Shown here in pieces: positions 1-64,000 of a DNA stretch of 64,000 nt; position 1 is the stretch's first letter, and each line of letters opens with the position of its first letter. Source of the DNA: Picocystis sp. L7 (Eukaryota > Chlorophyta > Picocystophyceae > Picocystales > Picocystaceae); contig QXJR01000005.1 of NCBI GenBank assembly GCA_020975725.1, positions 992,001-1,056,000 of the forward strand, written 5' to 3'. A program made the position numbers and the translations under genes. The notes under the pieces were generated by a model. The model was not told the origin of the DNA. It searched no databases and saw nothing but the letters and a program-made list of their open reading frames with translations.

Positions 1-2935
1 TTCAAACAACCCAAAGTGGGTGATTGTACCGGTGTATCTTATACTGTCTGGGTGCATACGGATGTTATAGTACGCTTCCTTAAGATCGAGGCTGATGAAG
101 TAGCGGGCCTGACTTAACCTATCCAAGTGCTCATCAATGAGAGGTAAGGGAAAATGATCCTTCACAGTCACTTCATTCAGCGCTCTGAAGTCAACGACAT
201 CGCGATCGGGGCCGTCCTTACGCTTTACCATAAAAACTGCAGATCTGCAAGTTCGGCTATCACTAGCAGCCTTCCGCATGATACCTCGGTTGCAACGGTG
301 TTCAAACCGTTTCTGCAATTCAATTGTCTGATCTGCCGCTAAACGTATTGGGCGAGTTTGTACTCGTTGTGTTCCTCCCTCAGTTAAGACGATGCGATGA
401 TCGAATTCTGAAGGGGCAGGTGGTGGTTCATCGTCCCAGGAGGTTGCATTAGATGCATATATCTTCCCAGCAAGTCTTTCAATTGTTTTTGCTGTGCAGG
501 ATCAAGGGTTTCAGGCAACTGTAAACTCTCGATGGTGGTCCTAGTGATCGTAGGGCGACTTTCCTGTATCGCACTCAAGGTTGTAGGTTCTGCTGAAGCA
601 TGGCAGTTGATCTGCAGGGCTACCATTGGGCAGGTGGTTGCGCTGCTTGCCTGTGTTGCCGCTTCATATCCATAAGTTGTGTCCGCTGACGGTATTACTC
701 TACCCTTTTGTATGAAGGGTCTTAGTTCCTGAAACCATGGACTGCTAGGCATGAAAGGGGCTAACAGCACCAAACTTAAGGGTGATGTACCTTGCAGTTT
801 TTTTGTGACCTGGGGTAACAATCTCAAAGGTGGGACACATATAATGGGTCCAGGTAATATTCCCCAGTCTTGGCGCATCGCTTCTTCTGGCTCAGCATAG
901 TTGAGCGTCGCCAGGCCAGTTGTTGTTGCTACGAACAGCGCCGTCTTAAATGGCCCGAACTCTTCTTCCATAGTGCTAAAAGATACAGGATGGTGAGCAT
1001 GTCGCTCCGCAGTAATTACGCTTGTGGAAGCCAGGCCATTGACAGGGGACGTTTCTCCTGTCTTGAATTTGGCCTCAACCAAAGTTACCGTATGATTGCG
1101 GTGTGTCAACTGGATCGTATTACGATCCAAATTCAACGACGCTTGTAGTTGGCTCATAACATCGCACCCAAATATCAGATCGTAACTCTCAGGTAGGTCC
1201 ATGGGGATGACCTTTACCTTTACCTTAATTCCTTTTTCAGTTGGCGGATCGCCTGGACCCAGTAAGACTGAAAGTTGCAACAATTCATTGGTCGTATGCG
1301 TCTGCCCATTGGCAAATACGCTTCGAACATGGTGGGACCTGCTGATAATTTTGCCCAAATTTTGAAACTGTTTGTGCACATAGGAACGGCCTGCGCCGGT
1401 GTCCCATAATGCCCTCAATTCTTTTCCTTGGACGTACGCAGGTCTGAGAAAGACTTGCGATCCTATCTGGGCTAAATTGACAACAACCTGGGATTGAACG
1501 ATTGTCGATGAGTGCTCCCCAACCCCTGTTGTTAAGTCACTCCTCTGAAAAGTGGACCGGTCTCGACAATAATCAACATGATAGTTACTGTCTTCTGAAA
1601 CTGTGTCGCCTTGCGACCTTAATTGGATGGCTACTAACTTTGCTGGTTTTACAGCACTTCCTTCCTCCTTAAACGGGCGATGTTCCAATGGATTCACCCT
1701 GTTGGTGGGGGCAACGTAAGACGCAAGCCCCTCACCTTCACTCAAAGGGAAAGCTGAGTTTACGCCCTCCGGGGTATCCCGTTGCCGGGGGCCTGGCCGT
1801 TTCCCGTTCTTAAACTTCTGTTTTTGAAGGGACAGTCATTGGCCACATGGTCTGGACTTAAGCATCGAAAGATGAGGCACAATCCCAATTGTTTGCATAG
1901 TTCGATTGCATGGGGGGTCGGTCGTTTCCCCTTCCACTCGGCACGAAAGTTTTTCTGTTCAGGAGTGATACGGTGTTCCAGGGTTGGCACAGTTACAGCC
2001 GCAGAGGAGCGTTCAATTTTCTGATGGACTGCCTTCGAGTTCCGCACGTAGCGCTGACTTTCGCGTTCCCGTGCCTCCTTTTCACGGGCATGCCGTTCCT
2101 CGCAATATTCCAGCAATTCCAACCAATCCTCCAACGTTTCCAATGCCTTTTCATTCCCGTCTAATTTATCCACCTCCAACTTAGCACGCAATTGGTCACG
2201 GATGCCGACCCATACGCTACTACGTAGCTTGAGCAGTACCATATCGTTGCTGATTTGTGGGATCAGTTTCCCATCATCCAAATTCACTTTCCTTTGCAAC
2301 TCCTCAAGGTGTAGCAAGTAGTGGCGTACACTCATATCACGTTTTTGGTATGCCTTCTCGAACTCCTTATAGGCCGCCTCCGCCGATGGACGAATACGAT
2401 AGATCTGGATGAGCAGCTTCTTGAATGCTCCCAATTCTCGCGGGAGCGTTCCCTTCTCATACAATGAGTTAAGAACGGCACACTTGGGCCCTTGTACCAT
2501 GTCGAGAAGATCCACGACACACTCGGCTTCCTCCAAATCTGGATTACGCGCTTTGCGCCGACCATACCACCTGCTAACACTACTCCACCAAGCCTCAAAC
2601 ATCTCGGAGAGAACTTCTTCCCCAACATTGTGGAAGGAAAACGTCTTGGGTTTCGTTATGGTCTCCGCGGAGCCGTGATGAGACGGCGGAGGTAGCGTGG
2701 AATGAGTAACCGTTCCTCCTTGAGAAAAGGAGGAAGGGTTGTCTCTCAACCTCTCCAACTCCTCACCTTGTAGGGTGAGTTGTAGCTTGAGAGCTTCCAA
2801 CTCTTCCTTAAGCTCTTCCATCCTTGTCATCTCTCTTTTCTTTTTTCTTTTTTTTTTTTTTTGAGCTGTCGATTTTGAACTTTTGACAGGGAACTCAACA
2901 GGACACGTTCTACACACCGTTAAATGCGTCTCCTC
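1..2935 (-). mobile_element. Ty3/gypsy-type LTR retroelement fossil, 5' part, cut by window start
   Basis: Read on the minus strand, 1760-2917 is a Gag-like frame (about 385 residues) with a glutamate/lysine-rich coiled N-terminal part and a CCHC-like zinc knuckle near its end (CLSPDHVANDC). Positions 384-1745 hold a protease-type frame with the retropepsin signature WDTGAG and a later FGCDV motif. Positions 1-383 hold the start of a reverse transcriptase, with recognisable DFRALNEVT and HFPLPLIDE motifs. The order gag-protease-RT fits Ty3/gypsy. The rest of pol lies beyond the window. I could not find the LTR that should lie to the right of 2935, nor a primer site, so the right boundary is approximate. 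It looks degraded, with possibly a few breaks, and is unrelated in sequence to the Ty3 family at 15965 and 58188. Confidence 0.8.
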
Positions 2936-4992
2936 ACGGCCGTTCTAACGAGACGTCGAACGTCCGGTTTGGCCTTGTTCCAACGAAGTTATGGCCAAAA
3001 ACGACTTCAAGAAACCCTTGATGTTCGACCCCCACGTACGACAACCGCGAACGAGTTCGTCAAGTTTCCAACGCACGCGTAGGTGTTCTCACCGCGCTTG
3101 GAAGTCCTTTTTACTGTTAGGAGTGCGATCCTTCGCTCTTGAGCTCCGCCTACGCGGAGGAAGTTGCCTTGGAGGACGTGGAGGCGCTTGGGAGGCGGCT
3201 CGTCCTTCGAGGTCAAGATCAACTTAATTAAACCGTGCGGTTGGGGGAAGTTAAGTACTTTCCTCAACCGGAGGTCACCCATCCATTGGAGCCCTCCAAT
3301 GGATGAGGACCCAATAGAGGTGTTGGGTCCTAACAAAGTATTTCGAACGGGGAAATTTTGCGAACCAGGATTACTATGAAAGAGTTACGCGTGGAACACA
3401 TCCCAAAATTGTCAGCTTGGGCGTCACCAACACTAGAGTGTATGTTCCTTCTCAAAAGGCGACTCCAAAATTGTTGCATAGGGCAGGTGCCTCCTCCTGT
3501 GAACGAGGCCCACCAGGGTCCGTCGAGACCCTGGCTTACGGGTCCGAACCATCGGGGCTACCCATTGAGTAAGGGATCTTATATCCCTTTGGAATACAAC
3601 GACAGTACCGTTCCGGAACCAGAACCAGTTTCCCCGGGTCGCATTGAAGCACGGTCGCCCCCGATCAGAACGGGCTTCCTGTAAGGAGATCCGAAGACCT
3701 TGATCGAGACAGACCGAAAGGAACCAGCCGACCCCGCCCCTATCTACAATGGTTGCGGGTGGGACTGTGGGGCTGAACGGTGTCGAGCAAGTGACAGCTC
3801 ACAGTCGCCCCGGGGCGAGCAAAATGGACGGTCAGGTGTGACTTAGAGGAGGACGAAGGCGGATAAGACACCCCCTTTGCTCCAATTCCAACCGCCAGTG
3901 AGAGGCGGTGAGAGAGGTAGACCTATCGTCCCTCCTTGCTTTGAGATAGAATTTGACTTTGCCAACCACCAGCGCGCCTCCTTCCGTCCTCTCTCGACGA
4001 CTTGCTGAGGCCTACGCGCTTGCCCAACCACCAGGAGGTCGACCTCGCTAGGCACCACGCCTCGAGCCGGCTAGAAGGGGACTTTGTCCGCGAGTGCGAG
4101 GACCCTCGCCCAAGACCGGTGCACCGGCTCCTTCCCGACACACGCTCTCCTCCAAGGCACGTGTGTGAGTGTCCAAAACTCACGGACGCTTTTGCAACAA
4201 AAATCGACTTTAGAAAGTTTGACACAATTGTAGCAAATTTTGGTATCTTTGAATTACAAGATGCATTGTGTTACCATAGGAGTACGGAGACCAACGCCCA
4301 TGAAAAAATGGGGCCCTTAAAGTAGGAAAAATTCGAGGATTAAATTCTTCCCGACCATGAGGAAAACATGTTGTAAGCATGAATGACTAACAAGGAGTCG
4401 AATAGAAGTCAATGTACAGAACACCATGGCCCTATTGATCAAATTCTAGACACAAAAACCATCAAACTAAAATGTCTTTTGAAGATAATAGGGCACGAGC
4501 AAGGTCAATCGAAAGGGTTGGTAACCACGCTAGAGTTTTCTCGGACCTTCGCATGCACGATGCTCATGCACAAACGGAAATGCACGTTCGATCTGCTACC
4601 AAAATTTTTAAGGGAAAGAACTTGCGTTACTGCAGAGATAAATGCCAAATGAAGGGTGTTGAATCCTGAAAGAAAGAAATGGTGGCTTACTCAAAGGGCT
4701 TGCAGAGATGACAGGCATAGCCAGAAGCAAGTAGAGACAAGAGAAAAAGGCATCCAACAGAACCCTTACAAGACCTGCTGACATCAAAGAGGTGCACTCT
4801 GCTGGTTCACGATCGTTTTCGTCATCAGGCAAGAATACTAGATTGGCATGGACAGAAGAACCACCCCTTGCTTTGGAAAAGATGCACAGCAAAATGGCCC
4901 TCAATCCAACCTCCGTCTACGCAACAGTACCAAAAAGTCCCTGCCAACTAAGCATGTCAATGGAGCAAGCCCCGGGTCCCTACAAGGCTGGC
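2936..4992. other. No gene recognised; probable element flank plus intergenic DNA
   Basis: About 2 kb without a convincing reading frame on either strand. The left part (to about 4150) is GC-rich and may include the LTR and leader of the neighbouring minus-strand retroelement, but I see no paired LTR inside the window to prove it. The right part (about 4200-4900) is AT-richer and probably includes the 3' flank of CHLM. No RNA gene was recognised. Confidence 0.5.
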
Positions 4993-5949
4993 TTAGGACC
5001 GCTCGCACTCAAGGAGCCGCGAGAAATAGAACTGAGTGGCAGTCATTTCTCTCTTCGTCACCTTGAAACCGGCGCGTTGGAGGGCGGCTTCAACGTCCGC
5101 TTCTGCATGCAGGTAAGCTCTAGTCGCTTTGGAAGGTCCCGGGAAGAGCTCTCCGATCCGTTTCAAAAGAACGTACTGCCACGTCTTGGGTGCAAAGGAG
5201 ACCAGTAGCTTTTTATCTGCAAGGCCGGCAAGATGCTGTATCATTTCGTCCACTTTGCCCTGGGGGTAATGGATCATCACATCGAGGCAGACCACAACGT
5301 CGTACTTTCCTTGGATGGATTCCAAATCCGCAACTTCGAAGTTCGGTTCGGAGTAGACTGGTTTCTGGTCCGTCTCCTCCTTCGCTTGCAAGTACCTGTT
5401 TTTCGCTTCTTCGACCATGGCCGCCGATATGTCGGACGCGTACACCTCTGCGCCCCTCATGGCCAGTGGAACGGAAAGCAGTCCCGTCCCGCAACCTGCG
5501 TCTACGATCCGCACGCCTTGAAGATCCTTTTGATCTCCGAGCCATCGCAGCACCTTGTCCACGGTCTGAGCGTGTCCTTTTCGTATGTCGAGCTGCACTC
5601 GGTTGACGTCTTCGGTTTCACCGTAGATTTTCTTCCACCTTTCGTATCCTGCGTTGTTGAAGTAGTTCTTGACCGCATCCAGTTCGTTTCCACCCACGTC
5701 TTCCATCTGCTTTCGTCTTCTGTTTTGTGGATCGGCGAGCACGAGTGCCGTGGCTGCTACGGCTGCGAGGGTGCCCGCAGACACGGCGTTGGGCACTTCG
5801 GTGGCCATTTGGTGGATGAGCTGTCCACCCTTGCATCCCATCCTTTTCCTCTTGTCGTGGTTTCGGTCGTTCACGCATCTCTTGTTCTGCGTATGGTATC
5901 TTCCGGTGGTCTTGGTCGACCCCATCGGGTGGTTGGGCAGGGTGGCCAT
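4993..5949 (-). CDS. CHLM: Magnesium-protoporphyrin IX methyltransferase, plastid
   Basis: Transfers a methyl group from S-adenosylmethionine to Mg-protoporphyrin IX in chlorophyll synthesis, in plastid membranes. About 318 residues from the chosen ATG (5949), close to the plant length. A basic, transit-like N-terminus is followed by a short hydrophobic stretch (SAGTLAAVAATALVLADP), then the family start NYFNNAGYERWKKIYG, the SAM-binding motif VDAGCGTGLLSVPLA, ASDISAAMVEEA, and the highly conserved tail LFPGPSKATRAYLHAEADVE and ATQFYFSRL. The hydrophobic segment plus this tail match green-plant ChlM. Other possible starts are ATG 5964 and ATG 5808, and a short upstream intron cannot be excluded. 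Head-to-head with the DUF2232 gene, so the two may share a promoter. Confidence 0.93.
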   Translation of the reverse strand: MATLPNHPMGSTKTTGRYHTQNKRCVNDRNHDKRKRMGCKGGQLIHQMATEVPNAVSAGTLAAVAATALVLADPQNRRRKQMEDVGGNELDAVKNYFNNAGYERWKKIYGETEDVNRVQLDIRKGHAQTVDKVLRWLGDQKDLQGVRIVDAGCGTGLLSVPLAMRGAEVYASDISAAMVEEAKNRYLQAKEETDQKPVYSEPNFEVADLESIQGKYDVVVCLDVMIHYPQGKVDEMIQHLAGLADKKLLVSFAPKTWQYVLLKRIGELFPGPSKATRAYLHAEADVEAALQRAGFKVTKREMTATQFYFSRLLECERS

Positions 5950-6521
5950 GGCGTGAGGACGCATCGAGGAATGGATGGACGATCCCAAGTACCTTGAGTT
6001 GGTCTTCCTTCTACGATCGGGTCTGCTCTGTTTCGAGATCCCCCGATGAGAAGGTGGAGGCACGGATGGTTTCCTTCTCGTCGCACCCAAAGAAAGGGGA
6101 GACGATCCAAGATCCGATCGGATGACAGGGATCGAGGATCGTACCGACCCCCCTTCCCGGATGGAGTTTCTTCTCCAAGGTGGAGTTTGGTGGAGATCCC
6201 CTCTCCGGCCCAACGGAATCGATCGAAGCCTCGCAAAAGCACAACCACAACCACAACCACGCAAGGAAGGTGGCATTCGATCCTTTGCCGAAACGATTTC
6301 ATCGACGTTTGTGCATGAGAACGTCAGCACCAAGGAGGACACGCGAACAGAAGGGACGCAGACCGCACGCGATGGGATGGACGAGACGATGGAACGACAC
6401 GTGCACAGGGAACACGAATGCACGACACACCAGGATACCCATCCGAAGACACAAGGACGCGATGATCCCATGGAGTGGATCCCGAACACATCCATACGCA
6501 CGACTCTCGAAGCATAAGAAG
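5950..6521. promoter_or_regulatory. Intergenic region between divergent CHLM and DUF2232 genes
   Basis: About 570 bp between two divergent starts, so it should hold both 5' UTRs and promoters. It contains a short run of repeated ACAACC units near 6240-6260. I see no clear TATA box. Open frames cross it on both strands but have no recognisable protein content. Confidence 0.45.
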
Positions 6522-7271
6522 ATGCACGCAGCACAAGCACAGACGAGGACGTCCATGGATAGAGCCGGACGATACGCCAAGGAGACCAACACCAAAAACA
6601 AGCGATGGGAGGTTCGTGCGGCCACCAAAGAGGACCAGACAGACCTCGGATTCAACACGGAAGAACTCGTGGAAAGGGCGGTGTACAGCGCCTGCGCAGC
6701 CTCGCTGTTCTTCTTCTGCGTCGCGTTGAAAGCGGAAGCATACGTGTCCTATTTCCTACCACTGCCCGTCGTTCTAACGGTGTCCCAACGTGGCATCCAC
6801 ACAGCGTGGAAACTGGTGGTATCGACGTCCCTGCTAGTCTTCACCCTCCTTGGCCCGCTGAAAGCTTGCCAATACATCCTGCAACACGGCATCCTTGGCT
6901 TTGCACTTGGTGCCATGTGGATCCACGATCAACCTTGGTTCGTATCGATCGTCGTGGGTGCAACCGTCAGGGCCCTGGGGATGATTGGAACACTTACCAT
7001 CGCATCGTATTTAGTAAATGAGAACTTGTTCAACGTGTTGGTGGCACAAGTGGTCGCCCTGCTGGACCAGTGTGGACCAGCAATGGGTATGCTGGGCTCA
7101 CCTCCATTGGCAGCAGTAGGAGCAACCCTGGTGGTGCTCCTGTTCATCAATGGCGTCTCGTACTGTTTCATCCTGCATATTTTTTGTGCACTGGTGTTAT
7201 ATTCTTTGGGTTTCAAGGCTGGCAGGGTTCCCAGGGCATTCGCCAGGAGGCTACAAGGCGGCTTCCTGTAG
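6522..7271 (+). CDS. DUF2232-type polytopic membrane protein, probably plastid
   Basis: About 249 residues. After a basic N-terminus the protein is strongly hydrophobic, with roughly five to six membrane segments, including one starting at AVYSACAASLFFF, one around WKLVVSTSLLVFTLLGPL, one around GFALGAMW, one around VGATVRALGMIGTLTIAS and a final one in the region LAAVGATLVVLLFINGVS. The pattern and the motif GILGFALGAMW resemble the DUF2232 family known in cyanobacteria and plastids, whose function is not established. Start choices are ATG 6522 and ATG 6555; the frame stays open further upstream, so a longer start or an upstream exon is possible. It is divergent from CHLM. Family call by eye only. 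Confidence 0.7.
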   Translation: MHAAQAQTRTSMDRAGRYAKETNTKNKRWEVRAATKEDQTDLGFNTEELVERAVYSACAASLFFFCVALKAEAYVSYFLPLPVVLTVSQRGIHTAWKLVVSTSLLVFTLLGPLKACQYILQHGILGFALGAMWIHDQPWFVSIVVGATVRALGMIGTLTIASYLVNENLFNVLVAQVVALLDQCGPAMGMLGSPPLAAVGATLVVLLFINGVSYCFILHIFCALVLYSLGFKAGRVPRAFARRLQGGFL

Positions 7272-8711
7272 CCATGAAAATTACGACAAAGTTTCTGATT
7301 ACGGTTGCGGTGACTGATCAGGCATTGATACATGATCCCTCTGCTGTATGCATAAAACCCCGTGACATTGTTTCCAATTTTAGAACAAATCGAAGCTGAT
7401 GTGTTTGGAAAGTATCGATTCGTAAAGGGTGTTTCTGCCAAGCCCGTGCAGGGTGCACAATACGTATCTGCAAGGGCACAGACGTCCTTGAGTTGAAGCC
7501 TCAGAGGCCTTGATTACCTTATGGCTGAATTGAAGGAAAGAGGTTTAGAACAACGCAAAGAGATGCATCAGAATTCTAAGTCTCCAATGTGGTTGTCGGT
7601 GCCGGACAGAAGAACATCTTTTTTCTGGCCTCGACTGAAGGACGGATGCATCCTGCCCCTTCTTGGTGATGACTTTTACATTTTTGTAGGAGAAGCGATG
7701 CGTCAGGTTTTACTGTGTGAGACATTTCTCCCTTCCGATCCGGAGCAATGTCGGCATCTTGCAGGTACATGTTCCGGGCATGCAGTTGATCGACATCTGC
7801 CCTTCGGTGCCTTGCGGAAACACGTGTAGGTTGATTTCAATCCAAAACTTCACTGCAGTACATCCTATCTTTGTTGAGTCGAATCGATCGCATCTTGGCA
7901 GTCTCTTGCACACGCCTGTGTCCATGTTGCACGGAGCCCATGTCCTATTGCCGATGGCCATTCATCTTGGGGGTGCAAGACATGGAGCTGGGACGCATCC
8001 AAGCGATCAAAGAGGGGAGATTGCAAACACCTCCCTTTCATCCCCGACGCTTGTTCTCTCATTGTCCATTCGACGGTGTGGTATCCGGTGGGTCCTCCGA
8101 AACTGGGTTGAAGCAGGGTTTGGAGGTCGAGTCCGTCTCCAGCGCTCCTGCACCAATCCAATGCCCTGTTGCTTCCATGTCCGAGAACGAACTCCCCCGA
8201 GGATGGGACGCTCTGGGAGATTCTTCTCTCCCTTCTGTTCGGGTGGGGGGGTTGTTTGGAGGAGGGGCATCCCCTCGGTTAACTGCGCATGGGTTAAGTC
8301 GATTCCGCCGCCACCCCCCCTCCCCCTGACGAGGTGCCCATCATCCCATCGATCGATCGACCCTCATCCCTCGACCAACGGTGCGCCGCCTACTGGTGGT
8401 GTGAGAACAAGGTGCGAAAGGGACAAGGATGGAAGACGAGAGGGAAAAGATCAGGAGGGAAAGGAACCTGCACGTGTCAGGAAGGATGGCTCGGAAGAAG
8501 AGGATAGGATGCGGAGAATCCCCCAAGGATGGACGCACGGAGGGTTTCGAAGACGATCCGAAGACAAGTTGGAAAGCACCTCGCCGAATCGTCGAACGAT
8601 CAGGAAAAGCGCAACGTACTGACGTGAAAGCGTGGGGTGCCATTCGACAATGGCGACGTTCCTTGCGATCCTAGGAGTGCGAGTGCTGGCTGGTTGAACC
8701 ACCGAGAGAAC
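7272..8711. other. Intergenic region before RPS5; no gene resolved
   Basis: About 1.4 kb. Open frames exist on both strands (for example around 7576-7770 and 7865-8161 on the minus strand) but none shows a family signature, and I could not connect them by credible splice sites. The last 300 bases before 8712 should contain the RPS5 promoter and leader. A poly-C/poly-G stretch lies around 8240-8330. Confidence 0.4.
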
Positions 8712-9524
8712 ATGGAAGGTGCCGAGGTCAAGCTCTTCGGAAAGTGGAGCTTCGAAGACGTGGAGGTGCGATTCGAGGGAAGATCGCCGACTGCGTGGCA
8801 TTGGCGCACGCGGCGAATTCGCGGGAGGATCTGTCGGGTGGATTTTCACGCGCGCACTCGGAAACCGCTCCTGACCCATCCCAAACTGTTTCTCGCGCAG
8901 GTCAACGATATGTCGCTGGAGGACTACGTCGCCGTGAAGCCAAAGTACGCTGTGGTTGTGCCCCACACTGCAGGACGTTATCAGACCAAGCGGTTTAGGA
9001 AGGCGCAATGCCCCATCGTGGAGAGGTGAGGAGGGGAAAGATGCGATGAAAGTCCACCAAGGATCATGTGTTTCCGTGTTTGTCCTGTTTCTGACCTGTA
9101 TTTATTTGTTTGTTTGACTAGATTGGTCTGCTCGCTCATGATGCATGGGCGTAACAACGGCAAGAAGATCATGGCCGTACGCATCGTGAGGCACGCGATG
9201 GAAATCATCCACCTTTTGACGGACCAGAACCCCATCCAAGTGATTGTTGATGCAGTGATCAACAGCGGCCCCAGGGAAGATGCCACGCGGATTGGGTCCG
9301 CAGGAGTCATTCGTCGCCAATCCGTGGACGTGTCCCCCTTGCGTAGGGTGAACCAGGCCATTTACTTGCTTACGACTGGTGCTCGTGAGGCTGCATTCCG
9401 TAACATCAAGACCATTGCCGAGTGCTTGGCAGATGAACTGATCAATGCTGCCAAGGGATCATCAAACAGCTATGCCATCAAGAAGAAGGACGAAATCGAA
9501 CGCGTGGCCAAGGCCAACCGCTGA
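8712..9524 (+). CDS. RPS5: 40S ribosomal protein S5 (uS7), three exons
   Basis: Cytosolic small-subunit protein of the uS7 family, which binds 18S rRNA in the 40S head. Model: 8712-8765, 8901-9025, 9122-9524, giving 193 residues. Exon 1 encodes [18 protein letters not shown] and ends at a GT donor; exon 2 starts [17 protein letters not shown] and ends in the middle of an arginine codon after KAQCPIVE; exon 3 starts in [15 protein letters not shown] and runs to the conserved end [17 protein letters not shown]. Introns are 135 and 96 bp with GT-AG ends. Conservation with plant and animal S5 is continuous across all three exons, so the model is firm. It converges with the shikimate-kinase-like gene 156 bp downstream. 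Confidence 0.96.
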
Positions 9525-9680
9525 TAGAAAGCAGGATGGCAGGATTCTGTAAACAAATAGGCACGACCTTTCGAAGCTCGGGGTTTTCAACGCGACGGTT
9601 TCAGAATTGTCGTGGGAACGGAGCAAGGTGGGATTCATGTCGCAATCGTCTTCATGGTGCTCCTTCGAATCGCGGAGCCG

Positions 9681-10364
9681 TCAGGCCGGTTTCCACTCCG
9701 GCTCTCTTAGGTTGGGCCAGTCACCGCGCGCTCCCAATCTGACGTACAGGGATTTTTTCTTCGGTAGCTCGTCGTCTTTTTCGAGGAGCGTATTCAATCT
9801 TTGGAGCACCTCGTCCGCCACTGCCTTGCCCGTCTCCGCTTCGGACACGTTCGGATCCCGTCCGACCACCACGTGCAGTTCCGCCATTCCATACGCGTCT
9901 CTTTGCGGAAGGTTTCGATCGTCGCCGTCGTAGTCCAGCCAGATGGTGTAGGCTCCGAAGAGGAATCTCCAGAAGTCTCCTCTTGCTGCGGCTCCACCTC
10001 CTCCCATGGTTCCGACTGCGCACCTTGCGTTGAAGGCCACTTCTTCCAGGAGCAGGATCTCCGTTCGCACGTCTCGTTCCCACGCATCGCCTTCCGTGTC
10101 CTTCTTCTCCTTCGACGTTGTCTTTCCGATGTTCTGGATCAGTTCGGGTGTTTGTATGGGCACGTATTCCAACTGCTTGGCCAATTGTTGGGCCAAGGCC
10201 ACGTTTCCCGTGGTGCAGTCGCCCAGGACCACCACGTTGCAACCTTTGAGTCTGGTGGCACATCGTTGGCCCAGGGACGGTGGAGGTGCGGTGTCGTTCC
10301 TTGTTCGTGGTGGGTCTCGTTTCTTGCCGAACCCACGTGACGTGGTGCATACGCACGTGTGCAT
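9681..10364 (-). CDS. Shikimate-kinase-like plastid protein, probably not a kinase
   Basis: About 227 residues from ATG 10364. A basic N-terminal stretch looks like a transit peptide. The core begins LKGCNVVVLGDCTTGN, in the place where shikimate kinases have the ATP-binding P-loop, then AQQLAKQLEYVPI. Later comes AVGTMGGGGAAARGDFWRFL followed by TIWLDYD, matching the glycine-rich GGG and WLD segments of the shikimate kinase fold. The P-loop lysine is absent (sequence GDCTTGN), so ATP-dependent phosphorylation of shikimate is unlikely. It resembles the plant SKL1/SKL2 group of non-catalytic paralogues; which one is unclear. The MULE insertion lies only about 160 bp upstream of its start. The start codon is uncertain. 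Confidence 0.75.
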   Translation of the reverse strand: MHTCVCTTSRGFGKKRDPPRTRNDTAPPPSLGQRCATRLKGCNVVVLGDCTTGNVALAQQLAKQLEYVPIQTPELIQNIGKTTSKEKKDTEGDAWERDVRTEILLLEEVAFNARCAVGTMGGGGAAARGDFWRFLFGAYTIWLDYDGDDRNLPQRDAYGMAELHVVVGRDPNVSEAETGKAVADEVLQRLNTLLEKDDELPKKKSLYVRLGARGDWPNLREPEWKPA

Positions 10365-10511
10365 CCCACCTGGACGAACGAACGAACAAACGGACGGATC
10401 CTTCGCGCCTCTTCCCCCCCAACCAGATCCGACCGTTGATCTGGGAGGGGTAGAGATGGGACGATCCACCCCCCCCACCTCAGACACACGCCATCTCGGA
10501 TGGTGTGGGGG

Positions 10512-10522
10512 GGGGGTCGGAT
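10512..10522. repeat. 11-bp target site duplication, left copy
   Basis: GGGGGTCGGAT directly abuts the left end of the MULE; the same 11 bases abut its right end at 26794-26804. MULE duplications are typically 8-11 bp, so the length fits. Confidence 0.88.
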
Positions 10523-11183
10523 GGTTGCGACTGAATTTTGGCCCCCCCCTCGACTGAATTTTCACCCCCCCCCCAGATGCACCCTCGTTTGGGAAGATCA
10601 CACCCTTGTCCCACGAGTTAAGTCGAAGGGGGACTCCGATCGATCCCCGCGGGAATGGAAGGGATCGAAACAGAAGGGAGAGGTCCAACCCATAGGACTT
10701 CGGGTCGATTGGGAATGGACCGGGTTCGACGTACCCATCGAAACCAAGGGAAAAAGGACCAAGACCCGAATCACAGCCCCAGATCCAGACGAAGAAAAAA
10801 GACCGACGCATCGGAACGGATCGGAACGCGACGCGGCGTTCGTCGCGGGCAGAGGACGCGCAGCAGGTCAAGACGCCGCAGACGAAGAAGGAAGAGCACC
10901 TGGATGGGCAAGACGCGTCAAGCCATGCGGAAAGGACGCGGGAAAACGAGTGTGGGAAAACGTGGGAGCGTGCGAATGCACGGCACATCTGTGGCTCTGC
11001 CATCGATGGGCCCTGCACTCGCACCCAACTCGACTGGGTTGGACACCCCTGGGTACCTCGTCACGGTAGGGGAGGGGGCGAAAAGGGGGCGAACACCAAC
11101 GTGGGGGGAGGACGACGAAGACACACCAAAGCGACTGCAACGACGGGACGGATCGAACGTGACGAGGACAGGACGGATCGAAC
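10523..11183. repeat. Left terminal inverted repeat of the MULE
   Basis: About 661 bp. The outer part contains the word CGACTGAATTTT twice, separated by a C run, followed by a second C run. The inner end stops at ggacggatcgaac (11183), after which homology with the right arm ceases. Long open frames on both strands inside the arm reflect its GC richness and are not taken as genes. Confidence 0.88.
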
Positions 11184-11293
11184 GTGAGAGGAAGGCTGTG
11201 AATGCTAGGATATTTGGAACCACCCATAGAGTGAAGGAGAATGAACAATACACTTTACAGTCGTAGGTATTCGTAGCACTAAGTGATGGACAA

Positions 11294-13420
11294 TCAAGTT
11301 CCTTGGAAGTTATGTTCTAGTATCCCTTCTTTGAAGCGCTTCTTGCGTTGGAGGTTGGCTGCCTCTCTTGCTTTTTGCTTCCTGGTACGCTCTTGCTCAT
11401 AAGTCAGTTTTAAACGATCGAATTTGGAATGCTTCAGCAGTCTTGCGTTGATTGGAATCTGAAGCTCATTGTTGTGGACTCTTCGAGCTAGGGAATGCTT
11501 GCAAACACCTTTATCTTGAAATGTGTAACAAGTACAAGTTGTACCAAGCATCACCCAAGCACTTGTGCGTTCAAAGAACTTTTGTAGTGTTTCATTAGGA
11601 TGAGGCAACAGTCCTTTCTCACAATAGCTGCTTGCCTCTTCAAACAACAACTTGTGCATTTGTAAGTCCATCTCTTCCACCAATTCTTTGCTTGCATCTA
11701 ATGAGTGGATCATCAATTCCTTGAATTGTGTAGATGTTCGCTGAGTCGCCAATTTCATGGTGGATTCTATTGTTCTTTTCGATGGGAACAATGCAAGGTC
11801 CTTCACTTCTTGTCGGAGAAACCAATCCGTGCACATCATGAATTGGTCTACTTCTTCCCATAATTTGAGTGGCAATGATGACTCATTTGTGTGACCACAC
11901 CGATACTCTCTTTCTTTTTCTCTCACCAAAGATGAGATTGCTTTCTTTAAAGGCACAACTGATTTATGGAGGTCGATTCTTCGTTGCGTACATCTGCTAG
12001 GCATGTGTACCTTCTTCAAGGTGTTGTTGTTACTTTCGTGACCTTGGTTGCTAACTGGATACCCTTCGGGTGCGTCACATCTAGCCCAATTCTTGAATGG
12101 CCCTCCATAAGTTGATTTCCACCACCTCATGAAGTCCTTGTGCTTCTCAAACTCTCTCTCAAACATTTCCATCAACACCTCTCGAACTTCTTTACTTGGT
12201 GAGCATGAGATTTGCCTCACTACTCCGGCAATGTAAACTCCGATGGCACTTGGTACTTGGTACTTCTTGAATGCTTGTTGCAAGTTGCCATCGACTCGAC
12301 TCAAGTGTGCATAACAATCTTGTTGATGCCATTTGCATCCCTTCGAATTGAAGAAAGAGTGCACACCTGAGTGGAGTCCTGAACCTGCATCTTTCAACAC
12401 ATAAACACCATCAAAAAAAGCACTCGCATCTTCTCCCAACAAGTCCCAAAATGAATTCAAGTGGAAGGTGGTTGTAATTGTACTTTCTCCCGGCACAATG
12501 CTATAAAGTATTGGGAGCCAATGCCCTTGTGGATTTGTGAAACCACTTGCCATTAAGATATGCTCATCCCCTGTAATTATCTTGAATGTCGCATCAATCG
12601 TAATTTGCCTAGTTCCACCCCTTTCCATGCATTCTTTCAACCATGTGACCATTAATGGGCATGAAAAACTGATCATCAATGTTTTCAACGTATCTTCATC
12701 TGAGAATTCGTCGACATTTTCATGATTGACCACAAAGCACTCGTCCTTGGCATAGCTTTTGTTTTCCATGTGGACATCCTCTTTGATGCTCTTGATAAAA
12801 TCTCCGAGCTTGTTGCTGCTTGCAAGTAGCGTCCGCTTGTAATTCAAAAAGTTCTTCACTTGCTTCTTTGTGGCTCCTTCCAACTCGAATCCCGAACTCT
12901 CTAGGTGGCAAATAATTTTCGGGACAATCAAATCGCTTTCCACAAATTTCAATAGCTCTAGTTTGATTTTACGAGAGAGACCGTCTTTTCTACCTTTTGG
13001 AATCTTCTCGATTTCATGATTGTGCGCACCTTTCGAGAGCAATACAAGGTTCCCTTGGGGTTCTCTTTGCATCAATGCTTGAGCTTTGCATCCGCATACA
13101 CACGATGCATTGCATACCCATCTTCCCAATTTGGCGACTCCATCCAAACCAAGGATTGGGTACTTGGCCTTTGCAGCACCCTTTGAGCTTTGCTTGACCC
13201 ACTTGGCCAAGCTATCCCCTTGCAACTTGGAAAGCTCTACTGTCAACCATTGTTGTTCCTGATCACAAAGGTGAAGGTGCCCCTGCCCATGGAAAATTGG
13301 ACACGTTGCCCTTCTCACCCACTCGGATGGCAACACTGTCTCCGGGGTTGGACATGCCACGGATGTATCCATCCTTCTGAAATCGCAATGCCCGGTCAAC
13401 ACTTCTAGCCCCTTTGTCAA
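11294..13420 (-). CDS. MULE transposase with N-terminal zinc finger and SWIM finger
   Basis: 708 residues, uninterrupted, between the two inverted repeats. Residues about 95-135 form a C/C/H-x-H finger (WVCNASCVCGCKAQ through GAHNHE) of FLYWCH/WRKY-GCM1 type, a likely end-binding domain. The MULE catalytic region follows: ITIDATFKI (first Asp, about residue 277), then YVLKDAGSGLHSGV (second Asp, about 340) and QQDCYAHLSR. Near residue 633 lies the SWIM finger CTCYTFQDKGVCKHSLARR (CxC...CxH). The C-terminus is lysine/arginine-rich. The length, complete domains and nearly identical inverted repeats suggest a potentially active autonomous element. No splice sites are needed. Confidence 0.88.
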   Translation of the reverse strand: MTKGLEVLTGHCDFRRMDTSVACPTPETVLPSEWVRRATCPIFHGQGHLHLCDQEQQWLTVELSKLQGDSLAKWVKQSSKGAAKAKYPILGLDGVAKLGRWVCNASCVCGCKAQALMQREPQGNLVLLSKGAHNHEIEKIPKGRKDGLSRKIKLELLKFVESDLIVPKIICHLESSGFELEGATKKQVKNFLNYKRTLLASSNKLGDFIKSIKEDVHMENKSYAKDECFVVNHENVDEFSDEDTLKTLMISFSCPLMVTWLKECMERGGTRQITIDATFKIITGDEHILMASGFTNPQGHWLPILYSIVPGESTITTTFHLNSFWDLLGEDASAFFDGVYVLKDAGSGLHSGVHSFFNSKGCKWHQQDCYAHLSRVDGNLQQAFKKYQVPSAIGVYIAGVVRQISCSPSKEVREVLMEMFEREFEKHKDFMRWWKSTYGGPFKNWARCDAPEGYPVSNQGHESNNNTLKKVHMPSRCTQRRIDLHKSVVPLKKAISSLVREKEREYRCGHTNESSLPLKLWEEVDQFMMCTDWFLRQEVKDLALFPSKRTIESTMKLATQRTSTQFKELMIHSLDASKELVEEMDLQMHKLLFEEASSYCEKGLLPHPNETLQKFFERTSAWVMLGTTCTCYTFQDKGVCKHSLARRVHNNELQIPINARLLKHSKFDRLKLTYEQERTRKQKAREAANLQRKKRFKEGILEHNFQGT

Positions 13421-13641
13421 AATGGAAGAGCCCCGAAATCAACCTGTCGACCCCCCTATGCAAACTCGCGACCTTGCTCGTACAGCAACCGTGGCGACTT
13501 GGTTTGTACGACCCACTTCAGGACCCCCGTTTTGAACAACCTTTTTGGCGGGAAAGAATCGCTGCCGATGCAGGTACCCACGATGTACTTTGACTCGACG
13601 ACTCCTTCGGACAGTTGCGCTACCTTACCCAGAGTCGGCTA

Positions 13642-14256
13642 GTTCGATCCGTCCTGTCCTCGTCACGTTCGATCCGTCCCGTCGTTGCAGTCGCTTTGGT
13701 GTGTCTTCGTCGTCCTCCCCCCACGTTGGTGTTCGCCCCCTTTTCGCCCCCTCCCCTACCGTGACGAGGTACCCAGGGGTGTCCAACCCAGTCGAGTTGG
13801 GTGCGAGTGCAGGGCCCATCGATGGCAGAGCCACAGATGTGCCGTGCATTCGCACGCTCCCACGTTTTCCCACACTCGTTTTCCCGCGTCCTTTCCGCAT
13901 GGCTTGACGCGTCTTGCCCATCCAGGTGCTCTTCCTTCTTCGTCTGCGGCGTCTTGACCTGCTGCGCGTCCTCTGCCCGCGACGAACGCCGCGTCGCGTT
14001 CCGATCCGTTCCGATGCGTCGGTCTTTTTTCTTCGTCTGGATCTGGGGCTGTGATTCGGGTCTTGGTCCTTTTTCCCTTGGTTTCGATGGGTACGTCGAA
14101 CCCGGTCCATTCCCAATCGACCCGAAGTCCTATGGGTTGGACCTCTCCCTTCTGTTTCGATCCCTTCCATTCCCGCGGGGATCGATCGGAGTCCCCCTTC
14201 GACTTAACTCGAGGGACAAGGGTGTGATCTTCCCAAACGAGGGTGCATCTGGGGGG
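13642..14256. repeat. Right inverted repeat of the MULE, inner part
   Basis: Inverted copy of 10571-11183, differing at a handful of positions. It is interrupted at a run of G residues by the composite insertion that starts at 14257. Confidence 0.88.
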
Positions 14257-15041
14257 CACCCCTGTGCCACTTTTTTTGGTGGGCTGTGGGGGTACTTCTG
14301 CGTTTCCCACCGCCTTGGCCGGGGACGGCCGATCCAGGCTCAGAGTCTTCGATCCAAGTTGTTCTACGTTTTACGGTGCATCTTTTCGATCGATGACACA
14401 TGTCCCGAAATGATCTTCCCTGCACGCCTCGGAGCCTTCCCGTGTGGGCAGGCGCGTGGGTCCGTTGGGGTCCCATCTACTAGCGGTCGACGAGTTCGAC
14501 TTCAAACCTCTGTATCTTCGCAATGACGTGTTGGATTGACTTGTAAGTGCTCTCGTTCGAAAGCTCTTGTTGCGTTCTTTTGAATGGTGTCATTGGCATG
14601 CTCTGAAACGGCCTGTGCGCAATTTTAGAGACCAAAATAGGCATGCACCTCGAACAAGGTCCGCCTGACCGGCGCAAAGGGCAGATTTGGATCACATCTC
14701 CCCAACCACGCCCGGGAAGGGGGCGAAACAAGTCCTCAAAGAAAGAACGGAAGCGGTTTCACGGACGAGAGAAGAGAAGCGCACTCAATCGGCGTGATGG
14801 GCGTCCTCCGACGCATTCCCATCTGTGGTCCCAAACAGCCCAAATTGGCCTGGGTTTCAAAAGTCGCGAGAGTGAACCCGCACGAGTTCGATGTCAGGGG
14901 CGTGAATCCTGCACGCGAGACCCACACCACCGGAAAGAGCATCGAAAATCATGCTGAGGGAGGCCAAGCACGTGCGGAATGGACCACGAGGCGGCACGTG
15001 ACCCTCTCGGACTCACACGCCCAAAAAGTGGCATAGGGGTG
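14257..15041. mobile_element. 785-bp non-autonomous inverted-repeat element, copy A
   Basis: Ends are imperfect inverted repeats: CACCCCTGTGCCACTTTTT at the left, and at the right the complement of CACCCCTATGCCACTTTTT. No protein family is recognisable in its short frames. It appears identical to copy B. Left flank is the G run of the MULE repeat; right flank is GGTAAAAC. Confidence 0.78.
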
Positions 15042-15363
15042 GGTAAAACTGGGAGGGGTATTCAACCGGCGCACGTCATCGATCGCCACGTACGAACGAC
15101 GGGGAATCAGATCTTGATATTCCGATGGAAGCAGGCCCGGTGCATGAGGAACACGTGAAGGAAAGGCCGAAGGGCAGTTCCTCGTAGAAGGACAGGGTTA
15201 GCCTCGAATCCCCTATCAGGGGTGCCTCTGCCTGTGAAAGAGGGGTGTTTTTAGGAGGGTACAGAGGGACAGGAGAGGGGGCGATCACCACGTCCAGCAC
15301 ACCAATCGAAAGAGGAACGACGAAACTCTCTGTGGTACGAGTGAGGTATCACGGATTGCGGCG
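15042..15363. other. Leader region of the Tc1/mariner transposase
   Basis: About 320 bp between copy A and the transposase start; presumed promoter and leader. It begins GGTAA, and the matching inner edge of copy B is preceded by TTACC, a 5-bp inversion that may mark the ends of the inner unit. Confidence 0.4.
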
Positions 15364-15964
15364 ATGGTTGCGCGAGGCAAGGAAACACCCACACTCGCCA
15401 TGAAGCGGGAGGCGGCCAGAAAAGCCACCCAAGTGGTGTTCGAGATGTTGCATCAAAATGTGACAGCCACAGCCGAGGTCATGAAACGGTCACCCACCAC
15501 AATACGAGCATGGGTGGCGACGGTGCCCAAAATCTCAAAGCCCAAGCGAGAGAGGCATAGCGTGGGCTACGCCACGGAGTACGAGGCATGGTTGGACAAA
15601 TTCGTCCGTGAGGCGGCCGTGAAAGGGCAGCCCACCTCTTGCGCGGATATCCAAACCGCTTGGCACGCCCAATTTGGCAAGAAGATATCCTTGAGAACCC
15701 TCCATCGAATCACCAAGGACGTGGGCATCCGAGCCCGTAGGCAAAAGCTAGTGCAAAGGTTGACGTTCTCCCACAAGGAAAAGAGGTTGGCTTTTGCACT
15801 CGAGCACCTGGCCGATGACTTTTCGAGGTGGATGTTCACGGACGCCCACCAAATCTATCTTGGAGTGGCGAAGCATAAAGGAGCTTCCACCACCATGGTA
15901 CCTCGTGGGGTTTCCCCCACCGTGGAATACACGAAGGACCCACCGCGAATCAAAGTGTATGGTG
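15364..15964 (+). pseudogene. Tc1/mariner-type transposase, N-terminal part (split by Ty3 element)
   Basis: Starts at ATG 15364. About 200 residues: a paired-like double helix-turn-helix region (REAARKATQVVFEMLHQ, then SPTTIRAWVATVPK, and later ISLRTLHRITKDVGI) followed by the first catalytic aspartate in RWMFTDAHQIYLG. The frame is cut after KVYG by the 5' LTR of the Ty3 element. The other half begins at 24858 and the four bases GGTG are duplicated on both sides. Apart from this insertion the coding sequence looks undamaged, so the loss of function is recent. Confidence 0.85.
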
Positions 15965-16729
15965 TGTTGCGCCCAGCCCTCTCGAGACACCTGTCTTGCC
16001 GAGGTTGTCCTTCGACGATGAGGAATATGCACTCAATCGTGAGGCTTTTGAGAGGTTCTCAATTATATTCGGGCCATTCACTTGGGACTTGTTTGCCTCG
16101 CCAAACAATACCCAATGTCCGGCCTTCTTTACACGGGAGACCAATGCTCTCGCCCAAGAATGGGCTAGTCTTGGCAACCTATGGGCACACCCACCCTGTT
16201 GCCTAATTGACTCCGTGATAAGCAAGCTGGAGGCCGAACCTAGAGCCCTTGTGACCATGATCACTCCGCATTGGCCAAAGGCTCCCTGGTTCCCTCGCTT
16301 GCAGCATCTCGCTACCTACCAGGAGGTACTAGGGAGGCATGAGGGAATATTCTCGGATGCCCAAGGAAGGCCCTTGCCTTCCCCTCACTGGGACGTCCTC
16401 CTTAGCCATGTCCCTAGGCGGATGCAGGGCCAGGACTAACCCGAATAGGGACCGGTTTGTCCCCCTTTCTAATAAGGGCTCTGTGGCCGATGAACCGGAT
16501 AAATACGTGGCTTAGCCACGGGCGGATTCCCCAATGGAGTTAAGATGTAATATTAATTGCGGCGGAGGGGAACGAAAAACAACAACAACGTTCCTCAACG
16601 TTCCGCCCAACGGTCTCGAGCACCGCGGCGACACGAACGCACGAGCGAACGAGCGCGAACGCACGCCGACGCCACCACCCTCGTCGTCTTCGCGCCGCAG
16701 GAAAAGGAAGTGGGCGCGCAAGCGCCACA
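15965..16729 (+). repeat. 5' LTR of the Ty3/gypsy element
   Basis: 765 bp, TGTTGCGCCC at the left, GCGCCACA at the right. It contains the coding end of the polyprotein family (15996-16439 frame), a short non-coding stretch, then the first codons of the polyprotein (from 16557). Within the non-coding stretch are a TATA-like ATAAATA at about 16499-16505 and, next to it, a small perfect hairpin CGTGGC-TTA-GCCACG at 16506-16520, a plausible promoter/leader region. Confidence 0.93.
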
Positions 16730-19700
16730 CCGTTCAACGAGTTTCCGCCCGCGAGTGGCGGCGAAGACGATGGCGAAGAAAAAAGGAAAGAGCGAGGGAC
16801 GTGTCGGCATCGCCGACGGCCAACGTCCCCTCGCCGCTCCTGCGGTGGTGGCTGTCGGCAATGCCGACGCCGAGCGATCTCGCGCGCGCCCGGAGAGAGG
16901 CGCCGTGCCTCCACGAACCGCTCGCGAGGGTTTCGTGGAGGAGGCGAACGAAAAAGAGCGAGAAATGGCTCCGAAAGCCACGCTCGCCGCTCCCACCTCC
17001 CAGCAGAAGAAGCCTCATGCTTCTGGAGGTGGTCGAGAGGCTAACGAAACCGTTCGCACCCCCACGGCCTTGGCCATGGCGTCTCCGGACGACGGTGCGC
17101 TCGAGGGTTTCGAAACCCTCGAGCACCGTGGGAAGAAGGCCAAAAGATCGGCTGCGAAAGCCGATCTGGCCTCCTCGGACGCACGGAAACTGCGCCGTGA
17201 CTCCGAGGCTACTGTTCGACCCGTCGCACGCGCCGATCGGCCCGTCGGTCGCACCGATCGTGCCGATCATGCGCGCTCCATCGCGCGCGCGCGCGGCGAC
17301 GTTGATCGAACGATCCGATTGGCTGATGCCCCTCATCCTGGCTCGCCATTGGCCGAAGCAGGATCTGGGAGCTCGCTCCAGGCAGACGCCCCTGTTGGGG
17401 GCTCGCCGTTGGCTGGATCCCCTGTTGGGGCAGCCCCATTGGCTACCGATCCCGGCAAGCCCCGAGCCAGGGCAAACCGAGCGAGAGAGGCTCTGCCCCC
17501 GGCCGAGGGATCAGGGACCAAGTCCATGGATGAGAGTGAGGATGAGAGCCTAAGGCCCACCTACCTCGAGAATCTTCTCTCCGACGAAGGGGAGGCCCGA
17601 GCCAAGCAAGGTCCTCTGAAGGACTTGCAGGATCCACACGTGGAGGAGACGCTCCGCTACGTGAATCGGCCTCTACCCGTTTGGATCATGGAGTGGGGAG
17701 CCGACCCACGTCGACTCACCGACGACGAGCTTCAAGCCGTCAAGGAGTTGAAAAACTCCTACTCCCGCGAGTGTCGTTTGCTCGCCCGGAGAGCAGCTAC
17801 TGCTACCTCCGAAGAGAAGAAACACTCCATCCAGAGGTCTCGCACCCACATGATGCAAGACCTCGCCCGACTCGAAAAGCTTTGTGAACACGAGCTCGCC
17901 TACCGTGAGGTGGCCATCGAGAAAGAGCGGGAACGCATTGAGCTTGAGCGGCAACGTGAGATTGCGGGCTTTGTAAGAGACCGCAGCGAGAGCTTGCGTA
18001 GCATGGCCGCGCTCTCTCCAGCCGAGGCTCATAAGCTATTCAACAGTGCGATGGACTTGTTCGACTTCCTACGAGAGTCGCAACCGAAAGGGTCCTTGAC
18101 TCAGCTGGCTCGATCGGCATTCCAAGAATCCGCGCTCGATCTTTTGGTAGATCCTCTCCATGAGGAGAGCCAAGGACCACGCGACAAGTTCATTGAACGT
18201 GCCTTGGTTCGTGCTGGAGTGGTGGAGGAGCCGCACGAGATGCGCCCCCTTACGGCGACCGCCCTTGATCCCGAAAGGATCACGCGCGCCACACTCCCCT
18301 TGCCTCCGACCTTTGACGGTACGAAACTCGACCGCCATTCCTTGAGGGATTGGCTTCAATCGGTCCGAGACTTCACCTCCGGTCATTCGGACAAGGAAGA
18401 AGCGCAAGTTGCGCTTGCCGCACGCTACCTCATAGGGAGCGCACAAAGGTTCTATAAATTGGCCACTCAAGCCCATCCGCCAACTACTTGGAAACAATTT
18501 TCAAGTGTGTTGCGACGACACTACTACCCTGACGATGTCGGATGGGAGTGTGTCCTTGAACTCGCCCGTGGCTACCAACGCCAAGGCGAGAGTGCGGAGG
18601 ACTTCTACTTGCGCATGCGCAAGGAAGTTGAAGGGGCCATGGAATCCACCGATCCATTCCTCCGTGCCTTGCGCACCCCGGATGGCCAAAGGAGGTTCTG
18701 GGAGCAATTCTTCTTGATTATGTTTCGAGCCAAACTCCGACCACAGTTGGGGAGGCTCCTCGACAATCATATCCGTCACGCTCAGAGAGTGGGACAGGAG
18801 ATTGTCAATGGGGAACAACTTCTCCGAGAGGTGAAACATTTCGAAGGGCAACTCCCCTCCGAGCCCCAAGGGCATCAGGGAGGTGGTAAAGGCAAAGGAA
18901 AATCTCCTCTCATGCCACCCCTCACAAAGGGTCCCACCTATGCGCGAATGGCAGGGTCTGGAAGCGGCCAACCTCGTTACGCTCCGTCCCCGGCTCCCCA
19001 AGGGTTGCCACAGGAGGCCATGGTGCAAATCCCAGCCTCGGCATTGACCTTCGGGCAGCTCCAAGCCGCCCAAGGTTGGACAAGGCCCCAAGGAGCGCCT
19101 CCTCAAGCTCCGCTGGCGCCGCATCAGCGAGCTTTCAAGCCCGGCGGCAAGAAGAAAACCCGCCGAGGCACCTCCGCACAAAAAGGTAGGTTGTGGAGCA
19201 GCGAAGTTTCCGAGGAGACCCACGAGGCCCTCGACAACTCGAACCTGATGACTGACGGTGAGTTGCTCACTATGTCTGTGCCAAGGCAAAGGAAAAGGAC
19301 GCATGTAAGTCCCCCTTGCCGTGCGACATATCGTGAAGCACCAAAGTGTGCACTATGTAATAGGACTTTGGATAATTGTGCTTGTGAAAACCGCTATCCT
19401 TGCCCTCCTCCATTGCACACTTCGGTCCCGGTGGAAACTCCCAAGGTGGACGCACCCCCAGAGTTCCCACTAAGTCCGGGAGAGTTTCACTCTCCCCTTC
19501 ACTCGACTCCGTTGAGCGCGAACCTCCCGTCTACCATCGGTACGCTATGTGAGTTTAGCTCGGGACTATGCACAAGCATGGTCGTGATGCTTTCCATAGC
19601 AGGGTTATCGGCAAAAGCCTTTGTCGATACGGGTGCTACCCACAACTTCATAAGCTGTCGCTTCCACGATCGTGTGTGCCAGGCCGACCCAAGTGGTCGT

Positions 19701-22700
19701 ACATCCACCCCCAAGCGAGAAAATCTGACGTACCGCTTAGGCGTTGGTGAGACGTTGCACAAGGCACCGGTCGTGAACTTGACCTTCACCATCGACAAGG
19801 AGAAGGTCGAGAGGCCTTTTGCGGTGTGTCCCCTCAATACTTATGACGTGGTGTTGGGGATGGACTTCCTGGTCTCGTTCCACGCGAGCTTAGAGTTCCC
19901 AAGGAACGTTCTGACGTTTCGCCATCAAGGGAGAAAGCATGAGCTTCGCGGCGATTCGAACTTCGCCTCGAAGCATGGGATGGATGCATTCTGCTCTATG
20001 CAAGAAGCCGCCCAAATCCTACGTTCCAGCCGCAAGGCTCGTGAAGGTAGCCTTTTCGTGCTCATCCAACGTCTACCCGACTTGGAACATGAGGAGGACG
20101 ATCTCGGAAAAAGGATAGCTAGCCTTACTCTCTCCGAAGATCACTCTCTCACCTCCCAAGGCAAGAAACGGCTCGACAAGCTCCTCCATAAATATGCATC
20201 GGTCTTCCGAGGCAAAGAGGAAAGCTTTGCCTTGCCTCCCGAACGAGTGTCGGGAGAGGTGTGTCGCATACCCTTGGACGTCGCAAAAGACGGTCCCAAA
20301 AGTCGGCCACCTATCCGTCTCTCCCCGGAGAAGACCAAGGCATGTCGAGAGCTCATCGACCAGTTACTCAAAGACGGCAAGATGGCGCATTCGCCCGGAT
20401 CGCCATTTGGAGCCCCGGTACTCCTCATACCGAAGAAGGATGGGCGATACCGTATTGTCTTTGATTACCGCATGCTGAACAACCTCACGATCAAGGACAA
20501 ATATCCTCTTCCTTTGATCGATGACTTGCTCCTAGACTTGAGCACCTCGAAGTTCTTCTCGTCCTTTGACGTGAAAGACGGGTTTTACAATATGCTTGTG
20601 GCCCCCGAGGATCAATACAAAACAGCATGCGTGACGCCGTTTGGTCAATTCGTTTGGCGTGTCATGCCGATGGGCCTGGCAAACGCCCCCTCTATCTTCC
20701 AGCGCATGATGAACCGCATCGTGTCGCCCTTGACGAACACCAAGGCGTACATGGATGATATCCTCATCCACTCTGGGTCAGAGGCTGATCACTTGGATCA
20801 CCTCGAGGCTTTCTTCCAACGCTGCAAGGCTGAGCATATCGTGCTCGCCAAGGAGAAGACGGCGCTCTTTAAGAAAGCCCTCGACTACGCCGGATTCCAT
20901 ATTGGCGATGGCCGAGTGATGATGCAAAAGCGTCTCGTGGAGAAAATTGAGAACTTTCCCCGGCCAACTAGCATCAAGGAGAATCAAAGCTTCTTAGGCT
21001 TGTGCAATTACTACTCCTCCTTCATTAAGGACTTCCCCACTCTTGCTGCTCCTCTTTCGGACATCAATAGAAAGGCGTTTAAAGGAGACTTCGTTGGCTC
21101 CTGGACTGAGGTTCAAGAGGACGCGTTCCAGCGCCTCAAGGCTGCTCTAGTTCAAGAGCCCGTCCTCGTCCAATACGATCCGAACAGAGAGACGCGCGTA
21201 GAGACGGATGCTAGTAAGATCGCTACCGGCGCGATCCTTTCTCAACTACATGAGGATGGCAAGTGGCATCCGGTTGCTTACTATGGGCGAAAATTCAATG
21301 ATGCCCAACGCAACTACTCCACAGCTGAGCAAGAGACTCTTGCTATTTTGCAAAGTCTCGTCAAGTGGAAGCATCTTCTGCAAGGACGCTCTTTCACTGT
21401 CTTAACCGACAACACTGCGTCCAAATACTTGCAAACGAAGAATGCTGATCAACTCTCCTCTCGGGAGATCCGCTGGCTAGACGCCTTGGCTGAGTTTACC
21501 CCTTTCGAGGTCCAGTACCGTCAAGGCGTTGCCAACCCTGGAGCGGACGCTCTCAGTCGCACCGATTGGGACAGGGGCCAAGTCTTTCGTGTCCTCCATG
21601 TTGGGCCACCCGCGGAAGACTTGATTCCCTCCTTGGAAGAGATCTTGTTGATCGAGCCTATGCTCTCCCTCGATCTAGCGGTCATTGGTACCTTTCGATC
21701 GAAAGCTGCTCGCGAACGTTGGATGCTGCAATATGATCGGGCACGCCTTAAGGCCCCCGTTCGATGGCGTACAAGCCGTCCCCTCCGCTTTGAGACAACA
21801 TCCCTCGCGGAGGTAGCCAACCGCAAGCGGCTCCCGCAGGCTCACGTAGTGCTCCTCGCTGATGACAAGCACCTTGACCTTCCCGCTTGCGACCGACTCC
21901 TTAGTAGGTTGCCTGCCTCCACCCATGTGATTCATTCGGCCACGTATAATGGAACGTGCGCCCGTGCTACCAAGTCCTATAGGCTTGCGTCCGGTCTCAC
22001 CGTGCGCACCACGTTGCAAGTCAACCCAGGTACTGATCTCAGGCTGATCACCTTAGCAGACCTCCTCCGGCGGTCGATGCCTTTGCTCACCATCCCAGCA
22101 CTCGTTGAACCGCCTCCCGGGCCAGCTCTTCGAGCTATGGGTGGTTCCCTTGAGATTCCATCGGTTGACCCCCAGGAGGAAGATTTGTATACATTGGTGC
22201 AACGAGCAGGTGAGAAAGACAAAGCTTATCAGGCTCTTGTAGCTTCACCACCGACGAAGCACGAAGTTCGTGACAACCTCGTGTGGCGCATCGATCCCGA
22301 GACGGATCGTGTTTGCCTGGTGGTGCCGAATGATGTTGCCGTACGACAACGACTTGTGGACCGTGTCCACGCGGATGCCCACTTTGGCGCTCAACGCACC
22401 TATGAGCAATGCCGACAACATTTTGTTTGGCAAGGTATGAAGTCGTACATTATCGACTTTGTCCGTACTTGTCCTCGTTGCCAGCTCCTCAAGCCGAGCA
22501 ATCGACCCGCGAAGCATCTCGTCCACATGCAAGAGATCTTCCCCTACCCTTTCCACACGATTGCGGTAGACGAAGTTGTCGGGCTTCCCGCCACTTCGAG
22601 AGGTCACAACGCGGTACTAACCGTCACATGCCGGTTTTCCAAGTACGCTCTCTACTTCCCGATGCACACTGATTGGACAACGCACGACGTTGCCAAGGTG

Positions 22701-24563
22701 CTCATGGACCGAGTAATCCATCAGTTCGGAAGTCCGCGAGTTGTCCTCACCGACAACGGGCCCCGATTTCGCGAGCTCTTTGATCAATTCCTGATCGAGC
22801 TCGGGGCCAAGCATAAAAGCGGCGCGCCTTACCATAGCCAGACACAAGGAGGAGTGGAGGTGCAGCACCGCACCCTTTTATCCACCCTTCGGGCATTGGC
22901 AACATCACGGCCAGATGTAGAGTGGGACGAGCTGCTTCAAACAGCGTCCTTCTCCTACAACACATCGGTGCATAGAGTCACTGGCTACTCTCCTCATTAC
23001 GTTCTCTTCGGTACAAACGCCAGTTTGCCGTGGACATATTCCCTCCTAAGAGAGAATGCAGACCCTGCGTGCAAGCGACTCCATTCGCTGTTTGACGCTC
23101 GCCGAGAGCTTTATGCTCAAGTGCAAAAACGACACGCCCTCTATCAAAAACAAGTTGAAGATAGATTGAACCGCCAAAGGCAGGTTCGACGCTTTCGCGT
23201 CGGGGACAAAGTCAAACTGCAACGCGGTCTGAAGTCCTCCAGGGACAAAGGAAAGCTCGAGAGCTACTTTGTAGGGCCGTACACCATTGGGGAGGTGTTA
23301 CCAAAGGGAGCTTACCGCTTGGTCCTACCCGACGGCACTCGACATTCCGCCACAGTCAATATCGAACGACTGCATCCCTGGCATGAGAGCGACCATTCAA
23401 AGTTCCCCCATCGCGAACTTACTCCTGAACCTCAAACGGTTCCTCTCCCAAATGGATCAGAGGAAACTCGTTTCCAGGTAGAGCGCTTCTACATACGTGA
23501 TTGGACGACTTTTCCACCTAGGTACTATGTCCAATTTGCTTGTAGCGCCGATGCCCCTCTTCACGAACATCGCGGGTTCGTAGAGGAAACGTCGGATCTC
23601 ATCGACCACGTTTGTGAGATCGAGGAACTCCTCGGGCATTTCCCCGAGCAAGGCATCACCGCACGTAACAAGAGTCGCGTGTCTCGCTACAAGTCCAAAT
23701 TTTATCACCAGAAGAGGCCCATCCTAAAGGATACGTGGCCGTACGCTCTGCCATACACTAGCCTAAGGAAACCGCGCTTTGCGAAACCGCCAAGTACGAA
23801 CTTGGTTGGGCAAGTCGTGCAAGCAAGGTTCTTGCTCGAGCTCATGGACGGCTCAACTCGCCTAGAGTTTTGGACTGGCCTTGTGGAACGCTTTCGAAAA
23901 GCGGCGAAATCTTCTCCCGCTGCTTACGTCATCCGGTGGACGGACGGGACTACTTCCTCCTACCGTCCCGATGACGCACACACGATCCTATTTGATCCTG
24001 TGGCGGCCGTGTACGGCCAAGCTTCCCTCGTCTCGCCAGAGCCACTCGACGATCGGGCTGAGTTGCGCTTAATGGTGGTCCGGGAGGGTGTTGCGCCCAG
24101 CCCTCTCGAGACACCTGTCTTGCCGAGGTTGTCCTTCGACGATGAGGAATATGCACTCAATCGTGAGGCTTTTGAGAGGTTCTCAATTATATTCGGGCCA
24201 TTCACTTGGGACTTGTTTGCCTCGCCAAACAATACCCAATGTCCGGCCTTCTTTACACGGGAGACCAATGCTCTCGCCCAAGAATGGGCTAGTCTTGGCA
24301 ACCTATGGGCACACCCACCCTGTTGCCTAATTGACTCCGTGATAAGCAAGCTGGAGGCCGAACCTAGAGCCCTTGTGACCATGATCACTCCGCATTGGCC
24401 AAAGGCTCCCTGGTTCCCTCGCTTGCAGCATCTCGCTACCTACCAGGAGGTACTAGGGAGGCATGAGGGAATATTCTCGGATGCCCAAGGAAGGCCCTTG
24501 CCTTCCCCTCACTGGGACGTCCTCCTTAGCCATGTCCCTAGGCGGATGCAGGGCCAGGACTAA
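16557..24563 (+). CDS. Ty3/gypsy Gag-Pol polyprotein with LTR-encoded C-terminal domain
   Basis: Single frame of 2,668 codons. Residues 1-57 are encoded inside the 5' LTR. A long basic, low-complexity region precedes a Gag-like domain (about 580-770). A cysteine cluster CALCNRTLDNCAC lies near 940. Protease: FVDTGATHNF (about 1025) and VVLGMDFLV. RT: IVFDYRMLNN, KYPLPLIDD and the YMDD box (about 1398). RNase H: ETDASKIATGAIL and TVLTDN. Integrase: HHCC finger (HADAHFG to CPRCQLLK, about 1937-1980), DDE core (AVDEV, LTDNGPRF, GVEVQH), and a GPY/F-type segment (VGPYTIGEVLPKGAYRL, about 2260). The last about 150 residues (DLFASPNNTQCPAFF, WAHPPCCLI, PHWPKAPWFPRL) lie in the 3' LTR. The start codon is assumed to be the ATG- or near-start in the LTR. 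Confidence 0.88.
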   Translation: MRRRGTKNNNNVPQRSAQRSRAPRRHERTSERARTHADATTLVVFAPQEKEVGAQAPHRSTSFRPRVAAKTMAKKKGKSEGRVGIADGQRPLAAPAVVAVGNADAERSRARPERGAVPPRTAREGFVEEANEKEREMAPKATLAAPTSQQKKPHASGGGREANETVRTPTALAMASPDDGALEGFETLEHRGKKAKRSAAKADLASSDARKLRRDSEATVRPVARADRPVGRTDRADHARSIARARGDVDRTIRLADAPHPGSPLAEAGSGSSLQADAPVGGSPLAGSPVGAAPLATDPGKPRARANRAREALPPAEGSGTKSMDESEDESLRPTYLENLLSDEGEARAKQGPLKDLQDPHVEETLRYVNRPLPVWIMEWGADPRRLTDDELQAVKELKNSYSRECRLLARRAATATSEEKKHSIQRSRTHMMQDLARLEKLCEHELAYREVAIEKERERIELERQREIAGFVRDRSESLRSMAALSPAEAHKLFNSAMDLFDFLRESQPKGSLTQLARSAFQESALDLLVDPLHEESQGPRDKFIERALVRAGVVEEPHEMRPLTATALDPERITRATLPLPPTFDGTKLDRHSLRDWLQSVRDFTSGHSDKEEAQVALAARYLIGSAQRFYKLATQAHPPTTWKQFSSVLRRHYYPDDVGWECVLELARGYQRQGESAEDFYLRMRKEVEGAMESTDPFLRALRTPDGQRRFWEQFFLIMFRAKLRPQLGRLLDNHIRHAQRVGQEIVNGEQLLREVKHFEGQLPSEPQGHQGGGKGKGKSPLMPPLTKGPTYARMAGSGSGQPRYAPSPAPQGLPQEAMVQIPASALTFGQLQAAQGWTRPQGAPPQAPLAPHQRAFKPGGKKKTRRGTSAQKGRLWSSEVSEETHEALDNSNLMTDGELLTMSVPRQRKRTHVSPPCRATYREAPKCALCNRTLDNCACENRYPCPPPLHTSVPVETPKVDAPPEFPLSPGEFHSPLHSTPLSANLPSTIGTLCEFSSGLCTSMVVMLSIAGLSAKAFVDTGATHNFISCRFHDRVCQADPSGRTSTPKRENLTYRLGVGETLHKAPVVNLTFTIDKEKVERPFAVCPLNTYDVVLGMDFLVSFHASLEFPRNVLTFRHQGRKHELRGDSNFASKHGMDAFCSMQEAAQILRSSRKAREGSLFVLIQRLPDLEHEEDDLGKRIASLTLSEDHSLTSQGKKRLDKLLHKYASVFRGKEESFALPPERVSGEVCRIPLDVAKDGPKSRPPIRLSPEKTKACRELIDQLLKDGKMAHSPGSPFGAPVLLIPKKDGRYRIVFDYRMLNNLTIKDKYPLPLIDDLLLDLSTSKFFSSFDVKDGFYNMLVAPEDQYKTACVTPFGQFVWRVMPMGLANAPSIFQRMMNRIVSPLTNTKAYMDDILIHSGSEADHLDHLEAFFQRCKAEHIVLAKEKTALFKKALDYAGFHIGDGRVMMQKRLVEKIENFPRPTSIKENQSFLGLCNYYSSFIKDFPTLAAPLSDINRKAFKGDFVGSWTEVQEDAFQRLKAALVQEPVLVQYDPNRETRVETDASKIATGAILSQLHEDGKWHPVAYYGRKFNDAQRNYSTAEQETLAILQSLVKWKHLLQGRSFTVLTDNTASKYLQTKNADQLSSREIRWLDALAEFTPFEVQYRQGVANPGADALSRTDWDRGQVFRVLHVGPPAEDLIPSLEEILLIEPMLSLDLAVIGTFRSKAARERWMLQYDRARLKAPVRWRTSRPLRFETTSLAEVANRKRLPQAHVVLLADDKHLDLPACDRLLSRLPASTHVIHSATYNGTCARATKSYRLASGLTVRTTLQVNPGTDLRLITLADLLRRSMPLLTIPALVEPPPGPALRAMGGSLEIPSVDPQEEDLYTLVQRAGEKDKAYQALVASPPTKHEVRDNLVWRIDPETDRVCLVVPNDVAVRQRLVDRVHADAHFGAQRTYEQCRQHFVWQGMKSYIIDFVRTCPRCQLLKPSNRPAKHLVHMQEIFPYPFHTIAVDEVVGLPATSRGHNAVLTVTCRFSKYALYFPMHTDWTTHDVAKVLMDRVIHQFGSPRVVLTDNGPRFRELFDQFLIELGAKHKSGAPYHSQTQGGVEVQHRTLLSTLRALATSRPDVEWDELLQTASFSYNTSVHRVTGYSPHYVLFGTNASLPWTYSLLRENADPACKRLHSLFDARRELYAQVQKRHALYQKQVEDRLNRQRQVRRFRVGDKVKLQRGLKSSRDKGKLESYFVGPYTIGEVLPKGAYRLVLPDGTRHSATVNIERLHPWHESDHSKFPHRELTPEPQTVPLPNGSEETRFQVERFYIRDWTTFPPRYYVQFACSADAPLHEHRGFVEETSDLIDHVCEIEELLGHFPEQGITARNKSRVSRYKSKFYHQKRPILKDTWPYALPYTSLRKPRFAKPPSTNLVGQVVQARFLLELMDGSTRLEFWTGLVERFRKAAKSSPAAYVIRWTDGTTSSYRPDDAHTILFDPVAAVYGQASLVSPEPLDDRAELRLMVVREGVAPSPLETPVLPRLSFDDEEYALNREAFERFSIIFGPFTWDLFASPNNTQCPAFFTRETNALAQEWASLGNLWAHPPCCLIDSVISKLEAEPRALVTMITPHWPKAPWFPRLQHLATYQEVLGRHEGIFSDAQGRPLPSPHWDVLLSHVPRRMQGQD

Positions 24564-24853
24564 CCCGAATAGGGACCGGTTTGTCCCCCTTTCTAATAAG
24601 GGCTCTGTGGCCGATGAACCGGATAAATACGTGGCTTAGCCACGGGCGGATTCCCCAATGGAGTTAAGATGTAATATTAATTGCGGCGGAGGGGAACGAA
24701 AAACAACAACAACGTTCCTCAACGTTCCGCCCAACGGTCTCGAGCACCGCGGCGACACGAACGCACGAGCGAACGAGCGCGAACGCACGCCGACGCCACC
24801 ACCCTCGTCGTCTTCGCGCCGCAGGAAAAGGAAGTGGGCGCGCAAGCGCCACA
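24089..24853 (+). repeat. 3' LTR of the Ty3/gypsy element
   Basis: Same 765-bp sequence as the 5' LTR. It is preceded by a G-rich run (about 24076-24088), a possible polypurine-like primer tract. The polyprotein stop lies inside it at 24563. Confidence 0.93.
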
Positions 24854-24857
24854 GGTG

Positions 24858-25360
24858 GGATCACGTTGCATGGGTTCACCCGGCTTCTACTTGTCACGGG
24901 CACCACAGGAAGGAAGAGCCGGTACATGGATGGCACCAAGAGGCGAGCCAAAGGTGTTGGAAGCGAGGAATATAGAAAAGACGTGCTCCCTTGGCTTTTC
25001 CATGAGGGGAAACGGATTTTCAAAAAGAGGAAGTGGACGTTCCAACAAGACGGTGACGGAGCTCATCGAAGCAAGGACACATTGGAGGTTCTAGGCCAAA
25101 TGAGTTTGCGTGAGAACGTTAGATTGGTCCTCGACTGGCCCCCTCTTAGTCCCGATCTCAGTCCGATAGAGAATGCATGGGCTTTGTTGGATGGGAAGCT
25201 GGCCACCATGAAGCCTACCACCCTTGAGGGGCTCGTTGAGGCAGCCAAAGCGGCTTGGTTCGAGCTCTCACAGGCCGGTATGGGCAAGGCCCTCTTGGAA
25301 AGTATGGCACGTCGACTTCAGGAGGTCATACAATCCAAGGGTGGACGAACAAAGTACTAG
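24858..25360 (+). pseudogene. Tc1/mariner-type transposase, C-terminal part
   Basis: Continues the transposase reading frame directly after the Ty3 element and its GGTG duplication. It begins GITLHGFTRLLLVTG, then the second catalytic aspartate in KWTFQQDGDGAHRSKD and the third acidic residue in WPPLSPDLSPIENAW. Thirty-nine residues separate the second Asp from the Glu, a DD39E spacing that differs from the DD34E of classical Tc1 and the DD39D of plant mariner-like elements. Together the two parts would encode about 367 residues, the normal family length. Confidence 0.85.
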
Positions 25361-25959
25361 AGGGAACGAGAAGTGGGGATGTTTAGATCCAGCCGAAATG
25401 TGGATATTTTTTACTAATATTATAACACAGCACCCAGTCTTTCCGCCATTCCCCATTGACATCATGCATGGCCGTGAAACTTTGTCCAGCTTGTACAAAC
25501 ATCTATTACAGCAATGATACAAAGTTTGAGACGATTTCAAGCCAAAATGGGTCGGTGGAGACCAATGTTTGGTCCTGCCGGACTCATGGAATATGTAGGA
25601 CAGCCCCACTAGCGGACAAGTCTGATGGTCTCAAGCGCTGATCTGGCCGTTTTACGCCCTGATTTTTTGCAGAGGGTGTACAAGAATGATTAAAAATATG
25701 CTTACAAAATTACAGCATCAAAAGTGATGTACGTTGCGTTCTACGTGGGTATGTGTCGATTCAGGTTATGGGGCCAATTTACTGGTTTCGGGGTCCATTT
25801 TCAGGGTCGACACCCAAGGGGCTACAGGCACATGTACGACTTCTTTGCAAACGAAATTCCGTCATACTACTACTAGGAGCTCATTATCGATGTGTACACA
25901 ATATCAGGAGCATTCGAACGGTAATCCAACTAGGAAGGCCTTTGTTGTACCCTCTTACC
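25361..25959. other. Non-coding tail of the inner transposon unit
   Basis: About 600 bp between the transposase stop and copy B. AT-richer than the flanks. No gene, RNA or further repeat recognised. Confidence 0.5.
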
Positions 25960-26744
25960 CACCCCTGTGCCACTTTTTTTGGTGGGCTGTGGGGGTACTT
26001 CTGCGTTTCCCACCGCCTTGGCCGGGGACGGCCGATCCAGGCTCAGAGTCTTCGATCCAAGTTGTTCTACGTTTTACGGTGCATCTTTTCGATCGATGAC
26101 ACATGTCCCGAAATGATCTTCCCTGCACGCCTCGGAGCCTTCCCGTGTGGGCAGGCGCGTGGGTCCGTTGGGGTCCCATCTACTAGCGGTCGACGAGTTC
26201 GACTTCAAACCTCTGTATCTTCGCAATGACGTGTTGGATTGACTTGTAAGTGCTCTCGTTCGAAAGCTCTTGTTGCGTTCTTTTGAATGGTGTCATTGGC
26301 ATGCTCTGAAACGGCCTGTGCGCAATTTTAGAGACCAAAATAGGCATGCACCTCGAACAAGGTCCGCCTGACCGGCGCAAAGGGCAGATTTGGATCACAT
26401 CTCCCCAACCACGCCCGGGAAGGGGGCGAAACAAGTCCTCAAAGAAAGAACGGAAGCGGTTTCACGGACGAGAGAAGAGAAGCGCACTCAATCGGCGTGA
26501 TGGGCGTCCTCCGACGCATTCCCATCTGTGGTCCCAAACAGCCCAAATTGGCCTGGGTTTCAAAAGTCGCGAGAGTGAACCCGCACGAGTTCGATGTCAG
26601 GGGCGTGAATCCTGCACGCGAGACCCACACCACCGGAAAGAGCATCGAAAATCATGCTGAGGGAGGCCAAGCACGTGCGGAATGGACCACGAGGCGGCAC
26701 GTGACCCTCTCGGACTCACACGCCCAAAAAGTGGCATAGGGGTG
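25960..26744. mobile_element. 785-bp non-autonomous inverted-repeat element, copy B
   Basis: Same length, orientation and (by eye) sequence as copy A. Left flank TTACC, right flank the G run of the MULE right arm. Confidence 0.78.
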
Positions 26745-26793
26745 GGGGGGGTGAAAATTCAGTCGAGGGGGGGGCCAAAATTCAGTCGCAACC
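26745..26793. repeat. Right inverted repeat of the MULE, outermost part
   Basis: Inverted match of 10523-10571, ending CCAAAATTCAGTCGCAACC. It proves that the insertion at 14257 lies inside the MULE arm and not beyond it. Confidence 0.9.
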
Positions 26794-26804
26794 GGGGGTC
26801 GGAT
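26794..26804. repeat. 11-bp target site duplication, right copy
   Basis: GGGGGTCGGAT, identical to 10512-10522; continues into TGTCCCC, unlike the left flank. Confidence 0.88.
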
Positions 26805-27024
26805 GTCCCCACCACCCACCCCGGATCACGAGTGGACGACAAGGGGACCACCAGTACTCCCTCGCCTACGCCAATGCCCCCCCCACCCCACCCCTCGGTG
26901 TTCCCAGGGTCCGCGGGACGTACCCGTACGTCGCTCCTCTCCCGATTCGAACACCAACGGTGGTGGCCAAGGGACCACGAACCTACACCTTTCGACCCAG
27001 CTTGTCGAACACCGGATCCAGCAC

Positions 27025-27570
27025 ATGGGACCGCCTTCCAAAAGGAGGAAGGATTACGGCACCATGGCCTCGCGCAGAGAAAGGACGGATGGAGGAAAAA
27101 CCAAACCACCGATCAGCGAAACCGTACACAAGCGTTTCGTCTACTGCGTGCTGAGAACGATCGCCAACATGAGACCCGCAGAAGCAGCCGCAGCCATGAA
27201 CCTAAGGATGGGCGTCAACTTCGACCACAAAAACGCCGAAAAACAAAAGTGGACGGACAGGTACGAAGATGACGGGATCCTCGGACTGGTAGAAGACAGA
27301 AGGAGCAGCAACAACTACGTGATCAAACCCGACATGCAAGCGTTCATCAACGAACAGGCACACCGTGGACTCACCCCAAGAGAGATCCAGAACTCGCTCG
27401 AAATCAGACTGGTGGAAGTGGGACAGCAGTCGAGAAAAGTACCTTCGGTGAGCGCCATCAGAAAGAGCATCGGACGCCCACCCATGGAACCCATCCTTCC
27501 CATCGAAGGTGTGGAACACATCCCAAACCCCCTACCCATGGCACACGTCACCGAGCACCACATGCAGTGA
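27025..27570 (+). CDS. Helix-turn-helix protein, transposase-derived DNA-binding domain without catalytic core
   Basis: About 181 residues from ATG 27025. An N-terminal PPSKRRK could act as a nuclear signal. The body contains a double helix-turn-helix pattern like the N-terminal region of Tc1/IS630-type transposases: NMRPAEAAAAMNL, then KWTDRYEDDGILGLVEDRRS, then LTPREIQNSLEIRL and SVSAIRKSIGRPP. The frame ends shortly after, without a DDE domain, so it may be a domesticated DNA-binding factor or a remnant; a further 3' exon is possible. It lies about 220 bp right of the MULE and was divergent from the shikimate-kinase-like gene. Function unknown. Confidence 0.55.
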   Translation: MGPPSKRRKDYGTMASRRERTDGGKTKPPISETVHKRFVYCVLRTIANMRPAEAAAAMNLRMGVNFDHKNAEKQKWTDRYEDDGILGLVEDRRSSNNYVIKPDMQAFINEQAHRGLTPREIQNSLEIRLVEVGQQSRKVPSVSAIRKSIGRPPMEPILPIEGVEHIPNPLPMAHVTEHHMQ

Positions 27571-27875
27571 TGGCATGGTAAGGGAGCACGATGGATCGCC
27601 CAGAAACGGTCGATGAAAGGCACCGCCATGGCAAGCAAGGCACCCGCGACCGTCCGGTGTCACAAGCCGGTGGAAGGACCGAGCAAACACGGTGAACGTG
27701 AACGTTACGAAAAACAAAAACTTCAGCACATCTTGACAACCTTTAGACTTCTAGAAGCCTTTGGACCGCTTCTGCTTCCCAGTGTTATAGATTGAACAGA
27801 CAAACGTGGTCCCTAGCACACTTGCAATTTCGACATGGAAAGATGCTGTTTCCATGTGGACATGCAGAGGATCGA
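27571..27875. other. Intergenic, no gene seen
   Basis: About 300 bp between the convergent HTH gene and the anchored-protein gene. Probably both 3' UTRs. Confidence 0.5.
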
Positions 27876-28500
27876 CTAGCTCGAGTGAGCCCTGTGCCTG
27901 TACATGTATCCCGCCACGAATCCCGCTACCAATGCCATCGTGGGTGCGACTAGTTTCCAACCCGCGAGCTGGAGGGATTGGAAGGAATGCCCGCACGTTG
28001 CCATCTCCGATTCGCTCCCCTTTTCTACACCCGACGGTGTCGATCGTTTCTCTCGCTTGGATGTGGCGTTGGATCCACCGTTTTGTTCCGTGCTCCGGAG
28101 ATCGACCGATCGATCCGAGCTCGTCGTCTGGTTCGAGAGGAATGCGGCCTCTTGGATCTCGTTCTTGTCGTGGGAAGGCAGGGTGGACGTTTCTCCTTCG
28201 ACGGCTCGTCCTGGTTTCTCTTTCGTGGGCGACGGTTCCCGGACTGGTTGCGGCGCGGCGTCGGTCTGATCTTCTGCTGGACAATCTCTCCGGGTGGCCT
28301 CTTGGACGGTTTCTTTCCCTGGTGGAGGGTTGGATTTCGATTGGCGTTTTCGTCGGACGTGGACGAGTCAGCACTTCGGTTCCATCCCGGGTTCGGTAAC
28401 ACCGTTGTTTCGTTTTCTTTTTCTCACCGTTCGCGTTCCCATCGTTCGGGTTGGGTTGGCTTCCATTCTTTCTCTTGTTCCCTTTCTTTTTCTTGGCCAT
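27876..28500 (-). CDS. Small protein with C-terminal membrane anchor, two exons
   Basis: Model: exon 1 28428-28500, exon 2 27876-28318, giving about 171 residues. Exon 1 encodes MAKKKKGNKRKNGSQPNPND and ends G|gtgaga; exon 2 starts after ccaccag with matching phase (109-bp intron). The middle is polar, rich in Glu, Ser, Thr and Lys. The C-terminus is one membrane segment, GWKLVAPTMALVAGFVAGYM, followed by YRHRAHSS, the layout of a tail-anchored protein of the ER, mitochondrion or plastid envelope. No family recognised. The longer unspliced frame over 27751-28500 has no membrane segment and is less convincing. Confidence 0.5.
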
Positions 28501-28969
28501 ACGTGTTGACGTGTCCCTGTGCTCTTCGCGTCTCTTGCCTTGATATCCCTCCCTCGTCCACCACGTGCACGTGCTCTTGGGATCGGCAGCGCGTACGCTC
28601 GTAAACTCGCCGGTGGTCGACTGCGGCTGAGGGTGTCGATCCCTCGTGAGTTTCTTCTCTCATCTCTTTCGTGTTGGTGGGGTTGGGGGAAGACCGAAGG
28701 AACGATCCATCCAAGGGGGTGGATGTCCCGTCGATCCCTCCACTGCGTTCCCTTTTCGATGGGGAGATGGGAGGTCCGATCCATCGGTTCGACCCCGATA
28801 CAGACCCCGCCCTTCCAATCGGGGTTGGATCCTCTTGGGGAGCCATGGTGCTGCTGATCCAACCAAGAGGGATGGGTGTTGCCCTCGACTGGGAAACGGT
28901 TGACTTGGATCGGCTGTCCCTTCCGTTCGATGGGGGGGAAAAAGGGTGCACGTGAAACCCAACACCACG
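28501..28969. promoter_or_regulatory. Intergenic region between divergent anchored-protein and HDAC genes
   Basis: About 470 bp that should hold two promoters. GC-rich with runs of G. Overlapping open frames on both strands lack protein signatures. Confidence 0.4.
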
Positions 28970-31900
28970 ATGGAAGGAACCCAGGAGACACACGAAGACA
29001 ACCGTCCAACGGAAGAGATGGATCGAGACAGCGACGAAGCGTACGAAGAAGGAGGATGGGACCAAGAGGAGGACGAAGACAGCGAATTGTAAGACGAAAC
29101 CACGTGCCATAGGAACGCCGACGCCATGCGTCCCACCCCCGGTCGGATCCGACGGGTGGGACAAGGGGGGGGGTGAAAGAAACAAACGTCGGAACGAATG
29201 CCCACGAGTCGAACGTGTCCCAACCAAGACAAGAACCAAACACTTCCCTGTGCGCTGCAAGACGAAGGTCGATGCGCACGGAGACGGACGCGTTCGTCCA
29301 CGTCCGTCGCCAGCCCTACCTGGGAGGTCCACCCACCATGCCCAGGCCCACAACGGATCGAGGATGGAAAAAAAAAAGGCTGTTCGATCATGGGAGATGG
29401 AACCAAAGCCACAGCTTGCTGGCGAAAAGGATGGCATCGTAATCGGAAAGGTGCTTCTGTGTGGGCATCGGAGGGCGGAGGGAGATAGACAAGTAGATAC
29501 AAACACTGCTCATCGTGGCTGACACTAGTCTTGGTTCGCCTTTGCTCTGAACTTGAAACAGCCCACTCCACGATGCTGCCCAGGTAGGAGACGTTTTGAA
29601 GATCAAAATACTGCTCGGCGCGCGAACAGATGAGGTACGCAATGGGCAATGGCTCAATCGGCGCGTCGGGGGTGGAAGAAAGAACTGAACTAACCCTGAA
29701 TGCCGAGGGAGTAGGAGCTTGACTTGGAAGGAGTTCATGTGCAAAAGCAAACAGACGAGGCGCAAGAAAACCAGTTGGATGTGCTTCTGTTCGAAAGAGA
29801 TGATTTGGGCCATACTCCGCTCCATGTTTCTCTTCTCTACTTCCAGCTGGAGGCCGTCCGCCTCCTGTTGGAGCACGGGAGCTGTGCCAAAATGGCAGTA
29901 GAAGGCTCTTCACCGCTGCACATTGCAGTGTCAGCAGGGGCTTTCTCTGCACACCGCAACTTTGCTGTTGAAGCCGCAAGACTGCTCCTGCAGAATGGGG
30001 GCAGCATTTTGCATCGAGATGACTGGTTTTCTAATCCATTGCACATTGCTGCACGGCTAGGGCTGGTAGACGTCCTGCAAGTGCTCTTAAATTTTGGTCT
30101 GCTGAAAGCAAGTGACTGTGGAAAACCTTCACAGGATGGCATGGTAGGTACCTCGGGGGATGACTCGGAGAGAGGAGAGAGAATCGCTGCACTTATTGCT
30201 GCATTGTATGCAGTTGACCGCAGTGGAGAAACACCGTTCCATGCGGCTGCCTCTGCTGACCAGCCTGACACTCTTAAACTTTTGCTCTCTGCAGCAGAAG
30301 AGATCCAGAAGGCCTTGTCAGATGGGCAACTCGTAGAAGATGTGGAACCTGCTGTTTTTAAGGATGGTAGGTTGACTCCCCCAGCAGCTTACACCAACAA
30401 AAGAGGCTGGACACCGTTGCACAGTGCTGCACACGCAGGGTCAACGCCCTGCGTTTTGATCTTGTCTGCTTCTGTTGGTGGAAAGGAAGCTCTGGCTTAT
30501 AAAGATCGACGAAACTGTACCGTAGAAGATGTGGCAAGGCGAAACGGGTATAGTCTGTTAGCATCAACCATCCAGAAGCAATCTTTAGGAGTATTTCATT
30601 TTACAGGAAGGTTAGCAGAGGCTGATGTGTTGAAGGAGGAACAGCTTTTAGATGCTCGACATAATATGGCTTCTGCTTCGAATCAAACCCTTATTCTTCA
30701 CCACGAAGCATGCCTGAAACACTTTACATGTGATCCAGCAAATTTACGACGTGGATGCGACCATCCCCCAGAGAACGTTGGGCGTCTAAAGGTTCTTTTG
30801 GATGACGATTACGGGGTATTGAAGGCAGATGAATTCTGCAAGCCAGAGTCCATGCATTGTGCAGGAATGCCAAGGTATAGGTGGGAATCCAATCCACCCC
30901 AAGTTCATATGGCGGACATACTGAGGGTGCACTCTTGGCCGTACATCCAACGTATACAGCAAACCATTGATGCTGCTGCAGCAAAGGAGCTTTTGCTTGG
31001 TGGAGCTGCAGAGGGAGTCCAATCCCCGCCTGTTCTGATGCACATAGATGCAGACACAGCGGTCAGTGCTGGTACGTGGGATGCTGCTTGCTATGCTGCT
31101 GGATCTGTGATAAAGGCCACACAGGAAGTGATTGCTGGGCAAGCTAGAAACGCATTTGCTGCTGTTCGCCCCCCAGGTCATCATGCAGGCCCAGACGGTC
31201 TGGTTGCGGACTTGGAGGAAGACGACCTCGTATCTAATGGAGGGAAACATGGAAGTCTTGGATTCTGTCTGATCAATAACATAGCCATTGGTGCTGCCTA
31301 TGCCTTGCATGTGCACCGTTCAACTATTCAACGTGTGGCCATTCTTGACTTCGATGTGCATCATGGAAACGGGACTGAAGCTGTTCTGCAACGCGTCGTA
31401 CCCACCAAAAAAGTGCAGTCTTTCAGCACTCCTTTCAGCGAGGGAACACAGACATTCTCTCTTTGGTGCCCGTGGCTTGATGAGGGGGACAAAGATCGCA
31501 TATTCTTTGCCAGTGTTCAGGGCTATGGGCACTATGGGGAGCAGAAAGTTGGCACAGGGCTAGATGAAGCCGATGTTCCCCAACAAGGACCTCTATTCTA
31601 TCCAGGTACTGGCAAGACCCGTGACAGCCGCGTAATGTCGGCAGGAATTAATGCAAGTGTGGCCACAAGGTACAAGTCAGAGGCTGTAGGACCGAGGGTT
31701 ATCAATGTTGGCATCAATGGTCCTGGTGGTATGCGAGGTCTATGGAGGCGAGCTTGGCGTGATAAGATCCTCCCAGAGCTTGTCTCCTTCAATCCTGACA
31801 TTATCTTTGTCTCGGCTGGTTTCGACGCTCACAAGAAAGACGAAATGAATTCAGGCTTCATTGGTCTCGTGGAGGCAGACTATGATTGGGTAACGCGAGA

Positions 31901-32369
31901 AATTGTTAAAGTAGCCAACTACTGTTGCAATGGTCGTGTAGTAAGTGTTTTGGAAGGGGGCTACAAAATTGGCGGTCGATTTATTTCGGCCTTTGCCAGA
32001 AGTGTCGCTACCCATGTGCGTGCATTGGGAAACTCCAGCAATGCCGCATGGGACCCTATGGACAGTGAATACGAGCGAGAAATGGAGTGCAAGAAGAAAC
32101 GGCATGGATCAAAGATAAGCAAGACTGCTTGCATTGACATTCCAGATCTGAATGGAGATGGAGAAACAGTTGAGAAGGACAAGGAGGTTGTAGAGAGGAA
32201 TCTTGCCGATCTACCTGAAGCAGTTAAAAATCAGTTCAGCCAAGCAATTTTCTCTCAAGGTGCGAGTGCAGAGAAACGGAGGCGAACTACTGTAGACTAT
32301 GTGTCATTGAACAAGCGGCTGGAAGAGGAGCTACAAGATTGCGAACATGTAAGGAGAGCATCACCCTAG
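28970..32369 (+). CDS. Ankyrin-repeat class II histone deacetylase, three exons
   Basis: Zn-dependent lysine deacetylase, probably nuclear or cytosolic. Model: 28970-29088, 29562-29634, 29715-32369, about 948 residues. Exon 1 encodes a very acidic N-terminus (MEGTQETHEDNRPTEE...) and ends at gtaaga; exon 2 carries an ankyrin repeat (PLHDAAQVGDVLKIKILLG) and its phases match on both sides. Ankyrin repeats continue to about residue 330 (GHTPLHVSLL, SSPLHIAVSAG, WTPLHSAAHAG). The deacetylase domain spans about 389-820: RPPGHHAG (about 549), ILDFDVHHGNGT (about 609), SAGFDAHKKDEM (about 764), VSVLEGGY. These are class II metal-binding and catalytic motifs and look complete. The tail is charged with a KKKRHGSK cluster. 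Exons 1 and 2 are inferred; exon 3 is firm. Confidence 0.88.
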
Positions 32370-34050
32370 AGATCTGTTCCACTGAATTCGTATTTATTTA
32401 GCAAAGATAATCTACTTTACCACAACCATTGCTTTTTCCAAACCTCATCTTGTCGGACGATGTGGAACGAGCATTTGAAGACAACTTTGCTTCCAAAAGA
32501 AGTGGGTACTGTTGCGGGTACATTGCATTCCTTTGCCCAATGGATGGATCTATAGGATGTGCTGTTTACAATCTCCTTTGGTGAAGGTAATGAGCTTCAT
32601 GGCTTGATTCGAGTCAAGGATTTTCTTTACAAGTACCGCTGTAATGAATATTCTGGCCACATACTTTGTTTTGCTTCAGGCCCACCGCCTCATGATGTAA
32701 GGGGAAGGGGGAGTTGAAGGTCGCAGCGGTGAAGAGTAGGTGCACTGTGCTATGGATATGTTTCTTGCAGCTAGATTCCTGTCTTCACTTGGCTCCTTTG
32801 TTTCGGGATGCAATTTGGAAGAGCGGGTGGGTAGAGAACCTTGATTTAATGTACGTTCACTTCCTATATCTGATAGAAATTAGATTTGTACTCTTGTACG
32901 TTGGTCGAACAATGATCTATCATCGCACTGCTCCTTTCAGGGGCACCTCACACATTTTGTTCTGGTGTCTGCATTGCGTTCTGCTATTCTGGCCGTAATG
33001 TTAAGCATTGAAGCAAAGGAGATCGTTTCATCCAGCGGGGATGCTGATCGTTCATCTGCACCGCATATCCCTGTGTACTGCATATAGGTGGTCTAGACTG
33101 TCCAAGGCATCAAAGCTTTTCTACAAGAGCACGTAGCCTTTCTGCTGGGAAACCATTGAATTCGCGATTCAATCTCTAGGGGAGACATGGTGACACCCTA
33201 GATGCTCGCTTTGCGGGAGATTGATGGAACGATGCCCATCGGTCTCTCGCATAGGCTGCCTGAATGCTAAACAAGCTGCAGAAACTTCTGCAGACAGGTA
33301 GCGCAATGTACAATCGTTTGTAATTCCCAGCACTGTCATTCAAGCAATACGTCGGAATTGCTATGGCTAGCTTTCTTCGTTCGAAGATGGAGGGTGCGAC
33401 AATGGAGATGGAACATTTCAAGCCCAATAGTTAAGACAGTGAACGAAACTTATTCCTAATTTCACCAGCACGGATCCAACGAGCTTGTAGGGGCAGTGGT
33501 AAGGGGATTTCGATGTGCTCCCCTGATAGCATGTGTGCGGTGCACTCACTCATGCGCGCAAACTCGGATTTTATTCTGAATCCGCATGTGGCTATACCTA
33601 AAGGAAAGGAAACGACTGGTTGTATGGGCGCGCTGGGTTCACAACACCCTACCTTTTTAACAGTACACTCACTCTGGTTCCTCGACCGGTGGGTGCTCGG
33701 TTTGTGCCATTGATGAACAGGTTTCTTACAGCAGAACAAAGGAACGCTCGAGGATGAGCAGCCGGAAGATTCAAGGCTTTACGTCATCATCAAGACAAAG
33801 GCGACCAAGCCCCCTTCAGAAGGGGTATCCAAGGATAGTGAAACAAAGCCCGGGTTCAGGCGCTGCATGGCAAACCAATTCTCGAAACGGAAAGAGGTTC
33901 TGCTGGGCATCCTACCCACGAGCCCAAGGCATGCCTTCCTTTGGGTATCTTGTCGGCACATGCACGAGGATCGTAAAGCGCCGGGTGCTTTACGACAGAA
34001 TGGATGGTTGACGTTGCAAAAAACGCGGTGTTTTTAAACGGGAACACAGG
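32370..34050. other. Intergenic region, no gene recognised
   Basis: About 1.7 kb, AT-richer than most of the window, between convergent HDAC and CENH3. Frames such as 33754-34011 (+) start with ATG but show no family similarity. Confidence 0.5.
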
Positions 34051-34571
34051 CTAGTACGCTGCGATTCCTGCAACAGGACCACGGATGCGGCGTGCCAGCT
34101 GCAAATCTTTGGGCATGATTGTCACACGCTTGGCATGGATCGCACACAAGTTGCAATCTTCAAAGAGGTGGACGAGGACGTCTTCTGCTGCTTCCTGCAG
34201 GGCAAGGAGTGCTTCTGCAGTCCACCGGAGGGGTTCCGGGGAGATGTTGTTGGCAATCTCTCTCACCAGCCTCGCAAACGGCATTTTCCTGATGAGCAGT
34301 TCCGTGCTCTTCTGATATTTGCGAATCTCCCGGAGTGCCACTGTACCAGGTCGGAACCTGTGTTTTTTCCTGCCTGTGGGGTTTTACGTTGCATCGTGCG
34401 CGTGATCGAAGGGAGGGGTCAGCCACGTGTACGAGCATGCCGTGGCCAAGCTGCTTTTTTTCTTTCTCTTTTTCATCTCTGCTTGGTTTTCGTTCGTTCG
34501 GGTTGCATGGTTGTCCATCACGCACCCGTACCACCGCCGGTTGGACCGGCGTTCCCTGCTTGCATCCCCAT
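34051..34571 (-). CDS. CENH3: Centromeric histone H3 (CENH3/CENP-A), two exons
   Basis: Replaces H3 in centromeric nucleosomes and marks the kinetochore site. Model: exon 1 34526-34571 ([15 protein letters not shown]), exon 2 34051-34373, 152-bp intron, 122 residues. Exon 2 has the H3 core: [20 protein letters not shown], then [23 protein letters not shown]3 features: a longer loop 1 ([11 protein letters not shown]), the plant-type [19 protein letters not shown] in place of canonical QSAAIGALQEASEAYLV, and a divergent end [29 protein letters not shown] is conserved. The N-tail is short (about 27 residues before the first helix) and lacks the ARTKQTARKS tail, so H3K4/K9 marks are absent. A longer tail from an upstream exon cannot be excluded. 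Divergent from RPL27. Confidence 0.85.
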
Positions 34572-35595
34572 CTTCTCGAGGTGGCGTGGGCGCGTGGTGG
34601 TTTCGACGTGCGAAGCGTCAGTCGCCTTCCTTCCTTCGGGTGTCGAGCGCGGTGTTGGTTCTTCGTGGGTGTTCGCACGTCCGTCGGGCACCCGACTCAA
34701 GGCTCGTTTTCTTCCTCGCGGGACGTTTGGGATCCCAAGTGTCTTGTTGGATGGCTGCACGTGTTTGGTATGGGTTCCTTTCCGGTTCTTCGCTTTGCTT
34801 GGTGGCGGTGTGGTTGTTCCTTTCCCACCACCCTCGACGACGGCGTGGTTTCGTCTCTGCGTTCCACCGAGGGGGTCGGTTTCGCACGCGGATTGGGAGA
34901 GGAGGTCTACGTTCGTCCCGTACCTTCCTCTGGTGCGCCGTGCGTGCCATCTCCACGAGGCTTGTGTGTGTGTGTGTGTGGGTTTCGGAGGTGCTTGTGG
35001 TGGTGGATCGCACCACGCGAACACAACCACACGGGATTGCCTCCTCTCTCTTCTCGTCTCCTCTCGTCTCCTGTGTGTGGGTGTGTCGGGTGGGGGGTTG
35101 GGTTGGGGTGGGTCCTCCGTGTGGACCGAGGGGGTTCCCATCCCATCCCCACTCAAACAAACACCCACCCAAGAGGGGAAGGAGAGAAGCATCCACCACG
35201 GGAGGGGAGGGGGGGGGGACGAGACGTCCCCTGGATCCACCCACCCCTCCCGGAGCGGATGGGGGGAAGGAGGGGGGGGAGGACGCATCCCGAACCCCTC
35301 CTCCACCATAGATGGATGAACGGAAACGATAGGATCCGATCGTTGGTGGGAGGATGGGGGGATCGCCAAACAGGATGCGTCGAGGACGTTTCCACCCCCG
35401 CTCCCTCCCTGCTCGAGGGATCCGTCCCACGGACCTTTCCACCCCCTCCCACAGAAGAAACTCCCTCTTCGAGAGGGGGGAGGAGGGATGACCCATCCCC
35501 CCTCCCCTCTCGCTCTCCCTCCCCTCGGGAGGGAGTCCTCCCTTCCCTCCCTCCGCCGCCACTCGATCCCACGCTCTCCCGTCGACGACGACGCC
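34572..35595. promoter_or_regulatory. Intergenic region between divergent CENH3 and RPL27
   Basis: About 1 kb. It contains a (TG)n run at about 34963-34982 and closely spaced G tracts at about 35077-35114 able to form a G-quadruplex, followed by long G/C-skewed stretches to 35560. Very long open frames cross it on both strands because of the GC skew; none has recognisable protein content apart from the CENH3 exon. Confidence 0.45.
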
Positions 35596-36470
35596 ATGGT
35601 GAAGTTCCTCAAGGTGAGCGAAGGATGGGCGATTCGATACGCCGAAACGCGATCGCAAGGGAGGATGGAAACATAAAACAACAAAGGGGAAACAAACCCA
35701 AGGGGACGCAGAAGATGGAGAACGAGCACACCCACGAGGGTTGCCGTCGCACACCCGAAACACGAAGAGAACAAGAGCGACTGACGAAACACGTACGTGA
35801 CGATCGATGCGGGTGGAACCGATCGGATCGTCCGATCCTTCGCCGTGGAAACGTGATCGCCCGTCCACCTCCCAACCCGACCCTCGCAGCCAGGCAAGGT
35901 CGTCCTCCTCCTGAATGGAAAGTACGCAGGACGCAAGGCCGTGATCGTGAAGAACTACGACGATGGAGACGGAAGCCGACCCTACGGACACGCCCTCGTG
36001 TGTGGAATCTCCAAGTATCCGCGAAAAGTGAGCAAGCGGCGAAACCCCCGAACGAACCCAACGGAGGAAACGCCGCGAACGTGACCACGCGTGCTTTCGA
36101 ACCTACCCACGGACGGCACCCGACCGCGAAGAGCCGGGTGTGGGATGCTGCGTGCCCAGAAAAGTCTTGCTGACGCGGAATCGACGAACGACTGCGTTGA
36201 ACCGCTGCACAGGTGACCAAAAAGGCATCCAAGAAGACACAGGAGAAGAGGTCCTCCCTGAAAACCTTCGTCAAGGTCATCAACTACAATCACATCATGC
36301 CCACCCGATATGCACTGGACGTCGATTTGAAGACCATCGTGACCACGGACACGGTGGGCCCAAAGAATGCGACCAAGAGGGTGGAAGCATGCAAGTCGGC
36401 CAAGCAGGTGCTGGAAGAGCGCTTCAAGACGGGCAAAAACAGGTGGTTTTTCTCCAAGCTGCGGTTCTAG
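35596..36470 (+). CDS. RPL27: 60S ribosomal protein L27 (eL27), three exons
   Basis: Large-subunit protein. Model: 35596-35613, 35890-36027, 36213-36470, 137 residues. Exon 1 encodes only MVKFLK. Exon 2 starts [20 protein letters not shown] and ends SKYPRK. Exon 3 starts [20 protein letters not shown] and ends with the conserved [11 protein letters not shown]. Introns of 276 and 185 bp have GT-AG ends and phase 0. Colinear with plant and animal L27 from first to last residue, so the model is secure. Confidence 0.96.
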
Positions 36471-37191
36471 GATCTTCCTACGTGATATCAATGAACTTGC
36501 TTGTCCGTTGGATACGCTCCTGTCGGTCCTCTTTGGCCATGCTTCCGTTTTCCTCGAAGGCTTTGCCCAACGTACCAAATGCGCATCGTACTTCTCTGGC
36601 ACGTATCCTCTTGGCCAATCCAGTTGGCCTGGCTTACGTGAGCTCATTGCGTGTGGACCGTCTTGGGGCCTGGCGTGGGGGTTGAGCCGGGCGACGTCGA
36701 TTCCGCGTCCACCTCGTGACATTTCGAGCACGGGTTTCATCCCTTTCCTCCTGGGTTTTCCCGTGAGCATCCTTTTTCCTACCATTGATCTCCATTCCAT
36801 CGATGGTCCACCGTGTTTCGAGCACCATCTCCACGACCCCCCCCCCGCATCTCTGTCGATCCTGTTCTGTGTCGTTCCCATGCACCTCCACCTTCCTTTC
36901 GTGTGTCCAAGTCCTCCTTCCCATGGAATGGTTCGTGGAAGGTCTCCTTGGGACGGTTGGACCCCTTCCCGTGGTGGGTGGATGGGGTCGACCCCATCGA
37001 GACCGGGATACGGTTTGGATCCCGAAAGGAGGAACCGGATCGAAAGGGAAGTGGTGGGGGGTTATCACCGATCTCACCGACACCAAGACACCACCCCACC
37101 TCTTGTGGTGCACCGACTGGCGATCCTCGGAGACAAACCAACGCACCAGGACTCGTGGAACGAACGAGAGGGAAAAGGAAAGAGAAGAAAA
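36471..37191. other. Intergenic region before SmE gene
   Basis: About 720 bp, including RPL27 3' flank and SmE promoter. Rich in GATCC-like words and C runs. No gene recognised. Confidence 0.45.
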
Positions 37192-37567
37192 GATGGCGTC
37201 ACGAGCGAAGGTGGGCGGTCGAAACAATCGCAACGGACGAGGAGGACGGATCACAAACGCACACGAGAACGAGAAGAAAGATACTGACGTCGATGACACG
37301 CACGTGCGTGGACGTGAACAGAGGATCATGACCCAACCCATCAATCTCATCTTCCGGTTCCTGCAAAGCGGTGAAAAGGTACTGGTGTGGCTCTACGAAA
37401 ACACCGACCTCAGGATCGAAGGGAAAATCGTGGGGTTCGACGAATACATGAACCTCGTGCTGGACGAAGCGGCCGAAGTCTCGGTCAAAAGGAATACGAA
37501 AAAGTCGCTGGGGAAAATCTTGCTGAAAGGAGACAACATAACACTCCTGCAAGTGGCATCGCCGTGA
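37192..37567 (+). CDS. SNRPE: Small nuclear ribonucleoprotein SmE, two exons
   Basis: Core Sm-ring protein of spliceosomal snRNPs. Model: 37192-37209 (MASRAK) and 37322-37567, 87 residues, the usual SmE length. Exon 2 begins [15 protein letters not shown]; Sm motif 1 is [17 protein letters not shown], Sm motif 2 is [14 protein letters not shown]. The 112-bp intron starts GTGGGC and ends CAG, phase 0. An unspliced reading would insert about 37 polar residues between MASRAK and RIMTQP that no SmE has, so splicing is preferred. Converges with the glucose transporter gene. Confidence 0.94.
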
Positions 37568-37819
37568 GATGAAGGGACGCATCCCGGATGGAAACATCAA
37601 CCAACCCGTCGCAGCGACTGGGTGGATTTCGCTCTTCCTCTCGACGAGGGTGCACAGGAAACAGGCAAGATCTTCGGGACGTTCTAAAAAGGGAGGTTCG
37701 ATGACGCATGTTGCATCGCCCGCCGATGCACAGTGTTGACCCAAGCACGTGACCCTTCTGCTTCATGCGATGTGTCGCCCCCTTGCGTACCTTGTAACAC
37801 GTCCGGACCGTTGCCACCT

Positions 37820-39250
37820 CTATACCAGTCCACCCTCGATCTGTTCCAACGAAAGGCCCGTGGTCTCCTGGATCTCACGACGGATGTACACTACGCCAAA
37901 CATGCAGACAGTTGCAAAACCGAGGTACACCGAAGCGAGACCAAAACGTTCCACGGTCGGCAGAAACAGCTGGCCAACGGTGAAATTGGAAATCCAATGG
38001 GTTAGCATGGCCAAAGAAACGCCCTTGCCGCGGACAGAAGAGGGGAGGAGCTCCGGCATCAAGAGGGAGGGCACAGGCCCAGCACCAATGGCAAACCCAA
38101 ACACGTACGCCAAGGTACCCACCACCGCCAGCACACCACTGAGGGCCTTCAATGCCGGCCAACCGATACCCATTGCCATGGTGGCCATGGAAATGCCCAT
38201 GATGGCAAAGGAGCTCACCAGCAGAGGTTTCCTCCCAGCTCGATCCATCATTCTTCCGGCCACGACCGTGCCAAGCACGTTGACCAGGCCAACTACTGCA
38301 GAGGCCGTGGCTCCTGAGGTCATCCCCGCGCGCTCGAAGACCGCCGTAGAAAAGAACACGATGGCATTGATTCCGGCAAATTGCTGCAGCCAGAACAACA
38401 CCGCGCCTTTTCCGAGGGCTCTTCTCGTTTTGAGGTTTGCCCACGCGGCTCCCCAGCTCAAATTTTCATGCGTCGGCTTGTCTGCTTTCGTGTGGGTTTC
38501 TCCCAGTTCTGCCTCTGCGTCTTCTCCCCACAGGCGTTTGGCCGCGACCAAGGCTTCGTCTTCCCTTCCCACCCTGTTCAACCACCTGGGTGATTCGGGG
38601 ATGATTGCGCAGCCGGCGAGCAGGATCGCAGCGGGTACGATTCCCAAGGCCACCGCGACCCTCCATCCCGCTTGTCCACAGGCTGCATTGACCACCAGTG
38701 CGCCCAAGATCCCCGTGCAGATGGCCAATTGGTTGAGGCTTCCCAACTGTCCACGCAGTTGAGTGGGCGAAACTTCGGACAAGTAAAGGGGCACGAGCGC
38801 GCTGGCCATGCCGACACCCACGCCTAGGATGGTTCGTCCCCCCACCATCCACGCGTAGGTGTGTGCCATGGCCGAGGCCATGGGTCCCAGGACCATGGGC
38901 AGTGCAGCCATGGCCATGGCTTTTTTCCTGCCTTGTGCATCAGCCACGGTCGACGCGAGTGCCGAACCTGCGCATGCGCCCACGAGGCTGGATCCCACGA
39001 TCCACGATGCGCTTGCTGCGTCGTATGCGTTCACGGCTCTTGCCATGTGGTGCAGCGGTCCGTTGACCACGCCCATCGCGTATCCGAAGCAGAACGCACC
39101 GGTGGAGGCCAGGGTCGCGGCTTGGACGGAGGCATGGATGCACGTTGGACGCACGGCACCGTGTTGGTTGGTCGATCTTCCGCTCGTGCATTGCACGCGT
39201 GTCGTCCTTCGCACCATGGTTGGTGTTCTGGTGCGCATCCCCTGCGCCAT
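37820..39250 (-). CDS. pGlcT-like plastidic glucose transporter (MFS sugar porter)
   Basis: 476 residues from ATG 39250. The basic, Ser/Thr-rich N-terminus is transit-like. Twelve membrane segments of the sugar-porter family follow. Signatures: FGYAMGVVNGPLHHMA, DAQGRKKA, VPLYLSEVSPTQLRG, PESPRWL, FWLQQFAGINAIVFFSTAVF, MDRAGRKPLL, GAGPVPSLLMPELLPS, ETTGLSLEQIE. The GAGPVP...LPE and MHWISNF-like (THWISNFTVG) segments match plant plastid envelope glucose exporters, which export glucose from starch breakdown. Alternative starts lie downstream (MVRRTTRV). The frame is open upstream of 39250 to about 39403 but that part looks non-coding. Tail-to-tail with SmE, 252 bp apart. Confidence 0.88.
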   Translation of the reverse strand: MAQGMRTRTPTMVRRTTRVQCTSGRSTNQHGAVRPTCIHASVQAATLASTGAFCFGYAMGVVNGPLHHMARAVNAYDAASASWIVGSSLVGACAGSALASTVADAQGRKKAMAMAALPMVLGPMASAMAHTYAWMVGGRTILGVGVGMASALVPLYLSEVSPTQLRGQLGSLNQLAICTGILGALVVNAACGQAGWRVAVALGIVPAAILLAGCAIIPESPRWLNRVGREDEALVAAKRLWGEDAEAELGETHTKADKPTHENLSWGAAWANLKTRRALGKGAVLFWLQQFAGINAIVFFSTAVFERAGMTSGATASAVVGLVNVLGTVVAGRMMDRAGRKPLLVSSFAIMGISMATMAMGIGWPALKALSGVLAVVGTLAYVFGFAIGAGPVPSLLMPELLPSSVRGKGVSLAMLTHWISNFTVGQLFLPTVERFGLASVYLGFATVCMFGVVYIRREIQETTGLSLEQIEGGLV

Positions 39251-39847
39251 GTCCAGGTGCCGGAATCGCCAAAGGTGGGGTGGGAGGGGGGGGTGAAGGA
39301 TGCCTGGAAAGCGGGGTAGGAACCCTCCAAGGTACCTGGGACACATGGACAGACACGACGGGTTCGAAAGGAGGTGGAGATGGGGATGAATGGATCGTAC
39401 CACGGTTCGTCTTCCGAAGGCGCAATCGAGCTGGATCCATCCTTCCCTTCCGAGACAGCTTCAAAGGGAAGGGAACCAAGCGGGGATGGGTGTGAACACG
39501 TCCAGGATATATCACGCGCAACAGGACCAGCCATGTCAGACACACAGCCCTGATGCACGAACGATGAAGACGTGGACAAAGGCAGGGTGGCATCGTGAAC
39601 GAGACGGATCCAGGTCGACACGCACGTCGTGACCGAATCTCACCGCAAGCCACGCACGAACGCGTTTCCACGCTCGCTCGCGCAGCGAAACGCTCGTGGC
39701 AGGACCACAGGTTCTCTTCGTCGTCGTCGTCGTCGTCGGATGATGATGATGGCCAACACGCAGGCGTCGGGAACGGTCCTGGATTCGTGGGGCTGGAGGT
39801 GCTTACAACGCCACCGTCCGACGATCCACAAGCACGTTCGTTCCGGT
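39251..39847. other. Intergenic region with trinucleotide repeats
   Basis: About 600 bp between two minus-strand genes (RPS17 3' end and transporter 5' end). A (CGT)n run joins a (GAT)n run at about 39717-39751. No gene recognised; the part near 39251 should hold the transporter promoter. Confidence 0.5.
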
Positions 39848-40408
39848 CTAATTCCTACGCCGGACCGTCTGCACCTGCACGCCGGGTAGGTTGGCCATGT
39901 TGATGGCACGAAGCATGTCGTGGGTGTCCTTGTCGACCTCGATGAAATCCACGTTGATGGCAGATTCGTCGGGCACGTAATCCATCCTCCTTTCCCTCTC
40001 TTCCTCCTGAAGCTTCAGGCTGATCCCACGGACGGGTCCGCGTTGGATCCGCTTCATCAAGTGCGTCGCAAACCCTGCAATCTTGTTGCGCATCCTTTTG
40101 GAAGCGATGATGGCCACTTCATCGGTGATCCTTTTGTTGATGTCGAAGTCCAAGGTGAGGCGGGAGTAGTACTTTTCCACGATCACCCTGGCGGCCCTCT
40201 TGACCGTCTTGGTGCGCACGCGTCCCTGCAGTCATCATCCCAAAGCGAGGCGAACAACCAAATCGTCAGTCTTTCCACCACTCGGTCGAAACCCTCGTCT
40301 CAAGCGTTGGCCCTTCCTGGTCCGTCATTCCTCGAACGCCACGCTTCCGAGCGATGGTCCCGCGTGTTTCTCTTCCTTTCGTTGTCTTCGCACGCGAATA
40401 CGCACCAT
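39848..40408 (-). CDS. RPS17: 40S ribosomal protein S17 (eS17), ATG-only first exon
   Basis: Small-subunit protein. Model: exon 1 40406-40408 (just ATG), exon 2 39848-40225, 126 residues. Exon 2 starts [20 protein letters not shown], then [39 protein letters not shown] and a C-terminal tail ending QTVRRRN. The 180-bp intron starts GTGCGT and ends CTGCAG, phase 0 directly after the start codon. An intron immediately behind the ATG is a known position in RPS17 genes of other eukaryotes, which supports the model. The conserved body is certain; the single-codon exon is inferred from the MGRVRTKT start shared by all S17 proteins. Confidence 0.92.
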
Positions 40409-41021
40409 GTTCCGACGGTATCGAGGACGACGATGCGCTTGTGCCTGCTCCTGTCAGGTCCGACTCGGTCTACGCGCTGGGGAAGAAGGGGGTGGCGGCG
40501 CAATGGGTCGTTGAAAGGGAAGCGCATTCGGGTTCCCACCCGATTGGATCCCCTTTTCGACCCCGGGTTTGTCCCGATCGAACCGTGGGGTTGTGTGGTT
40601 CTGGACGGGGGAGGTTGGCAGGCACGGTCCATCCGACCACCCCGACCCCTCCCTTCGGGAGATATCGATGGGATGAAGCCATCGTATCGATATGATGCGG
40701 GAAGGGTCGGTGTTTCTTCGGGGATGGACGGTCGTCCTTCCGACATCTCACCCCCCCCTTCGGGGTTGGGTGCTCGGGTCTCGAGAGGGATCCGCCGCCA
40801 CCCACGGGATCCCATCGATCCTCCCCTCGAACCCGGGGGAGTTGGAACTGGAACCATGGGATGGGGGGACGAAACCCGGTTTCGCATCCCATGGAGTCAG
40901 GAAGGTTCCCCCTACTCCTTCCCATCCCTCCCTCCAGTGAGGTTCGAGAGGGTTGTCGACGAACGGAGCTGTCGGCGGATCGAACACGTCGATCGAAACA
41001 CAAACAAACACAACAGGAGAC
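40409..41021. promoter_or_regulatory. Intergenic region between divergent RPS17 and ubiquitin-RPL40
   Basis: About 610 bp between two ribosomal protein gene starts, likely a shared promoter region. Several CGATCGA/CATCGAT-type palindromic words and C/G runs; no clear TATA box. Confidence 0.45.
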
Positions 41022-41870
<849 letters not shown>

Positions 41871-42247
41871 AGCTCTGGTCTGCAGAGGTGCTGTTGCTTT
41901 AATGGAATTGACCTTTGCTTGCCATCCTCAAACATCGTGGTTCCTCCCTACTGCCCTGCACTGACGATGGTCGTGAGTGGTCACCCACCCTGTCACACCA
42001 TCTATAACGCTCCCCCTTCCTCTGGCTGATCCAGATGGCTTGCCGAGTGATCGCATTGCCACGGTCCTGGATGCAACGTTGGAGCGTCAAGTGCGTGCCT
42101 CTGGTTCACTCGGTGTGGGCATTGTCGAGGCTTGTCTTGTCTTGTTCTCGTTGGTACCAGGCTCCACCATCATCCGTTCGAATCCACCCGTGGTGGGGTC
42201 GAAGGTACTTCACCCTCCTCGAGAAGGGACGGTGACCACAAGTGCCC
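41871..42247. other. Intergenic region after RPL40
   Basis: About 380 bp: the RPL40 3' flank and the presumed promoter of the small gene at 42248. No other feature seen. Confidence 0.45.
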
Positions 42248-42643
42248 ATGGCCACCGTACGTGCTCAACAGTCCCTTTCGGCGTCCGTGGCTGGAGCAGG
42301 AATCGCAACATACGTGTTCTTGCACGTCAAGGTGCGGCGATGCACCGCCAAGGAATAGAAATCGATGGATCCTTTGCTGAAGTGGTTCGTCAACGTGGGC
42401 CTCGAAAACACCGCGTCGTCTCGCGAACCACGCGTGTCGTGTCCGGAGCAGCGCGGTTTGTGGCAGGAGACCTCCAAGACGGCAGATGCGTTGCCTTGTC
42501 CACCGCCTGCCGCTTCTTCCGTACCAGAAGCACCTCTGTTTTTCGGTCCGTCGATGCGCGATGCCGCAGTGGCGCACTGGAACGGTTTCGTAGACGTGCT
42601 GTTTCGACCCATGGTGTCCAAGCTCTGCGAAAAAGGCTGGTGA
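42248..42643 (+). CDS. Hypothetical small membrane protein, two exons (tentative)
   Basis: Tentative model: 42248-42331 (MATVRAQQSLSASVAGAGIA then TYVFLHVK) and 42383-42643 (from WFVNVGLENTASSREPRVS to the end RPMVSKLCEKGW), about 114 residues. The N-terminal part is one membrane segment or signal anchor. The C-terminus NGFVDVLFRPMVSKLCEKGW looks like genuine protein. The intron would be only 51 bp, shorter than any other here, so the acceptor is uncertain (a nearer AG at 42358 would leave 27 bp). No family recognised. It converges with SufD. Confidence 0.4.
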
Positions 42644-42818
42644 TGCTTCGATGAGAGAGGAACGTGCACGACGACACCACGGAGACTCCTGTCGAGGGAA
42701 CGACACCGTTGCAACGCTTCCCTTCGAAGTTGGGTAGGGCGCACGTCGAACGACGCACCTCCTTCGCTCTCGTAACCCCACGAGCAGGAAGACGGACGAG
42801 AATTTACTTGCACAGCAT

Positions 42819-44132
42819 TTATTGCAGGGTATCGGCCAGGGCTATGCGCACGGCGCGTTCCACTTTGGCGATGAGTTCCTTGTTCCCCAGTTCCTGCACG
42901 ACTTCCGATCCGAACGAATACACCAGCATCTCACGTGCGGTGATCGGATCGATCCCGCGGGATTGGAAATAGAACAGCTCTTCCTGTTCGAGATCGCTGA
43001 CGGTGGCACCGTGGGTGCACTTGACGTCGTCGGCCACGATCTGCAGATTGGGACGAATGTTCACCGTCGCGTTCTTCGCCAAGAGCAGGTTTCGAGTCAA
43101 CTGTCCAGCATCGGTCTGCTGCGCGTTCCTTTCCACGCGAACGTTCCCGTCGAACACACCGCGACCTGTGTTGTGCGCCACGATGCACTTGTGCAGCTGC
43201 TGACACGCGCCTCGTGGATGTTCCAGACGGACGGTGGTGTGTACGTCGTGGAGCTGGTCCTTCCCGCACAGGACGAAGTGTTTCATCTTCGTTTCGGTGT
43301 CCGAGCCTTCCTGGGCCACGTTCACGTCGTGTCGTGCCAGTTTGCTTCCCACGCATATGTCCGTGAGTTCGTACTTGCTGTTCTGGGCTTGTCGGACGAG
43401 TGTCTGTTGGGTGTGGAAGGCCCCTTCCCCGCTCAGTTGGATCACTCGATGCACCACTTGTGCGTTCTTCGCGACCACCACTTCCGTCACGGCGTTGGTG
43501 AAGCATTCCTGACCAACGTCTCCTTCGTATTCTTCCCACAGTTCGACGTTTGCGCCTTCATCCACCACCACCAGGGTTCGCGGTGCCGTGGCCGACACGC
43601 CCGTCGCACCAGGTTCCACGCACGGCACGGCACTGCGTCGCAACCGCACGGGATTCGATGCGCTCTTGTCTATGGGAAGGTACACCACGACGGCATCGCT
43701 GGCACACGCACCGTTGAGGGTGGCGAAGAAGGTCCCGCGTGTTTTGGTTTGTTCGTCCAGTGCTTTCAAGGCTGGTTCCGGTGCCCCTTCCAGTGGACCG
43801 ACGTACGCACCTTTGGGCAGGTCGAACGCTTCCCAGGTACCGATGGACGGATCGGATCGACAGAGATCGGTCTCCAACAGGGTCCTCAGGTCCGTGAATC
43901 GATAGCTCTCTCTCGTGATCGCATCGGGCGGGTTGGGCGACGCCAACGCCGCACGTGCTGCTTCTCTTGTGTTCCGCAACGCCGGTGCCGGTGGCGCGTT
44001 CCCTGCGGCTTCGAGGGTCCTTTTCGTCCATTTCTCTTCGTTCGATCCGCCTTTGGCCGAGGCACGTCGCACGGGTGGTGCGGGTGTCGAGGTGGAAGAC
44101 AGGCATCGCGAGCGTGCGATCGAAGCCTGCAT
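42819..44132 (-). CDS. SUFD: Plastid Fe-S cluster assembly protein SufD
   Basis: Subunit of the SufBCD scaffold that assembles iron-sulfur clusters in plastids. 437 residues from ATG 44132 (MQASIARSRCLSSTSTPAPP), whose N-terminus is a typical Ser/Arg-rich transit peptide. The core is a right-handed beta-helix of short repeated strands; landmarks are SYRFTDLRTLLETDL, YVGPLEGA, LVVVDEGANVELWEEYEG, FDGNVRVERNAQQTDAGQLT, NLLLAKNATVNIRPNLQIVA, DDVKCTHGATVSDLEQEELF and GIDPITAREMLVYSFGSEV. The CTHGATV...ELFY...RG segment with its histidine is the SufB-interface signature. Single exon. Divergent from RPS26, with a long inverted repeat between. Confidence 0.95.
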   Translation of the reverse strand: MQASIARSRCLSSTSTPAPPVRRASAKGGSNEEKWTKRTLEAAGNAPPAPALRNTREAARAALASPNPPDAITRESYRFTDLRTLLETDLCRSDPSIGTWEAFDLPKGAYVGPLEGAPEPALKALDEQTKTRGTFFATLNGACASDAVVVYLPIDKSASNPVRLRRSAVPCVEPGATGVSATAPRTLVVVDEGANVELWEEYEGDVGQECFTNAVTEVVVAKNAQVVHRVIQLSGEGAFHTQQTLVRQAQNSKYELTDICVGSKLARHDVNVAQEGSDTETKMKHFVLCGKDQLHDVHTTVRLEHPRGACQQLHKCIVAHNTGRGVFDGNVRVERNAQQTDAGQLTRNLLLAKNATVNIRPNLQIVADDVKCTHGATVSDLEQEELFYFQSRGIDPITAREMLVYSFGSEVVQELGNKELIAKVERAVRIALADTLQ

Positions 44133-44812
44133 CGTCGCACCGACGTGGTGAAGCACCCGAATGTACGTCCCGTCCTGGGAAGGGGGGGATGGATCGATCG
44201 TGTTTGATACGGAGGGATGGATGTCTCCTTCATGGGACAGTGGGCCTTCCCACCACATTGGCAAGTTGGGTACTGGGTGTTTCGATCTCGGATCCGTTCG
44301 GATGGGGACACCTCCGACCGTACGAACAAGACACTAACCCTCCTCTCTGGGGAATCGGGAAGCCCTTCTTCCCCGTCCACGAATGGGAGGGGGAGGCCTT
44401 CCATCACGGTCCTCGTCGATGGATCGGTCGAATGAACGGAGACGCATCCGTGATTATCCGTCCCGAAAAGCAGGGATCCGTCGAGGATCCATCGCTGGAT
44501 TCGACCGCGGGAGGAGGTGAAGAGGAAGGTGAACGTGTCGATATTCTCGATCAAAGGTATCGATGAATCCTCGACGGATCCCTGCTTTTCGGGACAGAAA
44601 ATCACCAATGGGTCTCCTTTCACTCTACCGATCCATCGACGAGGACCGTGATGGAAGGCCTCCCCCCGTATTCGTTCCGATGGAAGGGCTCCCACCGAGG
44701 GGAAGGGAAGGGAGAAGAAGTTGTTTACGATCCGATTAAGTTCCAGGGAGGAGCAGGGGTTTGAAGGGACCAGCAGTGGTGGGAAGCCGTGAGACGTGCG
44801 CCGCCAAACACC
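44133..44812. promoter_or_regulatory. Intergenic region between divergent SUFD and RPS26
   Basis: About 680 bp holding two promoters and a long imperfect inverted repeat (see 44390-44667). Confidence 0.5.
44390..44667. repeat. Long imperfect inverted repeat (foldback), about 106-bp arms
   Basis: Left arm 44390-44494 starts GGGAGGCCTTCCATCACGGT; the right arm 44561-44667 is its inverted copy, ending accgtgatggaaggcctccc. Identity is about 85% by eye, including an exact block around CCCGAAAAGCAGGGATCCGT. The arms are separated by about 66 bp, and weaker similarity may extend another 30 bp outward. A transcript across it could form a long hairpin. No flanking duplication was evident. Confidence 0.8.
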
Positions 44813-45609
44813 ATGACCAAGAAACGACGCAACAACGGAAGAAACAAACATGGAAGAGGACACGTACGTTTGAAAGAAACGATGCCGTTCATCTCCACGA
44901 AAGGCAGGAGATGAATGGGAGACGACGCCGACGATCGAACGCGAAAGAGAGGGGGGATACGTCGGCGGCGCAACCCACCAGGGTTTGGGTACGAAAAACG
45001 ATGCGAGGCGCATGCTGACGAAACGAAACATGGATGCGCGATGTTGGACGTTGGGATGGACACACGTGGAATGAATGGGTGGGCTCGAACAGGTGAAACG
45101 CGTGCGATGCGAGTCCTCCGCCATCATGGTGCCCAAGGACAAGGCGATCAAAAGGTTCATCGTCAGAAACATCGTAGACTCGTCGGCCATCCGAGACATA
45201 CAAGACGCCTGCGTGTATGATGGTACGTAACGAAAGAGACGAATACGCCTGCTTGCAGCGGTGCCCAACGGTAACGAAAAGGCTTTCGGAGGGCTTTGGA
45301 AACGTGGCCCGCCGAGGCCCAGGACCCGCTATTTCGCTCCGCACGTTCAATCCAGCGCTCCGATGAAGCGATTGATCATGGACGCTGCGGTGGCAAAACC
45401 CGGTCAGGTTGTAGATCCAAAGTACTGACGTAGTTGGTGGTGCGTCCACACGTTCGTTTGTTGCAGGCTACGCTCTTCCCAAGCTGTACAGGAAAGTGTA
45501 CTACTCCATCTCGGCAGCCATCCACAGCCGCATCGTCCGTGTGCGTTCTCGCGAGATGAGGCGTAATCGTGAGCCTCCCCGTCGTTTTGCAGGCCCACGT
45601 GACAAGTGA
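44813..45609 (+). CDS. RPS26: 40S ribosomal protein S26 (eS26) lacking most zinc cysteines, three exons
   Basis: Small-subunit protein near the mRNA exit channel. Model: 44813-44863, 45093-45222, 45467-45609, about 107 residues. Exon 1 [17 protein letters not shown]; exon 2 [20 protein letters not shown] then [20 protein letters not shown]; exon 3 [20 protein letters not shown] and [13 protein letters not shown]. Introns (229 and 244 bp) are GT-AG with matching phases. In other eukaryotes two CxxC pairs bind zinc (CxNC... and YCVSC); here they read CESS and YSISA, so only the first cysteine remains. The C-terminus is also short. Otherwise strongly conserved, so it is probably expressed, but a divergent paralogue is possible. 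Confidence 0.9.
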
Positions 45610-46065
45610 ACAATGCCCACTGATGCAGGGCTGGGTGCTGTAGCTTTGGAGTGGAGATGTAACATCGCTTGCTGCGCTGCATCCTTGGCAATCCCCAGGA
45701 TGGCTTTGAGTGCGGAGGCATTGTAGTTCTTACCTCGAACACAATCCTTGCTTTTGATCCTCCAGTGCAATCTGTAGGCTTGCTAGCGTCTCCCCTGCTT
45801 TTGTCCCGAAGATGGCTCCAGGATCCAACCCTCTTGTCGCGCATCTTTGTTGTCGGTGCTCTGCTTGCGCTGTACCCGAGAAATCCAGTGCATTCTCATA
45901 AATCACCCACGATGGAAAAGTTTCGGTGTGATCATCGACCCGTCTGTGTTGATGCCACCATCCAGTTCTCAAACGTGCGACGATGATGGAGGCGTTCGTC
46001 CCCACAGACCTTTGGATCCGAGGACCGTGACCTGACGTGTTTCTTCATCCAGCGATCGCACGAGC
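45610..46065. other. Intergenic region, no gene recognised
   Basis: About 450 bp between RPS26 and the CCB-like gene, same orientation. Presumed RPS26 3' flank and promoter of the next gene. Confidence 0.45.
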
Positions 46066-46965
46066 ATGCGTTCACGCAAGACGTTGGGTGCACGGCTGCA
46101 CGCACGAAGCAAGCCATGGACTCTCAGACGGACTGGGACTTGTTTACCGGCGACGCAAGGAGGCGCCGAAGTGTCGGTGTTTCGTTTCACGTTGGGTAGC
46201 GAAGCAGCGGATCGACAGGCCGCGCGTTTCGTGGGCGGTTTCGGGGCCTTGTTGTTGTTCCTCAATCGCCTCGAGACACCAGAGTCGTCCTTGACGGACG
46301 CACAGCGACGTGCAGAAGGCGTGGGAGCCCTCCTATGCGCCAGTTGCGTCTTCTGTCCCGCGGTGGATGGAAGGTTGCGGGATCTACGTCGGACCGGAAC
46401 GCGTGCACCCGTCTTGCGAGGTGCCACCAACGCGTTCGTGCTGGATCGAGACGTGGACAAGGATGTGCCTTGGACCAAAGAGGTGGCATGGTGCACGTAT
46501 GCAACGTTGCGTTGCACCGAAGCACGAGGCGTCCTGGTGGGCGTGGACGGTCGAGCGGTGATCGCGAGGGGTTCCTTGCGTGAATCCACGTCCACCTCGG
46601 AAGAAGCGGATCGTCTTGGCGAGGCCACCACCACGTTGGTCGAGGCGTGGCGATGGCGAGGTGACAGAACGAAGGAAGCGTACGTGTCGGACGTTTCTTC
46701 GCTTCGTCGTGTGGGTGCGTACGATTGGCCGTCTGTCCCGAGCGGTGCGACCTCTTTGTGGGTTTCTGGATCTCGTTGCCAGGAGGACGTATCCGAAACC
46801 AAGGAAAGGGAGGACGACGCTTCCAAGGACGCTTCATGGATGGATCTTCGTGGTGTGGTCCTGTTGGTGTATTCCGACGTACCGTTTCCACCCAAGCAGC
46901 GGTTGTGGTTGTCTCGCTTGGTTGAAAAGCTTCATTCCTCGTGGTGCGTCGAAGCAACCACCTGA
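46066..46965 (+). CDS. Probable CCB2/CCB4-type cofactor assembly factor (DUF2930-like), plastid
   Basis: 299 residues from ATG 46066. The first 40 residues are Arg/Ser/Thr-rich and transit-like. Then VSVFRFTLGSEAADRQAARF leads into a membrane segment (FVGGFGALLLFLNRL) and a second hydrophobic stretch (GVGALLCASCVFCPAV). A soluble C-terminal part follows (AWCTYATLRCTEARGVLVGV, GRAVIARGSL). Two early membrane helices plus a 'conserved W ... L.T.T.ar...v' segment resemble CCB2/CCB4, which help attach heme c-i to cytochrome b6 in thylakoids. The match is by pattern only and moderately weak; otherwise it is an unknown plastid membrane protein. Single exon; followed by the GT14 gene. Confidence 0.5.
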   Translation: MRSRKTLGARLHARSKPWTLRRTGTCLPATQGGAEVSVFRFTLGSEAADRQAARFVGGFGALLLFLNRLETPESSLTDAQRRAEGVGALLCASCVFCPAVDGRLRDLRRTGTRAPVLRGATNAFVLDRDVDKDVPWTKEVAWCTYATLRCTEARGVLVGVDGRAVIARGSLRESTSTSEEADRLGEATTTLVEAWRWRGDRTKEAYVSDVSSLRRVGAYDWPSVPSGATSLWVSGSRCQEDVSETKEREDDASKDASWMDLRGVVLLVYSDVPFPPKQRLWLSRLVEKLHSSWCVEATT

Positions 46966-47340
46966 TCCCCCTCGTGCCTTGCCTCCCCATCCCACCTCCA
47001 GGTCCATTCCACGCTCTGTCGAACTCCATCGCAAGTCTGGTCCGTTCCTGAACGTCCCTTTCCCAGGATTCGTCCCACATCGTCCTCTCGTTCCCGGTCC
47101 AACCAGGGGAGGAGAAGAAACTCCCCCTTGGGACGGGTCCCTCTTGGTTCACCCCATCGAAATGGATTGGGTGGGTGGAGATGGTCGACGACGATCCTCG
47201 ATCCCATCGATGTTCATGGGAAAAGGTGGAGGGATCCCCTTTCGAGACCCGTCCCATCCCCGAAAGGAGAGAAGGGGAAAAGGGGGGAGAGAGAAGGGTT
47301 TTTGAACCCATCCCACCTCGATGCAACGGAACAAACCAAC
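46966..47340. other. Intergenic region before the GT14 gene
   Basis: About 375 bp, GC-rich, presumed promoter and leader of the glycosyltransferase. Open frames on both strands run through it but have no recognisable content. Confidence 0.45.
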
Positions 47341-48807
47341 ATGAATCACAGGAGGAACGGCGCGTGGGAAAGAAAGATCCTCGGATGGATCGGTGGATTG
47401 ACCCTGGCATCCCTTGGATGGATCGCATGGCGGGATCGTGGACACCTCGCACGTGGAATACCAAACCAAGGGTACACGAACGATGCCTACAACAACGATA
47501 GGGAATGGTCGGAAGAGAACCAAACGAACGGATGGGACGAATTCGAAACCACCATGGAACGCATGCATCGAAACGATCCAAACGAAGACAACTGGAACGG
47601 AATGCCCAACTTGCCATGGAACGTGAACGGACAACCCATGCCCGGTATCACCTACGAACGAGCGGTGGAATTCCTCGAACGTCCAACCCAAACCAGCCAA
47701 CCGCCCAAAATGGCCTTCCTCTTCCTCACCCGAGGACCCATGGAACTCGAAATGCTGTGGCAGCTCTTCTTCACCGACGTGCCGAAAGAACTGTACAACG
47801 TGTACCTGCATCCAGCACCCGGATATCGGTACAACCAGACCACCACGAAAACCGATGTTTTTGTGGGAAGGGAAATACCAAGCCAGGCCGTGGACTGGGG
47901 ACAAATGTCCATGATTGATGCAGAAAAGAGATTGCTCAAAGCGGGACTGGAAGATCCGTCCAACCACCGGTTCGTGCTGCTCAGCGAGAGCTGCATACCT
48001 CTGCACAGCTTCTCCTTTGTCTACGACTACCTGATGGGACAGACCAACTCCTTCATCGAAAGCTACAGCACGAACTTGCCCGGACGATACGATCCAAGCA
48101 TGGCACCCGTAGTGAAAGAAGGAGATTTTCGCAAGGGAGGACAATGGTTCGCTCTGAGACGCGATCATGCCCAGCTCGTGTACGCAGAGGAGGAGGTCTA
48201 CGATGTGTTTCAGAAACATTGCTACTGGGACTGGGGGCTGAACAAGCTCTGTGCGCCCGACGAAACCTACATTCAAACCACCCTGGCGGTCCTCGGGAGG
48301 GAAAGGGAGATCCATCGCAGAGGCATCACGTTCACAGAGTGGTATCCCACCACCAGGGTCCATCCCAAACGGTACGTCATCCAGGAGGTGTCTCGCGACC
48401 TCATTTGGGACTTGCAATCCCGTAGGCAGATATGGGGGCCCGACGTTCATCCCGAGCACAGAAGTTTGCACCCACTAGAGCGTCCGCTGAGTTACAGGCT
48501 CGGAGGCGGGCAATATCGTCCAGAAAAGAACATTGCCTGTCAATGGGGCGACGTAAAATACGCCCCGTGTTGGCTGTTTGCACGCAAATTCTCGGCAAAA
48601 AGCGGCCAACGCCTCTTGCGCTACGCGACGAGCGTTCATCTGGGGGACATGAAAGCGGCATGCAACATGTTCCCGCTCAATGCGACGGAGTCTTGCAGCA
48701 TCTTCCAGAATCTTCGAAGGGGAAATGCAGGCGAACAGAAGAGAGCGTATACCAACCATTTTTATGATCCGGAAAAGGACCGGTACCTGGTGAGAGGCAT
48801 AATGTGA
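47341..48807 (+). CDS. GT14-family glycosyltransferase (plant DUF266/Core-2-I-branching type), Golgi
   Basis: 488 residues from ATG 47341. A short basic N-terminus and one membrane segment (KILGWIGGLTLASLGWIAW) give type II topology, then a polar stem. The catalytic domain starts near residue 120: KMAFLFLTRGPMELEMLWQL, YNVYLHPAPGYRY, SMIDAEKRLLKAGLEDPSNH, RFVLLSESCIPLHSFSFVYD, GQWFALRRDHAQLVYAEEEV, CAPDETYIQTTLAVLG. The FVLLSESCIPL and DETYIQT motifs are the hallmark of plant GT14/DUF266 proteins, which act on cell wall or glycoprotein glycans; acceptor unknown. The frame is open upstream to about 47128 but that part looks non-coding. Ends 66 bp from the convergent coiled-coil gene. Confidence 0.88.
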   Translation: MNHRRNGAWERKILGWIGGLTLASLGWIAWRDRGHLARGIPNQGYTNDAYNNDREWSEENQTNGWDEFETTMERMHRNDPNEDNWNGMPNLPWNVNGQPMPGITYERAVEFLERPTQTSQPPKMAFLFLTRGPMELEMLWQLFFTDVPKELYNVYLHPAPGYRYNQTTTKTDVFVGREIPSQAVDWGQMSMIDAEKRLLKAGLEDPSNHRFVLLSESCIPLHSFSFVYDYLMGQTNSFIESYSTNLPGRYDPSMAPVVKEGDFRKGGQWFALRRDHAQLVYAEEEVYDVFQKHCYWDWGLNKLCAPDETYIQTTLAVLGREREIHRRGITFTEWYPTTRVHPKRYVIQEVSRDLIWDLQSRRQIWGPDVHPEHRSLHPLERPLSYRLGGGQYRPEKNIACQWGDVKYAPCWLFARKFSAKSGQRLLRYATSVHLGDMKAACNMFPLNATESCSIFQNLRRGNAGEQKRAYTNHFYDPEKDRYLVRGIM

Positions 48808-48872
48808 GCGTCAAGGCTAAGTCTATTTGCACACACCTGCACCCGACGGAGTGTATACGACTTTCCCATTCA

Positions 48873-49985
48873 TCAGCTCACAGGGAGCACGTTCTCTTCC
48901 CCTGTTCGAGCAAAAAACAGCACTCCCAAACCAACCACTGCCAATGTCCAGAAGAGGGCTCTGGGTACAACGCCATGATTGGTTTCGCCGTGGGAGGAGA
49001 TAACGGGCCTTCGTGTGGTTTCAAGGATGGGAGAAGCAGCTTGCGGTCCCATGCGAACTGTCTTGTATTGATCCTGTGTCAACTCCTCTTCGTGTGGAAG
49101 ATGTTGTTCCTGGTTTCTTGTTTCTGACGAGGGATCATCGACCCTTATGGATGCCCCTTCCTCTTCCCTTTGTCCCATGGCAAGCAACACTCGCTCCAGA
49201 GCTCCTTCCAGCATGGGTGCATCATTGCCTGTGAGTTCTCCATCCAGTCTTGACGTGAGGCGGCCGATGATGTCCGCAACGTCGAGGTTCCGTTCACGCT
49301 CTCCTGTCTCTCGATCGTTTGCTCTTTGTAGCATCCTGTTTGGGTCGTCTCGCGTTTCATCGGGTTCCCGGAGGAGTACGTCGATGCTTCCTTTCAAACT
49401 GTCTGTGTGTTGGACCAGTTCTCTCGACGCGTGTATTTCACGGCCGAGTTCGTCGCACACGTCGTGCATTTCTCGTTTCAACTGTTCCAGTTGTTGCTGG
49501 AGCTCGTCCCTTTCCTCGCTCAGTTTGGAGATGAGGACGTCTGTCTCGTCGGCTTCGAGGGGCTCTTCTCCCGCGTCGGATCCGGCATCCGTCTTCTTGA
49601 TCCTCTCGAACGACGTGGACGGGTTGCCTTCCTTCGTCCATTTCTCTTCCCGGTTCTTCTCGCGTGGGTGGACGTCTTCGTTCGCGTCTTCGGGATCGAA
49701 ACCGTGTCGGATTCCTTCTTTCGACGTCTCCCACGCACGTTGCGTGATCCGTGGATCTTGAGGGTTCATTTTTCGTTCGTGTTGGTGGATCTTGGCGTCG
49801 TTGTTGCGCATGGTCTTTTCCAGTTGGTCCAACACGTCCATGGCTTCTGTTTTCATCCGACGTAGGTGGTCCCATTCCATCCCCTCCTCCTGCACCCCCT
49901 CTTCTTCTCTCCACGTGTGGATCGCATCCGAAGTGCATCCATCCTCCGCCACGTCCATGGCTTGTGTTTCCTCCCTCGCTTCCAT
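48873..49985 (-). CDS. Coiled-coil protein with C-terminal membrane anchor
   Basis: 370 residues from ATG 49985 (MEAREETQAMDVAEDG). Most of the protein is highly charged and helical, with a clear coiled coil in LISKLSEERDELQQQLEQLK and its continuation MHDVCDELGREIHASREL. A single membrane segment, RALFWTLAVVGLGVLFFA, lies about ten residues from the end, so it is a tail-anchored, cytosol-facing protein, as in tethers and SNARE-like factors. No SNARE or other family motif is evident. Single exon. The start could be further upstream, since the frame is open to 50096. Confidence 0.65.
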   Translation of the reverse strand: MEAREETQAMDVAEDGCTSDAIHTWREEEGVQEEGMEWDHLRRMKTEAMDVLDQLEKTMRNNDAKIHQHERKMNPQDPRITQRAWETSKEGIRHGFDPEDANEDVHPREKNREEKWTKEGNPSTSFERIKKTDAGSDAGEEPLEADETDVLISKLSEERDELQQQLEQLKREMHDVCDELGREIHASRELVQHTDSLKGSIDVLLREPDETRDDPNRMLQRANDRETGERERNLDVADIIGRLTSRLDGELTGNDAPMLEGALERVLLAMGQREEEGASIRVDDPSSETRNQEQHLPHEEELTQDQYKTVRMGPQAASPILETTRRPVISSHGETNHGVVPRALFWTLAVVGLGVLFFARTGEENVLPVS

Positions 49986-52027
49986 GGGGTGTGGCACCTT
50001 TTCTTTCGTGCTCGAACCACCCAGGTCAGCGACGAAAAGGAACGGGGAACGGGCCTGAGGCAGAGAAACAGCCCGAGGGCTCACGCTCCCCCCCATGTGG
50101 CCGTGGGGTGGTCCCTTCGATCCCTACCGAGACTCGAAACCACCGGGGGTGGGAGTATCTTCTCCGAACCGGGGGGACTCGAGGGAACCATCCTGATTGT
50201 ACCGAGGTACGAAGCCAATGGACGAACAGGATGTCAACCGACGAGACGAAGGAAACCTAAACCGAAGGGAAGCTTCAATTTCCATCCTAGACAGACAAAG
50301 GAAGTCTGTTTGTAGTTCGATCACGCACTGATGTCGATGAAGGTGAGTCGAACAATGTAGGATGCATGGAGGACAAATAAAACGTGCCAACTTTCAAAGT
50401 TGGATCCCGTGGGACAGATGGCACAATGGGAACAACGAATGTACGCGACATATAACAACGCACGGTTGGATGGTGCGTGGTCCAGGATCCTCTGCCTCCT
50501 CTACAGAGCCAACTGGCTGAAACAAGACCGATGCGAAACCTGCAAAGAACGGCGCGTCGAATGGTTGGTGATGCAAACTACGACCCTGTTGGTACTGCTG
50601 CGTGCAGGGCCGAGAGTCGTCCAAAGCTAGGCCTTCTTGATGGCCATGCAAATGGCTTCAAAACGGGCGATGGTGTGGGCCGTCTTGCAGCCCGTGCCTT
50701 CGTCGAGAACTGCTTATGTGGTGCTCGTGAAAGGAGCTTCGAAGCTAAACGTCGTGTCAGAGCTGCTCGTTTGGTCGATCGCCGAATCATCCGGCACGGC
50801 TTCTATATATTGAACGGACTCGGTGTCCTGTTACATGTTGTCTCATGACTCCAATGCACCGCTTTCCCTTTGCTATCCCTACATGAAGTATCCAACAAGC
50901 TTATGCTGGCACGGTCCGCCTTAACTTGTACGCGCAAGCACAGAGGGCCGTCCATCCCCACGCCCAACGCTTGGAAGTTGGGCTGGAATGCTGCTTGTGA
51001 GTGTCGATCGTTTTAGGTTATCTTAATGGTCTTCTCATCCTATACACGCACATGCTAAGTCAGCAACAGAAAGGTATTTTCTGACTCTCTCAGGGAAAAA
51101 GGCTTCAAAAGCTTCTGCAACTTAATAGATTGCCGAACAATTGTACCGTCGGCGTTGCGCTGCTGAGGTCTTACTTCCGGAGGTGTTGACTACTGTTTAC
51201 ATTGGAGGAACATTACCAACCATGTCCCAAATTTGCACTCATATGCTATGCACAAACATGGCATGGTTGGAAGAATATTATCCACATGAAGAACTAATCA
51301 GCATTTACAAGCAATGCTGTCAATCTTCCAACTGAAATGCCCATTCAGTCAATGAGAAGGGCAACATCACAGAAGCCATGTTGTCCCTCCGTCTGATATG
51401 ATAGCAGTTTCCCATCGAGCAATACGCCAATGCAACAGCACCATCCTACTCTCGAAACAGATACACTTCGTTTTCGACAGCCAAATAGATACCCACTCAG
51501 AACTGACTTCAAAACAATGGCCAATGTATAGGAAGTTTCGCTGAAATGCACGTTCTAGCTGAGATCAAAGATAGATGTGCATGCTTGGACAACATTAAGG
51601 ATGGAAGAGCCAAGAGCATAACAACTATGTTCATACCTGTTGATCATTGGACTGAATAAGAGGGTTCTATCTTGAATGAATGTGCACACATCATTGAGCT
51701 GCATGTGTTGCACGGCTTACGCAGTTCTGCTCTGGTCCATCTTTCAGTAAACAGGCTACGCAAATTATTCGTAATAGAGGCCAGTACATTGCAAGTGCCA
51801 AAACACACCATTGTGTACATAGCATCCTAAGAAACATGAGACTGGGAGCATCTGCACGCAGACAACAGTCTTCGCCTGTGCAACCTCCCAAAGAATGACA
51901 AAAGAAACAGACAAGATGAAGAGAAAGCTGGTCAAGTGCTTAGTAATTCTAAGCTAAAAAGACTTACAGTTTGCAATCATACTCCGTGTCTTCAACACTT
52001 CTGTTTACGGACATGTGCAATGAGCAA
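49986..52027. other. Mostly non-coding; no firm gene
   Basis: About 2 kb. GC-rich to about 50850, then AT-rich. Candidate short frames are 50418-50630 (+), MAQWEQRMYATYNNARLDGA onward, with a CETC pair, and 50578-50790 (-), a very basic 70-residue frame starting MIRRSTKRAALTRRLA. Another minus frame ends CKTAHTIARFEAICMAIKKA at 50627, which looks like a real C-terminus, but I could not build a gene around it. From 50850 to 52027 I see nothing. Confidence 0.35.
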
Positions 52028-52690
52028 TCATGCAGGTGAAGTTTCGCAGATGTTGAAGTCATTGCAAAACTGAGGCTCTTGGCAATCTGAATTGCTGAGA
52101 CATTCCACACATTCATTCACAATGGGGGCTTCTGGGGTACCAGTTAAGCAAAATGCGCGATCATAGGGGATTTCAGAACAGTCAGCATCAGTCTCGCACT
52201 CGTCTTCTGGTCGAGGCACAGTCTCAACATTGGAAACTCCATCAGAGGGATTGGAGTCCTCAGCAGCATCCTCCCTTGTTTCTTTGTCAGGTGCATCGGA
52301 ACCTCTCCATTCCAGTATCACATTCGTCCGAAACGATGCAGGGCTCTCTGCTGCCGCAGCGCCCACCAGTTCCACAGTCTCAGAGTCTGCAGTATCTTCG
52401 CTCACATCTAGCACGACTGTAAGTGTAGATGGGACGAGTTGGAGAAGGTTCCTTCGTCTCACGATTGCCTCGCAAGAGGACAGCTCGATCACGCAAGTAA
52501 CCCCATCTCTGGGCAAATTGGCTGTAGATGCAAGGGCTGCACATGCGACACGTCTGCCACTATTCCCCGAGAAGGCACCGCAACCTTGCACGGTGTATGT
52601 CACCGTCAAGCGGTTGACCTCCTCAATGGTACCTCCGAAAACCGAAAGAAGCATTGCAAGCAACAGGGTCAAAGATAGCAAAGACTTCAT
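52028..52690 (-). CDS. Secreted cysteine-rich protein, family unknown
   Basis: 220 residues from ATG 52690. A strong signal peptide (MKSLLSLTLLLAMLLSVFGG) is followed by a domain with paired cysteines (VQGCGAFSG, VACAALA, VTCVIELSSCEAI), an acidic, proline-containing linker (DAAEDSNPSDGVSNVE), and a C-terminal cysteine module: DECETDADCSEIPYDRAFCL, ECVECLSNSDCQEPQFCNDF. The spacing resembles small disulfide-rich modules such as EGF- or dickkopf-like repeats without matching one exactly. Likely secreted or wall/matrix-associated. Single exon, base composition less GC-rich than the ribosomal protein genes. Function unknown. Confidence 0.7.
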   Translation of the reverse strand: MKSLLSLTLLLAMLLSVFGGTIEEVNRLTVTYTVQGCGAFSGNSGRRVACAALASTANLPRDGVTCVIELSSCEAIVRRRNLLQLVPSTLTVVLDVSEDTADSETVELVGAAAAESPASFRTNVILEWRGSDAPDKETREDAAEDSNPSDGVSNVETVPRPEDECETDADCSEIPYDRAFCLTGTPEAPIVNECVECLSNSDCQEPQFCNDFNICETSPA

Positions 52691-54875
52691 CGCGCTTCCA
52701 GTCCTCGTGCCGGATTATCACGAAAATGTACAAAGTAATCTCGTGGAGCCGAGGTAGACGCAGAGGACGTTCCCAGCGAAGACCGACGCGAGGAGTGGGC
52801 TTCCTGGCGCGACTCTGAAGTTCTGGAATCCACGTTTCAGGAATCTCCACTATGAACGAATGGAAGGAGGGGACGCCCCGGTGACAGCCTGGAGTCGACA
52901 GCTGCCCCGGGGTCGGTGACAGTGGGGGATCATCCGAACCGTCGATGCCTTCCCATCGAATCTGGAAGATCATCCGGAACCGCTCGATCGAAACCCGCCC
53001 CGCTCGAAGGCCGCGGTCGAGCCCCCCCGAACGGACGGACGTGAATCCATCCCAAGCCAGAGTAGTCTTTCCACACAACTTGCGGTGGGGAAAGGGACAG
53101 GGCTGACCAACGGTCTGGTGCAGGGCCGAAACCCTAATCCTTCGGTTATCGTAAATTCCGCCGTTCTCATCGTCCCTCAGTCGTGCCTGCGATGGAAGCA
53201 TGGGAAACATAATGGCACAACAAGTCAGAGCAACGAACGGACCTGTCTCGTGTGGAAAACATCGATCGCCAGGCTTTCTTCCAACGTGATTGTTCAAAAC
53301 CGAACGTCCAAACGATAACGTATTCTTGCCTCTTGAAGAAGTTAGGATGGGCACGCATATGACACGTCGTCACCATGCTTGCTTCTCTCTTGGCCGTTTA
53401 ACAGTCACCAAACAATGCAGGTTGGAGTGTAGAAAGTAGTTTTTGTTTCTGAACGGGGCCAAAGAACTCGAATTGGTGCAGTGCTGTAAAAATGCGTACT
53501 GCTGTCTTAGCAAGGATCTTGATCATGCAGGATGCAGAAATTCCAGGGAGCACTCTTGTGACGCATTAATCAGTAATCCCATGCTTCCTTCACAAATCGT
53601 CTCACCCTAACGTTAATCCTATGCACCAATGTTCCACAAATGGATTGGGACAATCTTGCCCTCCTCTTCCGTTGGGCTACTCCAAGGGGGTATCACTGCT
53701 GCAAAGAACATGAGCTCCTAGTCCACACATTCAATTTCCAGCTGACATGCCACAGATATTGGGCCAAACCTGTATTTCCAGCTATCCACAATCATGTACA
53801 GGCTTCACAAACAAGTGCACGGGCAATGCTCAATATACAATAAGTTGGAGCACAAAGACAATTGAAAAGGGGCTGGACACTTCACATTCACATGAACTGT
53901 ATACACTTTGGATGCACCAGTTGAAGAGGGTCTGATCACAAAAGTTCTCGTGTCCGGTATATTTAAATGGTATGGGAGCCTTAGTCACTTACTGCCCAGC
54001 ACTAGTGCGTGGGATCACAGTTTGCACTTTCATGAAACGCATTCTTCATTCAGGCAAGTTAGTGGGAAAGTGTGAATGAATGAAGCATCTAGTTATCTTG
54101 CACTTTCTCACCAAGGCGGGCCCATCTCTCTTGGACTCATCCTCCTTTGAACGTAGTAGTAGGAAGTGCCCGTCTAAAAAATTCAAACGAATTTTGCATT
54201 TTCTAGTATGCGTCATCTATTTCCTCACTTTTTTTCATGTAGGTTCTTTCCTTCACGATGGCCAATGCTTAAATGTGCCCTATGAAGGAAGTAAGGGAAG
54301 CTGAACTCCATTCGGAACTATGAGAGTTCTCGATTGCGTCTTATTGTGAGCAAATGAAGCAAGTTTGTAGCAACTAAAGATCCCCGCGTACAAAGCATCA
54401 ATCTACCTACATCTTGGTTGTTCCATCATTGCTGGTCGCTCAAAATTAGTAGCAGGAGTGGATGACACTGTGAAGAACTGTCATATGTGGACCCAACAAG
54501 CAGGTTGTATGAAGGGTGTGATATAAATTTGAAGGAAGATGTCAAAGTGCGAGCCATTTTTTGTATTGGACAAGTACATTCAGTCAGATATTCTGCAACT
54601 GGAATCGTGGCAGGGACGATCCGCAAGAGATGCGCTGTAGCTGCTGCCAAAGCCCCAGCAGCAAGAGTGTGCAACTTTGTAATTGATAGGGAACGAAGAT
54701 TGCCATCTTGCTGGAAGAGCATTTCGATGTGCCTAGGCTGTACGCCACGTGGTTATTTCTAAGGAGCGCATTGCACCACAACAATAATTTACAGGCTCCA
54801 GCATTTGATAAGTGGTAATTTCAATGAAATGCAATTGAAATGCAAGTTGCAAATCTGCGCACACTACGAGATGAG
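52691..54875. other. Intergenic region, no gene recognised
   Basis: About 2.2 kb. GC-rich near 52750-53100 (promoter side of the secreted-protein gene), then AT-rich. No long frame with protein-like content and no repeat shared with the rest of the window was noticed. Confidence 0.5.
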
Positions 54876-57092
54876 TTACTGGAGCGGTAGCTTTGTCGTA
54901 TTCAGCATACCAACTTCTGCGAAAGAGAGAAACGAGCAATGTCCAGGTCGAGCAGTATACAAACAAGGATAATGCACAAACTTCCCTAGATTATGAGCAA
55001 ATCTCATGATGACCTGGAGACTATCACGTTCATGACTCACATCAGCCACCATTCTTTCACAACACAACTGGTCGGATGAGATGCTGTAAGCTTCCATGAA
55101 GAAGGCCAAGCTGTGACTGCGGTTGCTAAAATGTTGGCGCCCGCGCTTGAAGAGTCCACTGTTTTTGGTCCTTTCGACGCCATAATCAAGGATGGGCCAC
55201 AGAGGCTTGACTGCAAGAGCAGGGAGTTTGGAAAGGAGACTGAAAACCATGAGATTTAATCCCAAATCTTCAGAATTGACCATATCATCAACAAGTGCTT
55301 GCACCCTTTTCCCAATTCCGCACCTATACTCATGTAAGTAAGCTTGACTAAACATAACAGCTTTGGTCAGCACAAAGGAATAACCCTCGGCTGGGTTGGA
55401 CTTTCCACGGTTTGTCGTCAAGTATTTTCCAGAGTATTTGGTTTTTGGTTGGAACCAGCGTGGAAAGAAACCAACTAGCCTATGAGGGAATGATTGCCAG
55501 ACAAAGAAGAGCCTTTCCAAGTCCTCAATATGGACTTGAATGTCATCATCAACCACAAAAACGCACTCTGTATTTATCCTCTTATCAATCAGAAAGCGAT
55601 TATTCAATGAATCGCATTCTTGTGGCACAAAAATTATAGGGACCGACCTGATGGCTGAACTTCCTGGACAAGGTACGTTCTGATTGTGCCATACAATGAA
55701 TATTTTATCAACGGACGGTGCATTTGCATAATGCTCCAATAAGGGTGCAAATAATGCAATTCTTGAAGCCTTCCAAAAGTGCGATAATATGATAGTGTAT
55801 CCTGCAACAGTGAGAATTTTTTCATCAGTGATAGAATGAGACTCCTCACAGGGTAGGAAGCGTACCCTTTCAGAACATTTTACATGTAAAAATCCTGGCT
55901 GCTTTTCGCGTGCATTGCGCAGATGCCTTGCAGTAGCTTCCCATGTTTCCTGTGGCTTACCTAGAGTGTCAAGGAAAGGTAGATCCCACGGTGAAAGATT
56001 AGACAAAAAAGTTTGATCTCGCTGGAAGCCAGCTGCAGTAGTCCTGAATCCTCTCGCATCACTTTGAAAGTTTTCCGAAAGTGAACAAGTGTGTCTGCAA
56101 CCCTCTTGCAACTTGATTCTCATGTTGGGCTCTATCAAATGACCTTGAGGGTACAGCAAGTAATATCCCCTGTTCCTAACAAGCTCCAGCTTGAAACGTT
56201 CCAAGTAAGACATACCTGGCAAGGCATGAGGATTCACAAACAGTGACTGAGACGCACCTTCACTCGATGAAACATGGAGTGAGCTGTACAACCTCAGTTT
56301 CTGCAAAAAGCTGTGAAAGTACAAAGCACTTGAAAGGGGGAAAACCTGTGCCTTAAGGGGTCCCGTAGAACTTGATTCATGTTGACCACAAAACAAACAT
56401 ATGAATTCCTCCAGATTATACCTGCCAAATTTTTGCAGAGGATAGGAAGCCAACCCGATCCCCGCCAGTTTGGAATCGGTGTAATTGTTGATCTGCAGCC
56501 AATATAAAGAAGCAAGGACCAAACGGAAGAAATTCATGGATGGGTGGTTGTTGTCTACAAGTATGAGGCCCACATCATTCTTTGAGGAGAGAGACCAGCT
56601 TCCGAGAAGGATACTATCAGTAGCAGCAAAAACCTGGTGGGTGTGTACTTTTTTTAATCCATGAGGCCAGATGAGTTCCGATACAAATCTCATCAGATAT
56701 TGAGGTTGTTCTCTTCCAAGGTGAATGTGAAGGGGTGCACTCACACCATAAAACGATGTTTCACAGAGATTTTCAAGCATTGACATGAACGCTGTACTGT
56801 TGGAGGCCCTGACAACGTGAAGTTGAACGCTGATAGAGTCAAGAAACGCTTGAGGAAGACCCAAGTCCACTTCGTGCTCTTGCACTGCATGCATCATGGT
56901 CGACCGTCGTCTTCGTGATGGTCCTTCATGCCTCCATTCCACATTTTCCCATGTAATCGAAGACCAAGTGAAAAGATACGAGCACCCAGCCAGCGTAAGG
57001 AGAAAGATAGCAAACAAAAACCCTTCTTGTCGGTTGCGTGCGGTACACGTTAATGGTGTGTTTTCACTGACACGTGACCGGCGTGGGGCCAT
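54876..57092 (-). CDS. GT64 exostosin-like glycosyltransferase, Golgi type II membrane protein
   Basis: 738 residues from ATG 57092. N-terminal anchor GFLFAIFLLTLAGCSYLFTW, then a long lumenal region with no recognised domain (about 60-420), then a GT64 domain (about 430-690): YTIILSHFWKASRIALFAPL, DKIFIVWHNQ, SLNNRFLIDKRINTECVFVV followed by DDDIQV (the DxD metal-binding motif, about 513), FPHRLVGFFPRW, AEGYSFVLTKAVMF, VDDMVNSEDLGLNLMV. These are exostosin/EXTL C-terminal motifs, shared with plant EPC1-type proteins. It probably transfers HexNAc or a related sugar in cell-surface glycan synthesis. Codon use is AT-rich compared with the ribosomal genes. Single exon. Confidence 0.9.
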   Translation of the reverse strand: MAPRRSRVSENTPLTCTARNRQEGFLFAIFLLTLAGCSYLFTWSSITWENVEWRHEGPSRRRRSTMMHAVQEHEVDLGLPQAFLDSISVQLHVVRASNSTAFMSMLENLCETSFYGVSAPLHIHLGREQPQYLMRFVSELIWPHGLKKVHTHQVFAATDSILLGSWSLSSKNDVGLILVDNNHPSMNFFRLVLASLYWLQINNYTDSKLAGIGLASYPLQKFGRYNLEEFICLFCGQHESSSTGPLKAQVFPLSSALYFHSFLQKLRLYSSLHVSSSEGASQSLFVNPHALPGMSYLERFKLELVRNRGYYLLYPQGHLIEPNMRIKLQEGCRHTCSLSENFQSDARGFRTTAAGFQRDQTFLSNLSPWDLPFLDTLGKPQETWEATARHLRNAREKQPGFLHVKCSERVRFLPCEESHSITDEKILTVAGYTIILSHFWKASRIALFAPLLEHYANAPSVDKIFIVWHNQNVPCPGSSAIRSVPIIFVPQECDSLNNRFLIDKRINTECVFVVDDDIQVHIEDLERLFFVWQSFPHRLVGFFPRWFQPKTKYSGKYLTTNRGKSNPAEGYSFVLTKAVMFSQAYLHEYRCGIGKRVQALVDDMVNSEDLGLNLMVFSLLSKLPALAVKPLWPILDYGVERTKNSGLFKRGRQHFSNRSHSLAFFMEAYSISSDQLCCERMVADVSHERDSLQVIMRFAHNLGKFVHYPCLYTARPGHCSFLSFAEVGMLNTTKLPLQ

Positions 57093-57747
57093 GCCCGTCT
57101 TGGAACTTCCTTTTACGCCAATCTAGTCAAAGCACGATTCAACCTGGTCTCTTTCATCGTGCTGGACTTCAGTTGATATTTTCCACGTCGTGGAATGAGC
57201 ATCTGAAGAAACGTCGTGGATGTCCTGCGGCTGCGCTTCGTCCTGCCTATATTTTTGTCACGATCCAGGCATGTAATGAATGGGTTAGGTCGGTGTTGAA
57301 TCGCCTCGTCAGGCTTCGATCTTTCGGCTCGCGACCTTCCGATTGGATGGTACTGTCGATCCAGGATTGATGTCGTGTCGTTCCAAACGGGTACAAGAGC
57401 ATACGACCACGAAATGCCCGCGGGCTGGAATGCGGTTGTTCAACCGGTTCCACCCCAACGATTTCGAGCCACGTTCTCGGGTGCACCGGTTCCTGCCGGG
57501 ACTGTGCTCGTTTTTCTCCGTGTGGAACTGTATAGAAGGATTTGATCCGGATCCTCTTCGAATGTTGGATTCCGTGGTTCCCGGTGATGGATCGCATCGA
57601 CCTCGGGAGGAGGGAGCGGTCGAAATCGCAGTCCGATGAGCGTGGTGTGGGCAAAAAGTAGCTTTCTGGTCGCATTTGAAGTCGCAGACACGAACTTGTT
57701 GGCATGCACTACATAGAACTAAAGGCGAGCTCGCAGTTGCTTACATA
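57093..57747. other. Intergenic region, no gene recognised
   Basis: About 650 bp between the GT64 start and the exon at 57748. Overlapping frames on both strands (57247-57705) show no signature. Confidence 0.45.
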
Positions 57748-58112
57748 CTACTCTCTAGCGAGTAGTTCGAGGTCAAGTGCCGTGGAAAGATCCGCCAACT
57801 GACTTGAGTTCTCATGGTCTTCATGGTTTTGCTTTGAGGTTCCTATGTGGGTTACCTGTTCGTCTGCGCCGTTGAAGCTTCCGTCTTGACTCGCTTGGTC
57901 CTCTTCTTTTGGAGGGTTTTCATTCGGAGACAATGCTCCTGTCCCAAGTTGAACCCTTAGTCTTGTGAGACTACATCCAATAGGATCAACAGGGTGGATG
58001 CTTTTGACATGGAAAGTTTTCGAGCACGAGGGGTAGTAGCGCCTCAGGTGAGGAACTTCTTCTCCCATATAGACGGAGATGTCAGGTCCACTACGACGAA
58101 GTAGGGCAAGCA
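57748..58112 (-). CDS. Probable last exon of an unknown gene, next to a Ty3/gypsy LTR
   Basis: About 121 residues: LALLRRSGPDISVYMGEEVP, HLRRYYPSCSKTFHVKSIHP, VDPIGCSLTRLRVQLGTG, then an acidic, Asn/Gln-rich tail ending DLELLARE. It has no in-frame ATG at the start; a splice acceptor (GTTGAG) lies directly before it at 58113. The 5' LTR of the second Ty3 copy begins only 75 bp further, so the upstream exons are beyond the element, or the gene is broken by it. Family unknown. Protein-like composition is the only support. Confidence 0.4.
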
Positions 58113-58187
58113 CTCAACACCTTTATTCTGTGACTTCACCTTGATAGTCTACCATCCCCCGAAAGTGCGAATGTAGTCAATACTACT

Positions 58188-58948
58188 TGTTGCGCCCAGC
58201 CCTCTCGAGACACCTGTCTTGCCGAGGTTGTCCTTCGACGATGAGGAATATGCACTCAATCGTGAGGCTTTTGAGAGGTTCTCAATTATATTCGGGCCAT
58301 TCACTTGGGACTTGTTTGCCTCGCCAAACAATGCCCAATGTCCGGCCTTCTTTACACGGGAGACCAATGCTCTCGCCCAAGAATGGGCTAGTCTTGGCAA
58401 CCTATGGGCACACCCACCTTGTTGCCTCATTGACTCCGTGATAGGCAAGTTGGAGGCCGAACCTAGAGCCCTTGTGACCATGATCACTCCGCATTGGCCA
58501 AAGGCTCCCTGGTTCCCTCGCTTGCAGCATCTCGCTACCTACCAGGAGGTACTAGGGAGGCATGAGGGAATATTCTCGGATGCCCAAGGAAGGCCCTTGC
58601 CTTCCCCTCACTGGGACGTCCTCCTTAGCCATGTCCCTAGGCGGATGCAGGGCCAGGACTAACCCGAATAGGGACCGGTTTGTCCCCCTTTCTAATAAGG
58701 GCTCTGTGGCCGATGAACCGGATAAATACGTGGCTTAGCCACGGGCGGATTCCCCAATGGAGTTAAGATGTAATATTAATTGCGGCGGAGGGGAACGAAA
58801 ACAACAACGTTCCTCAACGTTCCGCCCAACGGTCTCGAGCACCGCGGCGACACGAACGCACGAGCGAACGAGCGCGAAGGCACGCCGACGCCACCACCCT
58901 CGTCGTCTTCGCGCCACAGGAAAAGGAGGTGGGCGCGCAAACGCCACA
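58188..58948 (+). repeat. 5' LTR of the second Ty3/gypsy copy
   Basis: 761 bp, TGTTGCGCCC to ACGCCACA. Carries the same C-terminal-domain frame (58219-58662) as the other LTRs. Confidence 0.92.
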
Positions 58949-61900
58949 CCGTTCAACGAGCCTTCCGCCCGCGAGTGGCGGCGAAGACATGGCGAAGAAA
59001 AAAGGAGCGAGCGAGGGACGCGCCGGCAATGCCGACGGTCAACGACCCCTCGCCGCTTCGACGGTGGTGGCTGTCGGCATTGCCGACGCCAAGCGAGAAC
59101 GCGCGCGCCCGGAGAGAGGCGCCGTGCCTCCACGAACCTCTCGCAAGGGTTTCGTGGAGGAGGCGAACGAAAAAGAGCGAGAAATGGCTCCGAAAGCCAC
59201 GCTCGCCGCTCCCACCTCCCAGCAGAAGAAGCCTCGTGCTTCTGGAGGTGGTCGAGAGGCTATCCAATCCGTTCGCACCCCCACGGCCTTGGCCATGGCG
59301 TCTCCGGACGACGGTGCGCTCGAGGGTTTCGAAACCCTCGAGCACCGTGGGAAGAAGGCCAAAAGATCGGCTGCGAAAGCCGATCTGGCCTCCTCGGAGG
59401 CACGGCGCAGTTTCCGTGCGTCCGAGGCTACTGTTCGACCCGTCGCACGCGCCGATCGGCCCGTCGGTCGCACCGATCGTGCCGATCATGCGCGCTCCAT
59501 CGCGCGCGCGCGCGGCGACGTTGATCGAACGATCCGATTGGCTGATGCCCCTCATCCTGGCTCGCCATTGGCCGAAGCAGGATCTGGGAGCTCGCTCCAG
59601 GCAGACGCCCCTGTTGGGGGCTCGCCGTTGGCTGGATCCCCTGTTGGGGCAGCCCCATTGGCTACCGATCCCGGCAAGCCCCGAGCCAGGGCAAACCGAG
59701 CGAGAGAGGCTCTGCCCCCGGCCGAGGGATCAGGGACCAAGTCCATGGATGAGAGTGAGGATGAGAGCCTAAGGCCCATCTACCTCGAGAATCTTCTCTC
59801 CGACGAAGGGGAGGCCCGAGCCAAGCAAGGTCCTCTGAAGGACTTGGAGGATCCACACGTGGAGGAGACACTCCGCTACGTGAATCGGCCTCTACCCGTT
59901 TGGATCATGGAGTGGGGAGCCGACCCACGTCGACTCACCGACGACGAGCTTCAAGCCGTCAAGGAGTTGAAAAACTCCTACTCCCGCGAGTGCCGTTTGC
60001 TCGCCCGGAGAGCAGCTACTGCTACCTCCGAAGAGAAGAAACACTCCATCCAGAGGTCTCGCACCCACATGATGCAAGACCTCGCCCGACTCGAAAAGCT
60101 TTGTGAACACGAGCTCGCCTACCGTGAGGTGGCCATCGAGAAAGAGCGGGAACGCATTGAGCTTGAGCGGCAACGTGAGATTGCGGGCTTTGTAAGAGAC
60201 CGAAGCGAGAGCTTGCGTAGCATGGCCGCGCTCTCTCCAGCCGAGGCTCATAAGCTATTCAACAGTGCGATGGACTTGTTCGACTTCCTACGAGAGTCGC
60301 AACCGAAAGGGTCCTTGACTCAGCTGGCTCGATCGGCATTCCAAGAATCCGCGCTCGATCTTTTGGTAGATCCTCTCCACGAGGAGAGCCAAGGACCACG
60401 CGACAAGTTCATTGAACGTGCCTTGGTTCGTGCTGGAGTGGTGGAGGAGCCGCACGAGATGCGCCCCCTTACGGCGACCGCCCTTGATCCCGAAAGGATC
60501 ACGCGCGCCACACTCCCCTTGCCTCCGACCTTTGACGGTACGAAACTCGACCGCCATTCCTTGAGGGATTGGCTTCAATCGGTCCGAGACTTCACCTCCG
60601 GTCATTCGGACAAGGAAGAAGCGCAAGTTGCGCTTGCCGCACGCTACCTCATAGGGAGCGCACAAAGGTTCTATAAATTGGCCACTCAAGCCCATCCGCC
60701 AACCACTTGGAAACAATTTTCAAGTGTGTTGCGACGACACTACTACCCTGACGATGTCGGATGGGAGTGTGTCCTTGAGCTCGCCCGTGGCTACCAACGC
60801 CAAGGCGAGAGTGCGGAGGACTTCTACTTGCGCATGCGCAAGGAAGTTGAAGGGGCCATGGAATCCACCGATCCATTCCTCCGTGCCTTGCGCACCCCGG
60901 ATGGCCAAAGGAGGTTCTGGGAGCAATTCTTCTTGATTATGTTTCGAGCCAAACTCCGACCACAGTTGGGGAGGCTCCTCGACAATCATATCCGTCACGC
61001 TCAGAGAGTAGGACAGGAGATTGTCAATGGGGAACAACTTCTCCGAGAGGTGAAACATTTCGAAGGGCAACTCCCCTCCGAGCCCCAAGGGCATCAGGGA
61101 GGTGGTAAAGGCAAAGGAAAATCTCCTCTCATGCCACCCCTCACAAAGGGTCCCACCTATGCGCGAATGGCAGGGTCTGGAAGCGGCCAACCTCGTTACG
61201 CTCCGTCCCCGGTTCCCCAAGGGTTGCCACAGGAGGCCATGGTGCAAATCCCAGCCTCGGCATTGACCTTCGGGCAGCTCCAAGCCGCCCAAGGTTGGAC
61301 AAGGCCCCAAGGAGCGCCTCCTCAAGCTCCGCTGGCGCCGCATCAGCGAGCTTTCAAGCCCGGCGGCAAGAAGAAAACCCGCCGAGGCACCTCCGCACAA
61401 AAAGGTAGGTTGTGGAGCAGCGAAGTTTCCGAGGAGACCCACGAGGCCCTCGACAACTCGAACCTGATGACTGACGGTGAGTTGCTCACTATGTCTGTGC
61501 CAAGGCAAAGGAAAAGGACGCATGTAAGTCCCCCTTGCCGTGCGACATATCGTGAAGCACCCAAGTGTGCACTATGTAATAGGACTTTGGATGATTGCGC
61601 TTGTGAAAACCGCTATCCTCGCCCTCCTCCACTGCACACTTCGGTCCCGGTGGAAACTCCCAAGGTGGACGCACCCCCAGAGTTCCCACTAAGTCCGGGA
61701 GAGTTTCACTCTCCCCTTCACTCGACTCCGTTGAGCGCGAACCTCCCGTCTACCATCGGTACGCTATGTGAGTTTAGCTCGGGACTATGCACGAGTATGG
61801 TCGTGATGCTTTCCATAGCAGGGTTATCGGCAAAAGCCTTTGTCGATACGGGTGCTACCCACAACTTCATAAGCTGTAGCTTCCACGATCGTGTGTGCCA

Positions 61901-64000
61901 AGCCGACCCAAGTGGTCGTACATCCACCCCCAAGCGAGAAAATCTGACGTACCGCTTAGGCGTTGGTGAGACGTTGCACAAGGCACCGGTCGTGAACTTG
62001 ACCTTCACCATCGACAAGGAGAAGGTCGAGAGGCCTTTTGCGGTGTGTCCCCTCAATACTTATGACGTGGTGTTGGGGATGGACTTCCTGGTCTCGTTCC
62101 ACGCGAGCTTAGAGTTCCCAAGGAACGTTCTGACGTTTCGCCATCAAGGGAGAAAGCATGAGCTTCGCGGCGATTCGAACTTCGCCTCGAAGCATGGGAT
62201 GGATGCATTCTGCTCTATGCAAGAAGCCGCCCAAATCCTACGTTCCAGCCGCAAGGCTCGTGAAGGTAGCCTTTTCGTGCTCATCCAACGTCTACCCGAC
62301 TTGGAACATGAGGAGGACGATCTCGGAAAAAGGATAGCTAGCCTTACTCTCTCCGAAGATCACTCTCTCACCTCCCAAGGCAAGAAACGGCTCGACAAGC
62401 TCCTCCATAAATATGCATCGGTCTTCCGAGGCAAAGAGGAAAGCTTTGCCTTGCCTCCCGAACGAGTGTCGGGAGAGGTGTGTCGCATACCCTTGGACGT
62501 CGCAAAAGACGGTCCCAAAAGTCGGCCGCCTATCCGTCTCTCCCCGGAGAAGACCAAGGCATGTCGAGAGCTCATCGACCAGTTACTCAAAGACGGCAAG
62601 ATGGCGCATTCGCCCGGATCGCCATTTGGAGCCCCGGTACTCCTCATACCGAAGAAGGATGGGCGATACCGTATTGTCTTTGATTACCGCATGCTGAACA
62701 ACCTCACGATCAAGGACAAATATCCTCTTCCTTTGATCGATGACTTGCTCCTAGACTTGAGCACCTCGAAGTTCTTCTCGTCCTTTGACGTGAAAGACGG
62801 GTTTTACAATATGCTTGTGGCCCCCGAGGATCAATACAAAACAGCATGCGTGACGCCGTTTGGTCAATTCGTTTGGCGTGTCATGCCGATGGGCCTGGCA
62901 AACGCCCCCTCTATCTTCCAGCGCATGATGAACCGCATCGTGTCGCCCTTAACGAACACCAAGGCGTACATGGATGATATCCTCATCCACTCTGGGTCAG
63001 AGGCTGATCACTTGGATCACCTCGAGGCTTTCTTCCAACGCTGCAAGGCTGAGCATATCGTGCTCGCCAAGGAGAAGACGGCGCTCTTTAAGAAAGCCCT
63101 CGACTACGCCGGATTCCATATTGGCGATGGCCGAGTGATGATGCAAAAGCGTCTCGTGGAGAAAATTGAGAACTTTCCCCGGCCAACTAGCATCAAGGAG
63201 AATCAAAGCTTCTTAGGCTTGTGCAATTACTACTCCTCCTTCATTAAGGACTTCCCCACTCTTGCTGCTCCTCTTTCGGACATCAATAGAAAGGCGTTTA
63301 AAGGAGACTTCGTTGGCTCCTGGACTGAGGTTCAAGAGGACGCGTTCCAGCGCCTCAAGGCTGCTCTAGTTCAAGAGCCCGTCCTCGTCCAATACGATCC
63401 GAACAGAGAGACGCGCGTAGAGACGGATGCTAGTAAGATCGCTACCGGCGCGATCCTTTCTCAACTACATGAGGATGGCAAGTGGCATCCGGTTGCTTAC
63501 TATGGGCGAAAATTCAATGATGCCCAACGCAACTACTCCACAGCTGAGCAAGAGACTCTTGCTATTTTGCAAAGTCTCGTCAAGTGGAAGCATCTTCTGC
63601 AAGGACGCTCTTTCACTGTCTTAACCGACAACACTGCGTCCAAATACTTGCAAACGAAGAATGCTGATCAACTCTCCTCTCGGGAGATCCGCTGGCTAGA
63701 CGCCTTGGCTGAGTTTACCCCTTTCGAGGTCCAGTACCGTCAAGGCATCGCCAACCCCGGGGCGGACGCTCTCAATCGCACCGATTGGGACAGGGGCCAA
63801 GTCTTTCGTGTCCTCCATGTTGGGCCACCCGCGGAAGACTTGATTCCCTCCTTGGAAGAGATCTTGTTGATCGAGCCTATGCTCTCCCTCGATCTAGCGG
63901 TCATTGGTACCTTTCGATCGAAAGCTGCTCGCGAACGTTGGATGCTGCAATATGATCGGGCACGCCTTAGGGCCCCGTTCGATGGCGTACAAGCCGTCCC
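58188..64000 (+). mobile_element. Second Ty3/gypsy copy of the same family, cut by window end
   Basis: Starts with a 761-bp LTR (58188-58948), followed by Gag, protease, RT and RNase H regions colinear with the element at 15965 and about 97-99% identical by eye. The rest lies beyond the window. It looks broken, with a few interruptions, mainly in the Gag-side region and near the window end, so it is probably older than or diverged from the 15965 copy. The four bases before it are TACT; the matching right flank is outside the window. Confidence 0.92.

Follow-up and report, generated by a model that had tools for sequence, protein, structure and literature searches.

Three nested insertions between two algal open reading frames, with a middle layer that may be a Tc1-related variant of the composite-like transposon layout

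The window analysed here, a stretch of 64 kb of DNA, carries three insertions nested in one another between two open reading frames, and the locus raises the question of which element entered which, and what kind of element forms the middle layer. The two flanking frames are as follows.

Positions 9681-10364, minus strand: flanking ORF, shikimate-kinase-like (weak).
Positions 27025-27570, plus strand: ORF on the other flank, either a host gene or a remnant, with an HTH_32 match below threshold.

Before the insertions, the starts of these ORFs would have been separated by 378 bp (10365-10522 plus 26805-27024), in agreement with the spacing of about 380 bp given in a preliminary description of the locus. 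The same description spoke of a promoter between two host genes; the gap and the ORFs are present, and the promoter and host genes are suppositions, as the matches are weak in the shikimate-kinase-like ORF (Pfam SKI, E=0.074; AtSK2, E=5e-4) and the HTH_32 match of the other falls under its cut-off. The window also encodes a magnesium-protoporphyrin IX methyltransferase, SufBD, a histone deacetylase with ankyrin repeats and a GT64 glycosyltransferase, all in long uninterrupted frames, and these genes and their frames suggest an intron-poor photosynthetic eukaryote, presumably an alga; nested insertions of known kinds are ordinary in such a genome. The middle layer is possibly a novel variant of a recently described layout. 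Elsewhere in the window, minus-strand ORFs within 384-2830 resemble a protease (384-1202) and a gag protein (1760-2830) of another retroelement, with weak Pfam matches, and a MITE-like foldback of 297 bp (44379-44675), 78% self-complementary, adjoins the SufBD-like gene.

The outermost layer is a MULE-type element, which comprises the following features.

Positions 10512-10522, plus strand: left target-site duplication of the MULE (GGGGGTCGGAT).
Positions 10523-11183, plus strand: left terminal inverted repeat of the MULE, 661 bp, unbroken.
Positions 11294-13372, minus strand: MULE-type transposase ORF, 692 aa, unbroken, with motifs and weak FLYWCH/SWIM matches.
Positions 13642-14256, minus strand: right terminal inverted repeat of the MULE, inner part, with 6 G of the split G-run at its end.
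Positions 26745-26793, minus strand: right terminal inverted repeat of the MULE, outer part, opening with 7 G from the G-run that the insert divides.
Positions 26794-26804, plus strand: right target-site duplication of the MULE (GGGGGTCGGAT).

An 11-bp direct repeat had been said to bracket this element, and exactly two copies of GGGGGTCGGAT, at 10512 and 26794, are found in the whole window (0.06 expected), with two or more copies in 1 of 100 shuffles of the sequence. The element is 3.8 kb long and its 661-bp inverted repeats differ by 1 mismatch over 615 aligned bases. The left arm pairs with 13642-14256 over 615 nt, the single mismatch lying at position 10613, and its outer 50 nt (10523-10572) pair with 26744-26793 with 0 mismatches. 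Thus, the right arm is split, by an insert of 12,488 bp (14257-26744), and the alignment of the left arm with both right-arm parts bears out the interruption of about 12.5 kb previously described. The transposase ORF contains IDATF, DCYAHL (C..H) and GHESNNN, which we take to be MULE transposase motifs. Since the 692-aa ORF has no match to the Pfam MULE model, the assignment rests on these motifs, the long arms and the 11-bp duplication, a length within the 9-11 bp of MULEs; the weak FLYWCH and SWIM matches are a further likeness, whereas the unmatched model and the interrupted right inverted repeat set this element apart from other MULEs. In the viral contig collection searched, neither relatives of this transposase nor the exact MULE end sequence were found.

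The innermost layer is a Ty3/gypsy retrotransposon.

Positions 15961-15964, plus strand: left target-site duplication of the Ty3/gypsy element, GGTG.
Positions 15965-16729, plus strand: 5' LTR of the Ty3/gypsy element, 765 bp, TGTTGC...CCACA.
Positions 16770-24563, plus strand: Ty3/gypsy polyprotein, 2597 aa in one frame, with protease, RT, RNase H and integrase.
Positions 24089-24853, plus strand: 3' LTR of the Ty3/gypsy element, with the same sequence as the 5' LTR.
Positions 24854-24857, plus strand: right target-site duplication of the Ty3/gypsy element, GGTG.

The LTRs with TG...CA ends, the 4-bp duplication and the order protease-RT-RNase H-integrase, with RT before integrase, are those of Ty3/gypsy elements; in contrast, the single frame overlaps the 3' LTR by 475 bp, and beside the 5' LTR there is no evident TGG primer-binding site. 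Relatives of the RT were not found in the viral contig collection searched. A second, partial copy begins at 58188 and runs past the window end at 64000; it is 98.7% identical to the nested copy over 5.8 kb, and its 5' LTR is 98.3% identical to the LTRs of the nested copy. The two 765-bp LTRs of the nested copy are 100% identical, and therefore this insertion is recent. The preliminary description had extended a recent origin to the whole stack; the Ty3/gypsy insertion is dated by its LTRs, while the identity of the MULE repeats and of the direct repeats in the middle layer is only suggestive of age, because in DNA transposons insertion does not reset the repeats, which may also become homogenised. 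The nesting itself gives the order of insertion, with the MULE followed by the middle element and then by the Ty3/gypsy element. This order and the MULE-type outer and Ty3/gypsy inner layers stand as first described, coordinates included, and the four levels originally counted come down to three insertions, the fourth being the host site.

In the preliminary description, the 12.5-kb layer was treated only as the carrier of a transposase gene, and the 787-bp direct repeats with inverted termini that bound it were omitted. The middle layer consists of the following parts.

Positions 14257-15041, plus strand: first LTDR, 785 bp, CACCCC...GGGGTG, with its own 19-bp TIR; shared sequence continues to 15043.
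Positions 15364-15964, plus strand: 5' part of the Tc1-type transposase gene, with HTH_Tnp_Tc3_2 and the first catalytic D; includes GGTG.
Positions 24858-25363, plus strand: 3' part of the Tc1-type transposase gene, with DDE_3, the second D and E (DD39E) and a C-terminal KY.
Positions 25960-26744, plus strand: second LTDR, identical to the first, with the same 19-bp TIR; shared sequence continues to 26746.

Self-comparison of the window showed that the direct repeats at both ends of the insert (14257-15043 and 25960-26746) are 100% identical. Each opens with CACCCCTGTGCCACTTTTT and closes with AAAAAGTGGCATAGGGGTG, an inverted pair of 19 bp matched at 18 of 19 positions (CACCCC...GGGGTG), and the anchored score of this pairing was 40, compared with 30 for the best of 2000 shuffles. 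Without the Ty3/gypsy element and the extra GGTG, the middle element would be about 3.6 kb long, in the order repeat, 2.0-kb internal region, repeat. When the Ty3/gypsy flanks were joined in silico with one GGTG, an open frame of 367 codons was obtained, in line with the earlier statement that a Ty3/gypsy element with GGTG splits a transposase gene. The encoded protein has an HTH_Tnp_Tc3_2 domain, IS630 matches, a DDE_3 match slightly under its cut-off, a match of its C-terminal part to Sleeping Beauty (5.4e-17) and the catalytic residues D160, D265 and E305, the last two separated by 39 residues. The DD39E spacing is absent from the families listed in two reports (PMC7386202, PMC8533490), and DD39E was used as a term in none of the papers that a literature search for it listed. 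No relatives of this transposase were present in the viral contig, genome contig or plasmid collections searched, the exact LTDR end sequence was absent from the viral contig and genome contig collections searched, and a single copy of the middle element was seen.

The target of the middle element is the G-run of the MULE arm, which has 10 G in the unbroken arm and, in the split arm, 6 G on the left of the insert and 7 on its right. If the ends of the element are CAC and GTG, these counts imply a duplication of 3 bp, GGG, around the whole unit, an estimate that presumes equal G-runs in both arms and whose length the homopolymer makes ambiguous. No TA is present at this outer target, the G10 run; instead, TA occurs 2 bp inside each LTDR (GTG-GGTAA and TTACC-CAC). 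The inner edges of the element are symmetric, with GGTAA (15042-15046) and TTACC (25955-25959) abutting the direct repeats. The ends of the internal region did not pair as TIRs, as 348 of 2000 shuffles reached their score and a local test was also negative; thus, the LTDR ends are the only detectable termini for the Tc1-type transposase. G-runs lie in or beside the target of both the MULE (10512-10522) and the middle element (14251-14256), and the window contains 13 runs of at least 8 G or C.

Herein, we propose that the middle element is a Tc1-related composite-like transposon, a reading to which we assign an even chance. A MULE would have entered the gap of about 380 bp between the two genes with an 11-bp duplication, the 3.6-kb composite-like transposon would then have entered the G10 run in the right TIR of the MULE with a GGG duplication, and the Ty3/gypsy element would finally have entered the Tc1-type transposase gene with a GGTG duplication. 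The Tc1-type transposase might act on the CACCCC...GGGGTG ends, the outermost pair moving the whole unit, and each LTDR might also be movable alone. Although the anatomy of the stack and the order of the insertions can be read directly from the nesting, we infer that the transposase and these ends belong together, and likewise the mode of movement. The absence of detectable Tc1 termini inside the internal region fits this reading; moreover, it is supported by LTDR ends that pair beyond chance, a 3-bp duplication enclosing the whole unit, a transposase frame that is open, with the catalytic D, D and E and Tc1-type domains, and the same layout documented for KolobokP (PMC9587614). The single copy, the target without TA, the CACTA-like ends and the ambiguous length of a duplication within a homopolymer argue against it, as does the TA 2 bp inside each LTDR, which looks as if the internal region had entered a TA.

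We regard the chief rival as unlikely, though still a serious contender. Here the 785-bp units would be two copies of an unrelated non-autonomous CACTA-like element with its transposase elsewhere, the outermost ends of the two units would have moved the intervening DNA as a macrotransposon, and the Tc1-type gene would be a passenger. A left and a right end are both present on each unit, the target is G-rich and without TA, and the TA on either side of the internal region would follow from the entry of a Tc1 element into a spacer between the units. However, Tc1 TIRs are not found at those edges, and it would have to be by coincidence that an intact transposase frame occupies most of the internal region. 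The same anatomy could have arisen in place, without transposition of the whole unit, if a circle comprising one unit and the internal region had recombined homologously into a solo 785-bp unit in the MULE arm; the direct orientation and complete identity of the two units would suit this route, which has been proposed for KolobokP (PMC9587614), but it requires an extra step, neither a solo unit nor a circle was observed, and we consider it improbable.

An interior flanked by long direct repeats of identical sequence is also reminiscent of a retrotransposon with LTRs, the interior of which would have been replaced by the Tc1-type element. We rejected this candidate, which is the least probable of all, since the 787-bp repeats end in CACCCC...GGGGTG rather than TG...CA and have 19-bp inverted termini, a polypurine tract is absent before the second repeat, and RT occurs only in the nested Ty3 element. 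Identical repeats bound all the layers, and repeats of 600-800 bp might have been misjoined during assembly; however, the two copies of the MULE duplication and the complementary pieces of its arms agree from one side of the insert to the other, and joining the Ty3 flanks yields an open frame; an artefact is very unlikely.

If the Tc1-related composite-like reading is correct, a Tc1-type enzyme would not need a TA target. A more specific version, in which the element represents a self-mobilising algal family of the Tc1/IS630 group with paired ends, TA-less insertion and a layout evolved independently of KolobokP, is put forward tentatively, as somewhat less probable than the composite-like reading itself. 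In such a family, the long direct repeats could jump alone or with the gene, and a second independent case of LTDR-INT-LTDR would allow the role of the direct repeats to be addressed.

The ends of CAC...GTG and the 3-bp duplication look more like those of CACTA-type elements. With the Tc1/mariner (IS630-Tc1-mariner) group, the middle element shares the transposase domains, the catalytic D, D and E and a frame that was intact before the Ty3 insertion; in contrast, it has no simple TIRs bracketing the gene, its inverted termini being those of the LTDRs, and no duplication of TA, the sequence typically duplicated by Tc1/mariner enzymes (PMC8533490, PMC7386202). Of the architectures described, the closest is that of the KolobokP composite-like transposons (Kojima and Bao 2022), in which LTDR-INT-LTDR is the layout, each LTDR has a TIR of 11-18 bp, a DDD/E transposase lies in the internal region, TSDs are 3-5 bp and autonomous elements are 4.0-4.7 kb long, an arrangement called unlike that of every other DNA transposon (PMC9587614). 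To date, this layout has been described mainly for KolobokP, an unrelated animal transposon. The middle element likewise has an internal region between long direct repeats, each with a short TIR (19 bp), a DDD/E transposase inside, a duplication of 3 bp within the KolobokP range, and a similar total length (3.6 kb without the Ty3 insert). However, its LTDRs are 785-787 bp rather than about 450 or about 660 bp, and it is an algal element of which one copy was seen, whereas KolobokP is found in animals. The downstream His-Me finger nuclease gene carried by most KolobokP families was not detected, no convincing ORF for it being present in the internal region. Because this accessory gene, the transposase superfamily (Tc1/IS630 versus Kolobok) and the terminal nucleotides (5'-CA...TG-3' versus 5'-RR...YY-3') all differ, the middle element is not a member of KolobokP, whose architecture it nevertheless resembles.
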